A stretch of DNA of 64,000 nt. Source: Chryseobacterium arachidis (GTDB lineage Bacteria > Bacteroidota > Bacteroidia > Flavobacteriales > Weeksellaceae). The notes under the pieces are model-generated. The model saw only the letters and a list, made by a program, of their open reading frames with translations. It did no database searches and was not told the DNA's origin. Of the stretch, positions 1 to 64,000 are shown piece after piece. The position numbers and the translations under genes are program-made. The stretch lies in the NCBI RefSeq assembly GCF_900129245.1, contig NZ_FQUT01000003.1:434001-498000 (forward strand), in the 5' to 3' direction. Numbering within the stretch: position 1 is the first letter of the stretch; each line of letters opens with the position of its first letter.

Positions 1-1
1 T

Positions 2-145
2 CAATATGTGGAACTTGTTTTTGCAGAGCTGAAACACAACAAAAATTTTAAACGCTTCATGCTTCTGGGAAAAAACAAAGTCGAAGTAGATATAGGCATA
101 CTCGCTATTGCCCATAACATGAAAAAAATCAAAAAAGCAGCCTGA
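2..145 (+). CDS. Transposase C-terminal fragment, IS1182-like (partial at window start)
   Basis: An open frame enters from the left edge and stops at TGA 143-145, giving 47 residues. The pattern (VELVFAELKHNKNFKRF, then LLGKNKV, then a long helix ending LAIAHNMKKI) is the typical end of IS1182-family DDE transposases, where the last conserved glutamate region is followed by an 'ahNl.ki' helix. The catalytic part lies outside the window, so activity cannot be judged. A strong inverted repeat begins within its last codons. Confidence 0.7.
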   Translation, partial: QYVELVFAELKHNKNFKRFMLLGKNKVEVDIGILAIAHNMKKIKKAA

Positions 146-170
146 AACAGCCAGCTTTTTTGATTTTTTT
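122..170 (+). terminator. Long perfect hairpin at transposase stop
   Basis: A 17-bp perfect inverted repeat (122-138 and 154-170, core AATCAAAAAAGC / GCTTTTTTGATT) surrounds the transposase stop codon with a 15-nt loop and ends in a T-run. It works as an intrinsic terminator in either direction and would insulate the island from IS transcription. Confidence 0.6.
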
Positions 171-237
171 TAATCCGCTCTTAAGACGATTGCATATGAA
201 AGTTGATTTTCTAACGAACACAAAAAAAAGAGACTGC

Positions 238-251
238 CTTTTGAGACAGCC
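238..251. repeat. Putative IS right terminal inverted repeat
   Basis: CTTTTGAGACAGCC lies directly after a degenerate direct copy (GAGACTGCC at 230-238). It is about 90 bp downstream of the transposase stop, a usual distance for this IS type. The partner repeat is outside the window. Confidence 0.45.
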
Positions 252-256
252 TTATT

Positions 257-514
257 TTATTCATTTATGAGATTAAAAAATTGTTCAAGGGTAATTTTTC
301 TTGCTTTGCAAATTCTATACAGTGTTTCAACAGGAATTCTATATGTATTATCACTCTTTATTTTTCTTACGGTACTTTCTTCTATATCGTGACTTTTAGC
401 AAACGAGTTCTGTGACTTATTTTCTTTAAGCCAAGGAATCAACCAATTTTTAGTTATATACGAACAGATTTTCTCGTTTATGTCAATCATATAACAAAAG
501 AAATATTTTGACAT
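257..514 (-). CDS. XRE-type helix-turn-helix regulator, 85 aa
   Basis: This small protein is mostly a single DNA-binding domain. Residues about 28-80 follow the Cro/C1 pattern: 'wLipWLKENKSQNSFAK' helix, 'DIEESTVRKIKSD' recognition helix, and a final helix 'ETLYRICKARKITLEQFF'. No other domain is present. It lies between the IS end and the sigma/dCas12f operon and points away from that operon. A perfect 10-bp inverted repeat sits 7 bp before its start codon, the expected place for an autoregulatory operator. Its target genes are unknown; control of the divergent sigma/dCas12f operon is a guess from position. Confidence 0.75.
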   Translation of the reverse strand: MSKYFFCYMIDINEKICSYITKNWLIPWLKENKSQNSFAKSHDIEESTVRKIKSDNTYRIPVETLYRICKARKITLEQFFNLINE

Positions 515-520
515 TGAAAT

Positions 521-542
521 ATTACGGTCGTTCGACCGTAAT
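521..542. promoter_or_regulatory. Perfect palindrome, likely operator of the XRE gene
   Basis: ATTACGGTCG (521-530) and CGACCGTAAT (533-542) are perfect reverse complements around TT. The site lies just upstream of the XRE start at 514 and about 20 bp before the plus-strand promoter at 561-592, so a bound dimer could affect both directions. Confidence 0.65.
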
Positions 543-560
543 TAAATTATTTTTATTATA

Positions 561-592
561 TTTGGAATAAATTATTTATAAAAGTAATTTTG
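561..592 (+). promoter_or_regulatory. Bacteroidota promoter for structured RNA and sigma/dCas12f operon
   Basis: TTTG at 561-564 and TAATTTTG at 585-592 match the Bacteroidota -33 (TTTG) and -7 (TAnnTTTG) elements with a 20-nt spacer. Transcription would start near 599, about 40 nt before the structured RNA. Confidence 0.65.
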
Positions 593-598
593 CGATAG

Positions 599-750
599 TT
601 CAAAGAAATATAGAAGCTATTGCTTAGATTCTCGACTGGAAAACTGGCACTTTTCAAAAAGCAACGAGAGGATAAGTAAATGTGCCCACGACTTCGGCGT
701 GGGCTCACTTATCGTTGCTTGGTATGCCAGTACCACCGGTCGGTAAGATG
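599..750 (+). ncRNA. Structured RNA upstream of sigma/dCas12f
   Basis: A stack of helices can be drawn by eye: ACTGGCA 643-649 with TGCCAGT 725-731; GCAAC 661-665 with GTTGC 714-718; GATAAGT 671-677 with ACTTATC 707-713; GCCCACG 684-690 with CGTGGGC 698-704. A small hairpin (ACCG 735-738, CGGT 741-744) follows. A good promoter ends just before it. The 12-mer CGGCGTGGGCTC (695-706) recurs exactly in the candidate guide RNA after dCas12f (2858-2869), so the two RNAs are probably related. It could be a tracr-like scaffold, a second guide RNA or a leader regulator. The 3' end is not defined; no poly-T terminator is seen before the sigma gene. Confidence 0.6.
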
Positions 751-869
751 AGTTCCACGCCTTTCTTTTGGTGAAAATATAGTGAGTGAGTAATTTTCAA
801 TGCTATAGCGAATTCATGTTATTAATCGAAGCAGTTCTTCAAGCGATAATCAGCTCAAATACACTGCTT

Positions 870-1685
870 ATGAAAAGAACAAACTCCTTACCCCGAATGC
901 TTAACGAGCATCAGCTATATGAACTGCTGAAAAAAGGCAATCCTGAATCATTAGAATATATTCATTTCCGGTACAAAAGACTCCTTTTCTGGATTGGTAA
1001 ACAAATGCTTGACGATGATTTTGTCGTGGAAACACTTGTGCAGGATACATTTCTTAAACTCTGGTTACACCGTGATTCCATCGAAACTCCAAATCATATT
1101 CTTGGCTTTTTACGGTTTGTTCTGAAAAGAGACTGCATAACTTATTTCAATACTCCAAAAAATAAATTCGCACGCTTAACAGCTTCACTTGAAAGTTTTG
1201 AAAATTATCAGGATTATCTTATCGGATATGATCCTCTACAAGACAAAGAACAGCTACTTCAGCAGGAATCCGATCAAAAAAATTTTGATGAAGTCAATAA
1301 GGTCTTAAAGGTAATAAATCCCAAAAGAAAGCATCTGATTGAGCTATGCCTTCAGTATGGCTTTAGATACAAACCTATTTCAGAAGCAATGGGAAGCAGT
1401 GTCAAAGATATCAGCAATGAGGTAAGTAGGGCAATAGATGATTTAAGAAACATCCTAAAGGAAAAAGGTAATGACAAGCCACCTATTAAATCGCAGAGAA
1501 ATGAGGCTCATCAAGATGAACTCAGCAGTCAACAAATTGAAATTTTAAACAGAAGATTTGAACAGAAATCTTCATTTGCTGTAATTGCAAGAGAACTCAA
1601 ACTTTCTGAAAAAGAAGTGCATCAAGAGTTTCTTTGTGCCTATCAATATTTACAGAATCGAAACAACTCTGAAATACCTGTTTGA
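870..1685 (+). CDS. ECF-type sigma factor paired with dCas12f, 271 aa
   Basis: Sigma-70 region 2 is seen at about residues 10-90 (LNEHQLYELLKKGNPESL, then the core-binding segment ETLVQDTFLKLWLHRDSIE) and region 4 at about 135-190 (NPKRKHLIELCLQYGFRYKPI). This is the layout of Bacteroidota extracytoplasmic-function sigma factors. Unusually, a further about 75-residue tail carries a second HTH-like segment (SSQQIEILNRRFEQKSSFAV). The frame is open from a GTG at 786, but ATG 870 or ATG 897 gives an N-terminus like other ECF factors and avoids the upstream RNA, so 870 is chosen. It ends one base before the dCas12f start, implying co-translation. No anti-sigma gene lies next to it. It probably recruits RNA polymerase to a DNA site chosen by dCas12f; this is inferred. 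Confidence 0.8.
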   Translation: MKRTNSLPRMLNEHQLYELLKKGNPESLEYIHFRYKRLLFWIGKQMLDDDFVVETLVQDTFLKLWLHRDSIETPNHILGFLRFVLKRDCITYFNTPKNKFARLTASLESFENYQDYLIGYDPLQDKEQLLQQESDQKNFDEVNKVLKVINPKRKHLIELCLQYGFRYKPISEAMGSSVKDISNEVSRAIDDLRNILKEKGNDKPPIKSQRNEAHQDELSSQQIEILNRRFEQKSSFAVIARELKLSEKEVHQEFLCAYQYLQNRNNSEIPV

Positions 1686-1686
1686 T

Positions 1687-2781
1687 ATGGAAAAATCTAC
1701 GATGACACTTACCCGAAAAATTCAGTTGTTGGTCGATGTTCCATCTGATCAAAAAAATGAAATGTGGGAAAAACTTTATCGTTATCAAAACCGTTGTTTC
1801 CGAGCGGCAAACTTAATCGCTTCCCATTTGTATGTTCAGGAAATGATTAAGGATTTTTTTTACCTTACGGAAGAAATACAGTATAAGTTAGCTGATGAAA
1901 AAAAAGATGAGATGGGAATGTTTAACCGTTCGAAAACTGGCACTACGGCACGAATGGTATTTGACCGTTTCAAAGGAGAAATCCCTACAGACATTTTGGG
2001 AAGCCTGAACAATACTATTCAATCAACGTTCTCAAAAAATAAAACCGATTATTGGCAGGGAACAAAATCATTGAGAAATTATAAAAAAGACATTCCACTC
2101 CCACTTCCTGTTAAGTGCATCAGCAAAATGAGATACGATGAAGAAATTAAAGCTTTTTGCTTCAATATGTTTGCGATACCTGTCAAAACATACTTAGGAA
2201 AAGACTACACCGATAAGCGAGTGATTATGGAACGCCTGCTAAAAAAAGAGATCAAGCTATGCACCTCACAAATCCAACTGAAAGACAGGAAAATATTCTG
2301 GCTTGCAGTTTTTGAATTTGAAAAGGAAGAACATTTTTTAAAACCTGAAATTATTGCGGAAGCTTCACTATCTCTGGAACATCCCATAGTGGCAAAAGCT
2401 AACAATGTGCGAATCAATATTGGTTCAAAAGAAGAGTTTTTGTATCGCAGGCTTTCAATTCAGGCAAGTCAAAAAAGGACTCAAGAAAGTATTGCCTACG
2501 CCCGTTCTGGAAAAGGAGCTAAACGCAAACAAAAGGCATTGTATAAAACAGAGAATTTGGAAAGCGGATACGTAAGCAATCGTCTTCATTTGTACAGCCG
2601 TAAGCTTATCGATTTCTGCATCCAGCAAAAGGCAGGCACACTTATCCTTAAAAATCAGGAAGACAAGATAGGAATTGCAAAAGAAAATGAATTTGTTCTT
2701 CGCAACTGGAATTATTATGAGTTGCAGACCAAAATAAGATACAAAGCTGAAAAAGCAGGTATTGAATTAATCATTGGATAG
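1687..2781 (+). CDS. Nuclease-dead Cas12f/TnpB-like RNA-guided protein, 364 aa
   Basis: The C-terminal third matches the RuvC part of Cas12f/TnpB: a 'RLSIQASQKRTQ...GKGAKRKQKALYK' basic segment (about 254-287), the 'NRLHLYSRKLIDFC' helix, and 'WNYYELQTKIRYKAEKAGIE' (about 340-359). The catalytic residues are gone. The RuvC-I 'G-D-G' strand reads NNVRINIG with no Asp, the RuvC-II Glu is replaced by Lys (LILKNQ, K322), and the protein stops at GIELIIG, before the zinc ribbon and RuvC-III Asp. It should therefore bind guide RNA and DNA without cutting. It starts one base after the sigma factor stop and is followed at once by a guide-like RNA. A TldR-type TnpB-derived repressor is the alternative, but the coupled sigma factor argues for gene activation. 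Confidence 0.82.
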   Translation: MEKSTMTLTRKIQLLVDVPSDQKNEMWEKLYRYQNRCFRAANLIASHLYVQEMIKDFFYLTEEIQYKLADEKKDEMGMFNRSKTGTTARMVFDRFKGEIPTDILGSLNNTIQSTFSKNKTDYWQGTKSLRNYKKDIPLPLPVKCISKMRYDEEIKAFCFNMFAIPVKTYLGKDYTDKRVIMERLLKKEIKLCTSQIQLKDRKIFWLAVFEFEKEEHFLKPEIIAEASLSLEHPIVAKANNVRINIGSKEEFLYRRLSIQASQKRTQESIAYARSGKGAKRKQKALYKTENLESGYVSNRLHLYSRKLIDFCIQQKAGTLILKNQEDKIGIAKENEFVLRNWNYYELQTKIRYKAEKAGIELIIG

Positions 2782-2782
2782 G

Positions 2783-2910
2783 AAAAAATAAGAGGGTGCT
2801 TGTACACCCGCAGGGTGAGGTCTTGAAACACTCACTAAATACTTACTGTATATACAACGGCGTGGGCTCTTATTATAATATGCAACTGAAGAATCCATCA
2901 GCAAAAAAAC
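2783..2910 (+). ncRNA. Candidate guide RNA of the sigma-dCas12f system
   Basis: The RNA begins right after the dCas12f stop. AATAAGAG (2787-2794) pairs with CTCTTATT (2867-2874) and closes a multi-hairpin fold containing GGGTG/CACCC (2794-2798/2805-2809) and GTGAG/CTCAC (2815-2819/2831-2835). The scaffold then ends ATAATATGCAAC (2875-2886). A GCAAC end is also found on some Cas12f repeats just before the spacer. The predicted guide starts at 2887 (TGAAGAATCCATCAGC...). The 12-mer CGGCGTGGGCTC (2858-2869) is shared with the upstream RNA. The exact 3' end and guide length are unknown. I found no obvious match to this guide in the window by eye. Confidence 0.65.
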
Positions 2911-2935
2911 AAGATGCTTTAAATTTATTAGACAT

Positions 2936-4132
2936 CTACATCAAAAACTTTTTAACTGACAAAATATTTTCGTGATTTAAAACAAAATGACGTTTTTCAC
3001 CATTTCTTAAGAGACAATAAGCTTCTATATAACAGTGTAAATCACTAAGGGTTTCTGATTTAGATTTTTGAGCCGTCGTCAATGTTACTTTTGTAAAAGA
3101 TTTATTAAAAGCAATAACATCAATAACGTAAATTATTCTATCAGTTATTTTGTTCATTTTGTCTTTATAGACAATCTTATAAAAATTATTCTTTTTAAAT
3201 GTAGATGGCATCAACTGTTTAAAAACTCTTTGTTGATTTATACCAATAAGTTCACCTGAAAACACATCTTCGTTCTGTACTTCTTTTATCGCTGAAATAT
3301 TATCCTTTGTTAATATCAAATTGTTGATTTTTTGAGTGAAAACATTCCTATACACAAACTCGTAATAATACGTATTAAAAGAAATATATAATAGCTCAAC
3401 AACATCTTGTACTTCATAAACTTTGTCTTTTATAGTACTTTCGGGAAACAGATATAAATTTTCTTTATCAAAAGAAAACTCGCTGTTTGAAATATCATAT
3501 TCTTCAACACTCTTTAGTACATTCAATGGTAAAATCTCTTCTGAAAACACTTGCTTAGCAGAATTATACCACTTACATTTCAACAGGATTTGTGAGCGTA
3601 ATTTTGTGCCAGTAACAGTGTCAAAAACCTTTTTGTTTTCATTTGGCAAAACTTCTAAGACTGTTAAAATAGGTGGTACAAAATCTAGATTTGCCGTGAT
3701 TTTTGTTTTAATATTCTCGGTTTTTTCGTAATTGGATTTTAATTTTTTAAGTTCGAAATCTACCGATGTTAGAATATATTTCTTATTAATATATTTTTGA
3801 ACGTCAGTTAGACCTTTTGTATCAGCCTCAGAATCGTTATGCCTGTTTTCTTCAATAAGTCTTAGTTCAATCTCTTTAAACCATTTTCTTTCAAATAAGC
3901 ACGTTTTTGTGTTGAAAAAAATACAGTTATATTGAACATCTTTTTTGCCAGTTTGTTCATTAAAATTCTTTGCATTACTAATTTCGAAAACGACAAGGAT
4001 TGGGGGCGTATATTCAGATTTAGCTTTAACAATCAATTCAGAAATAGAATTAAGAAAAGGGTTTGTTATATATGTAACTAAGTCCCCCAATTGATAAAGG
4101 GGCTGATTTAATTTTGCTGATTTTTGTTCCAA
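2936..4132 (-). CDS. 398-aa protein with duplicated N-terminal domain and WYL-like tail
   Basis: I do not recognise a named family. Two related halves are visible: 'TPPILVVFEI...TGKKDVQYNCIFF' (about 42-75) and 'VPPILTVLEV...TGTKLRSQILLKCKW' (about 150-190), each followed by a 'F.E..' segment, indicating an internal duplication. The last 30 residues (IEAYCLLRNGEKRHFVLNHE) resemble the end of WYL domains, which sense ligands or nucleic acid in many defence regulators. It diverges from the reverse transcriptase across a palindromic promoter, so it may regulate or assist that system. No membrane segment or signal peptide is seen. The WYL assignment is tentative. Confidence 0.6.
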   Translation of the reverse strand: MEQKSAKLNQPLYQLGDLVTYITNPFLNSISELIVKAKSEYTPPILVVFEISNAKNFNEQTGKKDVQYNCIFFNTKTCLFERKWFKEIELRLIEENRHNDSEADTKGLTDVQKYINKKYILTSVDFELKKLKSNYEKTENIKTKITANLDFVPPILTVLEVLPNENKKVFDTVTGTKLRSQILLKCKWYNSAKQVFSEEILPLNVLKSVEEYDISNSEFSFDKENLYLFPESTIKDKVYEVQDVVELLYISFNTYYYEFVYRNVFTQKINNLILTKDNISAIKEVQNEDVFSGELIGINQQRVFKQLMPSTFKKNNFYKIVYKDKMNKITDRIIYVIDVIAFNKSFTKVTLTTAQKSKSETLSDLHCYIEAYCLLRNGEKRHFVLNHENILSVKKFLM

Positions 4133-4144
4133 GTTATTAATTTT

Positions 4145-4172
4145 ATTACAAATATATAATTATATTTGTAAT
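4145..4172. promoter_or_regulatory. 28-bp palindromic divergent promoter/operator
   Basis: ATTACAAATATA (4145-4156) and TATATTTGTAAT (4161-4172) are perfect reverse complements around TAAT. Each arm contains TATATTTG, the -7 box (4161-4168 on plus, 4149-4156 on minus). Plus-strand transcripts would start near 4175, at the first base-paired segment of the RT-associated RNA; minus-strand transcripts near 4142, 10 nt before the 398-aa gene. Confidence 0.65.
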
Positions 4173-4173
4173 G

Positions 4174-4530
4174 CTTACTTCCGAAGGAGGATTTTTACAA
4201 CTAGCTAGGATAGAAGAATTTTAATTAATCATTAAAATTTTACTTACCGTAAGAAGACGGTACAGGACTGTAATTTACTAATCAGCAGCATCAACCCTGT
4301 TAGGGGGCAAGGCAACAAGCCTGTCAGTTCTGCCGATAGAAGAATTGTTTCAAACCATAAAGGTAGTGATTTCAGATTAATTTCTGTCATATCTATTGAT
4401 TTAGATGTTATTTTACTATAAAGGTTAAACAAGTATTTAGGAAAAATAAACAATGACTCAGGATTGGGTACTTATCCGAAAATTTATGTATGTAAATGCC
4501 ATATCCTCTATTGTAAATTTCAGAAGTAAG
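4174..4530 (+). ncRNA. Structured non-coding RNA upstream of the reverse transcriptase
   Basis: The about 360-nt gap before the RT contains no convincing gene but much structure. Its two ends pair (CTTACTTCCG 4174-4183 with CAGAAGTAAG 4521-4530, 9 of 10). Inside are AATTTTAAT/ATTAAAATT (about 4218-4240), TACCGT/ACGGTA (4245-4250/4257-4262), and small CCCT/AGGG and GGC/GCC hairpins near 4295-4325. A -7 box ends six bases before the first paired base. Some defence RTs (DRT2, DRT9) use an upstream RNA of this size as template, so this is the likely template or cofactor RNA. Confidence 0.6.
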
Positions 4531-4537
4531 TTTTTTT

Positions 4538-6166
4538 ATGATCAAAAATAAGCCCGACTGGCTAAAAAGTAAAGGATATATCCATATTACCCCCTCGTTA
4601 TCTGTAGAAAAAGATTGGAGAGTCTATGAACAGAAAATTACTAATAAAAAGTATATTGAAAAATATGCCTTTTTTCCTTTGATGCACGATTCTATTAGCG
4701 AGAGAAAATATAAAAAATATGATAATAGCAAACATTTAAACACCAATAAATCAGGTCGAACACATTGTTTTAAGATAAGAAAAGGGAAAAGCAAACAAAC
4801 GATTAAATCACGGCCTATTCATTATGCTAGCCATTTTGATTCCCTCATTTATAGTTATTATGGAAATATTTTAAATTCAAAATATTTAGACGTAATAAAA
4901 GAAGATCCTGAACTTGATAAAAGTATAATCGCTTATCGGAAAATTAATTTAGAAAATCAAAATAAGGGCAAAAGTACAATTCATTTTGCCAAGGAAGCAT
5001 TTGATGAAATTGAAAGTCGTTCACATCAAAAAAATGTAGCTGCATTAACATTTGATATTGAAAATTTTTTTTCTGGATTAGATCACAAAATACTATATAG
5101 TAAATGGTGTGAAATAATCAAAGAGCAAAATCTTCCGGACGACCATTATAAGATATTTAGAGCTTGTACAAATTTCAGTTACATACTAAGGGATAACCTT
5201 CGAAAAGAATATTATCCTGGATCTAGGAGATCCGGATTTGATGAGAAAAAACTTCATTTGATAAGAAAAGCAAAGGGATACAAATGTTTTTTTAAAGATG
5301 TAAAAGAATTGAGGGAAGAAATAAAGAACGGTAATCTTAAAGTTTATAAAAATCCATTTACTAAGAAGCTTGATAATGGGAAAGTTGTTAAAATCGGCAT
5401 ACCTCAAGGTCTTCCATTGAGCGCTGTACTAGCCAATATTTATCTACTAGATTTTGATAGGAATATTATTAAAGAGATTGTTCGAAAATATAGAGGATAT
5501 TATAGAAGATATTCTGATGATTTATTAATAATTTGTTCTTCCGACGATGTTGATAACATAAAACAGTTTGTATTAACTGAGATTCTAAAATATGGCTTGA
5601 AGATAAGCTCTCATAAAACTGAGGAGTTTTTGTTTGAAAATCTAGTTTATAATAAGAATTTTGACAAAAGACTTACATCAGTTAAAATTGAAAATAATCA
5701 AAGAAGAATTGCAAAACCTCTTATTTATTTAGGATTTGAATACAGAGGATTTAGTACAAGTATAAAATCAACAAACCTTTCAAAATATTATAGAAGACTT
5801 ATATATATAGTTAAGAGGAGAGCTAAAAGGGCGTCCAAAAATATAACTCCTGAAAGCAAAAAAGCGATTTATAAACATCAAATAAAGAAGTTATATAATG
5901 CTCCACTAAAAAACATTGATAGCGACTCTAAAGAATTAAAGCAAAAATTCAGAATGAGATATCGGTTTGTTAAAAACGAATTGGGTGAATACGATTTGGA
6001 ACCTGTAAAAATGCCAATTAAAAAACAGTCAAATTATATTTCCTATTTGAAAAGATGTGATCGAATTTTTAATAGAAATAAAAGTAACTCATTCTTGAAG
6101 CAGGTTAGAAAAAGAAAAAATATTTTAAACCACGCCATTAAGAAACATTTGAATAAAAATTTTTAG
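4538..6166 (+). CDS. Defence-associated reverse transcriptase (UG/DRT type), 542 aa
   Basis: Reverse-transcriptase motifs are clear: FDIENFF (about 172-178, motif A Asp), IPQGLPLS (288-295, motif B), YSDD (325-328, motif C catalytic pair), and YLGFEYRG (397-404, motif D/E region). Before motif A, 'KSRPIHYASHFDSLIYSYY' (90-108) is typical of the UG/DRT group rather than group II introns. There is no maturase or endonuclease domain, and the about 130 C-terminal residues are very basic (many K/R), suiting RNA binding. An about 360-nt structured RNA lies immediately upstream, as in DRT2 and DRT9. The exact subtype cannot be fixed by eye. Expected role: anti-phage cDNA synthesis. Confidence 0.8.
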   Translation: MIKNKPDWLKSKGYIHITPSLSVEKDWRVYEQKITNKKYIEKYAFFPLMHDSISERKYKKYDNSKHLNTNKSGRTHCFKIRKGKSKQTIKSRPIHYASHFDSLIYSYYGNILNSKYLDVIKEDPELDKSIIAYRKINLENQNKGKSTIHFAKEAFDEIESRSHQKNVAALTFDIENFFSGLDHKILYSKWCEIIKEQNLPDDHYKIFRACTNFSYILRDNLRKEYYPGSRRSGFDEKKLHLIRKAKGYKCFFKDVKELREEIKNGNLKVYKNPFTKKLDNGKVVKIGIPQGLPLSAVLANIYLLDFDRNIIKEIVRKYRGYYRRYSDDLLIICSSDDVDNIKQFVLTEILKYGLKISSHKTEEFLFENLVYNKNFDKRLTSVKIENNQRRIAKPLIYLGFEYRGFSTSIKSTNLSKYYRRLIYIVKRRAKRASKNITPESKKAIYKHQIKKLYNAPLKNIDSDSKELKQKFRMRYRFVKNELGEYDLEPVKMPIKKQSNYISYLKRCDRIFNRNKSNSFLKQVRKRKNILNHAIKKHLNKNF

Positions 6167-6205
6167 CTTAACTAATTGTTAGACATAAATTTGTAGATAA
6201 AACTA

Positions 6206-7369
6206 TCAACGATTTTTTTTTCTCTTTCTCTTTTTTTGATTTTCTTCTGGAACGATATCCTGATAGCTATTATTACTTCCAAACTTCAATAGTGAGAATA
6301 GCCTTACACCTCTATCAGAATCTGTAAAGATTTCATTGACAGCAGTAAAAGGAATATTATTTTCCTGACATACCTTTTGTGCAATCTTCCCCATTTCTGA
6401 TATTAGTATTTGATTTTCTGTCCTATCAATATTAGGATATCTATATCTTTCAAATTTGATATCTCTTTCAAGAATATTGGTGACAGAATCTAAATATTTT
6501 TTCCTTTCTGAAGCAAAAACATTTGGCTCAGTCAATAGCACAGAATATTTATTTTTGAATGATTGAACTTCTTTATTTAAGCTCTCAACTTTTGTTCTGA
6601 GTTCTATAATTTGCTTGGACTTACATTCCAATTCTGTTTTATTTCTTTCAATAATACTTCTGTAACTTCGGAATGCTTTTTCATAATTCGCAACTGTTTT
6701 ATCAGTATTGAGCCTTTTAAAACCTAGAAAATCATTTTCCTTTACAATCAGTTGTTGGGATTTTTCTGAACTTATCTCAGATTTCATTATGTCAAACCTT
6801 TCTTCCAAAACTTTGAGATCTTCTTCTTTCTGTTGAATCTTAAACTCAATAGCATCCAATCTTCCTCTAGATCCAGAAATCCCTCGTTCCATATTCAGGC
6901 ATTCAGCTGTGAGATCCTGCATCTTTGAATAATGGAAGGATTGGTGTTTGAGTGTTTTACCGGTATCCAAATCTTGCCAGTCAGCTACTAAATGAGCGTG
7001 ATAATTCGGTTTCCATTCTTTCGTATCTTTATCAGTATGACCTTCGTCTTTATGAATGGCGATCTGAAAAACACGAATTTTCAATTCTTCTTCCAGTCTC
7101 TTGGCTAAGTTTTGAAGTTCCAACATCGTTGTGTTTTCTTTGATAACAACAACAGCTTCCCGAACCGGCATTGCATTCTTCTGCAATTTCCTTCCGGACT
7201 TTTCTTTGCAATATGCTTCGATATTTTGGATTCGTTGAGCTATTTTCTGCTCCATCCAATATTCATTCTTTGGCGTCAAATCTTTACGGATATAATCAAA
7301 AGTTTTTTTTCTGAAATTATGAGTTTCAGAATCCAATTTAACTGCTTTGAAATTAATTGAAGTCTTCAT
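6206..7369 (-). CDS. MobV-like relaxase / mobilisation protein, 387 aa
   Basis: The N-terminal half carries the relaxase histidine motifs: IHKDEGH (about 105-111) and NYHAHLV (122-128), the HxDExxH...HxH arrangement of MobV/Pre enzymes that nick oriT. Residues about 170-295 form a long coiled coil, and the C-terminus is very basic (KKRKRKKNR). It is the last gene of the minus-strand mobilisation block. A nested palindrome at 7545-7615, just upstream of its start, is a good oriT candidate. It probably nicks and pilots the island during mobilisation by a helper conjugation system. Confidence 0.8.
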   Translation of the reverse strand: MKTSINFKAVKLDSETHNFRKKTFDYIRKDLTPKNEYWMEQKIAQRIQNIEAYCKEKSGRKLQKNAMPVREAVVVIKENTTMLELQNLAKRLEEELKIRVFQIAIHKDEGHTDKDTKEWKPNYHAHLVADWQDLDTGKTLKHQSFHYSKMQDLTAECLNMERGISGSRGRLDAIEFKIQQKEEDLKVLEERFDIMKSEISSEKSQQLIVKENDFLGFKRLNTDKTVANYEKAFRSYRSIIERNKTELECKSKQIIELRTKVESLNKEVQSFKNKYSVLLTEPNVFASERKKYLDSVTNILERDIKFERYRYPNIDRTENQILISEMGKIAQKVCQENNIPFTAVNEIFTDSDRGVRLFSLLKFGSNNSYQDIVPEENQKKRKRKKNR

Positions 7370-7646
7370 TAGTTTTCATCTTTAAAGTTTGTGCTATATG
7401 TTGCCAATCAAAACTGTTGTGTAAAAATTATACAGCAATTAATTTTACCTGTGCATTTTTTACGCACCTTTGTTAATAGCCCTGCGTATTTTTGTACAGG
7501 TTGTTTCCCGACAATCTTATGTTATCTTACTCAAGTGAAAGCCTCGCAGAGCGTATTTGAAACTTTGTTGGGAGGAACGACCTTCAAAGTTGCGAATGCG
7601 CTCCTAACTTCTGCGGGTAGTTGGTAAAAACATACAGCAAGCTTTA
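7370..7646. other. Non-coding gap between relaxase and primase
   Basis: Besides the nested palindrome (separate entry), this stretch has a GTGC...GCAC hairpin at about 7452-7467. A 78-codon plus-strand open frame (7391-7627) lacks family features and crosses the palindrome, so it is not called as a gene. Confidence 0.5.
7545..7615. other. Nested inverted repeats, candidate oriT
   Basis: CGCAGA (7545-7550) pairs with TCTGCG (7610-7615), GAGCG (7549-7553) with CGCTC (7599-7603), and ACTTTG (7562-7567) with CAAAGT (7585-7590). Position about 180 bp upstream of the relaxase start, with higher G+C than the surroundings, fits an origin of transfer. A long terminator-like structure is the alternative. 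Confidence 0.45.
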
Positions 7647-8630
7647 TCAACGTTTCATTTTAAAACCATTTAAATTTTTGACTTCCGGCTCCTGATTTCT
7701 TATTTGTTGTTTATCTGCTTCAGGAAATTTTTCAGATTGCTTTCCTGCCTTAAGAGCGACATCATTTTTTGTTCGATGTATCAAAAATTCGTTGAGATCT
7801 TTGTGATCGAAATATATTGCTGAATGATCTTTTGCTTCCGGAAAATGTTTTATGATCACAGACTTACTTTTAATTCCTGCATTATCGTTATCCAGAAAAA
7901 GATTGATATTAGAATAGTTTTTCAAATGTTCTATGGATTTGTTTAAAAGAGCAATGGAATTCATTACGAGAATATCTCCTACGAAAGATTTCTGCATTTC
8001 GATAAAAGACAAGGCATCCATAAAGCCTTCAAAAACTGCTACACCTTTGATATTTTTAACTTCAACATTTGATATGTCCTGTAAACCACTATTGAGATTA
8101 ATTATTGAAATATCCTTTTTCAACAATGAACCTTTGTAAAATGAATTACGAAGCTCAAAGCCTCTGGATAAATTTTCAAAGCCAATTGCGTAGAGTTTCT
8201 TTTCTCCGACTGTAAATCGTATTTCCTTTATGTAGTTGTATATTTTTGAGGTCAATCCTCGTCCGTACAAATATTGTTTCAGGTTTGGATTTTGGAGATC
8301 CATTATTTCATCTATTCTGTAATTTGGTTCATACTTTTTGATCTGTGGTTGCTGATGAAAAGAAGAAAAATTTTGTTTTTGCGCCCAGTTCAGAACTTCA
8401 TTAACAGAAGCGTTCAAAAATTTTTTCATAAAGTCGGTATTGTTACCGCCGACACCTTCTGAGTGAAGATACCAGGCATTAATTCTCTTATCCCATTTGA
8501 AAGAGGCTTGGGATTCGCTGGCAAAGGGGTTGAGATACCAAGCTTCTTTTTCATTTTGTTTCGTTGGAAGGTGTCCGAGAGAAAGGAGGACTTCTTCCAA
8601 CGATATGCTGTTGAATTGTTTGCAGTTCAT
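7647..8630 (-). CDS. TOPRIM-domain primase, mobile-element type, 327 aa
   Basis: The N-terminal part resembles the primase zinc-finger module (SFKWDKRINAWYLHSEGVGG, about 43-62) but lacks the usual CHC2 cysteines. A TOPRIM domain follows at about 195-270: VAVFEGFMDAL gives the catalytic Glu (about 201) and NLFLDNDNAG the DxD (about 247-249). This arrangement is common in Bacteroidota mobilisable elements, beside a DUF5906 helicase and a Mob gene as here. It probably lays primers for replication of the transferred strand. The tail after about 295 is low-complexity and probably flexible. Confidence 0.78.
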   Translation of the reverse strand: MNCKQFNSISLEEVLLSLGHLPTKQNEKEAWYLNPFASESQASFKWDKRINAWYLHSEGVGGNNTDFMKKFLNASVNEVLNWAQKQNFSSFHQQPQIKKYEPNYRIDEIMDLQNPNLKQYLYGRGLTSKIYNYIKEIRFTVGEKKLYAIGFENLSRGFELRNSFYKGSLLKKDISIINLNSGLQDISNVEVKNIKGVAVFEGFMDALSFIEMQKSFVGDILVMNSIALLNKSIEHLKNYSNINLFLDNDNAGIKSKSVIIKHFPEAKDHSAIYFDHKDLNEFLIHRTKNDVALKAGKQSEKFPEADKQQIRNQEPEVKNLNGFKMKR

Positions 8631-8721
8631 TTTTGTAATTTTTAAAGTTTCTTAGCAGTAAATAGTAGGTGTCCTGTCAGTTCAGGCGGACAAGTTTAGT
8701 TTTGACTAATTTTTGATGAAT

Positions 8722-8854
8722 TGATGAGAAAGTCATATAAAAAAACTGAATAACAACACCTTAAAATCTCATCAAATTCTCATCACCTCATCAAAGTGGA
8801 AATATTCTTCTCATCATCCTCTCATCAAAAATCAGGGTTTAAAAATTTGATGAG
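8722..8854. repeat. Iteron-like CTCATCA repeats, candidate replication origin
   Basis: Five direct copies of CTCATCA (8768-8774, 8779-8785, 8787-8793, 8810-8816, 8821-8827) and two inverted copies TGATGAG (8722-8728, 8848-8854) fall within 133 bp between the primase and the primase-helicase. Spacing is 8-23 bp. Such clusters are typical of replication-initiator binding sites. Confidence 0.55.
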
Positions 8855-8898
8855 GATTTTGATGACACGTAACAAATTGATTTTATTTTTATTATCAA

Positions 8899-10137
8899 TT
8901 AATTCATCATTTCATCAAATTTTTTAAGAATAAAATTCCTTTCTATTGTAAAATATCGTCCTGTTTTGTTCTGTTGAAAAAAGCTTAAACCATAATCGAG
9001 GTCGTATTTGATATAGGACAAAGAATTACTTTGAGGTTCAAGTTTCCAGTTTTCTTTCAGTATTTTCCGGACATCATTAACTGTCCAATATTGCTTGCTG
9101 AACATCTTACCAAGCATATTGAAAATATCCTGAGGAATACAATGGAGCTTGCTGTCTTCTGTACTTTCAAAAAACTCATATAAAAGCTCGATGATTTTCG
9201 ATTCAAGTTTGTTATTATTTTTCCAAACCAGTTTCTGAAGAGCTTTTGTTCTGATCTGTGATTCTGTGAACCACATCCTTGTCTCCTTACGACTGTGGAA
9301 TGGTCTTTGAATTAAGTATCGAAGAAAATACGGGATCTCTTTGTTGAGATTTTTTAGAAATTCGGTGTTTTCGCTTTTGATCGATTTTACTTTGATGATC
9401 CAAAATCTGATCTCATTTTCATCGATCTGAATAAAATTATCTTCATTATTTGAACAGAGAATAAATTTGCCAAAGAATTCGACTTCTTCGCGGTCTTTTC
9501 CCTTTGCCTCCTTTTTATCTTTGTCGGTCGTAGAAAGATATTTTAAGCGTTCCGTGATCTCTTTTTTGTCAAAGAATACTTCGTCGATAGCCACTATCAG
9601 CATCGAAGTCCAATCTGAATTAAATTGACTGCTGAATGAATCTCCTTTGATGTAGGTCATATTTAATCCAAAAATGGATTTCAGCCATTTAATAAAAGTA
9701 GATTTTCCAGTAGATCTTTCTTTACTTACCAAACAGAGAATCGGAAGTATCTGTGTTGGATGTTCAAGCAATATCTTTATGTAATCTAAACCTAGCTCTA
9801 ATTGCTCTCCGAAAATATGTTCCATAAATTTTAGTGAGAATGGAATTTTGTTTTCTAAAGCTTCAGCGCTTATATTTTCACTGATTGGTTTATAGGGAAT
9901 CTCATTGTACATATTGTAGAATCCGTCGATGATCTGCTTATAGTCCAGATGAGAAGGAATACAGCAGAAGCCATCATACTTTGAAACTTTTGAAACGTAG
10001 ATTTTTCCGTGGTCAGTAATGATAGTTTCGCGGTTCCAACGCACTAAAATTGAGATTTTGTCTCCGGAGATCAATGGTTTCTCGATAATTTTATAATAGG
10101 TTGTGCCTACTCTGAGATATGGGATTTTTTCGGTCAT
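8899..10137 (-). CDS. DUF5906-type primase-helicase / SF3-like ATPase, 412 aa
   Basis: An ATPase core is visible: Walker A SKERSTGKST (about 138-147) and Walker B MLIVAIDEVFF (about 179-189), then a sensor-like 'FILCSNNEDNFI' (about 226-237) and an arginine-finger-like 'EIRFWIIKV'. This is the pattern of primase-helicase (DUF5906) proteins of Bacteroidota mobile elements, related to SF3 helicases. The C-terminal about 100 residues look like a winged-helix DNA-binding domain. It lies directly downstream of an excisionase-like gene and next to iteron-like repeats. Expected role: unwinding and replication initiation of the excised element. Confidence 0.8.
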   Translation of the reverse strand: MTEKIPYLRVGTTYYKIIEKPLISGDKISILVRWNRETIITDHGKIYVSKVSKYDGFCCIPSHLDYKQIIDGFYNMYNEIPYKPISENISAEALENKIPFSLKFMEHIFGEQLELGLDYIKILLEHPTQILPILCLVSKERSTGKSTFIKWLKSIFGLNMTYIKGDSFSSQFNSDWTSMLIVAIDEVFFDKKEITERLKYLSTTDKDKKEAKGKDREEVEFFGKFILCSNNEDNFIQIDENEIRFWIIKVKSIKSENTEFLKNLNKEIPYFLRYLIQRPFHSRKETRMWFTESQIRTKALQKLVWKNNNKLESKIIELLYEFFESTEDSKLHCIPQDIFNMLGKMFSKQYWTVNDVRKILKENWKLEPQSNSLSYIKYDLDYGLSFFQQNKTGRYFTIERNFILKKFDEMMN

Positions 10138-10152
10138 ATTTTTAAGGTTTGA

Positions 10153-10172
10153 TTCTGTACAGAAGTACAGAA
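10153..10172. promoter_or_regulatory. TTCTGTAC palindrome upstream of the DUF5906 gene
   Basis: TTCTGTAC (10153-10160) and GTACAGAA (10165-10172) form a perfect 8-bp inverted repeat with a 4-bp spacer, 16 bp before the DUF5906 start. A third half-site, TTCTGTAC, lies at 10213-10220 inside the end of the neighbouring gene. This looks like a repressor or excisionase binding site. Confidence 0.5.
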
Positions 10173-10207
10173 AGGTGAATTAGAATGCTTGATAAATAAA
10201 GTCTTAT

Positions 10208-10486
10208 CTATCTTCTGTACTTAAGCGATTTGACTTCGCTTAAAGCATCCATCAGATCAAAATGTTTGACCCTGTAGAATCTTCCTATTTGTTCCGCTTT
10301 GATGTTACCTTTTAAAATGTGTGAGCGTACGGTCTGGTAATCAAGTTTAAGAATTTCTGAACACTCTTTGATAGAGTATAGTTTCTTTTTTAACTCAATT
10401 TCAGGTTCTTTTTTGAGAGAATAGAGTAAGTCTTTTACTTCCCCTAGTTCGTCGAGAATGGTTTGGAATGGATTTGTTGTCTGCAT
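10208..10486 (-). CDS. Excisionase-like helix-turn-helix protein, 92 aa
   Basis: After a short acidic/basic helix (1-35), residues about 38-90 form a MerR/excisionase-type winged HTH: 'YSIKECSEILKLDYQTVRSHI' followed by 'GNIKAEQIGRFYRVKHFDLM'. This family (helix-turn-helix domain 17) commonly precedes the primase-helicase gene in Bacteroidota mobile elements. It may act as a recombination directionality factor or as regulator of the replication genes. Inverted repeats at 10513-10545 lie upstream of its start. Confidence 0.75.
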   Translation of the reverse strand: MQTTNPFQTILDELGEVKDLLYSLKKEPEIELKKKLYSIKECSEILKLDYQTVRSHILKGNIKAEQIGRFYRVKHFDLMDALSEVKSLKYRR

Positions 10487-10512
10487 AATCTTTGATATTT
10501 ATTTGCAGACAA

Positions 10513-10545
10513 AATTGTATGATTGGAATAACTAATGATACAATT
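10513..10545. promoter_or_regulatory. Inverted repeat upstream of the excisionase-like gene
   Basis: AATTGTAT (10513-10520) and ATACAATT (10538-10545) are perfect reverse complements separated by 17 bp, 27 bp upstream of the start at 10486. Possible operator. The rest of the gap to 10731 shows nothing I can assign. Confidence 0.35.
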
Positions 10546-10731
10546 CTACTCAATTGCGTAAAGTTTGATAATTGAAATTTAGTTATATATAAATTATTGG
10601 AGTAGGCATATTGCTCCTCGGTAATTTGAAGATCAAAAAAAATTTTCCAACCTTTGTAGAATTGATATCGTGAAGTAATGTCTCTGTAATTAAAACGAAG
10701 GGATATTGTATACTGGATTTTTATTTATTTC

Positions 10732-11199
10732 TCATCTGCATTTTTCACATACTCCGTCAGAAATATATTCGTCACCAGATAATCCACATCTTGAGCATTT
10801 TAAATTTATCAAATCACAATTCGATTCAATTATTTTCTGTAAAATTATGTCATTAGTATCAATGTAACATTCAAAACTTCCGTGATAATTTTTAGCAGTT
10901 AAAGGGATTGATAGATTCCACCCGTTTTCTATTAATTCATTCATCATTTTTCGAATATCATCTGCCCAGCCAGGATATGATCTAGAGAATTTCTCAACAA
11001 TTTTTTCTTTGAAGAATTTCTCAGTATATATATCAAAAGACAATTTTCTTCCTTCTAAAATTTTTTCAAATCCAGAAATTGCCCAGTTGTGATATTCCCA
11101 ACGAGAGGCAGTTACGTTCATAATTAATTCTTCTGTTGGAGCATTTAAATGATCTTTAATCACACTTTGCATTGCTAAATTAAAATCAACTTGATTCAT
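10732..11199 (-). CDS. Unknown 155-aa protein with C-terminal zinc ribbon
   Basis: I do not recognise the family. The last 22 residues (LKCSRCGLSGDEYISDGVCEKC...) hold two CxxC pairs 14-15 residues apart, a zinc-ribbon arrangement. The body is mixed alpha/beta with an acidic middle. The ribbon suggests nucleic-acid or protein binding. It lies between the replication block and the next unknown gene, with an 82-bp gap, on the same strand. It may be part of a cargo (possibly defence) unit with the genes at 11282 and 12142, but nothing proves this. Confidence 0.6.
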   Translation of the reverse strand: MNQVDFNLAMQSVIKDHLNAPTEELIMNVTASRWEYHNWAISGFEKILEGRKLSFDIYTEKFFKEKIVEKFSRSYPGWADDIRKMMNELIENGWNLSIPLTAKNYHGSFECYIDTNDIILQKIIESNCDLINLKCSRCGLSGDEYISDGVCEKCR

Positions 11200-11281
11200 T
11201 GTTACGGATTCAATTTTTTATATCGGGTTTAAAATTTCTGCTATTTATTTAAAAATTAATTTAACTCTAACAGCTATACAG

Positions 11282-12016
11282 TCAATACTCTATATTAAGT
11301 AACTTCGATAATTCTTTGTAGATATTTTCTTCAAACTCATTTGGTTTTACAGTAATTGCTCTTGAAAATGTTCCTTTGTCAAAAGTAGTATTATATTCAT
11401 TTTCCATAGCCTCAATAATTGTGGTATCCTGAAAATCGGGGTTGATGATATGATTGTCCTTCAAGAATCGATGTATTCTTATGAATGAAGATTTCTGATC
11501 TACCAGCAGGTTATGATTTTCATCGATGAATTTTTTGTCTTTTAAAAAAGCGAGGAAAATTTTTGAACTGTTATCACCAATCATAATATCAGATAAACTA
11601 ATTTCTCTATTTATTTTATGTTTTAAGGCGAAATATAGAAAAAGTGTAGTTTCGGCACCGTTTAAAAAATTGCCCTGCAATTTCATCAGGTTACTTGAAC
11701 TTAACAGGCTGTTTGATTCTTTTTTATATTGATCCAAACAGTATTGGATTTTTTCTTCAAAATTGTGATTTCTTGATTCATCAATATCTTTGAAATGAAA
11801 ACTGAAGAAATTGTCTAACTTTTCATATCTAATCAAAAATTCATTTCTCAACTTTTCATCGAGAATAATTTTAGAGGATTTTTGTTGCGCTTTTTCAATT
11901 CTACTTCGCAAACGTTCGTGAATTTTTGGCCTTCTAATCCATAAATATATCATCATTGGATAGCCTACAAATTCTTCCCAAAAATTCCAACGTCCATAAA
12001 GTTTTTTTTGATCCAT
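11282..12016 (-). CDS. Unknown 244-aa, mostly helical protein
   Basis: No family recognised. The N-terminal 35 residues are aromatic and partly hydrophobic (FWEEFVGYPMMIYLWIRR), which could be a membrane-associated helix but has many charges nearby. The rest is predicted helical and charged, with a helix-turn-helix-like end (TFSRAITVKPNEFEENIYKE). A 3' integrase remnant lies directly upstream of its start (12032-12094). It has no close partner except the neighbouring unknown 155-aa gene. Confidence 0.55.
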   Translation of the reverse strand: MDQKKLYGRWNFWEEFVGYPMMIYLWIRRPKIHERLRSRIEKAQQKSSKIILDEKLRNEFLIRYEKLDNFFSFHFKDIDESRNHNFEEKIQYCLDQYKKESNSLLSSSNLMKLQGNFLNGAETTLFLYFALKHKINREISLSDIMIGDNSSKIFLAFLKDKKFIDENHNLLVDQKSSFIRIHRFLKDNHIINPDFQDTTIIEAMENEYNTTFDKGTFSRAITVKPNEFEENIYKELSKLLNIEY

Positions 12017-12031
12017 AATACAAAGTAATGA

Positions 12032-12094
12032 TTATTTGAAAACTTCATTCATATAGTTATCTCATCATCCTCACCTGGTCTGTTATAATTGTAG
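12032..12094 (-). pseudogene. Remnant of a second integrase 3' end
   Basis: This 63-bp stretch closely resembles the last codons of the integrase gene ending at 14937 (the codons for RPSEDDKINYMNEVFK and stop). Here a one-base deletion breaks the frame (GAGATAACTATATG instead of AAGATCAACTATATG). Similarity ends abruptly on both sides. It is a vestige of another integrase copy, pointing to an earlier insertion or recombination event that placed the 12142-14721 gene here. Confidence 0.65.
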
Positions 12095-12141
12095 TAAAAA
12101 TTTTAACGTACTCTAACTTACCCTACATTATATTTGCTAAA

Positions 12142-14721
12142 CTATTGTTTTTTTGCATTTTTTCTAAAAGCAACAATTAATTGATAAATTCCGAAAGCAA
12201 GAATTATTCTCGCTGTAAAATCAATTAAACTACTAACAAAGTTAAGATGACCTATATTTTTTAGCGGCTTTATCTGCTCTAATCTTCTTGCAGGATTTAA
12301 AAACGAAAAAAAGTCTTTTGAGTGATATCTTAGTAAAGTGAATAAATTATTATCATATACAAATTTTACCTTTTTATCACAAACATCATACGGAGTAATA
12401 AAATCATAATACAAAGAAAGAATAAAGAAAAAGTATAGAATAGACAGTGGTACTAGTATAAATCCAATACTTCTCAGCCAACTTTCCCCGTGATTATTAG
12501 AAATTCTATTAAGATTAAATGTAAATACATCTTGTTTGCTAGAAATATTTGATTCTTCAAAAAATAGTATTACGCTTTTCAAAAAACTACCGAGACTTGT
12601 ACTTGAATCCAGATAATTTTCATTTTTTCCAATATTAAGCAGTAATAACTTTTCTTGATTTTCTGCCCATTTGGAATTAAAAAGTCCCGCTTGAAATACA
12701 TTCCCTTGTTTTTCAAAAATCTTTTTAAACTGGCTAAAGAATTCTGACTTTTGCTTATGAAATTCAATTTTACTCTTTATCTCAGTATTTTCAATAGGAA
12801 AAACTGTTATTTTACTATCTAATATTTTCAAATTGTCTTCTGGAATGTCAGTTCCTAGGAATAAACAATCGTAGAAATTTGTTGAATTGTATTGAAATTC
12901 AAAATCTTTTAAGCTACAATTTGAAAATTCAGTTTTCCCTAATGATGATTGATAGACTCTAAATAAAGGTTTATTTATATTTTGAAAGAGAAGGTTATAA
13001 CTGTGCATTTTACTTATTGCCTCCCAAATAAATTGCAATATGTTTTTATTAAACTCCAAATTTTCTCTATCTATATTAGTTAATTTTCTTAATGCTTTAA
13101 TATTAAGGTAGGTATGTTCATCAATCATTCGTAGAAGTCTTTCTTCATACCATTGCTTGTAAGATAGATAAGCATTTTTTAAATTATTTATCAGAGACTC
13201 TATTTTATCATTGCTTATTTTAGAAGATATATAGTCTTGTTTAATTAACAATTCCATTAGATTATTAGAATTGTTATTAGTATTTTCATTTATCCAACCC
13301 TTATCCTTACCATTTAAAGACTTAAGTACCACTGATTTTATATTTTCATATTTTTGTTTTATTTGATCCTCAAAAAAAACATTATTGAAAGCATATTTAT
13401 TAATATTCGACCATTCTTCATTTAATGGTGTTTTAAGTGGAATAAGCTCTCTAAAATATAACCCCCCTATCACAGAGAAATTTTCCATAATTAGAGAATA
13501 AATTCTACAAGAAGAAAAGGAGATTAATGTATCTTTTAAAATAATGATTTGTTTAAAATCAACTTTATCAATGTCACAATTAGATATATATGCTTCTATT
13601 TTGCAACCATTTAAAATATTCAAATAGCTTATCTTACAGTCATCAAGTTTTAATAGCCCTATGTCTGTGTTTTGAAAATTATATGAATTAGTTTGGTTGG
13701 TAAGAGTAAGAGATTTAATTGTACATTCTAAAATATCAAAATCACCAATATTAGACTCCCCATCTGATTCAAAATATTTAATTGAAATACCCCTATGGAA
13801 TACGAAGAATAAAATATTAGATTTTTTAATTGTAATCCAACTAATATTACAATTATCAGTTGCTCTACAAAGATTTATGAATGAATCTTTTTGTATAACA
13901 ATTTCACTTATTTTAGTATCTTCATTTATTAGGAGTCTGTTAATTGAACTAAGATAAATATTTAAACTTCCTATTTCTGAGTTTTTATAGAAAGTTAGTT
14001 CATCTAATCTCTTTATAGAGCTAAACTGAATAAATTTGATATCTGTTTCATCAATATTTATGTACCTAACAATACAATTATTGATATCTAGTGAATGTAT
14101 AGTGGTATTATCTGAGGTATTTATTTTGTAAATACTAGATAGCTGCCATATCAAAAACTTATCCAATTTTGTACTCTTTAAAACAATTCCTTCGAGTAAG
14201 ATTTTGGTGTTTTTTATTTTTAATTCATCACAGATAGAATTCTCTATATACAAATATTCTAAGTCTGATTCATTAATTTCTAGATCTTCTTCCACTTCTG
14301 AATTAAGTAAACATAATCTTCGAGAATTAAAATTTTTTGTATATGTGATTTCCGTAAATCTACCCCCTATCAATTCTATGTCTAAATTCTCATTATTCTC
14401 TAGTAGAATTTTTTCCGCTTTTACATCCTTTAACCTAATTAAGATATTACTATCATTCCCAATTATTTTTATGTTGTAAAAATATGCATCATTATGAATA
14501 TCTAGGTTAGCTTTTAAATTTTCAATCTCTAGCTCGTTAAAATCAAAAAGAAATCTATCATCAAAAGATATTCCTTCAACAAGATTACTCATAACATTAA
14601 AATTAACCGTAACAGGTAATTTTTTCTCTTTAAGGAATAGTTGTAATTTAGAATGATCTTCTATCTGTAAAATGGCTTTAAATAAGGTTTCGTCAAGTTT
14701 AATTTTTGAATTTTTGGTCAT
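12142..14721 (-). CDS. Large beta-helix membrane protein, pentapeptide-repeat-like, 859 aa
   Basis: Residues about 35-430 are built from short alternating hydrophobic strands of about 20 residues with 'n/d-c-x-i' turns (SDLEYLYIENSICDELKIKN), the look of a right-handed beta helix. An alpha-helical stretch (about 480-600) follows, then a second short repeat region near 620-660. The C-terminus has two membrane helices (SIGFILVPLSILYFFFILSL and FTARIILAFGIYQLIVAF) with FLNPARRL between them; this ending resembles the membrane module of some pentapeptide-repeat proteins. There is no signal peptide, so the helix part should be cytoplasmic. Function unknown; a sensor or defence effector is possible. 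Base composition is even more AT-rich than the neighbours. Confidence 0.6.
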   Translation of the reverse strand: MTKNSKIKLDETLFKAILQIEDHSKLQLFLKEKKLPVTVNFNVMSNLVEGISFDDRFLFDFNELEIENLKANLDIHNDAYFYNIKIIGNDSNILIRLKDVKAEKILLENNENLDIELIGGRFTEITYTKNFNSRRLCLLNSEVEEDLEINESDLEYLYIENSICDELKIKNTKILLEGIVLKSTKLDKFLIWQLSSIYKINTSDNTTIHSLDINNCIVRYINIDETDIKFIQFSSIKRLDELTFYKNSEIGSLNIYLSSINRLLINEDTKISEIVIQKDSFINLCRATDNCNISWITIKKSNILFFVFHRGISIKYFESDGESNIGDFDILECTIKSLTLTNQTNSYNFQNTDIGLLKLDDCKISYLNILNGCKIEAYISNCDIDKVDFKQIIILKDTLISFSSCRIYSLIMENFSVIGGLYFRELIPLKTPLNEEWSNINKYAFNNVFFEDQIKQKYENIKSVVLKSLNGKDKGWINENTNNNSNNLMELLIKQDYISSKISNDKIESLINNLKNAYLSYKQWYEERLLRMIDEHTYLNIKALRKLTNIDRENLEFNKNILQFIWEAISKMHSYNLLFQNINKPLFRVYQSSLGKTEFSNCSLKDFEFQYNSTNFYDCLFLGTDIPEDNLKILDSKITVFPIENTEIKSKIEFHKQKSEFFSQFKKIFEKQGNVFQAGLFNSKWAENQEKLLLLNIGKNENYLDSSTSLGSFLKSVILFFEESNISSKQDVFTFNLNRISNNHGESWLRSIGFILVPLSILYFFFILSLYYDFITPYDVCDKKVKFVYDNNLFTLLRYHSKDFFSFLNPARRLEQIKPLKNIGHLNFVSSLIDFTARIILAFGIYQLIVAFRKNAKKQ

Positions 14722-14936
14722 TGTTTTTTATATAAAAATAGAATTTTTTTTATTTCTTAGTTAGTTTTTGTAGGTAGAAAAACTGTTTCACAAAGTTAAA
14801 TTTCGCTAATAATATTATCTCTACTTAGTTATATTATTAATTTCAAGAGAATATCTTTAACCTTTACCGATAAAACTAATTCTTTCTATATGGAGTGTTT
14901 TATAAATGCTCAGTAGACCACAATCTAAATTACTAC

Positions 14937-16178
14937 TTATTTAAAAACTTCATTCATATAGTTGATCTTATCATCTTCACTTGGTCTGTAATAAGCATTA
15001 AAGACTTCCAAGCTAGTATGACCAGTGTAACTCATAATAACTTTATCCGGAACTCTTTTGTTTTTCATTATGGTGATGAAACTTCTCCTTGCAGTATGTG
15101 AGGAAATTCTTGTCCAAAACTCAGCTTTTTGGTCTACCAACTCATCACCATACTTCATAGTCTTCTTTATTTCATCAGTAAATTCTAGCTTTTTAAAAAC
15201 CTCCTTAATATAGTCATTCATCTTCTGATTTGTAATACTAGGCAATTTATAATCATACTTTTCGAGTATTGATTTAGAAATACTGTTTAAAGGAATTGCT
15301 AAGTTTTTAGATTTACTTTTTAAATCGATAACTCGTATGAAATTACCATCAACATCACTTCTTGAAATCGTGCTGTAATTGCCAAATCTCATTCCTGTAG
15401 TGCATCCAAAAACAAAAAGGTCACGTACCCTTTCCAATCTTTTGTTATCACTGAAGTCATAATTGTAAATGAGCTCAACTTGTTCAAAATTTAAAGCTAT
15501 TTCATCAGTTGTGAATTTCGCAGGTTTTTTGAACGTAATAAAATTGTTATTATATGTATATTTTTTATTGAGAGCCCAGAGAAGAAAAGTTTTGAGCAGA
15601 CCGACATTTCTGTGTAATGTATTTGCAGAATGCTTTTTTTCTTCGATACAATATTTTAAAAACTTATTATAAAGTTTATCATCAAATTTTCCCAGAGTGA
15701 TCTTAACTTTACAATTGCTTTCAAAATCTTCGAGTAGATTCTTATTGCATTTGTAACGCTTTAAAGTAGAGTTTGAAATCGAATTCCCAGTATAGTCATT
15801 TTCCTTCTCATCTAAAAACTCCTGATAAATTCTAAAGAAATCACTTTTAACAGTAATTTTTTTGAACTTTTCATCAAATCTTTGTTTAAGAATATCGACT
15901 GTAAGTTCTTCATTTATGTTCTTATATCGATTAACAATCTCTGTAAAGAAACTGCTGTATCGATCTAACTGCATCTTAACGCTTCGATGAATTTCTGCCT
16001 TTTTTGTTCTTCCGTTTAGGTCATTTGGTTGTCTACCTTCAAAATCCCATTCGCTTGGTTTTATTTTCTCGCCCGTAGAATAGATGAAATTCTTATTTTC
16101 ATTGTTGAAAAAAGAACGGAAATAAATCAAAGATTCCTTTGTACCATTGGGTTGCTTAAGTTTAAAAGTGTAGTTCAT
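14937..16178 (-). CDS. Tyrosine integrase of the island, 413 aa
   Basis: The arrangement is arm-binding N-domain (about 1-60), SAM-like core-binding domain (about 110-215) and catalytic domain (about 230-413). Catalytic residues are visible: Arg in TGMRFGN (about 264), HTARR (361-365), His in YTGHTSLEVF (about 387) and Tyr in NAYYRP (396/397). It lies at the right edge of the island, reading inward from the attachment site at about 16310. This is the Bacteroidota integrase type found in mobilisable elements. The 63-bp copy of its end at 12032-12094 shows a second integrase was once nearby. Confidence 0.88.
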   Translation of the reverse strand: MNYTFKLKQPNGTKESLIYFRSFFNNENKNFIYSTGEKIKPSEWDFEGRQPNDLNGRTKKAEIHRSVKMQLDRYSSFFTEIVNRYKNINEELTVDILKQRFDEKFKKITVKSDFFRIYQEFLDEKENDYTGNSISNSTLKRYKCNKNLLEDFESNCKVKITLGKFDDKLYNKFLKYCIEEKKHSANTLHRNVGLLKTFLLWALNKKYTYNNNFITFKKPAKFTTDEIALNFEQVELIYNYDFSDNKRLERVRDLFVFGCTTGMRFGNYSTISRSDVDGNFIRVIDLKSKSKNLAIPLNSISKSILEKYDYKLPSITNQKMNDYIKEVFKKLEFTDEIKKTMKYGDELVDQKAEFWTRISSHTARRSFITIMKNKRVPDKVIMSYTGHTSLEVFNAYYRPSEDDKINYMNEVFK

Positions 16179-16309
16179 CAGGTGCCAGTTTAGGTGCTAC
16201 TTCTTCTATATTTAGACATAAAGACTAAGTATATTAGTTTATACAAATATAGCTAAAATACTGACAAATAGACATATTACATATTTTGAGATATGTTAAA
16301 ATATAGCAG
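16179..16309. other. AT-rich region between integrase and attachment site
   Basis: It holds short inverted repeats such as ACATAT...ATATGT (near 16280-16300) and AT-rich tracts, which may be integrase arm sites. No gene is seen. Confidence 0.35.
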
Positions 16310-16332
16310 GTTCAAAAACCTCCAACTCCACA
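16310..16332 (+). other. Putative attR: displaced 3' end of a tRNA/tmRNA-type gene
   Basis: GGTTCAAAAACC followed by TCCAACTCCAC looks like a T-arm and 3' acceptor strand of a tRNA or tmRNA, followed directly by a strong terminator. No matching 5' part lies in the window. This is what remains when an element integrates into the 3' end of such a gene and leaves the intact gene at the other end. The loop is one base longer than usual, so the identity is uncertain. Confidence 0.45.
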
Positions 16333-16362
16333 AAAAACCACTGAAAAAAATCAGTGGTTTTT
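16333..16362. terminator. Bidirectional terminator at the island edge
   Basis: AAAAACCACTGA (16333-16344) and TCAGTGGTTTTT (16351-16362) pair perfectly around a 6-A loop, with A/T tails on both sides. It ends the displaced RNA gene on the plus strand and the AraC gene (ending 16369) on the minus strand. Confidence 0.8.
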
Positions 16363-16368
16363 ATTATT

Positions 16369-17205
16369 TCATACCAATTCCGCCACCTTCTTACGATAAT
16401 GAACCGGAGAAACGCCTTCCTTACTTTTAAAAAACCTGCTAAAGGTCTGGATATTATCGTAGCCAAGCTCGTACGCGATTTCCTTTATAGAAAGATTTGA
16501 ATAATTAATCTGTCTTCTCGCATGCATCATGATTCTGTCGTGAATGATATTCAGTGGTGCTCGTTCAGAAACAAGAGAAAATAAATTAGATAAGGTTTTG
16601 GGTGATTTATTCAGTTTTGAGGCATAGAAGGCGACATCGTGGTGTTCCGCAAAGTGGCTTTCCACCAGATAATTAAATTCACGGATAACATCGCTTTGAT
16701 TTTTTTCAAGCTTGTGAAAATTATTGGATTGTCTTAAAATCCTTACCGATAAAATCAGCATTCTTTTTAATAAAGACTGAAGCATGTCTTGTTGTAAAAT
16801 GTCTGCTTTCTGCATTTCGGAGCAGAAAATTTCCCATGAAATATCAAATTCTCTCACCATATTTTCATCAACCGTCACTATCGGGATGTCCGAGGCCCCA
16901 AAGAAAAGCAAGCCCTTGCTTCCTACTTCATTATCATGATTAATAATACAGTAAAAAGGCTGATTAAATCGTACCATCCTTGCAGTCTCAAGCCTGATTT
17001 CATCGATCTTATGAAATTCGGTTAAAAATATCATCTGATTTTTCAGGAGGTGAAATTTAGTTCTATCAATAGTAATTTCCATACTTTCTCCTGTATTCCA
17101 AATAAAAGTAAGATCTGTTTTTTTAACATCAAAAACAACCTTCAAATTTGATGAATCCAGATTATAAAGCTGTAAAATTTCGTGGGAATTGTTGGTAAAA
17201 ATCAT
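16369..17205 (-). CDS. AraC-family transcriptional regulator, 278 aa
   Basis: The last about 100 residues form the two HTH motifs of AraC regulators: 'VAFYASKLNKSPKTLSNLFS' then 'LSIKEIAYELGYDNIQTFSRFFKSKEGVSPVHYRK'. The N-terminal about 150 residues are a cupin-like sensing domain without a clear ligand motif. It is the first chromosomal gene beside the island and lies just after the cupin gene (48-bp gap, same strand), so the two are probably co-transcribed. Target genes and effector are unknown. Confidence 0.88.
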   Translation of the reverse strand: MIFTNNSHEILQLYNLDSSNLKVVFDVKKTDLTFIWNTGESMEITIDRTKFHLLKNQMIFLTEFHKIDEIRLETARMVRFNQPFYCIINHDNEVGSKGLLFFGASDIPIVTVDENMVREFDISWEIFCSEMQKADILQQDMLQSLLKRMLILSVRILRQSNNFHKLEKNQSDVIREFNYLVESHFAEHHDVAFYASKLNKSPKTLSNLFSLVSERAPLNIIHDRIMMHARRQINYSNLSIKEIAYELGYDNIQTFSRFFKSKEGVSPVHYRKKVAELV

Positions 17206-17252
17206 CGTATTTCTTTTTCTAAGCGGAAATTATAGTTCAACAACAGTTAGAT

Positions 17253-17744
17253 TCAATCCAAATAGGTTGAAGGATAAGTTTTCTGTTCATAAAGTTCATC
17301 CAAATATTGTAAAAGCTTTCTGCGTTCATTCGTCATTTCAGGAATAGGTAAAAACTCATTTTCGGCCACGGGCTCGCCGACGGCTTCAAAAATTTCTTCT
17401 AAACCTGCCGGCATCACCGTACACAGAAGCTTGGCAACGGAACTTGAAATATTCTTAAAACAATGAACAGCACCCCCAAAAGGAATTGTCACGAACCCAC
17501 CTTTGGACACCATTGCTTTCCCGTGTTCCGTCTTGAATTCCACTTCTCCTTCCAAAACATAAAATGTTTCCTGAATCTTCGGGTGCGAATGTGGCGGCGG
17601 ACCTCCACCGGGAGGAACAGTCATTTCAATCACGGAATAGCTGTTATTTGTTTCTTTACCGGAAATAAGGATGCGGTAATTGCCCCCGGCCACTCCCAGC
17701 CTCTTCCCATCTTCTCTGCCTATTATTTTTATATCTGAATCCAT
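17253..17744 (-). CDS. Cupin-domain protein, 163 aa
   Basis: A single cupin barrel is seen at about 35-120: 'PPGGGPPPHSHPKIQETFYVLEGEVEF' carries motif 1 (H, H, E), and 'GAVHCFKNISSS' carries motif 2 His. Such proteins bind a metal and act as small dioxygenases, isomerases or sensors; the substrate cannot be told. There is no signal peptide, so it is cytosolic. A -7 box (17768-17775) with an FNR-like site 28 bp upstream precedes it. Confidence 0.82.
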   Translation of the reverse strand: MDSDIKIIGREDGKRLGVAGGNYRILISGKETNNSYSVIEMTVPPGGGPPPHSHPKIQETFYVLEGEVEFKTEHGKAMVSKGGFVTIPFGGAVHCFKNISSSVAKLLCTVMPAGLEEIFEAVGEPVAENEFLPIPEMTNERRKLLQYLDELYEQKTYPSTYLD

Positions 17745-17767
17745 TCTTTATTATGTTTTATTGAAAA

Positions 17768-17775
17768 CAAATTTA
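17768..17775 (-). promoter_or_regulatory. -7 box of the cupin gene
   Basis: CAAATTTA on the plus strand is TAAATTTG on the minus strand, 24 bp before the start codon. The usual TTTG -33 element is missing; the FNR-like site occupies the activator position instead. Confidence 0.55.
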
Positions 17776-17795
17776 CTTACGGGAAAAGCTAAAAA

Positions 17796-17814
17796 CGTTG
17801 ACATTTGTCACAAT
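17796..17814. promoter_or_regulatory. FNR-like site upstream of the cupin gene
   Basis: CGTTGACATTTGTCACAAT contains the inverted repeat TGAC-ATTT-GTCA. It starts 28 bp from the -7 box, giving a centre near -44, the class II activator position. The same motif recurs at 20784, 22260 and 22377. Confidence 0.6.
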
Positions 17815-17828
17815 CGTCAGAAAATCAA

Positions 17829-18428
17829 TTATCGGAAACTCTGCTTCCTGATTCGGCTTAATGTTTCTCGTGAAATTCCTAAATACGAGGCAATCTGATG
17901 CAAAGGAAACCTTTGAATCATTTCAGGATAAAGTTCCACAAAACTTTCGTAGCGCTGAAGAGCACTGAGGCTTATTGCATCATCCACACGTTTTTGGGAA
18001 GCAATATGATTGTTTTCGCTCATTTTCCAGAACATTTCTTTTATAGCCGGAATTTCCAGAAAAGGATCGAGATGAGGCCTGGGCAAAATAAGCAGCTCGG
18101 TGTTTTCCCATGCTTCAATATAATATTTCGACGGGGTTTGATTGATAAAACTCTGCCGGTCGACAATCCACCAGTTTTCTACCGCCAGCTGCAGAATATA
18201 TTCAATCCCATGGCTGTCCACGCTGAACTGCCGGGTCGCTCCTTTCAGAATAAAACCTGTATATAAACAATGACTTCCCTCTTCAAGAAAATATTGTTTT
18301 TTTCTTAATTTTTTCGGCAACAGCAGCGACTGTATCTTTTCTTTTTCTTCTGAAGAAAGGACCGAATTGCTGTAACGTTCTATATAATCGAAAAGCGGTT
18401 CGTACATGATAATATTATTTATAAGCAA
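17829..18428 (-). CDS. Crp/Fnr-family regulator, 199 aa
   Basis: A cyclic-nucleotide-binding-like barrel (about 15-120) is followed by a C-terminal winged HTH 'IASYLGISRETLSRIRKQ'. The recognition helix has Glu-x-x-Ser-Arg (ETLSR) as in FNR, which reads TTGA half-sites. No N-terminal cysteine cluster is present, so it is not an oxygen-sensing FNR. It lies between the cupin and hydrolase genes, and FNR-like TTGA sites occur throughout this cluster, making them likely targets. A paralogue lies at 20895. Confidence 0.85.
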   Translation of the reverse strand: MLINNIIMYEPLFDYIERYSNSVLSSEEKEKIQSLLLPKKLRKKQYFLEEGSHCLYTGFILKGATRQFSVDSHGIEYILQLAVENWWIVDRQSFINQTPSKYYIEAWENTELLILPRPHLDPFLEIPAIKEMFWKMSENNHIASQKRVDDAISLSALQRYESFVELYPEMIQRFPLHQIASYLGISRETLSRIRKQSFR

Positions 18429-18513
18429 TCATACAATCGCTACCTATCAAATTTAAAAAATTTCCGCTTCTTTTTTATTATCTGAAAATTTTAAAATAAC
18501 AATCATAAAAAAT

Positions 18514-18541
18514 CGCCCTGAAAATTTATTCAAGACGATCT
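18514..18541 (-). terminator. Terminator after the alpha/beta hydrolase
   Basis: An 11-bp stem with G-U pairs (minus strand ATCGTCTTGAA with TTCAGGGCGAT) is followed by a T-run, directly after the hydrolase stop at 18554. Confidence 0.65.
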
Positions 18542-18553
18542 TAAAAAAATAAA

Positions 18554-19417
18554 CTACTTTACTTTTCTTTCCAGGAAATCACTGATAATGGCTGCAATTT
18601 CATCACCATGACTTTCTAAAGTAAAATGTCCGGCTTCAAATAAATGAAACTCAAGATTTTTAACATCTTTTTTAAAGGCCTCAGCACCGGAACCCGGGAA
18701 AATATAATCGTCTTTTCCGTACACAATTAACATTTCGGGCTGATGATCTCTGAAATACTGCTGCCATTGAGGATATAAGGTCACATTATTCTGATAGTCA
18801 TAAAATAAGGCCAATTGTATCGCTCCGTTTTCAGGTCTTTCCAAATGTCTCAGATCAATTTCCCAGTTATCAGGAGAAATGACACTTGGATCCGGAACAT
18901 TATGCGTGTACTGCCATTTGAGACCGTTAAGATCATGGAAACCTCTTAACGTATTTTCCGCTTCTTTATCATTTCTGTCTTTCCAGTATGCTTTAATAGG
19001 ATCCCAGAATGCCTCCAATCCTTCTTCGTAAGCACAGCCGTTCTGTACAATCAGCGTATCGATCTTTTCAGGACTTGCAGTTGCAATACGGAAGCCAATC
19101 GGCGCACCGTAGTCCATTAAATACAGACTGTATTTCTGAATATCAAGTTTAGCCAACAATTCTGTAACGATTTTTGCAAAATTGTCGAAAGTATACTCAA
19201 AACTGCTCATCGCTGGCTGTTCGCTTCTCCCATACCCCGGATAATCCGGAGCAATTAAATGGTATTTATCCGACAAATCCCTGATAAGATTTCTGTACAT
19301 GTGTGATGAAGTAGGATAACCGTGAAGGAGCACTAAAGTCGGTTTGTTTTTGTCGCCCGCTTCTCTGTAAAAAATTTCTACTCCGTTAATATCTATGGTA
19401 TTGAATGTTGTTTTCAT
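18554..19417 (-). CDS. Alpha/beta hydrolase with Asp nucleophile, 287 aa
   Basis: The fold is clear: oxyanion-hole motif HGYPTSSHMY (about 32-41), 'DYPGYGRSEQP' (about 58-68), nucleophile elbow LMDYGAPIG with Asp in place of Ser (about 105), Asp in VYGKDDYIFP, and the catalytic His in AGHFTLESH. An Asp nucleophile is used by haloalkane and fluoroacetate dehalogenases and epoxide hydrolases, so the enzyme probably hydrolyses an alkyl-halide-like or epoxide substrate. It follows the AhpD-like gene with a 29-bp gap (one operon). The substrate cannot be told. There is no signal peptide. Confidence 0.82.
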   Translation of the reverse strand: MKTTFNTIDINGVEIFYREAGDKNKPTLVLLHGYPTSSHMYRNLIRDLSDKYHLIAPDYPGYGRSEQPAMSSFEYTFDNFAKIVTELLAKLDIQKYSLYLMDYGAPIGFRIATASPEKIDTLIVQNGCAYEEGLEAFWDPIKAYWKDRNDKEAENTLRGFHDLNGLKWQYTHNVPDPSVISPDNWEIDLRHLERPENGAIQLALFYDYQNNVTLYPQWQQYFRDHQPEMLIVYGKDDYIFPGSGAEAFKKDVKNLEFHLFEAGHFTLESHGDEIAAIISDFLERKVK

Positions 19418-19446
19418 TGTTCTTTTATTTTAAGTTTAAATAGTGA

Positions 19447-19992
19447 TTAGTTTTTAACGATAGGTGCCAGTTTCGGAAAATCGATATCCGTATCTGATAA
19501 TATATTCGCATAATTGGTAAAGATGCTTAAAGAAACCTGTGCCAATATTTCAAGAATCTGAGCATCATTGTATCCCGCTGTTCTTACTTTCTCCAATGCT
19601 TCATCAGAAACCGATCCTTTTGTATTCAGAATCTCTTTTGCAAAAACCAGTGCTGCGTTTATTTTCGGATCTGAAGAAAGAGCATTTCTTGCATCATTGA
19701 TATCTTGCTCCCCAATTCCCATTTTGCCGCCGACAAAGCTGTGAGCCGCATTACAGTAGTTACATCCGTTTTCATTGGCTACGGTAAGCGCAATCAGTTC
19801 TCCCAATTTTCCTCCGAGCGAAGAATAATTTAATCCAGCGTTGAATCCCAGATAAGCATTCAGTACAGCCGGTGAATTCCCTAGGGTTCTCATCATATTG
19901 GGAACCATTCCCATTTTAGATTGTACAGTATCGAAAAGTTCTTTTGTTTTTCCGGTAGCTTCTTCCGGATTTAATGCTTTAATGCGTGCCAT
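19447..19992 (-). CDS. Carboxymuconolactone decarboxylase / AhpD-like protein, 181 aa
   Basis: The all-helical CMD fold is recognised by 'ELIALTVANENGCNYCNAAHSFVG' (about 65-88), with the CxxC...H active site of AhpD-type peroxidases. This group reduces peroxides or acts as a thiol oxidoreductase. It heads an operon with the Asp-nucleophile hydrolase. A TGTCA-N4-TGACA inverted repeat lies 32 bp upstream. Function as a stress or detoxification enzyme is inferred from family and neighbours. Confidence 0.84.
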   Translation of the reverse strand: MARIKALNPEEATGKTKELFDTVQSKMGMVPNMMRTLGNSPAVLNAYLGFNAGLNYSSLGGKLGELIALTVANENGCNYCNAAHSFVGGKMGIGEQDINDARNALSSDPKINAALVFAKEILNTKGSVSDEALEKVRTAGYNDAQILEILAQVSLSIFTNYANILSDTDIDFPKLAPIVKN

Positions 19993-20023
19993 AATATTGT
20001 TGTTTTTAAATTGTTAAAATGTT

Positions 20024-20037
20024 TGTCATTATTGACA
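20024..20037. promoter_or_regulatory. TGTCA-N4-TGACA inverted repeat upstream of the AhpD-like gene
   Basis: TGTCATTATTGACA is a 5-bp inverted repeat with a 4-bp spacer, the geometry of Crp/Fnr sites, 32 bp before the start codon. The position suggests repression rather than activation. It is weaker than the four 19-bp motifs elsewhere in this cluster. Confidence 0.4.
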
Positions 20038-20156
20038 GTACAAAATTGCGGGTTTGAGATAGGCAACAGTTAGGCATCATTTCCCGAAGAGTTGGCAATT
20101 TTTCTTTATTTCTAAATACTCTTCCTTTAAATCTTCTAAAAAAAACAGATTCCAAT

Positions 20157-20186
20157 AAAAAAGCCCTTGAAACATCAAAGGCTTTA
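20157..20186 (-). terminator. Terminator after yceI-like gene
   Basis: On the minus strand AAAGCC...GGCTTT with a short AT loop is followed by TTTTTT, 26 bp after the stop codon of the YceI gene. Confidence 0.65.
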
Positions 20187-20211
20187 TCATCTTAAATAAA
20201 TTATCCGTACT

Positions 20212-20724
20212 TTACATTTGCTTTACGAATTGTAATTCGCCGGCCAGCTTTACATCATCGCTTACCATTACTCCGCCTGCTTCAAGAGCTGCATTCCAGG
20301 TAAGGCCGAATTCTTTTCTATTGATTTTTCCTTCGAAAGAAAAACCTGCTCTTGTATTTCCGTAAGGATCAGCTTTAATTCCATTGAAATCAACATCAAG
20401 CGTAATAGGTTTCGTAATACCATTAATGGTAAGGTTTCCTGTTACTTCATTGCTTAATGCAGAGGAATCGAAAGTAATCACAGGATGAATCTCTACATTA
20501 AAAAAATCTGCCGATTTAAGATGATTGTCTCTATCCGTATTATAAGTAGAGATAGAATTTGTCTGGATGATTGCCTTTGTTCTGGTATTTGCAAAGCTGT
20601 CATCCTCTGCCTCAAGCTGTACATCAAAATCTGTAAAGTTGCCTTTAACATTAGAAATCATCATGTGTCTTACTTTGAAAGTAATTTCACTGTGTGTCGG
20701 GTCTAGGTTCCATTGTGTTGCCAT
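20212..20724 (-). CDS. YceI-family lipocalin-like protein, 170 aa
   Basis: The start 'WNLDPTHSEITFKVRHMMISNVKG' and the end 'EFGLTWNAALEAGGVMVSDDVKL' are family signatures of YceI. These barrels bind isoprenoid-like lipids such as polyprenols. Unlike many homologues there is no signal peptide, so the protein should stay in the cytoplasm. It is divergent from a Crp/Fnr gene; a -7 box (20755-20762) and an FNR-like site lie in the shared 170-bp gap. A stress-inducible role is inferred. Confidence 0.88.
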   Translation of the reverse strand: MATQWNLDPTHSEITFKVRHMMISNVKGNFTDFDVQLEAEDDSFANTRTKAIIQTNSISTYNTDRDNHLKSADFFNVEIHPVITFDSSALSNEVTGNLTINGITKPITLDVDFNGIKADPYGNTRAGFSFEGKINRKEFGLTWNAALEAGGVMVSDDVKLAGELQFVKQM

Positions 20725-20754
20725 TGTAATCTTGTTTAAATGTTATTTATATTG

Positions 20755-20762
20755 CAAATGTA
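20755..20762 (-). promoter_or_regulatory. -7 box of the yceI-like gene
   Basis: CAAATGTA is TACATTTG on the minus strand, 31 bp before the start. The FNR-like motif starts 29 bp further upstream, as at the nitroreductase gene. Confidence 0.55.
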
Positions 20763-20783
20763 TAGGCAACACAGAAAGGAAAT

Positions 20784-20802
20784 TGTTGACATTTGATAAT
20801 AA
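20784..20802. promoter_or_regulatory. FNR-like site, yceI/crp intergenic region
   Basis: TGTTGACATTTGATAATAA lies 29 bp upstream of the yceI -7 box, centred near -45. It also lies upstream of the divergent Crp/Fnr gene. One base differs from the copy at 22260-22278. Confidence 0.6.
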
Positions 20803-20894
20803 ATAATTCTAAAATAACTCATCGTTTTTTCAAAAGCCACAGTTTATCTATTCCCGAATTATTTTTATAAATTCGTTTATTTACAAAGATCAAC

Positions 20895-21485
20895 ATGAAT
20901 ATAAACCAAAACAGTTTTTTAATACTTTTCGATTATATATCAGCCCACAGTTCCTCTCCATTAACTGATGAAGATAAAATTTTCATAAAAGAACTGTTCG
21001 TCTATAAAAAAATCGGTCGAAAAAAGCTCTTTCTAAAACAGGGAGAAGTTTGTAAATACTGCGCATTTATCATCAAGGGCTCCATGAAACAATACTATGT
21101 TGATGCTATGGGAAAAGAAAATGTCATTAATCTTTATCTGGAAAACTGGTGGGTTGCAGACAGAGAAAGTCTTTTAACTTCAAAACCTACGATTTACAAT
21201 ATTGAGGCCTGTGAAGAAACTGAAGTGCTAATGATCTCAAAAGATGATATTCAAAAAATGGGGAACGTTCCGGCTCTGAATGAGCTCACGAAAACACTAG
21301 ATATGAATCATGGTATTGCGATGCAGAATCGTGTCAACAACGCGATCAGCCTTCCTGCTATTGACCGTTATAATAATCTTTTAAAGACCTACCCCGCATT
21401 TCTGCAAAGATTTCCTCAACATCTGCTGGCATCTTATTTAGGCATTACCAAAGAAACCCTAAGTCGTATCCGAAAGCAAAAATAA
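20895..21485 (+). CDS. Second Crp/Fnr-family regulator, 196 aa
   Basis: It has the same plan as the protein at 17829: effector barrel (about 15-120) and C-terminal HTH 'LLASYLGITKETLSRIRKQK' with the FNR-type ETLSR recognition helix. No cysteine cluster is present. It diverges from the yceI-like gene and shares an FNR-like operator with it, so autoregulation is possible. Two closely related regulators in one cluster may bind the same sites under different signals. Confidence 0.85.
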   Translation: MNINQNSFLILFDYISAHSSSPLTDEDKIFIKELFVYKKIGRKKLFLKQGEVCKYCAFIIKGSMKQYYVDAMGKENVINLYLENWWVADRESLLTSKPTIYNIEACEETEVLMISKDDIQKMGNVPALNELTKTLDMNHGIAMQNRVNNAISLPAIDRYNNLLKTYPAFLQRFPQHLLASYLGITKETLSRIRKQK

Positions 21486-21605
21486 AATTTAACAGGAACT
21501 TTATTTTAAATTAAAAAAAGATGCTTACCGGAATTAGCAAAAAAAATGACATCACCAAGTAATATCATTTTCAATCTTATAAAAGCATCTTAAAACATCT
21601 ATCAA

Positions 21606-22202
21606 TTATTCAAACCGACATGCTTCCTCAAAGGTAAGACGAGGATCGCGCGGATAAAGTTTGGAATCATCACCATACCCTATGGTACAAATAAAATTTG
21701 TTTTCCAGGTTGTACCTTTAAAAAAGGCTTCATCTAAAATTGCATTATGAAAACCCGACATTGGGCAGACATCAAGCCCTAATCCGCGCGCTGCAATCAT
21801 CAAATACGCTCCCGTTAAAGAACTGCTTCTGTAGGCTATAGACTCCGCAAAGGCTTCATCCTTCTCAAACATTTCCCTTACATCCATCCGCGGAAAAAGT
21901 TTGGGAGCCTGTTTCCAAAAAAGCTCATCCTGCGCGATAATTGCCGTAACAGGGGCAGATTTTACCTGGTTCAGATTACTTCCCATTCCTTCCAAAGCAG
22001 GATAAAGCTTCTCTTTACCTTCCTCACTGCGTACAAAGACAATTCGGGCAGGCTGGAGATTGCCGCTCGTAGGGCCATATTTTATAATATCATACAGTGT
22101 TTTCAGATCCTCATCATTTACAGGCTCATCTGTCCAGTGGTGGTATGATCTTGCATCGGTAAAAAGCTGATTAAAAACATCTTGTGAAACTGATTTTCTC
22201 AT
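21606..22202 (-). CDS. Nitroreductase-family protein, RutE-like, 198 aa
   Basis: FMN-dependent nitroreductase fold: 'ARSYHHWTDEPVNDEDLKTLYDI' (about 17-39), 'KYGPTSGNLQPARIVFV' flavin-phosphate motif, and 'ARGLGLDVCPMSGF' near residue 140. The pattern is close to the malonic semialdehyde reductase group (RutE/HadB). No other rut gene is nearby, so a pyrimidine-pathway role is not supported; reduction of aldehydes, quinones or nitro compounds under stress fits the cluster better. A -7 box and FNR-like site precede it. Confidence 0.82.
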   Translation of the reverse strand: MRKSVSQDVFNQLFTDARSYHHWTDEPVNDEDLKTLYDIIKYGPTSGNLQPARIVFVRSEEGKEKLYPALEGMGSNLNQVKSAPVTAIIAQDELFWKQAPKLFPRMDVREMFEKDEAFAESIAYRSSSLTGAYLMIAARGLGLDVCPMSGFHNAILDEAFFKGTTWKTNFICTIGYGDDSKLYPRDPRLTFEEACRFE

Positions 22203-22230
22203 AGCGATAATAATTAAATATTGTTCAATA

Positions 22231-22238
22231 CAAATGTA
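22231..22238 (-). promoter_or_regulatory. -7 box of the nitroreductase gene
   Basis: CAAATGTA reads TACATTTG on the minus strand, 29 bp before the start codon, identical to the yceI -7 box and at the same distance (29 bp) from its FNR-like motif. Confidence 0.55.
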
Positions 22239-22259
22239 TGTTCGCTGACTTTCTGAAAT

Positions 22260-22278
22260 TGTTGATATTTGATAATAA
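22260..22278. promoter_or_regulatory. FNR-like site upstream of the nitroreductase gene
   Basis: TGTTGATATTTGATAATAA is nearly identical to the yceI copy, centred near -45 from the nitroreductase transcript start. The rest of the 310-bp gap 22203-22513 holds a second copy (22377) and the isochorismatase promoter. Confidence 0.6.
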
Positions 22279-22376
22279 TGAATTCAAATCACAGTTGATT
22301 TCTTCATTTATTATCTCTTTAATAAAATTTTCCGCAAGATTAATTTTACTTTAAAAATCAATGGATTAAACAATTT

Positions 22377-22395
22377 CATTGACATTTATCACAGT
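22377..22395. promoter_or_regulatory. FNR-like site upstream of the isochorismatase-like gene
   Basis: CATTGACATTTATCACAGT is the fourth copy of the motif. Its centre lies about 67 bp upstream of the start site predicted from TAATTTTG at 22439, close to a class I activator position. Confidence 0.5.
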
Positions 22396-22438
22396 TTTTT
22401 TGTAGCAAATATCATCGTTTCCGGGATGCGTATCAGCA

Positions 22439-22446
22439 TAATTTTG
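22439..22446 (+). promoter_or_regulatory. -7 box of the isochorismatase-like gene
   Basis: TAATTTTG matches TAnnTTTG and puts the transcript start near 22453, leaving a 60-nt leader. Confidence 0.55.
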
Positions 22447-22513
22447 TCATGACAATAAGCAGTCATACTGCTAAAATCAGAATACAATAATATTAACTCA
22501 AAAACATTTTATT

Positions 22514-23089
22514 ATGCACACAAAAGCATTCAACCCAGAAAACGCAGCGATGCTGCTTATCGATCACCAAGTAGGAACTATGGCATGGACTCATTCTCAT
22601 GACATCAATCTGGTAAAACAAAACGCCATTAAACTGGCAAAAATTGCAAAGGCACTTAACCTGCCTGTTATTTTAACATCAAGTATGGAAGATCATGTTC
22701 AAGGTCCACTCATCCCAGAATTACAGGAAATATTACCGGAAGCGTATGAAGCCAGAATCAAACGTCCGGGAATCGTTAATGCAATGCACCACGAAGGCTT
22801 TAATGAGGCAGTAAAAGCTTTAGGCAGAAAAAAACTTTTCGTAGCGGGCGTGACAACGGAAATTTGTGTAACCTTCCCTGTATTACAAATGCTGGATGAA
22901 GGATATGAAGTACAGGTTTCTGCCGATGCATCCGCTTCTTACACTCAATATGGTGACAATTTGGCTTTGGAAAGAATGAGACAGGCAGGAGCCATCATTA
23001 CAACAGTTGACCAGATTATTTCTGAGCTGGCCATTGACTGGACAAGTCCGAACGGGCAAAAATTGGTCGGAATTTTAAATTACCATTAA
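22514..23089 (+). CDS. Isochorismatase-family cysteine hydrolase (YcaC-like), 191 aa
   Basis: The catalytic triad of the family is visible: Asp in MLLIDHQVG (about 17), Lys in RIKRPG (about 84), and Cys in GVTTEICVTFPVL (about 118). The sequence is closest to YcaC-like hydrolases of unknown substrate rather than true isochorismatases; no siderophore or menaquinone genes are nearby. It is followed by the pirin gene with a hairpin in the 79-bp gap. Part of the FNR-like-site cluster. Confidence 0.84.
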   Translation: MHTKAFNPENAAMLLIDHQVGTMAWTHSHDINLVKQNAIKLAKIAKALNLPVILTSSMEDHVQGPLIPELQEILPEAYEARIKRPGIVNAMHHEGFNEAVKALGRKKLFVAGVTTEICVTFPVLQMLDEGYEVQVSADASASYTQYGDNLALERMRQAGAIITTVDQIISELAIDWTSPNGQKLVGILNYH

Positions 23090-23101
23090 AAAGTTTATTT
23101 A

Positions 23102-23146
23102 CAAAAAAGAGATATTGTTATTTTTATATATGATGTCTCTTTTGTT
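23102..23146 (+). terminator. Hairpin between isochorismatase-like and pirin genes
   Basis: AAAAGAGA and TCTCTTTT pair around an AT-rich loop, followed by a T-rich run. Probably a weak terminator or attenuator within the unit. Confidence 0.4.
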
Positions 23147-23168
23147 TTTACCCTAAAAAAAATACAGT

Positions 23169-23894
23169 ATGAAAGTTATAAGAGCTTCTGAAAAACATAC
23201 CCACGGCAATCAGACATTTCGGGTAAATATATTATATCCGGGGGCCAATCTCGGAAAAACAGATACCGGATTTTTTACGATCGGAAGAATAGATCATGCC
23301 TTATTCAAACCTCCGGGAATCGTTCCCATGCATCCACATCGCGACGACGAGATCCTTTCATATATCCGCTCAGGGAAAATGATCCATAAAGACAGTACCG
23401 GGCATCAGGAACACCTTAACAATTCCTATATGATGCTGATGAATGCAGGAAGCGGAATTTCGCATGAAGAAAGCGCAGAAGAAAATATGGAAATGCTTCA
23501 GATCTTCATGCGTCCGTCCGAAAATGAGCTGCCACCAAAGGTGCAATTCTATCAGTTCGAAAATATTTACAGTGAAAATGAGTGGCGTTTAGTTGCTGGG
23601 TATCAGGAAAAAGCACCGTTAAAATTGAGAGTTGAAACGAATATTTTTGATATTAAGTTACTTCAAGACAAATCCATTAAGCTTCCGAATACGGCTGAAA
23701 ACCTTGTTAATTTTCTTTATTGCTTTAACGGAGATTGTAGACTCGGTAAAGAGGTCATTACAAAAGGAGATAGTGTAATTTTAGAAGAAAATGTATCTCT
23801 TGAAGCCATTACAGACGTCGATTTGGTTTTATTTCAGATAAAAAAAGACGCACAATATACCGACACAGGAATGTTCAGCGGAAATAAATTTTAG
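23169..23894 (+). CDS. Pirin-family protein, 241 aa
   Basis: Two cupin domains. The N-terminal one carries the metal site: 'MHPHRDDEILSYIRSGKM' (about 56-73) supplies two His, followed by His/Glu in 'GSGISHEESAEEN' (about 98-110). Pirins of the YhhW/YhaK type act as quercetin dioxygenases or redox sensors. The C-terminal cupin has lost its metal ligands. The gene follows the isochorismatase-like gene on the same strand and belongs to the stress cluster. Confidence 0.85.
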   Translation: MKVIRASEKHTHGNQTFRVNILYPGANLGKTDTGFFTIGRIDHALFKPPGIVPMHPHRDDEILSYIRSGKMIHKDSTGHQEHLNNSYMMLMNAGSGISHEESAEENMEMLQIFMRPSENELPPKVQFYQFENIYSENEWRLVAGYQEKAPLKLRVETNIFDIKLLQDKSIKLPNTAENLVNFLYCFNGDCRLGKEVITKGDSVILEENVSLEAITDVDLVLFQIKKDAQYTDTGMFSGNKF

Positions 23895-23898
23895 TAAA

Positions 23899-23925
23899 AA
23901 AGAGAATCTGATAACGATTCTCTTT
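23899..23925. terminator. Bidirectional terminator between pirin and nuclease genes
   Basis: AAAGAGAATC (23899-23908) and GATTCTCTTT (23916-23925) pair perfectly with a 7-nt loop between two convergent stop codons. Confidence 0.75.
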
Positions 23926-23929
23926 CTTA

Positions 23930-24406
23930 TTACGATATCTTTTTCTTCTTATTAGCTCTGAAATCCCATGGAGAAACGGCATTTTTGTCCGACCATAAAC
24001 CAAGTTTTTTTTCTTTTGCTTTATCTTGGACATTCTGCAGTTCTTTATTTTTAGAAGCTTTAAAATACCACCATCCCAAGCCGGCTTTTATAATTTCTTC
24101 AGACAAATATTTTTGTTTCCCGTAGAAGATCTTCGCAATTGTTCTTCTGTACCGGTCTTTTCCCGTTCTGTAAAATGTTACCTTTTTACCAAATACCGCC
24201 GAACTTGTAAACTGTTTTGCATTTTTACCGAAAGCCTGGCCGTTTTCCGGACAGTCAACTTCCGCCAGCCTTAAGGTTTCATGCGTTTTGTCTGATAACA
24301 ATACAACCACTGTGTCGCCATCTTTCACTTTAATAACCTTTCCTCTTGTTTGTGAAAAAGCTACTATTGAAAATAAAAGAAGCTGAATATAAATAATTTT
24401 TTTCAT
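23930..24406 (-). CDS. Secreted thermonuclease-like (SNase) protein, 158 aa
   Basis: A signal peptide (MKKIIYIQLLLFSIVAFSQ, cut after about 19) precedes a staphylococcal-nuclease fold. Catalytic residues are visible: Asp pair in VKDGDTVVV (about 27-33), Arg in LRLAEVDCPE (about 46-55) and Arg in KDRYRRTIAK (about 83-92). It should cut extracellular DNA/RNA in a calcium-dependent way. The basic tail (NKKKKIS) may help nucleic-acid binding. It is convergent with the pirin gene. Confidence 0.86.
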   Translation of the reverse strand: MKKIIYIQLLLFSIVAFSQTRGKVIKVKDGDTVVVLLSDKTHETLRLAEVDCPENGQAFGKNAKQFTSSAVFGKKVTFYRTGKDRYRRTIAKIFYGKQKYLSEEIIKAGLGWWYFKASKNKELQNVQDKAKEKKLGLWSDKNAVSPWDFRANKKKKIS

Positions 24407-24695
24407 TAAAGTTAATGAGAATATTTAGAAGTTTACGATGTTTTAAAAAATAGTTTGCAAAGCTAATGATAATGCCGTTTGAATTAAGAACACTATTGAA
24501 AAATATGCCATCAGAATGATAAGATTTACCTTATGACAATGCAGTAAAATTTTGTTTTAACCTAAACTTAAACAAGACTGTAAAATGTTAAAATCTAAAC
24601 ACCTGAAAACTAAAACACTAAACAGCCGTATAACAAAATACGTACCTACAGGCCACAAAAAAGACTAAAAAAATGTTTTATCGTAAAGAATTTTA
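24407..24695. other. Intergenic region upstream of acpP
   Basis: About 290 bp with no convincing gene; a minus-strand open frame (24646-24888) is the shadow of acpP. The only recognisable element is the acpP -7 box at the right end. Confidence 0.5.
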
Positions 24696-24703
24696 TATAT
24701 TTG
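24696..24703 (+). promoter_or_regulatory. -7 box of the acpP-fabF operon
   Basis: TATATTTG fits the Bacteroidota -7 consensus. Start near 24710, with a 24-nt leader before the ATG at 24734. Confidence 0.65.
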
Positions 24704-24733
24704 CACCATCTAACAATTAAAAAAAAATTTACT

Positions 24734-24973
24734 ATGTCAGACATTGCATCAAGAGTAAAAGCTATCATCGCTGATAAGCTTGACGTTGAAGAAACAGAAG
24801 TAACTCCAGAGGCTAGCTTCACTAACGATTTAGGAGCAGATTCATTGGATACAGTTGAACTTATCATGGAATTTGAAAAAGAATTCAATATTCAGATCCC
24901 TGATGATCAAGCTGAAAAAATTACTACTGTAGGACACGCTATCGCTTACATCGAAGAAGTAGTAAATAAATAA
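24734..24973 (+). CDS. acpP: Acyl carrier protein
   Basis: The 79-residue protein carries the 4'-phosphopantetheine attachment serine in [16 protein letters not shown] (Ser about 39). It is acidic and helical as in all ACPs. ATG 24734 is chosen because the in-frame ATG at 24701 overlaps the promoter -7 box and would add residues no ACP has. It heads the operon acpP-fabF-rnc-IPExxxVDY-pyk and carries the growing chain in fatty-acid synthesis. Confidence 0.97.
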
Positions 24974-25008
24974 TATTCTTCAACAAAAAAAGAAATTAAA
25001 CAAAGTTT

Positions 25009-26253
25009 ATGGAATTAAAAAGAGTAGTTGTAACCGGTTTTGGAGCAATAACACCGATTGGAAATAATGCAAAAGAATACTGGGAAAATCTTGTGAAAGG
25101 TGAGAGCGGTGCCGCTCCTATTACTCTTTTTGATGCCACAAACTTCAAGACTAAGTTCGCTTGCGAAGTTAAAAATTTCAATCCTTTAGACCATTTCGAC
25201 AAGAAAGAGGCTAAAAAAATGGATAGAAATACCCAGCTTGGGTTGGTTGCTGCCAGAGAAGCAGTAGCACACTCAAGAATTATGGAAGACAATGTAGACA
25301 AAAACAGAGTCGGCGTAATTTGGGGTTCGGGAATCGGAGGTTTAGAGACCTTCGAAACTGAAGTTTTAGGATGGGCAAATACGGATATTCCGAGATTTAA
25401 CCCTTTCTTTATTCCTAAAATGATTGCGGACATTACTCCTGGGCACATCTCTATCGAGTACGGCTTCCACGGACCAAATTATACGACAGTTTCTGCATGT
25501 GCGTCTTCTGCAAATGCTATAATTGATTCCAAAATGCTGATCCAGCTAGGAAAAGCAGACGTCATTGTGTGCGGTGGCTCTGAAGCAGCCGTTACAGCAA
25601 GTGGTGTCGGTGGATTCAATGCAATGATGGCACTTTCTACAAGAAACGATGATCCGAAAACAGCTTCAAGACCTTTCGACAAAGACAGAGATGGTTTTGT
25701 ATTAGGTGAAGGCGCAGGATGTATCATTCTTGAAGAATATGAGCATGCGGTAAAACGTGGTGCAACAATTTACGCAGAATTAAAAGGCGGAGGTCTTAGT
25801 GCAGATGCACATCATATGACTGCCCCTCATCCTGAAGGTTTAGGAGCTTATCTGGTAATGAAAAGCTGTCTGGAAGATGCAGGCTTAACTACTGATGAAG
25901 TAGATCACATCAATATGCATGGTACGTCTACTCCATTAGGAGATATTGCAGAATCCAACGCAATTTCAAAATTATTGGGAGAGCACGCTTTCGACATTCA
26001 GATTAATTCTACAAAATCAATGACAGGTCACCTTTTAGGTGCTGCCGGAGTTATTGAGGCTATTGCTGCGTTGGGAACTATTATTCATGGTATCGTTCCC
26101 CCTACCATCAACCATTTTACTGATGATGAAAATATCGACAGCAGACTGAACTTCACGTTCAACGAAGCTGCGAAGAAAGATGTAAAAGTAGCCATGAGTA
26201 ATACTTTTGGATTTGGTGGGCATAACGCTTGCGTTCTATTTAAGAAAATCTAA
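25009..26253 (+). CDS. fabF: Beta-ketoacyl-ACP synthase II
   Basis: Condensing enzyme with the Cys-His-His triad: Cys in TVSACASSANAI (about 164), His in MHGTSTPLGD (about 304) and His in KSMTGHLLGAAG (about 341). It elongates acyl-ACP with malonyl-ACP in type II fatty-acid synthesis. Full family length (414 aa). It starts 35 bp after acpP and is followed 9 bp later by rnc, the usual Bacteroidota order. Confidence 0.97.
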   Translation: MELKRVVVTGFGAITPIGNNAKEYWENLVKGESGAAPITLFDATNFKTKFACEVKNFNPLDHFDKKEAKKMDRNTQLGLVAAREAVAHSRIMEDNVDKNRVGVIWGSGIGGLETFETEVLGWANTDIPRFNPFFIPKMIADITPGHISIEYGFHGPNYTTVSACASSANAIIDSKMLIQLGKADVIVCGGSEAAVTASGVGGFNAMMALSTRNDDPKTASRPFDKDRDGFVLGEGAGCIILEEYEHAVKRGATIYAELKGGGLSADAHHMTAPHPEGLGAYLVMKSCLEDAGLTTDEVDHINMHGTSTPLGDIAESNAISKLLGEHAFDIQINSTKSMTGHLLGAAGVIEAIAALGTIIHGIVPPTINHFTDDENIDSRLNFTFNEAAKKDVKVAMSNTFGFGGHNACVLFKKI

Positions 26254-26262
26254 ATTTACTGA

Positions 26263-27024
26263 ATGGAGTTAAAGAAATACTTTTCTAAATTCCTTCTCAA
26301 AAAAAGAAAAAGACAATTAACGGAGAGAGATTATTTTCTCAGTACCGAACTCAACAAAATGCTTGGTGCTGAGGTACAAAATGTTGCCCTTTACCGTGAA
26401 GCTTTCTCTTTAAAAAATTCTTCTAAAAATAAAGACAGCAATTACGAAAGGCTGGAGTTTTTAGGAGATTCTGTTTTGGGTACAATTATTTCTTGTCATT
26501 TGTTCCAGACCTATCCTCAGGCTAATGAAGGATATCTGACACAAATGAAATCTAAGATTGTTAATAGGAAGAATCTTAATAAATTAGGAGAAGACTTAAA
26601 ACTTACTGATCTTTTGCAAAAGCAGAGTTCTGTGGCTTTAGGTGAAAATATCTCCGGAAATTTATTTGAAGCTTTAATCGGTGCCGTTTACTTAGACTTC
26701 CAATATGATACCTGCAAAAGGATCATTCTGGAAAGATTGCTGACGCCAACCGAGATCAATAAGCTTGAAAATAAAATTGTAAGCTACAAAGGTCTTCTGC
26801 TGGAATGGAGCCAGAAGAAAAAACTGAATATAAAGTACGAAACTTGCGAAGAAATCCAGGTGAATAAGTCGATTGTTTTCCGCTGTCATGTATGGCTGGG
26901 AGAAGAAAAAATTGCGAATGCCACCGAGACGTCCAAGAAAAAAGCAGAAGAAAAGGCTGCACAACGAGCATTTTATATTTTAAACAAAAAAGAAAATATA
27001 CTTGGAAATCCAAAAACTTTATGA
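26263..27024 (+). CDS. rnc: Ribonuclease III
   Basis: The signature NYERLEFLGDSVLG (about 65-78) and the second acidic pair in LFEALIGAVYLD (about 134-145) form the metal-dependent catalytic site. A double-stranded-RNA-binding domain follows (about 168-240; 'YKGLLLEWSQKKKLNIKYET' to 'KKKAEEKAAQRAF'). It processes rRNA and structured RNAs. The N-terminal 25 residues are unusually basic. Its last 23 bases overlap the next gene. Confidence 0.95.
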   Translation: MELKKYFSKFLLKKRKRQLTERDYFLSTELNKMLGAEVQNVALYREAFSLKNSSKNKDSNYERLEFLGDSVLGTIISCHLFQTYPQANEGYLTQMKSKIVNRKNLNKLGEDLKLTDLLQKQSSVALGENISGNLFEALIGAVYLDFQYDTCKRIILERLLTPTEINKLENKIVSYKGLLLEWSQKKKLNIKYETCEEIQVNKSIVFRCHVWLGEEKIANATETSKKKAEEKAAQRAFYILNKKENILGNPKTL

Positions 27025-27475
27025 CCTTGATGATATAGAATTTGAAGATATTGCCATAGGATTGGTAAGATTAGCAAAGAATATACCCGATCATGAGTTT
27101 TTCTACCACACAAATCGAATCAATGACCTGAAGTTTAAAAGAATCGACGATGTCGTTATTCACGGGTCTTATTATGATTATTTTTTTCCAAGATTTGAAG
27201 CGTACCACAAGTTTACCAAAACTTGTTTTACTTTCATTTCAAACAGATCTTCTGAAAGTAAACAAAAAAAATTGCAGACTGAACTCTTCTCAGAAGAAGA
27301 AAACATTAAATTTTTATTAAATAATCAGGTAGATGTGCAATATATTTTGCATAGTTCGGAACAGTTTCCTGATTTTTCCGTAATTTTGCTCCCTGAAAAT
27401 CTTGTTTTTCCAATTCAAGATTATACATTAGGTTCTGAAGAAGAACTTTATCAAATTATCCAGTATTATGAATAA
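27002..27475 (+). CDS. IPExxxVDY family protein, 157 aa
   Basis: A small protein found beside pyk and rnc in Flavobacteriia. The family pattern is seen in 'DLDDIEFEDIAIGLVRLAKN' (8-27) with the IPD/VDY-like segments after it. No catalytic motif is known. The only available start is TTG 27002, which lies inside the rnc 3' end (23-bp overlap), so expression is probably coupled to rnc. The end overlaps pyk by 8 bp. Function unknown; conserved linkage suggests a link to pyruvate kinase or RNA processing. Confidence 0.8.
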   Translation: MEIQKLYDLDDIEFEDIAIGLVRLAKNIPDHEFFYHTNRINDLKFKRIDDVVIHGSYYDYFFPRFEAYHKFTKTCFTFISNRSSESKQKKLQTELFSEEENIKFLLNNQVDVQYILHSSEQFPDFSVILLPENLVFPIQDYTLGSEEELYQIIQYYE

Positions 27476-28913
27476 GTATTTAAAGAAGACAAAAATTATC
27501 GCAACACTTGGGCCTGCTTCATCTTCGAAGGAGGTAATGTTGGGACTTATGAGAGCGGGTGTTGACGTTTTTAGAATCAATTTTTCACACGCTGATTACG
27601 ATTTAGTTCGTTCAAATATCGAAATCATCAGAGAGCTCAATAAAGAATATGGTTTCTCTGTAGGAATTTTAGGAGATTTACAAGGCCCCAAGCTAAGAGT
27701 TGGGGTTGTAAAAGAAGGTTCTTACCTTAATCCTGGAGACATTCTTACCTTTACTAACGAAAAAATAGAGGGAGATTCTACAAAAGTTTATATGACTTAC
27801 CAACAGTTTCCACAAGACGTAAAAGTTGGGGAAAGAATCCTTATTGACGACGGTAAACTGGTTTTAGAAGTAACTGAAACCAACCTTACAGATACAGTGA
27901 AAGCAAAAACAATTCAGGGGGGACCTTTAAGCTCTAAAAAAGGGGTAAATCTTCCCAATACGAATGTTTCTCTTCCAGCTTTAACTGAAAAAGATATTCA
28001 GGACGCTAACTTCATGTTAGACCAAGAGGTTGACTGGATCGCACTTTCTTTTGTTCGTCACGCTCAGGATATTATTGATCTGAAAGAATTAATTGCAAAG
28101 CACCCGAACGGAAAATTCAAAACGCCGATTATCGCAAAAATCGAAAAGCCTGAAGGGGTAAAAAATATCGACGAAATTTTATTAGAATGCGACGGATTGA
28201 TGGTTGCCCGTGGAGATTTAGGGGTTGAAGTTCCGATGGAAGAAGTTCCTGCCATCCAGAAAACTTTGGTTGAAAAAGCAAGATTCTACTCCAAGCCTGT
28301 AATTATCGCTACTCAGATGATGGAAACGATGATCAACAGTTTAACACCGACAAGAGCGGAAGTAAACGACGTTGCCAACTCTGTATTGGACGGAGCTGAT
28401 GCGGTAATGCTTTCAGGAGAAACTTCTGTAGGTAGATATCCGGTACAGGTAGTTGAAAATATGGCCAAAATTGTGAAAAACATTGAAATGACACATTTTT
28501 ACCAGCACAAAAATGAACCTATTGAAAAAGATTTCAACTGTATCGACGAAAGATTCATCACAAACAGAGTTTGTCTTGCAGCGGTAAGAATTGCAAAAAC
28601 AACTAACGTTTCTGCTATTGTTACATTAACGAGTTCAGGATATACAGCATTCCAGCTTTCTGCTCACAGACCGAATTCCCATATTATTGTTTACAGTGGA
28701 AACAAGAGAGTAATCACCATGTTGAACCTACTTTGGGGAGTCCACGCGTATTATTACGATATGAAGAAATCTACTGATGAAACGATTATCCAGGTGAATA
28801 TGCTGACTCACAACTACGGTTACATTGAGGCTGGTGATTTCGTGATCAACATCAATGCGACTCCATCTTACGAAGGCGGTAAAACAAATACATTAAGATT
28901 AACGACGGTTTAA
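27468..28913 (+). CDS. pyk: Pyruvate kinase
   Basis: Converts phosphoenolpyruvate and ADP to pyruvate and ATP. Motifs: TKIIATLGPASS (about 7-18), RINFSHADYD, GDLQGPKLRVG and the active-site loop IIAKIEKPEGVKNIDEI (about 222-238) with Lys and Glu; 'MVARGDLGVE' follows. The B domain is at about 70-165 and the regulatory C domain at about 345-481. Full length for the family. It ends the acpP-fabF-rnc operon and is followed by a strong terminator. Confidence 0.96.
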   Translation: MNKYLKKTKIIATLGPASSSKEVMLGLMRAGVDVFRINFSHADYDLVRSNIEIIRELNKEYGFSVGILGDLQGPKLRVGVVKEGSYLNPGDILTFTNEKIEGDSTKVYMTYQQFPQDVKVGERILIDDGKLVLEVTETNLTDTVKAKTIQGGPLSSKKGVNLPNTNVSLPALTEKDIQDANFMLDQEVDWIALSFVRHAQDIIDLKELIAKHPNGKFKTPIIAKIEKPEGVKNIDEILLECDGLMVARGDLGVEVPMEEVPAIQKTLVEKARFYSKPVIIATQMMETMINSLTPTRAEVNDVANSVLDGADAVMLSGETSVGRYPVQVVENMAKIVKNIEMTHFYQHKNEPIEKDFNCIDERFITNRVCLAAVRIAKTTNVSAIVTLTSSGYTAFQLSAHRPNSHIIVYSGNKRVITMLNLLWGVHAYYYDMKKSTDETIIQVNMLTHNYGYIEAGDFVININATPSYEGGKTNTLRLTTV

Positions 28914-28939
28914 TTTAAAGTTAAACGTTATGATAAAGC

Positions 28940-28966
28940 AAAACTCCCGAAAATTTCGGGAGTTTT
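28940..28966 (+). terminator. Terminator after pyk
   Basis: AAAACTCCCG and CGGGAGTTTT pair around an A/T loop, 27 bp after the pyk stop. Confidence 0.8.
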
Positions 28967-29052
28967 ATGTTTAGAATTTACTTACTTTAATTAATCTATG
29001 AAAAGGAGTAAAATATAAACACTTCCATCCCCTTCTCCAGCATCATTTTCTA

Positions 29053-30348
29053 TTAAAAATTTCCAACAATTGTCCTTGCCGTCACAAACTCTTTTAAAGC
29101 CAATAAAGAAAGCTCTGTTCCGTATCCAGAGGCCTTTGATCCTCCAAATGGAAAACGTGGATCAGAACTCGTCATTCTGTTGATATTTACCGTTCCCGAT
29201 TCAAGGTTTTCGATAAAGAATAATTGCCGGTCTTTATCCTTAGTCCAAACAGAATTGGATAGCCCGAAAGGAATATTATTCGCCATTTTTAATGCTTCTT
29301 CGTCGTTTTTGGCAATCATTACCATTCCAAGAGGCCCGAAAAGTTCTTCCTGCAGAATAGGATTTCCTTCTTTAACACGAATCAACCCCGGATTGAACTC
29401 AAGATCAGAAATTCTTTCTAAAGGTATAATGATTTCAGCTCCATTTTCCAGAGCTTTTTTAAACTGATTTTCCAGCTCATCCGCCAAATCAGGTCTTGCC
29501 ATTCCTGTAATTTTAGTTCCTTTATCCATCGGATCGGCAGGAATATATTTTTTATATTCTTCAATGAATTTCGGAAGAAAAACATCTTCGACCTTCTCAT
29601 CAATGATAAATCTTTTAGCTGCCGTACAGGTTTGTCCACAGTTTTGCAGTCTGGATTTTGCTCCTGCTTTTGCCGCTTCATCCAAGTCAGCATCATCAAA
29701 AATAATAAAGGCATCGCTTCCTCCCAATTCAAGCAAAGACTTCTTGATATTCAGACCGGCTATAGAAGCCACTTCTCCACCTGCTTTTCCGCTACCTGTA
29801 AGGCTTACTCCTTTTACAGCATCGTGCTCAAGAATTTCTTTTACGGCTTTATGTCCTACTTCAAGATTTTGAAAAACTCCTTCCGGAAAACCAGCCTCTA
29901 AAAGGACTCTCTCAATAGCATTTCCACTTCCGAAACATATAGAAGCATGTTTCAAAACAACTGTATTTCCTGCCAACATTGCAGGAACCGCAAATCTCAA
30001 AACCTGCCAGAAAGGAAAATTCCAAGGCATTACCCCTAAAATGACTCCCTTAGGAACATAATGAACTTCAGAATAAGCAAACTCAGATTCTACTTTTTCC
30101 GGTTTTAAAATATTTTCAGCATCTGCATAATAATTCATCATTAAAGCGCACTTTTCTACTTCAGCAATTGATTCTGAAATTGGCTTGTTCATTTCTGTGG
30201 TAATGATTGTTCCAAACTTTTCAGATTGCGTTTTTAGAATTTCGGCTGCTTTCGCAATGAGTTTTTGCCTGTCTTCGAATGGTACTTTTCTCCATTCTGA
30301 AAATGCCTTATCTGCTTTGATAAGTTTATTTTCAATTAATTGTTCCAT
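29053..30348 (-). CDS. NAD(P)-dependent aldehyde dehydrogenase, succinate-semialdehyde type, 431 aa
   Basis: Aldehyde-dehydrogenase signatures: 'MPWNFPFWQVLRFAVPAMLAG' cofactor helix (about 105-125), Glu in LLELGGSDAF (about 216) and catalytic Cys in CGQTCTAAKR (about 250). Sequence is closest to the short Sad/YneI succinate-semialdehyde dehydrogenases (about 450 aa). It lacks some 20-25 N-terminal residues compared with these but keeps all catalytic parts. It stands alone between the pyk terminator and the hut operon. Substrate specificity is inferred only. Confidence 0.85.
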   Translation of the reverse strand: MEQLIENKLIKADKAFSEWRKVPFEDRQKLIAKAAEILKTQSEKFGTIITTEMNKPISESIAEVEKCALMMNYYADAENILKPEKVESEFAYSEVHYVPKGVILGVMPWNFPFWQVLRFAVPAMLAGNTVVLKHASICFGSGNAIERVLLEAGFPEGVFQNLEVGHKAVKEILEHDAVKGVSLTGSGKAGGEVASIAGLNIKKSLLELGGSDAFIIFDDADLDEAAKAGAKSRLQNCGQTCTAAKRFIIDEKVEDVFLPKFIEEYKKYIPADPMDKGTKITGMARPDLADELENQFKKALENGAEIIIPLERISDLEFNPGLIRVKEGNPILQEELFGPLGMVMIAKNDEEALKMANNIPFGLSNSVWTKDKDRQLFFIENLESGTVNINRMTSSDPRFPFGGSKASGYGTELSLLALKEFVTARTIVGNF

Positions 30349-30487
30349 ACTGTAATTTCTGTTTTAAATTCAAAAAAATTGAATTTATGAATGCTTTTGT
30401 GTAAAGCATCTTGAGAACTACAAAATTAGTTTCTTTACGTGAAATAAAATAATGATTTTCTCTATTGCAAAGTTACGGCTTTCTTTC

Positions 30488-31408
30488 TTAAGCCATAAAC
30501 CATTCATTCATCAATGTTGCGGCTAATCTGGCAGTTCTGTCCTGTAGATCATATGTGGGATTTACCTCAGCAACATCAAGTGCCAATAGTTTTTCACTTT
30601 TCAGAATATGTCTGTAAAAATGCATAAATGTGGTATCCGCAAAAATTCCGTTATAAGCCGACGCCGATACTCCCGGAGCTATTGAAGCATTAAAAACATC
30701 CATACAGATCGTTAAATAAACATAATCTACATTATTTAATAACTCATTAATTCTTTCATAAATTGACGGAAGGTTTTCAAAGAAGAGTTCGTCCGCCAAA
30801 ATATATTTCATGCCGTACTGATGAGCCGTATCGAATAGTTTTAGGGTATTGGAGTTTCTCTGGATGCCAATATGCAGTGAGTGAATTTCACCTTCCTGAG
30901 CAATCTGCCAGAATCCGGTACCCGAACTTGGCCCTACCCCTTTTTCTGGCTGTCTGTTATCAAAATGAGCATCGATATTAATGATCCCGATTTTTTGCTC
31001 AGGAAAAGCCGTTTTTACACCCAAATAATGAGCATAGGTAACTTCATGTCCGCCACCTAACACCATGGACTTACCTCCTTTCAATAAAACCTTGGAAACA
31101 TTTTTGGCAAGATGATTCTGAGTATTTTCTAAATTTTTGTCTTCGCAGGTAATATTCCCAAAATCAAGCAAAGAAAAATCAGGAAGAATAACAGGAAAAT
31201 TGGACATGTTTTTCCTGATGATATCCGGAGCATCTTTTGCACCCTGCCTTCCTTTATTCCGCCTAACTCCCTCATCTACTGAAAATCCATGCAAAACGAA
31301 ATCTTTAGGTGAAATCGAATCATAATTATTTTCTTCACGAACTCTCTGAAATATTCTATGAAAAAGGAGCTCTTCTCCATCTAACCTTCCCTGCCAAATT
31401 TTGTTCAT
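30488..31408 (-). CDS. hutG: Formimidoylglutamase
   Basis: Arginase-superfamily enzyme of the histidine-degradation pathway that splits formimidoylglutamate to glutamate and formamide. Manganese ligands are visible: GGGHEVTYAHY (about 117-127), 'NIDAHFDNR' (about 143-151) and 'MDVFNASIAPGVS' (about 237-249). Length (306 aa) suits the family. It is the third gene of a hutI-small protein-hutG unit; the hutI partner supports the assignment. Confidence 0.9.
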   Translation of the reverse strand: MNKIWQGRLDGEELLFHRIFQRVREENNYDSISPKDFVLHGFSVDEGVRRNKGRQGAKDAPDIIRKNMSNFPVILPDFSLLDFGNITCEDKNLENTQNHLAKNVSKVLLKGGKSMVLGGGHEVTYAHYLGVKTAFPEQKIGIINIDAHFDNRQPEKGVGPSSGTGFWQIAQEGEIHSLHIGIQRNSNTLKLFDTAHQYGMKYILADELFFENLPSIYERINELLNNVDYVYLTICMDVFNASIAPGVSASAYNGIFADTTFMHFYRHILKSEKLLALDVAEVNPTYDLQDRTARLAATLMNEWFMA

Positions 31409-31434
31409 ACTAAATTTATGTTTTTATGATTTTG

Positions 31435-31656
31435 TTATTCTTTATATTTATAAATACTTACAAGAAACTTAATGATAAAATAAATTATTAGAATAAATAT
31501 AACTAACCAGATTATTAAAATTATTATGGTTAAAATGTCATTGGGTTTATCTTCTCCTTTCTCTGTCATAATTACAAAAAAAACAACGAATGACAGAAAA
31601 AAAATTAATATTACTGATATTACAACAGAAAGAAAATAGATGACTATTTTTTTCAT
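31435..31656 (-). CDS. Small two-helix membrane protein in the hut operon, 73 aa
   Basis: Two strongly hydrophobic segments (about 3-30 and 42-67) joined by a short charged loop (TEKGEDKPND). No family recognised. The hutI stop and its start share the A of TAATG, so translation is coupled to hutI. A 26-bp gap separates it from hutG. A helper for histidine or intermediate transport is possible, but nothing shows it. The hydrophobic composition and coupled start support a real gene. Confidence 0.6.
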   Translation of the reverse strand: MKKIVIYFLSVVISVILIFFLSFVVFFVIMTEKGEDKPNDILTIIILIIWLVIFILIIYFIIKFLVSIYKYKE

Positions 31657-32879
31657 TACATCTTAAAACCGTCAATATAAATATTCTCCGCTTTCAAGCT
31701 TCCCTGGTTATAAAGAACATTCTGGAAATTATTCGTTTTAAAGGTAATAAAATCTGCTTTTAATCCTTCAGCTAATCTTCCTCTATCTTCCAAACCAAGT
31801 GCAAAGGCTGAACGGAAAGTCATTCCCGCTAAAACTTCTGCTGTTGTCAGTTTTTCAAATGTTGCTAAAATTGAAGCTTGTGTGATTAAATTTCCCATCG
31901 GTGCAGATCCCGGATTCCAATCGCTTGCAATGGCTACAATAGCTCCTGCGTCTAATAATTTTCTTGCCGGAGTAAATTTTTCACCCAATCCTAAGCTTGC
32001 GCCTGGCAAAGCTGTTGCCACAGTATCCGATTTTGCTAGAAACTCAATATCTTCATCAATCGTAGCTTCTAAATGGTCAGCAGATTTTGCGCCAACCTCA
32101 ACGGCAATTCTTGAACTTCCCGGTGTAAATTGATCTGCATGAACCGTAATTTCAAAACCTAAATCTTTAGTTTTAAGTAAGAATTCTTTACTTTCTACCG
32201 GTTGAAAAGCTGATTTTTCAATAAAAACATCAACACGTTTTGCCAGATTTTCTTCTTTTACTTTTGGCAAAATCTCATTTAAAATATATTGTAAATACTC
32301 CTCATTGTTTCCATCAAAATCTCTTGGTTTCAGGTGTGCAGAAAGACAGGTCGGAACTAAAGTTGCCTTGGTTTGTTTCTGAGCTTTTTTGATGATTCGA
32401 AGCATTTTCAATTCATTTTCCACATCTAATCCGTAGCCGCTTTTTACTTCAATTGTAGTAATTCCTAAAGAAATTAAAAAATCAATTCTTTCTAATAAAG
32501 TTTTCAACAATTCATTTTCCGAAGCATTTCTTGTATGCTGAACCGAACTCCAAATCCCTCCTCCACTTTCTGCAATTTCAAGATAAGTTTTTCCTGCATT
32601 ACGCATCGCAAAATCATTCGCACGGTTTCCACCAAAACAAATATGCGTGTGAGAATCCACGAAAGCCGGAAGAACGATTTGTTCTCCTTCAATTGTTTCA
32701 ATTTCTATATTTTGATTTTCAGATTTTAATGTTTCAAAATTTCCGACTTGCTGGATCTTATCATTTTCGATTAAAATTCCACCATCAATAATAATTTCAA
32801 GTTGTTCGTCGGAAAGTTTTCCTCTTAACGGAAGATTAGCAAGTGTTACGACTTGTTTAAAAGGTCCAATTAATTTCAT
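31656..32879 (-). CDS. hutI: Imidazolonepropionase
   Basis: Amidohydrolase of histidine degradation: hydrolyses imidazolonepropionate to formimidoylglutamate. The metal motif DSHTHICFGG (about 78-87) is clear, followed by 'VEVKSGYGLD' (about 142-151), the His in 'TVHADQF' (about 244-250), and the Asp of 'AIASDWNPGS' (about 325-334), typical of HutI. Full length (407 aa). It heads the operon with hutG, matching two consecutive steps of the pathway. Confidence 0.94.
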   Translation of the reverse strand: MKLIGPFKQVVTLANLPLRGKLSDEQLEIIIDGGILIENDKIQQVGNFETLKSENQNIEIETIEGEQIVLPAFVDSHTHICFGGNRANDFAMRNAGKTYLEIAESGGGIWSSVQHTRNASENELLKTLLERIDFLISLGITTIEVKSGYGLDVENELKMLRIIKKAQKQTKATLVPTCLSAHLKPRDFDGNNEEYLQYILNEILPKVKEENLAKRVDVFIEKSAFQPVESKEFLLKTKDLGFEITVHADQFTPGSSRIAVEVGAKSADHLEATIDEDIEFLAKSDTVATALPGASLGLGEKFTPARKLLDAGAIVAIASDWNPGSAPMGNLITQASILATFEKLTTAEVLAGMTFRSAFALGLEDRGRLAEGLKADFITFKTNNFQNVLYNQGSLKAENIYIDGFKM

Positions 32880-33129
32880 TTATTCAGTTTAAAGCTAAAA
32901 TTTAGATAAATTTACTTCATCCAGATTCCTTCAGAATGATAAAATGTATATTCTTTTTATCGTTCATAGGAATTTCAGCGTGGTTCTAAGCTAAGTAACT
33001 TTTATCTTTAAAATTTCTTCTCTCAAAAATACTTAAAATATCCGTTGTTCTCAAATCTTAATTTTTCATCAAATCAACCTTACTCTTAACCTCAATTTTC
33101 CTATCTTTACCGTAAATGAAATTGAATTA

Positions 33130-34152
33130 ATGCCCGATTTTTTACATCCAGACAAAGACAATTATTCCCGCGAAGAGCTTGCGCAGGAAGAACAGATTCG
33201 TCCCCAGAGTTTTAAAGATTTTGCGGGACAAAGAAAAACGCTGGAAAATCTTGAGGTTTTCGTAACGGCTGCCAAAAGACGTGGCGGCGCACTCGATCAT
33301 GTTCTTTTGCACGGTCCTCCAGGTCTTGGAAAAACCACATTAGCTAATATCATTGCCAATGAATTGGGTGTAAATTGTAAAATTACATCCGGTCCCGTTT
33401 TGGATAAGCCCGGAAGTTTAGCCGGTTTATTGACCAACCTTGAGGAAAACGATGTGCTTTTCATTGATGAAATTCACCGACTTTCTCCCGTTGTGGAAGA
33501 ATATCTTTATTCGGCTATGGAAGATTATAAAATCGATATTATGCTGGAAACAGGTCCGAATGCGAGAAGTGTTCAGATTGGTCTGAATCCTTTTACTTTG
33601 GTGGGAGCTACAACACGAAGCGGAATGCTAACAAAACCAATGTTGGCAAGGTTCGGAATTCAAAGCAGACTGGAATATTATACGATTGAATTACTATCGA
33701 TGATCATCATCCGAAGTGCAAGAGTTTTAGGTGTGAAAATCTATGAAGACGCAGCGATTGAAATTGCGAGAAGAAGCCGTGGAACGCCAAGAATTGCGAA
33801 TGCGCTTTTGAGAAGAGTTCGTGATTTTGCTGAGATCAAAGGAAATGGAGAAATTGAAATCAACATTACAAAATATGCGCTTGATTCATTAAATGTAGAC
33901 GAATTTGGTTTGGACGAAATGGACAACAAGATTATGCGAGTAATGATTGAAAACTTTAAAGGAAAACCAGTCGGAATTTCTGCTTTGGCAACATCGATTG
34001 CAGAAAATCCTGAAACATTGGAAGAAGTTTATGAGCCGTTTCTAATTCAGGAAGGGTTTATCATCAGAACACCAAGAGGTCGTGAGGTGACGGAAAAAGC
34101 GTATAAACATTTGAATATTGCAATTCCTAGAAATCCGGGAGAACTATTTTAG
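33130..34152 (+). CDS. ruvB: Holliday junction branch-migration helicase RuvB
   Basis: AAA+ motor of RuvABC that drives branch migration during recombination and repair. Walker [15 protein letters not shown] (about 59-72), Walker [13 protein letters not shown] (about 109-120), sensor '[13 protein letters not shown]' (about 158-170) and the arginine finger 'ARFG' follow the family order, and the winged-helix end ([13 protein letters not shown]) is complete at 340 aa. Confidence 0.97.
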
Positions 34153-34180
34153 TTTAGGGTTTTAAGTTTGATGCTTAAAG

Positions 34181-34212
34181 TTTTTTTAACCGCAAAAGTC
34201 ACAAAAGATTTT
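34181..34212 (+). repeat. Dispersed intergenic repeat, copy 1
   Basis: The sequence AACCGCAAAAGTCACAAAAG is nearly identical to copies at 34325-34352 (inverted) and 34984-35011. It lies just after ruvB. Copies 1 and 2 face each other and could fold an RNA hairpin. Confidence 0.55.
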
Positions 34213-34324
34213 AACACTTTAGTTCTTTAAGTTTAAATAAAAGTGAATAAAAGAACACACAAGTTTTGAAACTCTTTGATTTTCGTTTTTGTGAACTTTC
34301 TGTTTTAAGATTTTAAGCTAAATT

Positions 34325-34352
34325 GATCTTTTGTGACTTTTGTGGTAAAATA
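34325..34352 (-). repeat. Dispersed intergenic repeat, copy 2 (inverted)
   Basis: Reverse complement TTTTACCACAAAAGTCACAA matches copy 1. It lies just upstream of the PaiB-like start and is inverted relative to the other two. Confidence 0.55.
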
Positions 34353-34367
34353 AGACGTAAAAAATTT

Positions 34368-34979
34368 ATGTTTATACCTAAATTATATAAAAGCGAAGAT
34401 TACAATCTGATGAAAGAAATCATCCGGGAGAATTCTTTTGCTTTATTAATTTCTTCTGTGGATAAAATTCGGGCGACGCATTCTATGATTATGCTGAATG
34501 AAGATGATCCGGAAAATGTTTATATTGAAACTCATATTTCAAGAGCCAATCCGCAAGCGAAGACCTTGAAAAATGGGGATGAAGTTCTTTGTGATTTTTT
34601 AGGAGCGCACACCTATATTTCCAGCAGTTGGTACGATCACATCAATGTTTCAACATGGAATTATGAAGCTGTTCAGATCTACGGAAAAGTTGAGTTGATG
34701 AATGATGATGAATTGTACAATCATTTAGATAAATTAACTTCGAAATACGAAAGCTTTCAACAATGTCCGATGATGATGAAAGATATGGGAAAGGAATTTG
34801 TGGAAAAAGAAATGAAAGGTGCTTTTGGACTGAAAATTATTCCGACTGAGATTTTTATTAAACAGAAATTATCTCAAAACAGAAAAGAAAATGATTTTCA
34901 AAACATTATTTCAAATCTTGAAAATGGCGATGAAAACGGAAAACGAATTGCTGAAAAAATGAAACTATTGAAAAAATAG
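34368..34979 (+). CDS. PaiB-type FMN-binding protein, 203 aa
   Basis: The start MFIPKLYKSEDYNLMKEII and the later 'HISRANPQAKTLKNGDEVLC' and 'YISSSWYDHINVSTWNYEAV' segments are PaiB-family signatures; the fold is a split-barrel FMN binder. PaiB was named a negative regulator in Bacillus, but homologues may be flavin enzymes. ATG 34368 is chosen; an in-frame ATG 45 bases upstream lies inside a dispersed repeat. It stands alone between repeats. Confidence 0.8.
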   Translation: MFIPKLYKSEDYNLMKEIIRENSFALLISSVDKIRATHSMIMLNEDDPENVYIETHISRANPQAKTLKNGDEVLCDFLGAHTYISSSWYDHINVSTWNYEAVQIYGKVELMNDDELYNHLDKLTSKYESFQQCPMMMKDMGKEFVEKEMKGAFGLKIIPTEIFIKQKLSQNRKENDFQNIISNLENGDENGKRIAEKMKLLKK

Positions 34980-34983
34980 TATT

Positions 34984-35011
34984 ATTTTTTACCGCAAAAG
35001 TTACAAAAGAT
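34984..35011 (+). repeat. Dispersed intergenic repeat, copy 3
   Basis: TTTTACCGCAAAAGTTACAA matches copy 1 in the same orientation. The remaining gap to 35276 is AT-rich and holds nothing else I can assign. Confidence 0.55.
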
Positions 35012-35276
35012 GTTAGTTTTGAAAAACCAGTTCTTCAAAAGGTCATAAAAGCAAAATTTTATTTTAAAATTCTCTTGCCTTGTGTCTTTTAACATTAAGA
35101 AATTAAGATTTAAAGTTCTATACTTAAAAAAACTTATTAAAATCAATTTATTGATTCTTAAATTCAAACAATAAAAAAATCTTAAATCCTTAATGTTTAA
35201 ATAAAAAATAAACTTTGTTTATTTAGATTAAGAAAATTAAGAACAAATAAATACATTATAAAAAACTTAATATTAT

Positions 35277-36143
35277 ATGAAATTATATCCAATACAATGT
35301 GGAAAATTTAAACTGGATGGCGGCGCCATGTTCGGAGTCGTCCCAAAGAGTCTGTGGGAAAAAACCAATCCTGCAGACGAAAAAAATCTAATTGAACTGG
35401 GAACACGCTCCCTTCTTGTGGAGGATGGAAAAAAATTAATCCTGATTGATTGCGGTCTTGGAAACAAACAGGATGATAAATTTTTCGGTCACTACTCGCT
35501 TTGGGGAGACGATAATTTAGACAAAAACTTAAAAAAATATGGTTTTGTAAGAGAAGATATCACTGATGTTTTCTTAACGCACCTTCACTTCGATCACTGC
35601 GGTGGTGCCATTGAATGGAATGATGACAAAACAGGTTACAGACCGGCATTCAAAAATGCACAGTTCTGGACAAATGAAAACCACTGGCAATGGGCAACAG
35701 AGCCAAACGCAAGAGAAAAAGCAAGTTTCTTAAAGGAAAATATTCTTCCTATTGAGGAAAGCGGACAATTAAACTTTTTGCCACTCCCGACAACTGGAAA
35801 TTATGGTTTTGCTCCGGATCTGAAAATGGATGTCATTTTCGTTGACGGGCATACCGAAAAACAGATGCTTCCGGTCATTCAATATCAGGAAAAAACAATT
35901 GTTTTTGCAGCCGATTTGATTCCGACAGTCGGACATATTCCTCAGGTTTATGTAATGGGGTATGATACCCGACCGCTTTTAACGCTGGAAGAAAAAGGAA
36001 AATTTTTGAAGCAATGTGTGGATAACGAATATTTACTGTTCTTCGAGCATGATGCTCACAACGAACTGGCAAGTCTTAAAATGACCGAAAAAGGAGTGAG
36101 ACTGGATGAGACGTTTAGCTTTAATGATGTTTTTGGATATTAA
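35277..36143 (+). CDS. MBL-fold metallo-hydrolase, 288 aa
   Basis: The metallo-beta-lactamase fold is shown by THLHFDHCGGAIEW (about 100-113), which holds the HxHxDH zinc motif, a later His in 'FVDGHTEKQM' and Asp in 'VFAADLIPTVG', and a final His near 260 in FFEHDAHNEL. The sequence resembles lactonase-like or N-acyl-hydrolase MBL proteins. No signal peptide is present. It lies 9 bp before coaE, so the two are probably co-transcribed. Substrate unknown. Confidence 0.85.
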   Translation: MKLYPIQCGKFKLDGGAMFGVVPKSLWEKTNPADEKNLIELGTRSLLVEDGKKLILIDCGLGNKQDDKFFGHYSLWGDDNLDKNLKKYGFVREDITDVFLTHLHFDHCGGAIEWNDDKTGYRPAFKNAQFWTNENHWQWATEPNAREKASFLKENILPIEESGQLNFLPLPTTGNYGFAPDLKMDVIFVDGHTEKQMLPVIQYQEKTIVFAADLIPTVGHIPQVYVMGYDTRPLLTLEEKGKFLKQCVDNEYLLFFEHDAHNELASLKMTEKGVRLDETFSFNDVFGY

Positions 36144-36152
36144 TTTTTAACT

Positions 36153-36788
36153 ATGGAAGAATTACATTCAGAAACTCAGAAATTAGAACCTGACCCATTA
36201 TCAGGTCCTAAAATCATTGGTTTAACAGGCGGAATCGGTTCCGGAAAAACTACTGTTGCTAAATTTATCGAAGAATTCGGATTTCCGGTTTATTATTCGG
36301 ATGACAGAGCAAAGGATATTGTAAATGATAACGATGATTTAAAGCTAAAAATCAAAGAACTTTTAGGCGACGAGGCTTATGATGAAAATGGACTTTACAA
36401 CAGAAAATTCGTAGCTGAAAAGGTTTTTAACAACAAAGATCTATTGCAAAGCCTAAATGAAATTATTCATCCTGCTGTCCGGATTGATTTTGAAGATTGG
36501 GTGAAAAGACAAACAAAGTATCTGGTTTTTAAAGAAACGGCTTTGTTGTTTGAATTAAAACTCAACAGGCAATGTTACAAATCGGTTCTCGTTACTGCCG
36601 AAGATAATATCAGAGCGAAAAGAGTGATGGACAGAGACGGGAAAACCTACCGGGAAGTAGAAGCCGTCATGGAGAAGCAGATGCCCGAAAAAGACAAGAT
36701 AAAACTAGCAGACTGCATCATTTATAACAATACAAATTTAGAAGATTTAAAGGATCAAACCGAAAAGATCGTCTTCGATATTGAATAA
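36153..36788 (+). CDS. coaE: Dephospho-CoA kinase
   Basis: Last enzyme of coenzyme A synthesis, phosphorylating dephospho-CoA. P-loop GLTGGIGSGKTTVAKF (about 24-39), 'VYYSDDRAKDIV' (about 47-58) and the 'HPAVR' (about 109-113) and 'RVMDRDG' lid segments follow the family. The N-terminal 20 residues are an extra tail. It ends before a hairpin terminator (about 36795-36827). Confidence 0.94.
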   Translation: MEELHSETQKLEPDPLSGPKIIGLTGGIGSGKTTVAKFIEEFGFPVYYSDDRAKDIVNDNDDLKLKIKELLGDEAYDENGLYNRKFVAEKVFNNKDLLQSLNEIIHPAVRIDFEDWVKRQTKYLVFKETALLFELKLNRQCYKSVLVTAEDNIRAKRVMDRDGKTYREVEAVMEKQMPEKDKIKLADCIIYNNTNLEDLKDQTEKIVFDIE

Positions 36789-36794
36789 CAAAAT

Positions 36795-36827
36795 TAAACT
36801 CGTTGGATTTGTTCCAGCGAGTTTTTT
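36795..36827 (+). terminator. Terminator after coaE
   Basis: ACTCGTTGGA and TCCAGCGAGT form a stem with one mismatch, followed by TTTTTTT. Confidence 0.65.
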
Positions 36828-36920
36828 TGATGTCTTTATCTAATTGTATCGCTCCGATTTTAAATATAAACTGATTCTTTTTTATAATCAACTTTAGCTG
36901 AATCTGCTTTTCTAAAATAA

Positions 36921-36950
36921 AAATAGGCTCCCATTTCTGAGAGCCTATTT
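36921..36950 (-). terminator. Terminator after the 2151-aa protease gene
   Basis: AAATAGGCTC (36921-36930) and GAGCCTATTT (36941-36950) pair perfectly, downstream of the minus-strand stop at 36972. Confidence 0.75.
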
Positions 36951-36971
36951 AAGTGGATTAATGATTAAATG

Positions 36972-39900
36972 TTATTCTTTGATAAATTTCTTCTGAACAG
37001 ATATTGTATCTCCGTCCATAATGTCTATTACATAAACTCCGTTTATTAAGGCGTGTACATCAATTTTATTATTCAGGATAATACCGTTTGAAACCAACTG
37101 TCCTGAAGCACTGTATATTTTATAACTCGCTTTTTTGCTGATATTTTTAACATACAATACTGTACTAACCGGGTTAGGATAAATTAAGATATCCGTCTGG
37201 TTGATAGGGTTAGGCACAGGAAGTTTAGAAATTCTTACTGTATAATCTTCAACTTCACCATTAGCAAAGTTTGTACAGTTCACAGGGATAGCATCTTTTG
37301 ACATTGCTACTCTCATTACTACATATTTGTAGTCTGTTAAGCTTACAAAAGCATCTGCAGGTACTGTGAATGTTCCAGTCGCAGTAGCATCTGCACTTGG
37401 TGATGCTACAAGAATTCTTTCATCGATATCGAAATATCCGTTTCTGTTGAAGTCGATCCAAACAGCCACTCCAGCCTTGGCGTTACCTGTCAGCTTTTTA
37501 TCGATTGTGATCTTATTGTTCGCAGAACCCTGGATCAATTCGATAAACTTATTAGTAACACCTGTATAATCCGTATAGTTTGAAGCTAATGAAGGATTTG
37601 TCATCTCAGCCTTACCATTTGGCGTTACCGTAACTTTTGAAATATATTCAGAAGTTCCTGTTGTAGAATGCATCTGGCAATATACAATAGTAGGGGTTGT
37701 GAAGAAATATGGCAATGTATAATTACCAGGAGTTCCGCTACATACGTTTGCTACCTGCATTTCATACTGAGTCAATTCTATCAAACCTGTTAATGTAATC
37801 GTATTCGTATTTGAAGTAACTGTTGTCCAGCTTGGAATACCTACTTTTCTATATCTCAGGATATAAGTTGCACCTGGGAACGGAGTCCATGTCACAACAG
37901 CCGTAGTTGGAGTAAGGTTTGTGATCGTTAGTCCCGGAGGAGGTAATTCACACGTTCTTTCCGTTGTAAATACTTTAGGATTAGACCACGGGTTTACCGT
38001 AGTTTCACCATTACACTTATTCGCTACCTGAACTTCATACGTTGTATATGGACTTAATCCTGTAATTGTATAAGTATTTAACGGCGGTGTTGTAACATTA
38101 ATTGTAATCCATCCACCTGCTCCACTTCCTACAATTCTGTATCTGATTACATAAGTAGAACTTGCAGCTACCGGAGCCCAATTGATAACAGCAGAGTTTG
38201 TTGTTACCGTACCAATGGTTACATTCGGTGGCGTAGGATCACATCTTGTTGTGAACGTCTGAGTTGCTGTATATGTTCCGGCTGCAGTACCACAACTTGT
38301 AGCAATCTGAACTTCGTAGGTAGTTGCAGGAGTTAAACCTGTTAACGCCAACGGAGGATTAGCTGTTAATGTTGAAGCCACTACATCAGTCCAAGCAGTT
38401 GTACCTGCCACTCTGTATCTTACGATAAATGTAAGTGCACCTGTAGGCACTGTCCAGGTAACGTTTGCAGAAGTATGAGTAATTGTATTAAACGCTAAGT
38501 TTGTTGGTACCGCTGTAGAACAAGGTCTCAATCTTACTGCGTAATCTTCAACCTCACCGTTTACTGCATTCTGACACATTACCGGAGCACTTGAACGTTT
38601 CAGAACAACTCTCATTGTAGTTGTCAATGGTCCGTTATAAGCATTGTTCGGTACATTGAATAAGGCAGTCACAGGGCTTGTTGCACTTGCTGCAGAAGCC
38701 ATAATCTGCTCTGAAGTTTCGAATACACCATTTCTGTTGAAGTCGATCCAAGCAGAAACAGCATCACTTTGAGCCGTTCCGGACCAACCTTTAGCTACAG
38801 AAATCTTATTTCCTACAGAACCAATTTCCAAGTTAACTAAAGTAGCCGGTGTAGTATAGCTTATATAATTAGTCTGAACAGAAGTATTACTCATTGGCGG
38901 AATTCCTGGGTTCACTGATGTCATTGTAACATTCGAAATGAAATCAGTGGTTCCTGTACCTGTCATTGAACAGTAAGTAATAGGTGTCGTAGTAAATGGC
39001 GTAGACGTAGACCAAGGTCCCTGAGTTCCGCCACAGATAGTTGCCACCTGTACTTCATAAGCAGTCTGCTCAGTAAGACCGGTAATATTATACGTATTTC
39101 CGTTCACTACCGGTGAAGTTATCCACGTACCCACAGGGTTTGTTGTTCTCCATCTTACCAGATAAGTAGCACCTGTAGAAGAAATCCAAGAAACTGTAGC
39201 TGTCGTAGCACCAACGTTTGTTAAGGTAATACCTGAAGGAGCTGCAGTAGTACATGGCTGTATATCTATAAATCTTACCTGATAATCTTCCACCTCTCCA
39301 TCACTTGTAAGTGGCGAACATGCATCAGTTGGAGTATAATAATATACAATAATTCTCATTTTTACTTTATTTGTTCCAGAGTACGCACTAGCAGGAACTG
39401 CAAAAGTAGCCGTAACAGGTGTAGTTGAAGAATAACCTAATGCCATTACTCTTTCTCCTGCTCCTGTACCGATAGGGTTATTATTAAATACGCCATCACC
39501 ATTTAAATCCAGCCATGCATAAGTAGAATATGTACCCGATGTAATAGTTCTACCCACAGACAATACATTACCTGTAGAGTTACGAGCTAGTGTAATGATT
39601 TTCGTATTATCATTTGAATAATCTGTATATGTACTAGGCCCCGAGTTGTTAGTCATCATTGGAGTAGCAGTACCTGTTACAGTAATATTATTGATATATC
39701 CATTGGTAACACTTGTCGTCGTAGGAGTACAATATGTACTTGTAGGAGTTGTAAAGTTCACAGAGCTCGACCAAGGTCCTGTAGTTCCTCCACAAATTGT
39801 AGCAACCTGTACTTCATACGTTGTAGATGCATTTAAATTAATGATCGTATAAGGGTTAGTAGCATTCGCAATTACTATCCATGCTCCTGTCCCTGTTCTG

Positions 39901-42900
39901 TATCTTAAAGTATAAGTTGCTCCTGTTGCATTAATCCAAGAAACCGATGCGGTAGATGCCGTAACATTTGAAACAACAATTGGAGATGGTGCAGCTGTTG
40001 TACAAGGAGCCAAATCAATAATTCTAACAGCATAATCCTCAATCTCACCATTAGCAACAGTAGCACAAGGGTCTGTAATTGTACTTGTAGAAACAATCAC
40101 TCTCATTCTAAGAGTTAACGGACCGTTGTAAGAAGTTGCAGGAACAGTAAACGTTGCTGTAATTGGCGTCGTAGTACTTGCTGTAGTACTTACCACTCTT
40201 TCACCTGTTTCGAAAATACCGTTTCGGTTAAAATCAATCCAAGCACCCACTGCCAATGAAGACTGAGTAGTTGTTAACCATGACTTCGCAATTGAAATAC
40301 TGTTGTTTGTAGAATTACGAACCAACGTAACCAGCTTAGCCGGATCCGGAGAGTAATTTGTATAAGAGTTTGCCAATGAATTATTACTCATTATGTAAGA
40401 ATTCGTAGGGGCAATCGTCACATTAGAAATATAGCCGTTGTTATTAGTCGTTGCTGTGATATTACAATACGTAACAGCAGGCGTTGTAAACGGATAAGGT
40501 GCAGTGAATGTACCTGTAGTTCCTGAGCAAACATACGCTACCTGAACCTCATACTGAGTAGATTCTGTTAATCCATTAATAGTATAAGCACTGGTAGTTA
40601 ATGGGACTGTAGTCCAAGTAGTAGAACCAAGTGGTCTATACTGTAAAATATAAGTTGCTCCAATTGCAGGATCCCACATCACGTAAGCAGAAGTTGCGGT
40701 GATATTAGAAACTGAAAGGTTTAAAGGAGCATTACTTGTACAAGGAATAGGCTGAATTAATTTAACAGCGTAGTCCTCAACTTCCCCGTCACTGAAGCTT
40801 GTACATATTACCGGAGTTGCATTGTACTGCATCACCACTCTCATTCTTGTAGTGGCAGGTCCGTTGTATGCCGTTGCCGGAACATCAAAAGTAGCAGATA
40901 CAGGAGTTGTAGTACTAGATGGTGAGTTCATCACACGCTCAGAAGCCTCAAATACTCCGTTTCTGTTAAAGTCAATCCAAACACTTACTGCTTCACTCCA
41001 TATAGAGAATGGGAAAAACTTAGTTACAGAAACAGTATTACCTGTAGATCCGATCACTAAATTTACCAAAGCACTTGGTGTATTGGTGTAATCTGTATAC
41101 GTAGAACCTGCAGAGTTATTACTCATTACCGGAGCCCCAACTGGAGTTACTGTAACGTTAGAAATATACTCTGAAGAGAAGTTACTGGATGTCTGCGTAC
41201 AGTAAGTTAAGCCTAATGTCGTAAAGTTCGTAGAAGCAGAGAAAGGTCCCTGAACTCCTGAACATACGGTAGACACCTGCACTTCATACTGAATACCGTC
41301 TGATAAACCGGTAAGATTTACAGAGTTTCCTGTAGAGTTAACCGTAATCCAAGTTGCACTTCCTACCGGACGATAACGGATTACATAAGTAGAGTTTGCA
41401 GTTGCTGTCCAGGTTACAGTAGCTGTAGTTTGCGTAATAGCAGACACCACAATACCTGTTGGTGCAACGCCTGTACAGTTTAAAAGAGAAGCAACCGTGG
41501 CAGTACCAATCGCATAAAATACGTTCCCGATAGCACTTACTCTAATTTTAATAGTAGCACCTACTGTAAGACCTGTAATATTTATAGACTCATTCCCATC
41601 GTTTGGTGTAGAAGCAGAAAGTACTGTCCATGTTACCCCATTATCTGCAGTGTAGTCTATTTTAACATTGGCAACATTATAAGGTGCAGCAGTTGTATTC
41701 ACTACATCCCACGTAATATTGGTTGGCCCGTTATTATATGCTGCCGTTGTAGTTACCTTAAATGGTCCGTCGTTTCCGACAACAATCTGCTGATTTGCAA
41801 ACTGAGTTTGCTGTTGGTCTGCTGCAGGGTTATTGTCTCTTACCGTAACTCTGAAGTTTGTATTTCTGGCTACCGTAGAAACAGCTTCCCATCCGTTATT
41901 GGAGTTATTTAGAACCCCTGCCAATACAGATGACAATTTAGGAAAGTATCTGGTAGGGCTTGTGGTAGGGCTGAAGGATCTAAATGTTGCCCCACTGGCT
42001 GTAGATCCTAAATTATTTTTATTAATTGTGACCGTAGCGTTATCTACCTGTTCCCAACAGTATGTTAAAGGATCATTTTCAGGATCTGTTGCCGAAGCTG
42101 TCAGCACAAATGCCGTTCCCTTAGGTATATTATAAGTAGACAGTGCCGCAATTACAGGTGGATTATTGTTAATCGTTGTTTCGATGTCACAAGTTTTACT
42201 CACCAAATTATTCTGAACCTGATTAATGCTTACTGCATGGAAATAAGCATCAGAATGAGGCTGAACATCAGTATTCGCCCCAGTAATTCCAGCATATCCC
42301 ATAATAGTAGATCCGGATCCCGGCTCTACGTTTACTCCCGCCGATTCCAGACCGTGAGAGAATGTGTGGTTAGCTCCTAATTGGTGACCTATTTCATGAG
42401 CTACATAATCGATATCAAAATTATCTCCCTGAGGAATCCCATCCGCAGGAGAAGTGTATCCTGACCCTTTTTGAGTCGCTGTGGAGTTTGCAGGATTTAC
42501 ACAAACGCAACCAATACAGCCTGCATTTCCGCCTCCGCCGGACGCTCCGAATAGATGTCCGATATCATAGTTCGCATTTCCAACATTGGTCGTAAGAGTC
42601 TGCTGAAGCTGAAGATTCCAGTTGTTCATCTGGGCAGCAGGAGAATAAGGATCCGTAGCAGGATCTGAATAGATTACTCCCGGATAGTTCTGCAAAAGAA
42701 GTCGCAGAGCGAAATCTTTCTCAAATACTCCATTTACTCTTGTCAACGTAGCATTGATAGCAGTTAACGCACCGGCAACAGTTCCCCCGAAGTATTGTGT
42801 ATACTCCCCGGTAACTGACATTGCCAGTCTCATCGTTCTGAACTTTTTGTCTGAAGACTTTGCAAAATCCGTTGTTTGATTCGCAAAATTCTTACCTGCT

Positions 42901-43427
42901 TTGTAAAGTTCAGCAATTTCCTGCTTAGACAGCCTGTCTTCATTCATAGAGCAAAGAAATCCTTCATTGCTCTTATCAGTTTTAGGGTGCACACCATAAA
43001 CCGTTTTGTCTTTGTCAGCCGGCTCAACAAATTCATATTTCCCGTCTTTGATAATCATCGACTGGAAATCACCCGGAGCCAAACTGAATCTCAGGTATTT
43101 CCCAGGATCATCAATCCCGCGACCTACATAAGATCCTAACTGATATTGATTTGCCAGTTCTTTAACCACCACAGGGAGGCTATAGACTGCAAATTTTTCA
43201 ATTTTCCCATCTAAAGTTGGCAAAGCTATCGTTACGGGTTTTGCGTTTTTTCCCGTTTCCTGAGCATTAGCCAATTGAGACTTTAGTAAAGAAATGTCCA
43301 AAGAGTAATAGTTCTTAATGTCAGAACTTACTCTGGTTTTTTCTCCCCTGAATGTTGTCGGACTCCATTGTGCACTGGTTATCGCAAACAGAAAGAGGAA
43401 AAAGAAAGAAGTAAAATTTTTCTTCAT
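36972..43427 (-). CDS. Giant secreted reprolysin-type metalloprotease with FnIII/GEVEDY repeats and T9SS tail, 2151 aa
   Basis: A signal peptide (about 1-19) and propeptide precede a zinc metalloprotease domain with HEIGHQLGANHTF (about 344-356) and a Met-turn GSTIMGYAG. Then come about seven fibronectin type III modules and five about 140-residue GEVEDY modules (each ending GEVEDYAV or similar), in alternating units, and an ending 'ILIYPNPVSTVLYVKNIS' that is a T9SS type A sorting domain. It should be exported across the outer membrane and digest extracellular or host proteins, with the repeats binding surfaces. A smaller paralogue lies immediately upstream. Confidence 0.9.
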   Translation of the reverse strand: MKKNFTSFFFLFLFAITSAQWSPTTFRGEKTRVSSDIKNYYSLDISLLKSQLANAQETGKNAKPVTIALPTLDGKIEKFAVYSLPVVVKELANQYQLGSYVGRGIDDPGKYLRFSLAPGDFQSMIIKDGKYEFVEPADKDKTVYGVHPKTDKSNEGFLCSMNEDRLSKQEIAELYKAGKNFANQTTDFAKSSDKKFRTMRLAMSVTGEYTQYFGGTVAGALTAINATLTRVNGVFEKDFALRLLLQNYPGVIYSDPATDPYSPAAQMNNWNLQLQQTLTTNVGNANYDIGHLFGASGGGGNAGCIGCVCVNPANSTATQKGSGYTSPADGIPQGDNFDIDYVAHEIGHQLGANHTFSHGLESAGVNVEPGSGSTIMGYAGITGANTDVQPHSDAYFHAVSINQVQNNLVSKTCDIETTINNNPPVIAALSTYNIPKGTAFVLTASATDPENDPLTYCWEQVDNATVTINKNNLGSTASGATFRSFSPTTSPTRYFPKLSSVLAGVLNNSNNGWEAVSTVARNTNFRVTVRDNNPAADQQQTQFANQQIVVGNDGPFKVTTTAAYNNGPTNITWDVVNTTAAPYNVANVKIDYTADNGVTWTVLSASTPNDGNESINITGLTVGATIKIRVSAIGNVFYAIGTATVASLLNCTGVAPTGIVVSAITQTTATVTWTATANSTYVIRYRPVGSATWITVNSTGNSVNLTGLSDGIQYEVQVSTVCSGVQGPFSASTNFTTLGLTYCTQTSSNFSSEYISNVTVTPVGAPVMSNNSAGSTYTDYTNTPSALVNLVIGSTGNTVSVTKFFPFSIWSEAVSVWIDFNRNGVFEASERVMNSPSSTTTPVSATFDVPATAYNGPATTRMRVVMQYNATPVICTSFSDGEVEDYAVKLIQPIPCTSNAPLNLSVSNITATSAYVMWDPAIGATYILQYRPLGSTTWTTVPLTTSAYTINGLTESTQYEVQVAYVCSGTTGTFTAPYPFTTPAVTYCNITATTNNNGYISNVTIAPTNSYIMSNNSLANSYTNYSPDPAKLVTLVRNSTNNSISIAKSWLTTTQSSLAVGAWIDFNRNGIFETGERVVSTTASTTTPITATFTVPATSYNGPLTLRMRVIVSTSTITDPCATVANGEIEDYAVRIIDLAPCTTAAPSPIVVSNVTASTASVSWINATGATYTLRYRTGTGAWIVIANATNPYTIINLNASTTYEVQVATICGGTTGPWSSSVNFTTPTSTYCTPTTTSVTNGYINNITVTGTATPMMTNNSGPSTYTDYSNDNTKIITLARNSTGNVLSVGRTITSGTYSTYAWLDLNGDGVFNNNPIGTGAGERVMALGYSSTTPVTATFAVPASAYSGTNKVKMRIIVYYYTPTDACSPLTSDGEVEDYQVRFIDIQPCTTAAPSGITLTNVGATTATVSWISSTGATYLVRWRTTNPVGTWITSPVVNGNTYNITGLTEQTAYEVQVATICGGTQGPWSTSTPFTTTPITYCSMTGTGTTDFISNVTMTSVNPGIPPMSNTSVQTNYISYTTPATLVNLEIGSVGNKISVAKGWSGTAQSDAVSAWIDFNRNGVFETSEQIMASAASATSPVTALFNVPNNAYNGPLTTTMRVVLKRSSAPVMCQNAVNGEVEDYAVRLRPCSTAVPTNLAFNTITHTSANVTWTVPTGALTFIVRYRVAGTTAWTDVVASTLTANPPLALTGLTPATTYEVQIATSCGTAAGTYTATQTFTTRCDPTPPNVTIGTVTTNSAVINWAPVAASSTYVIRYRIVGSGAGGWITINVTTPPLNTYTITGLSPYTTYEVQVANKCNGETTVNPWSNPKVFTTERTCELPPPGLTITNLTPTTAVVTWTPFPGATYILRYRKVGIPSWTTVTSNTNTITLTGLIELTQYEMQVANVCSGTPGNYTLPYFFTTPTIVYCQMHSTTGTSEYISKVTVTPNGKAEMTNPSLASNYTDYTGVTNKFIELIQGSANNKITIDKKLTGNAKAGVAVWIDFNRNGYFDIDERILVASPSADATATGTFTVPADAFVSLTDYKYVVMRVAMSKDAIPVNCTNFANGEVEDYTVRISKLPVPNPINQTDILIYPNPVSTVLYVKNISKKASYKIYSASGQLVSNGIILNNKIDVHALINGVYVIDIMDGDTISVQKKFIKE

Positions 43428-43456
43428 AACTTTCTCAATATATTATATTAATTATA

Positions 43457-43464
43457 CAAATCTA
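43457..43464 (-). promoter_or_regulatory. -7 box of the 2151-aa protease gene
   Basis: CAAATCTA reads TAGATTTG on the minus strand, 30 bp before the start codon. Confidence 0.5.
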
Positions 43465-43679
43465 ATCATTTTTTATTATTAAATTATAAATATAAATATT
43501 TTTTTCATACCAATTTCATAACAAAATCAATCAAGTGTTTAAAATAAGTAAATAAAAGATAAAATATCAGTTTTTATAAATCTTAACAGTATTTTTTGTT
43601 TTATAAAGCCTGCTAAAAAGTGAAATTATCTTTTAAGAAAGATCTATTGTCTCGAATTGTACTTTTAATTCATGGGCAA
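43465..43679. other. Spacer between the two reprolysin-like genes
   Basis: About 215 bp of AT-rich DNA within the 306-bp gap, with no gene or clear motif; the terminator of the upstream gene follows at 43680. Confidence 0.5.
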
Positions 43680-43713
43680 AAAAAAATCCCCAGGTAAACC
43701 TGAGGATCTTTTT
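43680..43713 (-). terminator. Terminator after the 996-aa protease gene
   Basis: On the minus strand ATCCTCAGG and CCTGGGGAT pair (one G-U), followed by a run of eight T, 21 bp after the stop. Confidence 0.75.
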
Positions 43714-43733
43714 ATATAATAATGTTGTATATA

Positions 43734-46724
43734 TTATTTCTTGATGAATTTAGAAGTGAATGCTTCTCTTCCTTTATCTTCAATTGTAATTACGTATCCA
43801 CCTTTAATTAATTCAGAAACGTTAATTTTTCCGTCATTAATATTTCCTTGTCTTACTAACTGTCCAGCAGCGCTGTAAATCTTGTAAGCCGCTTTTTCAG
43901 AAACTTTAGTTACATTTAAAATATCTGATACTGGGTTTGGATAGATTTGGATACCATTATTCTTAGGACCTGTTACATCATTAGTCGCTAATTGAATTTC
44001 AGAAACTACAACGTTATAATCTTCGTATTCTCCATAAGTATTAACTGTTCCACAAGATGAATTATGAATATAACCAGATTGTTGATAATACAGCAATCCA
44101 ATTCTCATTCTAAGCCCCAGCCCTGACACAGCAGTTGAAGGTACAGTGAAAGATGATGTTACAGGATTAGCTGTTACCGTGTTTGCACTTTGCATAATTC
44201 TTTCAGAATCTTCAAATGTTCCGTTTCTGTTAAAATCAATCCAAGCCGTGATCATTTCTGGAACCGCAGTACTAGACCATCCTTTTGTAACAGATAAAGT
44301 ATATTGAGAACCTTTAACCAAATTTACCTGAAGCGCAGGGTTGGCTACATAGCTAGTATATGTACTTGGTCCCGAAGCATTAGTCATTGTACCTAAAGAT
44401 ACGCTTGCAATATGATCATCTGTAGCATTTGTTGTAGCAACCGCACAATAAGCACCCAATGCTAGCGTAGTGAAATTAACAGAAGATGAGAAAGTACCAG
44501 TCGTCCCAGAACAAACTGTTGCAACTTGAACCTCGTAAGCTGTTCCATCCGGAAGGTTAGACAGCGTAACATTTAAAGCACTTGTATTAATAGTCGTCCA
44601 AACTGTTTCTGATACCTTTTTGTATCTTACAACATATGTAGCGTTAGCAACAGGTGCCCAGCTAATATTTGCTGAACTTGTTGTTATACCATTAGCCGTT
44701 ATTGAAGTCGGTGCATTACCGTTACATGGAGCAAAAACAGTAACATTTACAGCTTTAACAGCATAAAATACGTTACCTATTGCAGAAATTCTAACTTTAA
44801 TAGTCTGGCCGTTTAACGAAGAAGGAATTGTAACACTTTCAGAACCATCATTAGGTGTTGATGCTGCTAAAATCGTCCAAGAAGTCCCGTTATCCGTTGT
44901 ATAATCAATTTTAACATTAGCTACATTATAAGGAGCAGCGTTAGTACTAGCAACATCCCATGAGAATACTGTAGGAGCAGTACTATCTGCAAACTGAGTA
45001 TTTATTTTAAAAGGACCATTGTTTCCAACAACAATCTGCTGCACTTTAGAACTTGTCTGTTGTTGAGTAATATCAGAATTATTATCTCTTACTGTAACAG
45101 CAAAGTTTGTAGTTCTCGCAACTTGAGAAACTGACTCCCAAGTATTATTACTGTTATCTAAAAATCCGTTTAACACAGATTCTAATTTAGGAAAATAACG
45201 AGTTGGGCTTGAAGTTGGACTTAAAGATCTAAACGTTGCCCCAGTTGCCGTTGTTCCTATATTAGTTTTATTAATAACAACATTGGTATTATCTACCTCT
45301 TCCCAAGTATAAGTCATCGGATCATTTTCTGGATCCGTTGCAGAAGCTGTTAACACAAACGCAGTTCCTTTAGGAATATTATATGTCGGTAAATCTGCAA
45401 TCACTGGTGGATTGTTATTTACAGAAACCTCTGTATCACAAGTTTTACTGATTAAGTTAGTCTGTACCTGATCAATACTTCCTTTAAAGAAATAAGGATC
45501 TGAATGAGGCTGGACATCTGTCGTAGATCCTGTAATTCCGGCATAAGCCATGATCGTAGAACCTGACCCCGGTTCCATTTGAACAGGACTTCCCTGCATC
45601 GTGTGAGCAAAAGTATGATTCGCTCCCAATTGGTGACCTAATTCGTGAGCTACATAATCGATATCAAAATTATCTCCTGAAGGAGGATTGGCTGCAGATG
45701 GATTCACAGTTCCAGTAGCCGGAGAAGTGATTCCTGAGCCTTTACCATAACCTACTACTGGATCATAACCTGTTCCAACCGGACTCATACATACACAACC
45801 GATACATCCTGCATTTCCACCTCCTCCAGAAGCTCCGAATAAGTGACCAATATCATAATTAGCCTGACCAACATTTGCCGCTAATATATCTCTAAGAGAC
45901 GTATTCCATGTACCTGGTGGCTGCGAAGGGTTTGTTACAGTATCATAAGGATCCGATGCCGCATCTGGATAAACAAGATCCGGATAGCTTAATACATTTA
46001 AATGTAGTGCAAAATCTTTCTCAAAAACTGCATTTACTCTTGTAATTGTTGCATTAATCTGAGCTAGAGCCCCTGGAACTCCTCCAAAAAATTGTGTATA
46101 TTCTCCGGTAGTAGAAAGAACCAATCTTAAAGTTCTGTACTTTTTATCAGAATTCTTAGAAAAATCTGTAGGTTGATTAGTAAAAGAGCTACCAGCCTTC
46201 AACATTTGATTGATCTGCTGTTGTGCAGCGGGACCTTCTTCTGTAGAGCAGAAAAATCCATTTTCATTTTTTACAGTCTTCGGATGTACAGCATAGATTG
46301 TTTTATCTGCCTTTGATGGTTCTATGAATTCGTATTGACCATTATTCATAATCATAGACTGGAAATCATTAGGAGCCACCGAAAATCTAAGATATTTTGT
46401 AGGATCATCTATTCCTACTCCCGCATACGAACCAAGTTCATACTTGTCTGCAAGGTCTTTTGCCATTACAGGGAAGCTATACACTGCAAATCGTTCTATT
46501 TTCCCACTTAGAGTAGGTAATGAGATTTCAACAGGTTTAGCATTTTGCCCCATTTCTTGAGCGTTTTTAAGCTGGCTTCTAATCTGATTAATATCCAACT
46601 TGTAATAATTCCGCTCGAGAGAAAGTTCCATTTTAGAACTTCTCTTTGGTGCGGTTGGCGTCCACTGCGCAAATGCAGTTCCCCCCATAACCCCACACAT
46701 CAAAAGAGTAATAAGTTTCTTCAT
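43734..46724 (-). CDS. Reprolysin-type secreted metalloprotease, T9SS, 996 aa
   Basis: A smaller paralogue of the downstream gene: signal peptide MKKLITLLMCGVMGGTAFAQ, propeptide, zinc site HELGHQLGANHTF with Met-turn GSTIMAYAG, a 'CIGCVCMSP' cysteine loop, one FnIII module (about 670-760), one GEYEDY module and a T9SS tail ending 'IQIYPNPVSDILNVTKVS'. ATG 46724 is chosen because the longer frame (46748) would put 8 residues before the signal peptide. The two genes probably arose by duplication, the downstream one expanding its repeats. Confidence 0.9.
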   Translation of the reverse strand: MKKLITLLMCGVMGGTAFAQWTPTAPKRSSKMELSLERNYYKLDINQIRSQLKNAQEMGQNAKPVEISLPTLSGKIERFAVYSFPVMAKDLADKYELGSYAGVGIDDPTKYLRFSVAPNDFQSMIMNNGQYEFIEPSKADKTIYAVHPKTVKNENGFFCSTEEGPAAQQQINQMLKAGSSFTNQPTDFSKNSDKKYRTLRLVLSTTGEYTQFFGGVPGALAQINATITRVNAVFEKDFALHLNVLSYPDLVYPDAASDPYDTVTNPSQPPGTWNTSLRDILAANVGQANYDIGHLFGASGGGGNAGCIGCVCMSPVGTGYDPVVGYGKGSGITSPATGTVNPSAANPPSGDNFDIDYVAHELGHQLGANHTFAHTMQGSPVQMEPGSGSTIMAYAGITGSTTDVQPHSDPYFFKGSIDQVQTNLISKTCDTEVSVNNNPPVIADLPTYNIPKGTAFVLTASATDPENDPMTYTWEEVDNTNVVINKTNIGTTATGATFRSLSPTSSPTRYFPKLESVLNGFLDNSNNTWESVSQVARTTNFAVTVRDNNSDITQQQTSSKVQQIVVGNNGPFKINTQFADSTAPTVFSWDVASTNAAPYNVANVKIDYTTDNGTSWTILAASTPNDGSESVTIPSSLNGQTIKVRISAIGNVFYAVKAVNVTVFAPCNGNAPTSITANGITTSSANISWAPVANATYVVRYKKVSETVWTTINTSALNVTLSNLPDGTAYEVQVATVCSGTTGTFSSSVNFTTLALGAYCAVATTNATDDHIASVSLGTMTNASGPSTYTSYVANPALQVNLVKGSQYTLSVTKGWSSTAVPEMITAWIDFNRNGTFEDSERIMQSANTVTANPVTSSFTVPSTAVSGLGLRMRIGLLYYQQSGYIHNSSCGTVNTYGEYEDYNVVVSEIQLATNDVTGPKNNGIQIYPNPVSDILNVTKVSEKAAYKIYSAAGQLVRQGNINDGKINVSELIKGGYVITIEDKGREAFTSKFIKK

Positions 46725-46745
46725 GCTTTCAATTAATTTACGCGC

Positions 46746-46753
46746 CAAATATA
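46746..46753 (-). promoter_or_regulatory. -7 box of the 996-aa protease gene
   Basis: CAAATATA reads TATATTTG on the minus strand, 22 bp before the chosen start, which supports that start over the upstream in-frame ATG. Confidence 0.55.
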
Positions 46754-46835
46754 GGAATTTTCATTGACGAAATATCACATTTTCATAGTATTTAATAAAA
46801 ATAAAATTATTTTTTACTACATACCTATAAAAAAC

Positions 46836-46866
46836 AAATAATCCTCAGTTAAACTGAGGATTATTT
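46836..46866 (-). terminator. Terminator after the M43 protease gene
   Basis: AAATAATCCTCAG (46836-46848) and CTGAGGATTATTT (46854-46866) form a 13-bp perfect stem with a 5-nt loop. Confidence 0.8.
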
Positions 46867-46894
46867 TATCATTTAAAATTCGATGAATTTAATA

Positions 46895-48904
46895 TTATTT
46901 TTTGATGAATTTAATACTTTCAGAAATATTATTATCCTTAATAGTAATAATATAAGTACCTTTCACTAAATCAGCAACTCTTACTTGGTTGTTATCAATT
47001 GTTCCCGCTTTTACAATTTGTCCAACAGCATTGTGAATTTCAAATTTAGCTTTGTTTGAAACTTTAGTAATATTCAAAACATCATTAGCCGGATTAGGAT
47101 AAAGACTAAATGTTTGTTTATTTTTTACTTCAGTTGTTGCCAATACAATTGCAGGAATAACTTTGAAAGTTCTTGTCTGGGTTGTCGTAAATTCGTTTCC
47201 AGATACAACAACATTACCTGTTGAGTTTTTAATAGTATATCCACCTCCATATTCGTAAATGCCATCATCTTCACTGTCATTAATTGTAAATGTATAACAG
47301 TCATCAATCGGAAGTGTCCAGTTTTGTGTAATTAAAGGAGGAAAATTAGGTAAAGTATCTGTGTAAGGACCTCCACTATATAATGTTGTTCCCACACTAT
47401 TTTTTAGAGTCCAAGTAGTTTCTGAGCCCCAATAATCTCTTTGTAATTCAAATGTAAAGTTAGTATTTGATGAAGGAATGGTATTTCCAATAATAACAGT
47501 AGCTGAATTATTTCCTGCTCTTTGATCAGCACCACCATTTACAGATGTAATCTGGGCAGTAATGCTCCCTTGAGAAGCACCTGTAGGAATATTAATCATA
47601 GCATATTTATTTTGAGCTAAATTCCCTGTCCAATTTATTGTCTGGGCCGCACCTCCATTAGTAGAATATGAAATAACTGCTGATGTTAGTGCACTCGTCC
47701 CTCTATTGTATAACATATATTGTACAGTAATATTTGATACATTCCCACAAGATGATTGACTGCAACTTCTTTCTGGCTTTAATTCTGCATCATTAGAAAA
47801 TAAAGGTATTGGCTGATCAGCAATTGAAGTCTTCAATTCCATTCTTCTTGGAGAATTATTCATTACAGCTGTAATTCTTTCTTTCTGATTAATAGTGAAA
47901 ATGTTCATACATGCATCATTCGTATAATCCATATAATTTTGAACCATTTCATAAATTGCCGGATCATCGCAACTTTCAATCGTTGTAGGACATCCGCCAT
48001 TAGCATCATGTGCAGTCGGAGTATCAGCGCAATAATCTGTACCACAAGTGTCATCACCCCAAATATGTCTTAATCCTAAGAAGTGACCAACTTCGTGAGT
48101 CATTGTTCTTCCTTTATCATAAGGTGCACCTAAAAAGAATCCCGTACCATAATCGCTACTTCCAAAAGTCGAAAAATTAGCTACAACCCCATCAGTGTTA
48201 GCATATCCTCCATTGACATCTAAACCTGGTAAAGCAGAGTTTGATGGAAACTGGGCATATCCTAACAATGAACTATCGGAAAAATTTACACTCCACATAT
48301 TCATATATTTGGTAGGATCCCAAATTGTTAGAGGTTTTACATAATCATCAATCGCTGTCGTAGCCCACGATAATTGACAAAGATTTACACGATCTATACC
48401 ATCAGTTGGATTTCCGTTAGGATCCACTTTTGCTAATGCAAACTGAATCATTGTATCCGCACCTACAGGGTTATTATTAAATCCTGGTGTTGAAGCCATT
48501 CTTCTGAAATCATTGTTCATGACAGTAATCTGTGACTGTACCTGAGCATCCGTAATGTTAGGTGCACTTCCCAAAGCCTGACCACTATGGATAACATGCA
48601 CAACTACAGGAATAGTAATAACACCACCATTCTGTGATTTATTTATCCTTGCGCTTTCTATTAAAGGTGTAATCCATGCTTCAAACTGAGCATCTGTCAT
48701 TCTCTTCGGGTCTTGTTTCTGCAACATTGCTTCATATTCTGTAGAAGCACATCTGATAATCCCGTTCATCTTTCTTAAATCCTCTATCGTATATTTTTTA
48801 CCGAAGACAATTTTTTCCTCAGCACCTTTCTTCTGTGAGAAAACAGAACAGAAAAGCATCACAAAAAATAATAAAGGTAATTTAAAAGTAATTTTACAAT
48901 TCAT
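46895..48904 (-). CDS. M43-family (cytophagalysin-like) zinc metalloprotease, T9SS, 669 aa
   Basis: A signal peptide (about 1-23) is followed by a propeptide and the pappalysin/M43 catalytic domain: HEVGHFLGLRHIWGDDTC (about 273-290) with zinc ligands H, H and H, and the Met-turn NYMDYTND (about 327-334). Downstream are a beta-sandwich module with 'YMLYNRGTSA', a second about 130-residue module, and a T9SS type A tail 'FSLYPNPANDVLNITKVS'. It should be secreted and cut large proteins. A TATATTTG -7 box lies upstream. Confidence 0.9.
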   Translation of the reverse strand: MNCKITFKLPLLFFVMLFCSVFSQKKGAEEKIVFGKKYTIEDLRKMNGIIRCASTEYEAMLQKQDPKRMTDAQFEAWITPLIESARINKSQNGGVITIPVVVHVIHSGQALGSAPNITDAQVQSQITVMNNDFRRMASTPGFNNNPVGADTMIQFALAKVDPNGNPTDGIDRVNLCQLSWATTAIDDYVKPLTIWDPTKYMNMWSVNFSDSSLLGYAQFPSNSALPGLDVNGGYANTDGVVANFSTFGSSDYGTGFFLGAPYDKGRTMTHEVGHFLGLRHIWGDDTCGTDYCADTPTAHDANGGCPTTIESCDDPAIYEMVQNYMDYTNDACMNIFTINQKERITAVMNNSPRRMELKTSIADQPIPLFSNDAELKPERSCSQSSCGNVSNITVQYMLYNRGTSALTSAVISYSTNGGAAQTINWTGNLAQNKYAMINIPTGASQGSITAQITSVNGGADQRAGNNSATVIIGNTIPSSNTNFTFELQRDYWGSETTWTLKNSVGTTLYSGGPYTDTLPNFPPLITQNWTLPIDDCYTFTINDSEDDGIYEYGGGYTIKNSTGNVVVSGNEFTTTQTRTFKVIPAIVLATTEVKNKQTFSLYPNPANDVLNITKVSNKAKFEIHNAVGQIVKAGTIDNNQVRVADLVKGTYIITIKDNNISESIKFIKK

Positions 48905-48933
48905 AAAAGAGTATATTTTTAAATTATTTTTTG

Positions 48934-48941
48934 CAAATATA
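48934..48941 (-). promoter_or_regulatory. -7 box of the M43 protease gene
   Basis: CAAATATA reads TATATTTG on the minus strand, 30 bp before the start codon. Confidence 0.5.
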
Positions 48942-49009
48942 TTAGTTTTTGGTGTATTTTTTAGCTTTTACTACAATAATTTATATAGATTTACATAAAA
49001 ATAGATAAA

Positions 49010-49495
49010 ATGAAACAATCACGTATCTTATTAATATTATTAATTCTAACTATTATTAGTTGCAATTCTCAAAAAACAACAAATAACCAAACAAATAATT
49101 CAACTATATCAATAAAAAAACAAAAAATCGATAAAATAGAATTGAGGGAACAGACCAGAGGTACCAACCGAATAATTACATTCAGCTCCGGCTCGATAAT
49201 CACTTCTTTGAACGAAAATATTTCAAAATCAGAATTATCATCTTCAGATTGGGAAAATATGGTAAATCAGGCAAGCCTAATTGATCTTTTAAAGATGTCT
49301 TCTTATAACTCTCCTACAACAGGCAGATTTTCTGACAGAGCATTGTCTTCAACCATAATTATTACTTCCAACGGAAATACGTATGAATCTTCTGCTTTTG
49401 ATGCAGGAATCCCCCCAAAAGAATTGGATGGATTATATCAATTATTACATGGTAAAGCCGGAATAATAAAAAAAGCTAAACCAAAATTCCGTTAA
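49010..49495 (+). CDS. Small lipoprotein, 161 aa
   Basis: A lipoprotein signal (LLILLILTIISCNSQ, lipobox Cys about 19) precedes an Asn/Thr/Ser-rich linker and a compact domain (about 45-155) with 'IELREQTRGTNR...FSSGS' at its start. Similar proteins are common in Flavobacteria, but I recognise no function. It should sit in the inner or outer membrane facing the periplasm. The gene ends 4 bp into the convergent DUF6048 gene. Confidence 0.65.
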   Translation: MKQSRILLILLILTIISCNSQKTTNNQTNNSTISIKKQKIDKIELREQTRGTNRIITFSSGSIITSLNENISKSELSSSDWENMVNQASLIDLLKMSSYNSPTTGRFSDRALSSTIIITSNGNTYESSAFDAGIPPKELDGLYQLLHGKAGIIKKAKPKFR

Positions 49496-50151
49496 AACTT
49501 ATACGCCAGATTCCATGCGAATCCCATATTAAACTTCGAAGAACTTCTTCCAAAGCCAGGAACAATCATCGGTTGTATATCGTCTTGCTTGGTAGTATAC
49601 ACCATATATCTTGGCTGTAGATTGACATCAATATAAAAATTAGACTCAAACAGCTGAACGCGTCCTCCCAATGTTCCTTCCAACCAGTAAGAGGACTGAG
49701 TGGAGGACGGAAAAGCGATAGAAGAACTGCTTCCTCCATAACCACGAACCGGCACCGCCATATATTCCTGCGTATAAAAAGATCCACCTATTTTTCCACC
49801 CGCAAAAAAACCGTTGAATTCATTTTCGGGATCTTTTATCAGCATATAGAATGCTCCCAATTTTAAAAATGGGCCATTTGCTTTGGCATCATAGCCGTTT
49901 TTCTGATAAATATTGGATTCAAAACCGGCTTCAATAACTACATGAACATTGTCTTTTACCTTGGATGAAATAAAGCCCTGAAACAGCTGTCTGTCTGAAA
50001 AGAATGAAGCTCCGGTATTCAAAACATCAAAACCCACCATAAAATTGGGTTTATAGTTCCATTTTTCTCTTTTATCTTCTTTTTTCTCCTGAGCCAAAGC
50101 CAGAATACTGATTATACTAAAAAAGAAGGTATAGATTAGTCTTGTCTTCAT
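49492..50151 (-). CDS. DUF6048-like outer-membrane beta-barrel protein, 219 aa
   Basis: A signal peptide (about 1-20) is followed by an about 200-residue domain of alternating beta strands ending in Phe (AWNLAYKF), the usual last strand of outer-membrane barrels. It resembles DUF6048, which in Flavobacteriia is paired with DUF6452, as here. The start overlaps the end of the upstream gene by 35 bp, so they are likely translated together. Function unknown. Confidence 0.7.
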   Translation of the reverse strand: MKTRLIYTFFFSIISILALAQEKKEDKREKWNYKPNFMVGFDVLNTGASFFSDRQLFQGFISSKVKDNVHVVIEAGFESNIYQKNGYDAKANGPFLKLGAFYMLIKDPENEFNGFFAGGKIGGSFYTQEYMAVPVRGYGGSSSSIAFPSSTQSSYWLEGTLGGRVQLFESNFYIDVNLQPRYMVYTTKQDDIQPMIVPGFGRSSSKFNMGFAWNLAYKF

Positions 50152-50599
50152 TCTCTATAAAGTTTTGTCCGGCTTCTATGCTTTTCACCGGGGTTGTTGT
50201 TGCAGGGTCCAATACCGAATTCAGGTTTTCGTAGTTGAGTTTTATTCCACATCCGGGTGACACGTAAGTTGATCTCGTCGTATAGTTTACCCTCACTTTA
50301 GATTCTGCACCTTTAAGGGTTAATCTGAAATAAATATCCGTGTAAGGAGAGCTGTCTACCCTTAGAGGAATAACCCTAGAAGTGATGGCTGTCTGTTTTC
50401 CCAATTCTACTTTTCCCGAACCGTAATCTACCGCAACATACAGAGAATCTATAGTTTTCTCTTTACCGGTTTCAGCATTTCTGAAAGACACTTTCATTCT
50501 TGGAGTTCCCTCACCGCTTTCACAGATATCATCATCGCCGCCGCATGAAAACAGCAAGCCTAAAAAACAAATGGTTATGAGAAACTTTAAATATTTCAT
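50117..50599 (-). CDS. DUF6452-like lipoprotein, 160 aa
   Basis: ATG 50599 gives a normal lipoprotein signal (MKYLKFLITICFLGLLFSCGG, lipobox Cys). The mature part is a beta-rich domain (about 30-150). It overlaps the downstream barrel gene by 35 bp in another frame, a tight two-gene unit known in Flavobacteriia as DUF6452-DUF6048. Role unknown; an outer-membrane complex is plausible. It lies directly downstream of rlmD. Confidence 0.7.
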   Translation of the reverse strand: MKYLKFLITICFLGLLFSCGGDDDICESGEGTPRMKVSFRNAETGKEKTIDSLYVAVDYGSGKVELGKQTAITSRVIPLRVDSSPYTDIYFRLTLKGAESKVRVNYTTRSTYVSPGCGIKLNYENLNSVLDPATTTPVKSIEAGQNFIENEDKTNLYLLF

Positions 50600-50665
50600 C
50601 CGTATATTTTTATTGGTCAGTAAACTGACATTCATATTAAGATTTGATGGCCAAATTTAAATAAA

Positions 50666-52081
50666 TTATTTCTTAATCAGCAACGCAATATTTTCTACGT
50701 GATGCGTTTGCGGGAACATATCTACCGGCAAAATTTTCGCCACATCGTAATGATCTTTCATTAAAGCTAAATCTCTCGCCTGAGTTGCAGAATTACAGCT
50801 TACATACACTACTTTTTCAGGAGATAACTTTAGAATCTGCTCGACCACTTTCTGATGCATCCCGTCTCTTGGAGGGTCGGTAATTAAAACGTCTGCTTTC
50901 GGGTGATTTTCAAGAAATTCATCATTAAAGACATTTTTCATGTCTCCACAATAAAACGTCGTGTTTGTTAAGCCATTTAGTTCCGCGTGCTCAATAGCCG
51001 CATCTATTGCTTCCTGTACCGATTCTATACCAATTACCTGTTTTGCATTTCTGGCAACGTACTGAGCTATTGTTCCTGTTCCCGTATATAAATCATAAAC
51101 GACTTCATCACCTTTTAAATCAGCAAATTCAAGCGTTTTTCTGTATAATTCCAAAGCCTGTTTGTAATTGGTCTGAAAGAATGATTTTGGTCCTATTTTA
51201 AACTTTAAGCCGTCCATTTCTTCCATTAAATATCCATCGCCGAAATATACATTAATATCCAAATCGTAGATAGAATCATTTGGTTTAGGATTTATCGCAT
51301 ACACCAAGGTTTTAATCTGAGGGAATTTCTCCAATAAGAATTCAAAAAGTTTTTCTCTGTTTTCCTTTTCTTCTCTGTAAAGCTGGAAAAGTACCATCCA
51401 CTCACCTTTTGAGTTTTGTCTCATCATCAAAGTTCTTAAGAACCCTTCATGATTTTTCACATCAAAAAAGTCCAGACCTTCGTTTACAGCATATTGTTTT
51501 ACCGCTAATCTGATGGCATTTGAAGGATCTTCCTGCAGGAAACATTCTTTAAGATCCAAAATTTTGCTCCACATCCCCGGAATATGAAAGCCAAGTGCAT
51601 CTTTGCTTCCGAAATTCTCTTCCGAACTGATCTCGTATTGAGTCAGCCATCTTGCATTCGAGAACGAAAATTCCATTTTATTTCTGTAAAAATACTGCTC
51701 CTGAGAACCTAAAATAGGAATCGTTTCAAAGTTTTCGATACCTCCGATTCTTTTGATATTATTATAAACTTCCTCCTGTTTAAAGGCCAATTGTTTCTCA
51801 TAGCTCATATTCTGCCATTTGCAACCGCCACAAACGCCGAAGTGAATACATTTTGCCTCTACTCTGTAAGGAGATTTTTCAAGAATTTCAGCTGCTTCCC
51901 CTTCATAGTACTTAGATTTTGCCTTCTTCACTCTTACATTCACAACATCTCCGGGAATAGCACCTGTAACCATTACCGCTTTTCCTTCCTCTGTTTTTCC
52001 AATGGCAACACCTTTTGCACCAGCCGTTAACAGTTTTATATTTTCAAGAATCAAATTTTTCTTATTATTCTTCCTTCCCAT
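50666..52081 (-). CDS. rlmD: 23S rRNA (uracil-1939-C5)-methyltransferase RlmD
   Basis: A TRAM RNA-binding domain (about 10-70) is followed by a 4Fe-4S cluster motif CIHFGVCGGCKWQN (about 78-91) and a SAM methyltransferase domain (about 290-471) with 'VYDLYTGTGTIAQYVA', 'ITDPPRDGMH' and the catalytic Cys in 'VVYVSCNSAT'. ATG 52081 fits the family start (MGRKNNKKNLILENIKLL); the open frame extends 17 codons further. It methylates 23S rRNA. It heads the unit with the DUF6452/6048 genes. Confidence 0.93.
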   Translation of the reverse strand: MGRKNNKKNLILENIKLLTAGAKGVAIGKTEEGKAVMVTGAIPGDVVNVRVKKAKSKYYEGEAAEILEKSPYRVEAKCIHFGVCGGCKWQNMSYEKQLAFKQEEVYNNIKRIGGIENFETIPILGSQEQYFYRNKMEFSFSNARWLTQYEISSEENFGSKDALGFHIPGMWSKILDLKECFLQEDPSNAIRLAVKQYAVNEGLDFFDVKNHEGFLRTLMMRQNSKGEWMVLFQLYREEKENREKLFEFLLEKFPQIKTLVYAINPKPNDSIYDLDINVYFGDGYLMEEMDGLKFKIGPKSFFQTNYKQALELYRKTLEFADLKGDEVVYDLYTGTGTIAQYVARNAKQVIGIESVQEAIDAAIEHAELNGLTNTTFYCGDMKNVFNDEFLENHPKADVLITDPPRDGMHQKVVEQILKLSPEKVVYVSCNSATQARDLALMKDHYDVAKILPVDMFPQTHHVENIALLIKK

Positions 52082-52191
52082 TCTAAATTTTTCTATTTTT
52101 TCTAATAGAAACCTTTCGGTTTCAGTCTGCAAAAATACAATAAAAAAAAACCTTATCCGAAGACAAGGTTTTTATATGTATTGATTTTAAA

Positions 52192-53757
52192 TTATTTTGC
52201 CTGAGCCGGTTGCTGAGATTGCGCCTGCTGTGCTGCCTGTTGAGCCGCCGCCTGCTGAGCAGCAACTACTGCCGGATCCATCCCTGCACCCTGCTGCAAC
52301 TGTACATTTGGAGCTACTTTAGGAGCAGAAAGTCCAGTTTGCTTATCCAACACGGTTACCAATTCCTGATCTCCTAAGTTGAAGAACGGCTTGCTGGCAA
52401 TTTTACCGTCTTTATCTACAACAATGAAACAAGGCAACTTAAATCCATAAACTCCATATTTTTTAGCAATATCAGAATTTAATCCTCCTTCACCGTAAAC
52501 ATTAGTTCCTGTAATTCCTTTTAATAAAGAACTGCTTGTCTTTACGAACTGATCTTTTGTATCATCTACGTTCACAAAAACGAAGTTCATTTTAGATTTG
52601 TAAAAATTCACAACTTCTTTCAATACCGGAATTGTAGATTCTCCGATATATGGGTTCCAAGAAGCGTAGAAAGTAAGAAGGTAAGGTTTTCCTTTATTTT
52701 CAGAAAGGTTATATACTTTTCCGTCAGCTTTTACCAAAGATCCTTCAGGAGCTTGCTCACCTACTTTGAATCCGTTGATTGCAAACTGAATTTTCTTTAG
52801 ATCTTCTTTAATCGTAGCATCTTTGATATCCGTATCGATAATCTTTTTGATTTTTTCTATTGTCTTTTCAGGAGCTCCCGGATGAATATCCGACTGAGCC
52901 ATTACAAATGCTAATAAATAATCTTTAGCCGTCTGTGAAAGATCTTTCTGATTTTTCTTTAAATATTCTGTAAATAATTCTGAAGTGGTAACGTCTGTTT
53001 TTCCTGCGCTGCTCGCCTGAGCATATTTCTGGAAATCCGGGCTCATCTTTGTTAAAAGATACTCTCTGTATAAAGGATGCTCTTTTACCAAAACATCTTT
53101 GTTTTCTTCAAGCTTATTAGCAAAATCCGTAAATGCTTTTGTTACTTTGAAAGACGGATTCCCCATTTGCTTGTGGCTCATCTCGTACTGATTAAGAATG
53201 GTAAGCAATGTTGTTGACAGATCATTCTTTTTCCAGGTTACAATTTCATTATCAGGATTGAATTTCTTAACGTTTTCTTCAATATTTTTATTGATGTCTG
53301 TCTGAACTTTTTCAATTCCTTTTAGGAACGTTTTTTCATCTTTCATTAATAGCTCATTCATATTAACGGTCTGAGCATAGTTTGCAAGATATTTCTGTGT
53401 TGCCAAGAAGAAATCATTATTATTTTTAGCATCACCTGTAATTACATATTCCGTTGGGAAAGTCATTGCATTACCTGAGATATCAAGCTTCTGGCCTCCT
53501 TTCAGATAAATAAGGTTTCTTTTTCCTCCGTAAGAAATCATATACATTCCGCTTTTCGGAGCATCAAAACTTCCTGTAAAGCTTCCGTCCTTATTTACCC
53601 CGATATTTACCAACGGCAAAGTGGCAACTCCTGAAGCCTCTATTAATTCGATTCTCTCCAATGGAGAACCCCCTGAGATTTTTCCTTTTACTTCAACTTT
53701 TTTAGAGCAAGACATCGCAAAAACCGCGATGATAAACAATAAAAGATATTTTTTCAT
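52192..53757 (-). CDS. TlpA-like lipoprotein lacking the CxxC active site, 521 aa
   Basis: A lipoprotein signal (lipobox MSCSKK, Cys about 17), an about 330-residue helical domain with a DUF4369-like start, and a thioredoxin fold at about 335-470 ('APEGSLVKADGKVYNLSENK' to 'KPFFNLGDQEL'). At the active site TlpA proteins read 'WCxxC', but here it is ASWNPYIGES, with no cysteine. The last about 40 residues are rich in Gln and Ala. It cannot do thiol exchange and more likely binds a partner at the cell envelope. Confidence 0.8.
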   Translation of the reverse strand: MKKYLLLFIIAVFAMSCSKKVEVKGKISGGSPLERIELIEASGVATLPLVNIGVNKDGSFTGSFDAPKSGMYMISYGGKRNLIYLKGGQKLDISGNAMTFPTEYVITGDAKNNNDFFLATQKYLANYAQTVNMNELLMKDEKTFLKGIEKVQTDINKNIEENVKKFNPDNEIVTWKKNDLSTTLLTILNQYEMSHKQMGNPSFKVTKAFTDFANKLEENKDVLVKEHPLYREYLLTKMSPDFQKYAQASSAGKTDVTTSELFTEYLKKNQKDLSQTAKDYLLAFVMAQSDIHPGAPEKTIEKIKKIIDTDIKDATIKEDLKKIQFAINGFKVGEQAPEGSLVKADGKVYNLSENKGKPYLLTFYASWNPYIGESTIPVLKEVVNFYKSKMNFVFVNVDDTKDQFVKTSSSLLKGITGTNVYGEGGLNSDIAKKYGVYGFKLPCFIVVDKDGKIASKPFFNLGDQELVTVLDKQTGLSAPKVAPNVQLQQGAGMDPAVVAAQQAAAQQAAQQAQSQQPAQAK

Positions 53758-53878
53758 TTTTGATTTTAATAATGTAGCAAAAATAGGTTTTTCCTATCAA
53801 CTGAAAACAATTATTTAAAGTATTTTATGAAAGATTTAACTAATATTTCAGTTATTCAGGAAAACAATGCGATAACCC

Positions 53879-54715
53879 TTATTCAATGGACAGAAAAATT
53901 ATTGGGCAATGGTAAGTATCTTGTTTCATCCAATGGTATTTCTCTTCTGACCTATAACATTTGTTTTCACCTATTTTATGAGTTCTTTTCATTTTAACTA
54001 CAAAATTGCCTAATGAAACAAATCCTACATATACATTTTTAAAATTTTCGTCGATTTTTATATTTCTATGGCTGACATCTATTTCCAGATATTTACCATT
54101 ATCCGTAAAATTAACCTCCATCCTCGGAAGAAGATATTGTGGATCTTTACAATCCGCCGATTCACAAGCATACATAAAAGCGATGATGCCTGTATCATTT
54201 TTATTAATCTTCTGCTTGGATAACGGATGCTTACCCCCAGTGAAATAATATCTGATTTTCTTTATTTTTTTATGTAAATAAGAAGAATCTACAGGAATTT
54301 CTACAATTTTTGAGACATCCGGTTGCATAAAATGTTTTATTGACCAACCCTTATCCTCTATGCCAATCCACATTCCCCTTTTTTTATTAGCAATAATAAC
54401 GGGTTCAATAATTATTCCTGAAGAAAAATACAAAACAGAGTCTCTTACTTTTAATTCTTCTTTATAAATTTGATAATCAATCTTTCTGTCTAAATCAATA
54501 ATTATAAATTTTTCTGCATTATTGATGCTTTCCAAAGGAATATCAGCAAAACCATTGTCTGATATAAACAACTGATTGGCTTTACCATACACTTCTATCT
54601 GATAATTTTTGATGAATTCTGAATCTTTCTTTAGCTGAAAATTTTGCGCGGTACAGACTAAAGAACAGATTAAAAAAATAAATAACAAAAGTTTTGGATA
54701 GTTAGTTTTGCTCAT
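53879..54715 (-). CDS. Secreted hypothetical protein, 278 aa
   Basis: ATG 54715 gives a signal peptide (LLLFIFLICSLVCTAQ, cut after Gln about 23). The rest is a beta-rich single domain with many aromatic residues, such as 'IGIEDKGWSIKHFMQPD' near 130 and 'YFTGGKHPLSKQKI' near 165. No family recognised. The frame extends 22 codons upstream of the chosen start but without a proper signal. It lies alone between a TlpA-like gene and the sdhCAB operon. A periplasmic or secreted location is inferred. Confidence 0.6.
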   Translation of the reverse strand: MSKTNYPKLLLFIFLICSLVCTAQNFQLKKDSEFIKNYQIEVYGKANQLFISDNGFADIPLESINNAEKFIIIDLDRKIDYQIYKEELKVRDSVLYFSSGIIIEPVIIANKKRGMWIGIEDKGWSIKHFMQPDVSKIVEIPVDSSYLHKKIKKIRYYFTGGKHPLSKQKINKNDTGIIAFMYACESADCKDPQYLLPRMEVNFTDNGKYLEIDVSHRNIKIDENFKNVYVGFVSLGNFVVKMKRTHKIGENKCYRSEEKYHWMKQDTYHCPIIFLSIE

Positions 54716-54770
54716 TTGTGAAATTCTCACATTCATGTGGTAAAGGTGTTTGAAGAAATTATTGTATAAA

Positions 54771-54805
54771 AAAATCGCCATCCTGTAAAGGTGACGATTT
54801 TTTAT
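54771..54805 (-). terminator. Terminator after sdhB
   Basis: On the minus strand AAATCGTCA and TGGCGATTT pair (two G-U) followed by a T-run, 18 bp after the sdhB stop. Confidence 0.7.
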
Positions 54806-54822
54806 GTACGTATGATAAATTT

Positions 54823-55590
54823 TTATCCTCTGTCAGCAAAAGCCGCCATGTATTCTCTGTTCATTCTCGCGATGTTTTCAAGAGAAATTCCTTTCGGACA
54901 TTCTACTTCACAAGCACCGGTATTTGAACAGTTTCCGAATCCTTCTTCATCCATAGCTTTCACCATGTTCAGAACTCTTCTCTTCGCTTCTACTCTACCT
55001 TGTGGTAAAAGAGCGTACTGAGAAACTTTAGCGCCAACGAATAGCATTGCAGAACCGTTTTTACAAGTCGCCACACAAGCTCCACATCCGATACAAGCTG
55101 CAGCATCCATTGCTTTGTCTGCATCTTCTTTAGGAACCGGAATTGCATTAGCATCCAAAGTATTACCTGAAGTGTTCACCGAAATGAAACCACCTGCAGC
55201 CATTACTCTGTCGAATGCGCTTCTGTCTACCATCAAATCTTTGATTACTGGGAACGCTGCACTTCTCCAAGGTTCGATAACGATGGTTTCACCGTCTTTG
55301 AACATTCTCATGTGAAGCTGACACGTTGTAATTCCTGTATCCGGACCGTGCGCTCTACCGTTGATGTAAAGAGAACACATACCACAGATTCCTTCACGAC
55401 AGTCGTGGTCGAAAGCGATGGGCTCTTTTCCTTCGTTAATAAGATTTTCGTTCAGAATATCCAACATCTCCAGAAATGAAGAGTCTGTAGAAACATCTGA
55501 TATTTTATAGGTCTCAAACTGACCTTTAGTTTTGCTATTTTTTTGTCTCCAAATTTTCAGGGTAAGATGAAGGCCTTTTTTTGCACTCAT
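54823..55590 (-). CDS. sdhB: Succinate dehydrogenase iron-sulfur subunit
   Basis: Carries electrons from SdhA to the membrane quinone. The 2Fe-2S motif is [20 protein letters not shown] (about 64-83); the 4Fe-4S and 3Fe-4S motifs are [11 protein letters not shown] (about 161-171) and [14 protein letters not shown] (about 216-229). Length 255 aa. It is the last gene of the sdhCAB operon and is followed by a terminator. Confidence 0.95.
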
Positions 55591-55614
55591 AATTATTTAT
55601 TTATAGGTTGGAGA

Positions 55615-57627
55615 TTATTTGTAACTTCTTGCTTTAACTTCAATATTTTCGTAGATCAAGTCTTCTTTATGCAGAACTTCTGTTGTAATATCATCGGTCT
55701 GATATTCCCAAGCTCCAACATACTTAAAGTTCACATCATCTCTTTCTGCTTCACCTTCAGGGGTTGCATGATCTTCTCTGAAGTGTCCTCCACAAGATTC
55801 GTTTCTGTGTAAAGCATCAATCGCCATCAGTTGTCCAAGCTCAATGAAATCTGCCACTCTGAATGCTTTTTCAAGCTCAGTGTTCATTCCGTCAGCATCA
55901 CCCGGAACTTTTACATCTGCCCAGAATTCTTTTTTCACCTGAGCAATTTCAGCAATCGCTTCTTTTAAACCTTCAGGAGTTCTTCCCATTCCTACCTTAT
56001 TCCACATAATGTGTCCTAATTTTTTATGGAAATAATCTACTGAATGCGTTCCTTTATTATTTAAGAAGAATTGTATTTTATCTTTAATGTCTTTCTCAGC
56101 CTGATCAAATTCACCAGAATTTGTAGGAATTGCTCCCGTTCTGATATCTGCTGATAGGTAATCTGCAATTGTATAAGGAAGTACGAAATATCCGTCTGCC
56201 AAACCTTGCATCAAAGCAGAAGCTCCTAAACGGTTAGCTCCGTGATCTGAGAAGTTAGCTTCACCAATTACGAAACATCCAGGAATTGTAGATTGTAGGT
56301 TGTAATCTACCCAAACACCACCCATTGTGTAGTGTACTGCAGGATAGATCTTCATTGGAGTTTTGTAAGGATCATCAGCCGTAATTTTTTCGTACATTAC
56401 AAATAAGTTACCGTACTTTTCCTCAACCCAAGCTTTTCCTAAATCATAAATCTGCTGTTCTGTAGGATTGTGAATATGTTTTTCGATAGCGGCTTCTTTA
56501 CCTTTTTTCATGATCTCTGTTGAGAAATCCAGGTAAACACCTTCTTTAGTATCATTATTTTCGATTCCGTAACCGGCATCACATCTTTCTTTACCCGCTC
56601 TAGACGCAACGTCTCTAGGCACTAAGTTTCCGAATGCAGGATATCTTCTCTCCAAATAATAATCTCTGTCTTCTTCTTTAATATTTTCAGGTCTCAATCT
56701 ACCTTCTCTGATTGCTACTGAATCTTCAATTTTCTTAGGAACCCAGATTCTTCCTGAGTTTCTTAATGATTCAGACATCAAAGTCAGTTTAGACTGCTGA
56801 GTTCCGTGAACCGGAATACAAGTCGGGTGAATCTGTACGTAGCAAGGGTTTGCGAAATACGCTCCTTTTTTATGGATTTTCCAAGCTGCAGAAACGTTTG
56901 AACCCATTGCGTTGGTAGAAAGGAAATATACGTTTCCATAACCTCCTGAAGCAATAACTACAGCGTGAGCAGAATGTCTTTCGATTTCACCTGTAACTAA
57001 GTTTCTTGCGATGATCCCTCTTGCTTTTCCGTCTACAATGACCAATTCCATCATTTCGTGACGGTTGTACATTTTAATTCTACCTTTACCGATCTGACGG
57101 CTCATTGCAGAATAGGCACCTAATAACAACTGCTGACCTGTCTGTCCTTTTGCATAAAAAGTTCTTTTTACCTGAACCCCACCAAATGAACGGTTATCCA
57201 GCTGACCTCCGTACTCACGTCCAAAAGGAACTCCCTGAGCAACACATTGGTCGATAATATTTGCAGAAACTTCTGCTAAACGGTAAACGTTTGCCTCCCT
57301 AGCTCTGTAGTCACCACCTTTGATGGTATCGTAGAACAATCTGTACGTAGAGTCACCGTCTCCCTGATAATTTTTAGCTGCGTTAATCCCCCCTTGAGCA
57401 GCAATTGAGTGTGCTCTTCTCGGAGAATCCTGATAGCAGAATGCTTTTACATTATATCCCTGCTCAGCCAAAGTAGCCGCAGCAGAACCACCTGCTAAAC
57501 CTGTACCTACAACAATAATATCAATCTTATCTCTGTTGTTGGGTGCAACAAGGTTCATATGGTCTTTATGATTTTTCCATTTATCCTTTAGAGGACCTGC
57601 TGGAATTTTTGAATCTAATTTACTCAT
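55615..57627 (-). CDS. sdhA: Succinate dehydrogenase flavoprotein subunit
   Basis: FAD-binding [18 protein letters not shown] (about 40-57), the covalent-FAD region [18 protein letters not shown] (about 71-88), and substrate residues in '[10 protein letters not shown]' (about 263-272) and '[18 protein letters not shown]' are all present. It oxidises succinate to fumarate. At 670 aa it is longer than E. coli SdhA, as usual for Bacteroidota and epsilonproteobacterial forms. It lies between sdhC and sdhB. Confidence 0.96.
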
Positions 57628-57642
57628 ATTGGTATATTGATA

Positions 57643-58305
57643 TTATTGAGTTACGTAATGAAAAATTGCAATGATGATAAATCCTAGCGGAACCAGAACA
57701 GAAAACCAAAATCCTACCGCTTTAATGACCGGAGTATATTTTGGGTGTCTCGCTCCTACTGACTGGAATGATGACTGGAAACCGTGAGCCAAGTGTAAAC
57801 CTAATAACACAAATGCTATTACATAAATTGCCACTCTCCAAATGTCATGAAATTTATGATGAAGTTCTCCATAATATCTTGTTTCATCAATCGCATTATG
57901 CGCTATAAATTTATAGTCTAATTCAGGAAACCAGAAATCGTAAAAGTGAAGTGCAAAGAATGCAAGGATTACAGCTCCGGAAATAATCATATTTCTTGAT
58001 ACCCAAGTAGAATTTGCTGCCCCATTATTGTTTGCATACTTTATAGGACGTGCTTTGTTATTCTTAATTTCAAGAATAAAACCCATCACAAAGTGGAAAA
58101 TAACGCCTATTGCCAGAACAGGCTGCAGAACATACTGCACTAGAGGATTATACCCCATAAAATGAGCAACAACGTTGTAAACGTCTTCACTGAAAACCGA
58201 GGTCATATTCGATGACACGTGGATCACCAAGAAACTCAGCAAGAACATCGCTGAAAGTGCCATAGCATATTTTCTACCTATCGTAGAACTTGTTAAACCT
58301 GCCAT
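57643..58305 (-). CDS. sdhC: Succinate dehydrogenase cytochrome b subunit
   Basis: Five hydrophobic helices (near 12-35, 55-80, 105-125, 155-180, 195-218) make this the one-piece membrane anchor found in Bacteroidota (class B), with no sdhD. Heme-ligand histidines fall in 'FLVIHVSSN' (about 28), 'VIFHFVMG' (about 68), 'FFALHFYDF' (about 121), and 'LLGLHLAHGF' (about 170). It begins the sdhCAB operon and anchors the enzyme to menaquinone. Confidence 0.92.
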   Translation of the reverse strand: MAGLTSSTIGRKYAMALSAMFLLSFLVIHVSSNMTSVFSEDVYNVVAHFMGYNPLVQYVLQPVLAIGVIFHFVMGFILEIKNNKARPIKYANNNGAANSTWVSRNMIISGAVILAFFALHFYDFWFPELDYKFIAHNAIDETRYYGELHHKFHDIWRVAIYVIAFVLLGLHLAHGFQSSFQSVGARHPKYTPVIKAVGFWFSVLVPLGFIIIAIFHYVTQ

Positions 58306-58449
58306 ATAAGTTTAAATTTGATTTTCCACAAAATTAAGAAATGTTAACTATATCAAAAAGTGAGAAATCTCACAATTAGACAGTTTGTAATCTTTCTAAA
58401 TAAGGTTTAAAATGTTATAAATAAAGGAAAAAGAATGAAAATCTCACAA

Positions 58450-60225
58450 TTAGTTTATCTCATAAATTTTACCTTTATAAACAACTTTTTGCGTAGTCTT
58501 AGGAAAAACTTTCAATTTATAGCGATGTAGCCGTTTTGCCGAGCAGTAAGGATTGATAATAAACCGTATAATCTTCTGTTTATCTGAATTTTCATTAACC
58601 CAGAAACATACCTGATTCTTTTTTTTAACAGATAAGACCTTATTTTTAGAAAAATCGTGAAGAAGAATTTCGGATCGTGAGTTTTCATAAATATTAAAAC
58701 CTGTCCTTATTATTAAAAATACAAAAACAATCATTATTAATCTTGAAAAATTCCTGATGTTTAGCTTTAAAATTGCAAATCTCATCAGATAAATTATCAA
58801 AAAGAGTACAAAAACCTCCAGCAGGTTCATAGAAATATTTTCGAAAAACAAGATGTCAAAATCTGCAAACCAATGAATTACTTTTAATAGTACCTCAATG
58901 ATAAAATCATAAAGTTTGTTTAAGATGTTTAAATCAAGATTGAAACCGATTAAAGCCGTCATAACAAACGAAAAGACAATAATAATTTCCGAGAACGGAA
59001 CAATGAAAAAATTAGCAATAATTGAAATAAAGGAAAACTGATGGAAATAGTACAAAACTAACGGAAGCGTGGCCAACTGCGCAGCAACCGAAATTGAAAT
59101 CGTATTAAAAATGAGTTTCTTAAACCAATTATCCTGTATGGGAAATCTGCTTACAATCGGCTGATTGAGCCAGAAAATACCGAGAACCGCCAGAAAGCTC
59201 AACTGAAAACCTACATCAAAAATCTGCTGGGTATCAAAAATCAGGATGATGAAAGCCGACAATGCCAGAGAATGCAGCAAATCTGGTTTTCTTTGCAGCA
59301 GTACATAAATAAAATATACACTCAGCATAATGCTCGAGCGGACAACCGAACTCCCGAATCCTATAAAAGCTGTGAAAAGCCAGATCAACACCAAACTTGA
59401 AATTATTGCGTATTTCCTAAGCTTCAAAGGTAAAATCTTAATCAGCAAAAAATAGAATAAGCCAAAAATCACGACAATATGTGTCCCTGAAATTGCAAGA
59501 AAATGCACCAGACCCGAGCGGTTAAAATCCTGAACCGTCTGTACATCTATCTCCGTACGGTCTGCGAGGATAATTCCTTTTAGAAATTCTTTAGATTTTG
59601 ATGACATATCTGTTTTATCAATATTCCGGAGGACCTGTAATCTTGTCTGGGACAATTTTTCACTTCTGCTTAAGTCATTTCTTTCAGCTGTAATTATTTT
59701 CCCGTTTATGTAACATTGATAACCGATATTCTTCCGTTTCAAATATTTAGCATAATCAAACTGGAAATCATACTGCGGAGTTTTTGGTTTTGAAATATAA
59801 GCTTCGGCTTTGTAATAATGCTTAAAGTCGAGTTCATTTTCACTTTTCGGAATGTATAATATGGTATTGATGTTTTCTTTACCGATTTGTGCAAAAGCTT
59901 CATACTTTCTTTTTTTGTCATTAGAATTCAGTTTTTTGGAAATCTTAAAAACAATGGCTTCATTTTTAGAAAAAGAAATATCCTGAGCAGAAAAAGAATT
60001 GAAAAAATGCAGAACCACACCGATCCCAAAGAACATCAGACCCAATAAATAAGGCTTTGTGATGTGCAGAAAATAATATCTGAAAAATGTTGAAACTAAA
60101 ATAAGTATACAAATGCCAATAATCGGATAAATAAAATTATCAGCCCAAGAGAAGTAATCCTGAAAGAAAATCCCAAGGATAAAAGAAATGACCAATATGA
60201 GAAGTGGCTGTTTATTCAATTTCAA
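58450..60225 (-). CDS. ComEC/Rec2-type DNA-uptake channel protein, 591 aa
   Basis: Hydrophobic helices near the N-terminus (about 5-80) and many between about 240 and 480 surround the ComEC signature HFLAISGTHIVVIFGLFYFL (about 235-254). An N-terminal DUF4131-like OB domain is at about 85-180. No C-terminal metallo-beta-lactamase domain follows, as in many Bacteroidota ComEC proteins. It would transport single-stranded DNA across the inner membrane in natural transformation. It lies alone, on the same strand as lpxB. Confidence 0.88.
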   Translation of the reverse strand: MKLNKQPLLILVISFILGIFFQDYFSWADNFIYPIIGICILILVSTFFRYYFLHITKPYLLGLMFFGIGVVLHFFNSFSAQDISFSKNEAIVFKISKKLNSNDKKRKYEAFAQIGKENINTILYIPKSENELDFKHYYKAEAYISKPKTPQYDFQFDYAKYLKRKNIGYQCYINGKIITAERNDLSRSEKLSQTRLQVLRNIDKTDMSSKSKEFLKGIILADRTEIDVQTVQDFNRSGLVHFLAISGTHIVVIFGLFYFLLIKILPLKLRKYAIISSLVLIWLFTAFIGFGSSVVRSSIMLSVYFIYVLLQRKPDLLHSLALSAFIILIFDTQQIFDVGFQLSFLAVLGIFWLNQPIVSRFPIQDNWFKKLIFNTISISVAAQLATLPLVLYYFHQFSFISIIANFFIVPFSEIIIVFSFVMTALIGFNLDLNILNKLYDFIIEVLLKVIHWFADFDILFFENISMNLLEVFVLFLIIYLMRFAILKLNIRNFSRLIMIVFVFLIIRTGFNIYENSRSEILLHDFSKNKVLSVKKKNQVCFWVNENSDKQKIIRFIINPYCSAKRLHRYKLKVFPKTTQKVVYKGKIYEIN

Positions 60226-60318
60226 AATTTGTGTTACTCAAAAATATCAATTTATATAAATATTTACAAATCAATATTTTAAAATTTCAAAAACAGCTTT
60301 AAAACTTCGTAAAAAAGA

Positions 60319-60347
60319 AAAATCGCAGAAAAAACTTCTACGATTTC
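60319..60347 (-). terminator. Terminator after lpxB
   Basis: AATCGCAGAA and TTCTACGATT pair (one G-U) with a 5-nt loop, 19 bp after the lpxB stop on the minus strand. Confidence 0.7.
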
Positions 60348-60365
60348 TAAATTTTAATTAATATT

Positions 60366-61469
60366 TTAAACTTTCAGAATAACTTCGGCAGCATGATCAC
60401 TCGCTCCGCTTCCTCCTAATTTCTCTCTGAGCAATTCATAGTCATTTAAAACCTTAGATCTTTTCTGCCCTTCTATTATCTTTTTAAGCTCTTCAACCAA
60501 ATTATTTGTATTCAGATCATTTTGGATTAGTTCTTTCACTACTTCCCGATCCATAATTAAATTCACCAAAGAAATATACTTAATATTTTTAACCAATCTT
60601 TTCGCAATGGCGTAGGAAATTTTACTTCCTCGATAACAGACAACCTCCGGAACATTCAGTAAAGCCGTTTCCAGTGTTGCCGTTCCTGAAGTAACCAAAG
60701 CCGCTTTTGAACACCTCAACAGATCGTAGGTTTTATTCGAAACAAAATGCACATTATCATCCACATACGTTTCGTAAAATTCTTTTGGCAAACTCGGTGC
60801 TCCGGCAATAACAAATTGATATTCTTTAAAATAAGGTCTTACGGAAAGCATCATTTCCAGCATTTTCTCCACTTCCTGTTTTCTGGAACCCGGCAATAAT
60901 GCGATGATCTCTTTCTCGTTTAGACCATTGTCTTTTTTAAACTTTTCAATACTGATATCTTCCAGAGTCGAAATAGCATCTAACAACGGGTGCCCTACAA
61001 AATGTGAATGGACACTGTGTTTTTTATAAAAATCTTCTTCGAAAGGAAGAATCACCATCATTTCATCTACATATTTTTTGATGATCTCTACTCTCCCCTC
61101 TTTCCAGGCCCAAAGTTGTGGAGAAATATAATAAACTACTTTTATCCCAAGCTCTTTTGCGAATTTTGCTATTCTTAAATTGAACCCCGGATAATCCACC
61201 AAAATCAAAACATCTGGTTTGTTATTTTTAATATCTTCTTTACAGAATTTAATATTATTCAGAATAGTCCGCAGATTCATAGCCACTTCCAAAAAGCCCA
61301 TGAACGCCAAGTCACGGTAATGCTTCACCAATGTTCCGCCCTCTTTTGCCATGAGATCACCACCCCAAAACCTGAAATCTGCGTGGGGATCTTTTTGTTT
61401 TAAAGCTTTCATTAAATTACTTCCATGCAAATCTCCGGAAGCTTCTCCTGCGATAATATAATATTTCAT
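60366..61469 (-). CDS. lpxB: Lipid-A-disaccharide synthase
   Basis: Joins UDP-2,3-diacylglucosamine and lipid X to make the lipid A disaccharide. Family motifs: AGEASGDLHGSNLMKAL (about 7-23), 'FRFWGGDLMAKEGG', 'PQLWAWKEGR' (about 115-124), 'VGHPLLDAI', 'LLPGSRKQEVEKM' (about 193-205) and 'SGTATLETALLNVPEVVCY'. Full length (367 aa). It acts at the inner membrane and diverges from the DUF2480 gene. Confidence 0.95.
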   Translation of the reverse strand: MKYYIIAGEASGDLHGSNLMKALKQKDPHADFRFWGGDLMAKEGGTLVKHYRDLAFMGFLEVAMNLRTILNNIKFCKEDIKNNKPDVLILVDYPGFNLRIAKFAKELGIKVVYYISPQLWAWKEGRVEIIKKYVDEMMVILPFEEDFYKKHSVHSHFVGHPLLDAISTLEDISIEKFKKDNGLNEKEIIALLPGSRKQEVEKMLEMMLSVRPYFKEYQFVIAGAPSLPKEFYETYVDDNVHFVSNKTYDLLRCSKAALVTSGTATLETALLNVPEVVCYRGSKISYAIAKRLVKNIKYISLVNLIMDREVVKELIQNDLNTNNLVEELKKIIEGQKRSKVLNDYELLREKLGGSGASDHAAEVILKV

Positions 61470-61601
61470 TTCTTCTGAAATCTTTTATTTTTTATACCGC
61501 CAAATACCCTCACTTAAAACTTTTATTTTACTTAAATAAGTTATGGGAGGTTTCTATGACAGGAATAGAGAACAAATAAGACGAAATACGATCTTAATTT
61601 G

Positions 61602-61609
61602 TAAATTTG
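61602..61609 (+). promoter_or_regulatory. -7 box of the DUF2480/DUF2723 unit
   Basis: TAAATTTG puts the transcript start near 61616, only 4 nt before the first ATG (61620), so the second ATG at 61629 is favoured as the start. Confidence 0.55.
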
Positions 61610-61628
61610 TTCAAAGATAATGATAAAA

Positions 61629-62138
61629 ATGTCAGAAGAATTTGAAATCCGAAATAAAGTTGCAGAAAGCGGTTTAATCAATTTTGATCTTACGGACCTT
61701 GTTCCGAAAGGTGCCAGAAAAGGAATTGACCTTAAAGATTTTCTTTTTATGGAAATGATTTTAAAAGAGAAAGATTTCCGTGAAAAAGTATCGGCTATTG
61801 ATATTGAAGAATACCGTGATGCTTATGTCTATATCTACAACTCTGCCGATGCCATTGTTCCGCTGTGGGCTTATTTTTTAATTACGGCAAAACTTACCGG
61901 TATTACCAAAAAAATTGTTTTCGGAAACCGTGAAGATCTGGAAGTAATATTAATGCACAACGCAGTCGACACTTATGATTTTGATCCGATGATCGGAAAA
62001 AGAGTGCTTGTAAAAGGCTGCTCGGATAAAGAAATTCCGGAAAACGCTTACATCGAATTGGTGGAAAAACTACAGCCGATTGTAAAGTCGCTGATGTTCG
62101 GCGAGGCATGCTCTAATGTTCCTATTCTGAAAAATTAA
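61629..62138 (+). CDS. DUF2480 family protein, 169 aa
   Basis: A soluble about 170-residue protein restricted to Bacteroidota. Its start (MSEEFEIRNKVAESGLINFDLTDL) and centre (DFLFMEMILKEKDFREKV, about 34-51) match the family. No catalytic motif and no signal peptide; function unknown. An ATG three codons upstream (61620) is too close to the predicted transcript start. It ends 3 bp before the next gene. Confidence 0.8.
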   Translation: MSEEFEIRNKVAESGLINFDLTDLVPKGARKGIDLKDFLFMEMILKEKDFREKVSAIDIEEYRDAYVYIYNSADAIVPLWAYFLITAKLTGITKKIVFGNREDLEVILMHNAVDTYDFDPMIGKRVLVKGCSDKEIPENAYIELVEKLQPIVKSLMFGEACSNVPILKN

Positions 62139-62141
62139 TCC

Positions 62142-63404
62142 ATGAGTAAATATTTTACTGCGGGTTTATTGTTTTTCTTATTCTTAGTAATCTATTACAT
62201 CGGGAGTTTCTCTAAAATTCCCTTTGCAGATTGTGTCGGATTTGTTCTTACAACCGAGCTTGATCAATTTGAGACCGTAGCAACCTCCACTACACATATT
62301 CTGTACAGTAATACAGCGATTCTAATCAATAAACTTACAGGACTAGGTTCTATTAATTCGAATAAATTTCTAGTTGTATTCTCTGCAGCTTTTACAGTGT
62401 CGTTTATCTATTTAATTGTAAGAAATGTAACAAAAGTAAATTGGGCAGCCGTTGTAGCAGCCATTGTTTTTGGTTTCAGTTTTACTTTTTGGAAGAATGC
62501 TGAGATTGTGGAAGTTTACACTTATAATGCATTTTGGATTACTTTATTCTATTTATGCATCATCAATAGTTTTGTATTTGAAAAACAGAAAGCTTCTATC
62601 ATTTTATCAGGAGTTTTTCTGGGAATAAGCATCTGGCTTCATATTCAGAATTTTCTATTCATTCCGGCCTATCTTTTATTTTTATATTATTTCAGAACTG
62701 AAAAAGCAAATGTTGCATATTCTTTTATATCATTTGCAGTTATTTTTTCTCTCCTATTTATTCTTAATTATTCTCAGGGATATCCACTTTCATCGCCCTT
62801 CAGCAGTAACCAGGGAAATTGGGTAGAAGATTCTTTCAAAAAATCGATTAGCCAATATACATTAGACCTGATAAAATCTGTAGTATACCTGATTTATAAT
62901 TTTAATGTTTTCGTCATTGTCGGAATAATTGGTATGGTCATGCTTTACCAGGAGAACAAAAAAATGTTTTATACATTCTTCGTTGCTGCCGTTTGTATGT
63001 ATGGTTTTGCTACATTTTATGCCGTGTCGGATAATTATATTTTCTTCCTTCCTTTCAATATTATCTTTGCATTGGCGATAGGCTATGGACTGACATCCGG
63101 CAAATATAATTTTTTCAAAAAATTTTCATGGATCTGTCCACTTATTCCTGCTTTTTATTATACATGCTTTAGCATCGTTTCATTAACCTCCAAAGGAAAA
63201 AATTTCGGTGATTTTAAAAGCTACAAAGGAGGTCTCAGCTACTATATGCTTCCGTGGATGTATGATAATAAAGGTATTCTGGAATTTGTAATCGATAAAA
63301 AGACAGCACCTGAACCCATAAACTGGATGACCAGCAGTGCTGAAGTCTTTATTCAAAAATTAAAAGAAAAGGGTTACACGGAAGAAGAAATAAAAAAACT
63401 TTAA
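62142..63404 (+). CDS. DUF2723-type multi-pass membrane protein (glycosyltransferase-like), 420 aa
   Basis: About ten hydrophobic helices, the first two at about 5-25 and 85-105. 'VGFVLTTELDQFETVATSTT' followed by 'FSFTFWKNAEIVEVYTYNAF' (about 110-130) matches the DUF2723 family, a GT-C type glycosyltransferase group thought to move sugars from lipid carriers to proteins in Bacteroidota. The acidic residues in the first loop may be catalytic. It follows the DUF2480 gene by 3 bp and ends at a terminator. Confidence 0.75.
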   Translation: MSKYFTAGLLFFLFLVIYYIGSFSKIPFADCVGFVLTTELDQFETVATSTTHILYSNTAILINKLTGLGSINSNKFLVVFSAAFTVSFIYLIVRNVTKVNWAAVVAAIVFGFSFTFWKNAEIVEVYTYNAFWITLFYLCIINSFVFEKQKASIILSGVFLGISIWLHIQNFLFIPAYLLFLYYFRTEKANVAYSFISFAVIFSLLFILNYSQGYPLSSPFSSNQGNWVEDSFKKSISQYTLDLIKSVVYLIYNFNVFVIVGIIGMVMLYQENKKMFYTFFVAAVCMYGFATFYAVSDNYIFFLPFNIIFALAIGYGLTSGKYNFFKKFSWICPLIPAFYYTCFSIVSLTSKGKNFGDFKSYKGGLSYYMLPWMYDNKGILEFVIDKKTAPEPINWMTSSAEVFIQKLKEKGYTEEEIKKL

Positions 63405-63415
63405 CAATAATTATT

Positions 63416-63448
63416 AATAGCGGAATATTTTTTCGCTATTTTTTTTGA
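63416..63448 (+). terminator. Terminator after the DUF2723 gene
   Basis: AATAGCG (63416-63422) and CGCTATT (63434-63440) pair with a T-run of about ten. Confidence 0.75.
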
Positions 63449-63456
63449 TAACTTTG
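63449..63456 (+). promoter_or_regulatory. -7 box of the DUF937 gene
   Basis: TAACTTTG immediately after the terminator; transcript start near 63463, 22 nt before the ATG. Confidence 0.5.
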
Positions 63457-63484
63457 GTAACTTAACAATAAATAAACACAAACT

Positions 63485-64000
63485 ATGAGTTTAATCGACC
63501 TACTTACAGGAAACACAGGCAACCAGGTTGCGGATCAGGCTGAGAGCAAATTCGGCATCAGCAGAAACCAGGTAATTGCTTTATTGGCAGTAGCTGCACC
63601 ACTTATTATTTCTTACCTTAGAAAAAAATCTCAGGATTCCAACGAAGCAGAAGCGCTGAATAATGCTTTAGATAAGGACCACGACGGAAGTATCCTGGAC
63701 GATGTTTCTCAGGCAGATGCAAGACAGGCTGAAGGAGGCTCTATTCTTAATCATATTTTTGGTGGAGAAAAACAAAACGTAGAAAATCAGCTCTCTCAGA
63801 ATACAGGGATTTCTATTGACAAGATCGGACCGATTTTATCCATGCTTGCTCCGGTTATCATGGGATATATTGGTAGAGAAAAACAACAGAACAATGTGGG
63901 AGCGGGCGGTCTAGGAGATCTTTTAGGAGGAATTTTAGGCAATGCTTCCAATCAGGCTCAGCAACAGCAATCCAGCCCTTTGAATGATATTTTAGGAAGT
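63485..64000 (+). CDS. DUF937 family protein (cut by window end)
   Basis: The reading frame starts at ATG 63485 and is open to the last base, 172 residues so far. Two repeats of about 60-70 residues ('QVADQAESKFGISRNQVIAL' and 'NVENQLSQNTGISIDKIGPI', each followed by a Pro-containing hydrophobic helix) are typical of DUF937, and 'DALDKDHDG'-like Asp-rich linkers are frequent. Glycine/Gln-rich linkers follow (LGDLLGGILGNASNQ). Function unknown; the family is common in bacteria. The C-terminus lies beyond the window. Confidence 0.8.
   Translation, partial: MSLIDLLTGNTGNQVADQAESKFGISRNQVIALLAVAAPLIISYLRKKSQDSNEAEALNNALDKDHDGSILDDVSQADARQAEGGSILNHIFGGEKQNVENQLSQNTGISIDKIGPILSMLAPVIMGYIGREKQQNNVGAGGLGDLLGGILGNASNQAQQQQSSPLNDILGS

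What the first reader, a model, noticed from the sequence alone, without database searches (positions are those of the whole stretch)
870..2935. Sigma factor - nuclease-dead Cas12f - guide RNA operon: probable RNA-guided transcription system
An ECF sigma factor gene is followed after one base by a Cas12f/TnpB-like gene whose nuclease is dead, and a guide-like RNA follows directly. An RNA-guided DNA binder that cannot cut, tightly coupled to a sigma factor, suggests a complex that carries RNA polymerase to a guide-chosen site and starts transcription there. I recall a recent report of such dCas12f-sigmaE systems in Bacteroidota (from memory, to be verified). Here it sits on a mobile island beside a defence reverse transcriptase, a setting worth noting in itself.
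Basis: partly seen in the sequence, partly recalled or inferred. Interest (0 to 1): 0.97.

Follow-up and report, generated by a model that had tools for sequence, protein, structure and literature searches.

The report
RNA-guided gene switch on mobile island
This is very probably a natural RNA-guided gene activator (a sigma factor paired with a cutting-dead Cas12f and a short guide RNA), a new member of a recently described kind, and its guide matches a folded RNA leader found in front of its own genes and of a nutrient-uptake operon of the host.

Summary
Window 870-1685 encodes an ECF sigma factor, 1687-2781 a nuclease-dead Cas12f one base later, and a guide RNA follows. Both proteins match, nearly end to end, chains deposited as nuclease-deactivated Cas12f and RpoE (PDB 9n9c/9n9q). 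This is a new member of the dCas12f-sigmaE kind.

Tandem scaffolds in relatives put the scaffold end at 2858; the guide begins GGCGTGGGCTC. That word plus an A/T occurs exactly three times in the host genome: guide RNA, the operon's own 5' leader, and a second leader upstream of a SusCD operon (about 0.2 expected). The leader is a covarying RNA of about 155 nt without an Rfam match, in 227 of 320 family genomes against 76 of 320 for dCas12f. The guide equals the strand shared by two competing leader helices. In 8 of 20 loci outside the family longer guides match their own leader after a G; other guides do not. DNA binding, transcription start and any leader bypass are inferred, not shown.

The parts
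559..592 (+). Promoter-like -33/-7 pair (TTTG 561-564, TAATTTTG 585-592; Bacteroidota type) just 5' of the leader
   Evidence: Read from sequence; a loose pattern of this kind precedes the leader in 51 of 56 sigma-E loci and 31 of 40 leader-only loci tested, no shuffled control; TAnnTTTG -7 consensus as described in a passage of PMC9723704
613..767 (+). Structured 5' leader RNA (five nested helices), no Rfam family
   Evidence: Covariation; R1 hit 1.1e-38 (the window is in the model's seed); Rfam negative
684..690 (+). Leader helix P5, 5' strand GCCCACG, pairs with the middle strand
   Evidence: 99.8% of cells paired in 64 sequences (helix 6)
696..706 (+). Leader middle strand GGCGTGGGCTC = predicted dCas12f target (identical to the guide)
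750..761 (+). Leader 3' strand GAGTTCCACGCC, competing partner of the middle strand, followed by a T-rich stretch
   Evidence: 97.6% of cells paired, 14 cells changed on both sides (0 of 500 shuffles) in 4 pairs (6 of 500)
870..1685 (+). ECF-type sigma factor (sigma-E of the dCas12f pair) with an extra C-terminal region-4-like HTH
1687..2781 (+). Nuclease-dead Cas12f (dCas12f), truncated in the TNB domain
2792..2858 (+). Guide RNA scaffold, ends at ...GTATATACAAC
   Evidence: Conserved in relatives; boundary from tandem scaffolds with different guides
2859..2870 (+). Guide GGCGTGGGCTCT (base 1 may coincide with the TAM G); in many relatives a T-run follows
257..16178 (.). Mobile island: HTH gene, this system, DRT2-type RT with partner, relaxase-like gene, Toprim primase, VapE-like helicase, tyrosine integrase (14937-16178 -); ends not mapped

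Best explanation
The locus is a sigma-E/dCas12f RNA-guided transcription operon carried as cargo on a mobile island. dCas12f binds the short guide RNA transcribed from the 3' end of the operon. The guide (GGCGTGGGCTC, or GCGTGGGCTC after a G TAM) directs the complex to the DNA of a conserved leader element, both in the operon's own 5' region (window 696-706) and upstream of a host SusC/SusD/S9-peptidase operon (contig C12). The attached sigma-E factor brings RNA polymerase there and starts transcription downstream, giving self-activation and switching on of nutrient uptake genes. Shown here by sequence: the parts, their order, dead-nuclease features, the guide boundary, the two matching sites in the host genome, and that both sites point towards the gene behind them. 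Inferred: binding, recruitment, the start site, and the direction of the effect.
For: Both proteins match the chains of one solved dCas12f/RpoE set. Exactly three GGCGTGGGCTCW sites in 4.95 Mb: the guide RNA, own leader, SusCD leader; 0.17-0.23 copies of GGCGTGGGCTC expected. Of 88 loci with a leader, 85 gave a guide; in 45 of 85 a guide matches the own leader for 8 bases or more from the guide's start, against 0.4% of 4250 shuffled leaders and 0 of 85 reverse-complement leaders. In six genomes outside the family whose guides are of this type, GGCGTGGGCTCTCTTAT (up to 2 mismatches) hits 27 sites against 2 for the reversed pattern; 7 are the guide RNA and the 20 others lie in leader elements found by the RNA model (17 strong, 3 weak), 8 of them the leaders of sigma-E operons. 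A guide in another register (AGCTCACTTATCG, L110 in G215) still fits a leader of that genome (L245) after a G.
Against: In 40 of 85 loci no guide reaches 8 matching bases with the own leader: in one group the leader reads GGCGTGAG against a GGCGTGGG guide, and other guides (Allomuricauda taeanensis TTGTGGGATATACGC; AAAAATCC..., CCATGTG...) do not fit it at all. The TTGTGGGATATACGC guide has no second exact site in its genome; up to 2 mismatches there are 7 sites against 5 for the reversed control. In the host genome, with one mismatch allowed, the guide word is no commoner than its reversed control (8 against 7). The exact match in the window is only 11-12 bases. 13 of 81 near relatives lack the leader. 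Leaders occur in 155 genomes without a dCas12f match, so the leader has a function of its own. Nothing was expressed or bound.
Confidence: 0.74

Rival explanations
1. The guide works on RNA. The short RNA carries a copy of the leader's middle strand, pairs with the leader's 5' or 3' strand, and tips the leader between its two folds. dCas12f would stabilise or deliver it, and the sigma factor would act elsewhere.
For: The guide equals the strand that can pair with either GCYCACG or CCACGCC, and both helices are conserved.
Against: Close protein relatives are deposited as nuclease-deactivated Cas12f, in one entry with RpoE. In the 8 matching loci outside the family the site follows a G, which fits a DNA TAM. 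An RNA decoy needs no sigma factor.
Confidence: 0.1
2. GGCGTGGGCTC is the invariant 3' end of the scaffold followed by a terminator T-run. There is no functional guide at this locus, or the true guide is encoded elsewhere.
For: 65 of 98 parsed guides in 88 loci start with GGCGTGGG and a T-run usually follows.
Against: Tandem scaffolds end at ACAAC and continue with different words. Other genera and families have a longer matching guide or a different one at the same place. The window itself has no clean T-run.
Confidence: 0.1
3. The shared word is a relic: the guide was once captured from the leader, and today the SusCD operon is controlled by its leader alone; dCas12f-sigma matters only for its own operon or for unknown sites.
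For: Leaders with the same word stand before SusCD in genomes without a dCas12f match.
Against: The matching word persists across genera, and the 20 non-gRNA matches in six genomes outside the family are all leaders.
Confidence: 0.1

Closest known systems
dCas12f-sigmaE RNA-guided transcription system of Flagellimonas (Allomuricauda) taeanensis (PDB 9n9c, 9n9m, 9n9o, 9n9q; preprint recalled, not held)
   Same: Both proteins along nearly full length of the PDB chains (1.4e-158; 4e-82); in the A. taeanensis locus L322 the same kind of scaffold, a sigma match beside dCas12f and a leader RNA hit about 1.1 kb upstream of dCas12f. That L322 is the solved system rests on the species and on recall.
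   Different: 65% identity to the L322 protein; different guide (GGCGTGGGCTC instead of TTGTGGGATATACGC); here the guide matches the leader, there it does not; carried on a mobile island with a DRT2-type RT.
TldR (TnpB-derived, phage-borne RNA-guided regulators of host flagellin; PMC13418256, abstract start in a listing and passages seen)
   Same: Nuclease-dead, RNA-guided, carried by a mobile element and aimed at a host surface-protein gene.
   Different: Derived from TnpB, represses, no sigma partner (the last recalled); here Cas12f-like with a sigma factor and predicted to activate.
Cas12f proteins with solved structures (PDB 9nzo, 7wju, 8dzj; their activity is recalled)
   Same: Homologous by sequence (5.8e-38, 1.1e-17, 1.3e-17).
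   Different: First catalytic Asp replaced by Ser227 (against 9nzo) and the C-terminal part of the nuclease domain missing.

Membership tests
dCas12f-sigmaE RNA-guided transcription | Cas12f homologue with inactivated nuclease | tested here: met
   the Glu position is ambiguous, the first Asp and the C-terminal part are lost
dCas12f-sigmaE RNA-guided transcription | Adjacent ECF sigma factor of the paired kind | tested here: met
   one base between the genes; RpoE of 9n9q at 4e-82
dCas12f-sigmaE RNA-guided transcription | Guide RNA encoded next to dCas12f | tested here: met
   conserved scaffold and guide boundary by comparison; expression not tested
dCas12f-sigmaE RNA-guided transcription | Target preceded by 5'-G (TAM; feature recalled) | tested here: inconclusive
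   fits in 8 of 20 loci outside the family, where GCGTGGG... follows G in the own leader; in the window the site reads C|GGCGTGGG, so G is the TAM only if the guide starts at base 2860
dCas12f-sigmaE RNA-guided transcription | Recruits RNA polymerase and starts transcription at a fixed distance from the R-loop (feature recalled) | not testable with these tools
   needs ChIP-seq and 5'-end mapping
TldR (TnpB-like nuclease-dead repressors) | TnpB origin, no sigma partner (the latter recalled) | tested here: not met
   NCBIfam guided_TnpB 45.4 bits, cutoff 100; PADLOC Cas12f 2.7e-52; sigma gene adjacent
Any Rfam family (for the leader) | Match at curated or lax threshold | tested here: not met
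   no match at gathering score; 2 and 5 lax matches, all far below gathering scores

The most novel reading that the evidence does not exclude
A mobile-element-borne RNA-guided activator overrides a host RNA switch. The guide is a copy of the strand that an undescribed, two-state leader RNA uses to flip between its folds. By starting transcription inside the leader, downstream of that strand, dCas12f-sigma would make mRNA that lacks the sensing half, so SusCD (and in other families genes near HEPN, RelA/SpoT or ECF-sigma ORFs) would be expressed regardless of the leader's signal.
Probability: 0.3. Interest if true: 0.85.

Novelty: new member of a known kind. Interest (0 to 1): 0.62.

Why it matters
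RNA-guided transcription by sigma/dCas12f is recent (recalled); what these systems are for is the open question. The guide-target pairing found here gives a concrete, testable host regulon and suggests that mobile elements carry programmable activators of host nutrient-uptake genes, the mirror image of phage TldR repressors. It also exposes a widespread structured leader RNA (227 of 320 family genomes) with two competing helices and no Rfam match.

Tried and rejected
Chance open frames: rejected. Plain TnpB or TldR: rejected. A longer guide in 2868-2990: a whole-genome BLAST gave only chance-level second hits (best E 0.15). Leader as a known Rfam RNA: Flavo-1, which a passage of PMC9723704 names as a common Flavobacteriaceae motif, is not among the lax matches. 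Guides of the other Kaistella-type tandem scaffolds (TGAGCGGTTTTC, GGGGCGGTTTTC): a pattern search gave 38 hits in four genomes, guide RNAs included, against 19 for the reversed control, so no targets could be named. The A. taeanensis guide had no second exact site. Folding the guide RNA or the leader alone was weak evidence (z -1.39 and -2.14). No structure prediction was run, because a close solved relative exists. The association of leader and dCas12f across genomes (72 of 76 against 155 of 244, lists typed by hand into) is partly circular, since the cassette brings its own leader. Paper searches for the leader or for this system listed nothing that describes them (listings only, apart from passages of PMC9723704 and PMC13418256); no bioRxiv collection is held, so absence from print is not claimed.

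Full report
OBSERVATION. The sigma ORF (870-1685 +) is followed after one base by the dCas12f ORF (1687-2781 +). The sigma factor has ECF regions 2 and 4 and a second region-4-like stretch near its C terminus. The second protein is Cas12f by PADLOC (2.7e-52). It matches PDB 9n9c 'Nuclease-deactivated Cas12f' over its whole length (1.4e-158), and residues 17-264 of the sigma factor match chain C 'RpoE' of 9n9q (4e-82). The first RuvC Asp of the Cas12f effector 9nzo aligns with Ser227, invariant in an alignment of 8 dCas12f sequences, the window's included, and the protein stops early in the TNB domain. The Glu position depends on the alignment. The nuclease therefore looks dead by two losses; that these positions are catalytic is recalled.

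WHERE THE GUIDE IS. One copy was found in the host genome (G000, 4.95 Mb). In the family, 76 of 320 genomes have a match, fragments included. I fetched 80 loci and added the window (81 in all). All 81 have a scaffold hit (the profile was built from these loci). Five loci have two to four scaffolds in tandem (L060, L087, L098, L100, L110). In these the scaffold ends at ...ACAAC and different words follow. Hence the guide starts at 2859 in the window: GGCGTGGGCTC, then TTATTATAATATGC. In many relatives a T-run follows the same word. The guide is thus about 11-12 nt, not the whole stretch up to 2910.

WHAT IT MATCHES. GGCGTGGGCTCW occurs exactly three times in the host genome: in the guide RNA, in the operon's own leader (window 696-707) and at C12:438002-438013. 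About 0.2 copies of GGCGTGGGCTC are expected from base or dinucleotide composition. With one mismatch allowed the pattern (8 hits) is no commoner than its reversed control (7), so only the exact matches carry weight. The C12 site was found independently, because a 145-base leader stretch is 79% identical there. It lies upstream of SusC (999 aa), SusD (458 aa) and a third gene that matches the S9-type peptidase gene of a related operon; Pfam was run on that related operon (L190: TonB plug/barrel, SusD, Peptidase_S9), not on the host's own.

THE LEADER IS A STRUCTURED RNA. In 19 leaders, 33 pairs in five nested helices are 97.3% paired, with 10 pairs changed on both sides (0 of 500 shuffles). 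In 64 wider matches 95.3% of cells are paired with 212 double-changed cells (that alignment was fitted to this structure). A competing helix that pairs the same middle strand with GAGTTCCACGCC is 97.6% paired with 14 double-changed cells (0 of 500 shuffles) in 4 pairs (6 of 500), although the alignment was not fitted to it (one slid version also reached 4 pairs, with 5 cells). In the smaller set the competing helix varied too little to tell (24 of 500 shuffles reached it). So the middle strand has two conserved, mutually exclusive partners. A loose promoter-like pattern precedes the leader in 51 of 56 sigma-E loci and 31 of 40 leader-only loci, and the target begins about 100 bases after it (no shuffled control). 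Rfam has no such family.

HOW COMMON, AND BEFORE WHAT. The RNA model finds the leader in 227 of 320 family genomes, up to 8 copies each. I fetched 40 high-scoring copies away from dCas12f (taken from the top of a capped list, so close to the model's seed). All 40 carry GGCGTG[G/A]GCTC, 32 of 40 exactly the guide word. 28 of 40 precede SusC and 12 of 40 a family of about 175 aa (only the leader's strand was searched) without a Pfam match in four members tested or an NCBIfam match in one. Outside this family the picture is mixed. Of 12 leader copies away from sigma-E operons in four genomes (G321, G322, G324, G325), 3 precede SusC. For the other 9 I took the first sizeable downstream ORF, not always the nearest: HEPN domain (3), ECF sigma (2), RelA/SpoT (1), AbiEi-type regulator (1), and two with only an ORF of 110-112 aa, one of which was tested and had no Pfam match.

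OTHER FAMILIES. A profile scan of named genomes kept 80 of 181 relatives. Of 25 loci outside the family by their record titles, 20 have a leader hit about 0.9-1.2 kb upstream of dCas12f; two of the five misses lack upstream sequence, three do not. In 8 of the 20 the guide fits the own leader directly after a G, exactly over 16 bases in Yeosuana marina (L344) and with one to three mismatches in 16 in the others; L345 gave no guide, and guides of Allomuricauda taeanensis, Echinicola and others do not fit. In six genomes with this guide type GGCGTGGGCTCTCTTAT (up to 2 mismatches) gave 27 sites against 2 for the reversed control. Seven are the guide RNA, and the 20 others lie in leader elements, 17 strong and 3 weak hits.

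STRENGTH OF THE GUIDE-LEADER LINK. Of 88 loci with a leader, 85 gave a guide by my parser, which also picks up a few false ones (for instance a second one in the window). In 45 of 85 a guide matches the own leader for at least 8 bases from the guide's start; shuffled leaders do so in 0.4% of 4250 trials and reverse-complement leaders in 0 of 85. In 40 of 85 none does. The loci are related, so these are not independent events; 21 of 67 distinct guide/leader combinations match over at least 9 bases.

MECHANISM. From the family (recalled) and the anatomy: sigma-E/dCas12f binds the leader DNA, recruits RNA polymerase and starts transcription downstream. A start inside the leader would yield mRNA without the 5' half that forms either helix, so the gene would escape the leader's own control. 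This last step is a proposal. The guide could also act on leader RNA.

SETTING. The island carries a DRT2-type RT with its partner, a relaxase-like protein, a Toprim primase, a VapE-like helicase and a tyrosine integrase. Of 81 loci, 42 (the window included) have at least one homologue of five of these mobility genes within the fetched flanks, but only one other has the RT. Mobile carriage is therefore common and the RT is incidental.

VERDICT. A new member of a known kind with a strong candidate for its natural target. The leader RNA and its link to the guide are the part worth a second look. Whether preprints or subscription papers already report it could not be checked.

Noticed in passing
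window 4538-6166 + and 2936-4132 -: DRT2-type antiviral reverse transcriptase (PADLOC Drt2 1.6e-121; NCBIfam Drt2 290 bits, below its cutoff of 390) with an RTasWYL-YodC partner (2.9e-91) beside the dCas12f operon.
   Followed up: partly
L211:776-1300 + and 11 other leader-only loci: A family of about 175 aa follows 12 of 40 leader-only copies and has no Pfam match (four members tested) and no NCBIfam match (one tested).
   Followed up: partly
L060, L087, L098, L100, L110, L256, L257: Tandem guide-RNA scaffolds with different guides after one dCas12f gene; pieces of dCas12f are duplicated between scaffolds in L098/L100.
   Followed up: partly
L380, L381, L386 (HEPN), L384 (RelA/SpoT), L385 (AbiEi-type regulator), L382 and L389 (ECF sigma): Outside the family, leader copies with the guide-matching strand stand upstream of ORFs of defence, stress or regulator type.
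   Followed up: partly
L251-L255: In genus g10 the leader lies about 2.7-3.7 kb upstream of dCas12f, with no same-strand ORF of 80 aa or more in between except sigma.
   Followed up: no
L043, L044, L045, L062, L072, L081 and 7 other loci: 13 of 81 near relatives lack the leader; in several of them a HTH-like ORF seems to start right after the guide RNA (read by eye).
   Followed up: no
G000:C12:400942-401088 - (L392): A third, weak leader-like hit in the host genome (E 2.5e-5) in which the guide-matching strand was not found.
   Followed up: partly
window 1-143: End of an ORF that looks like the 3' end of an insertion-sequence transposase (read by eye).
   Followed up: no
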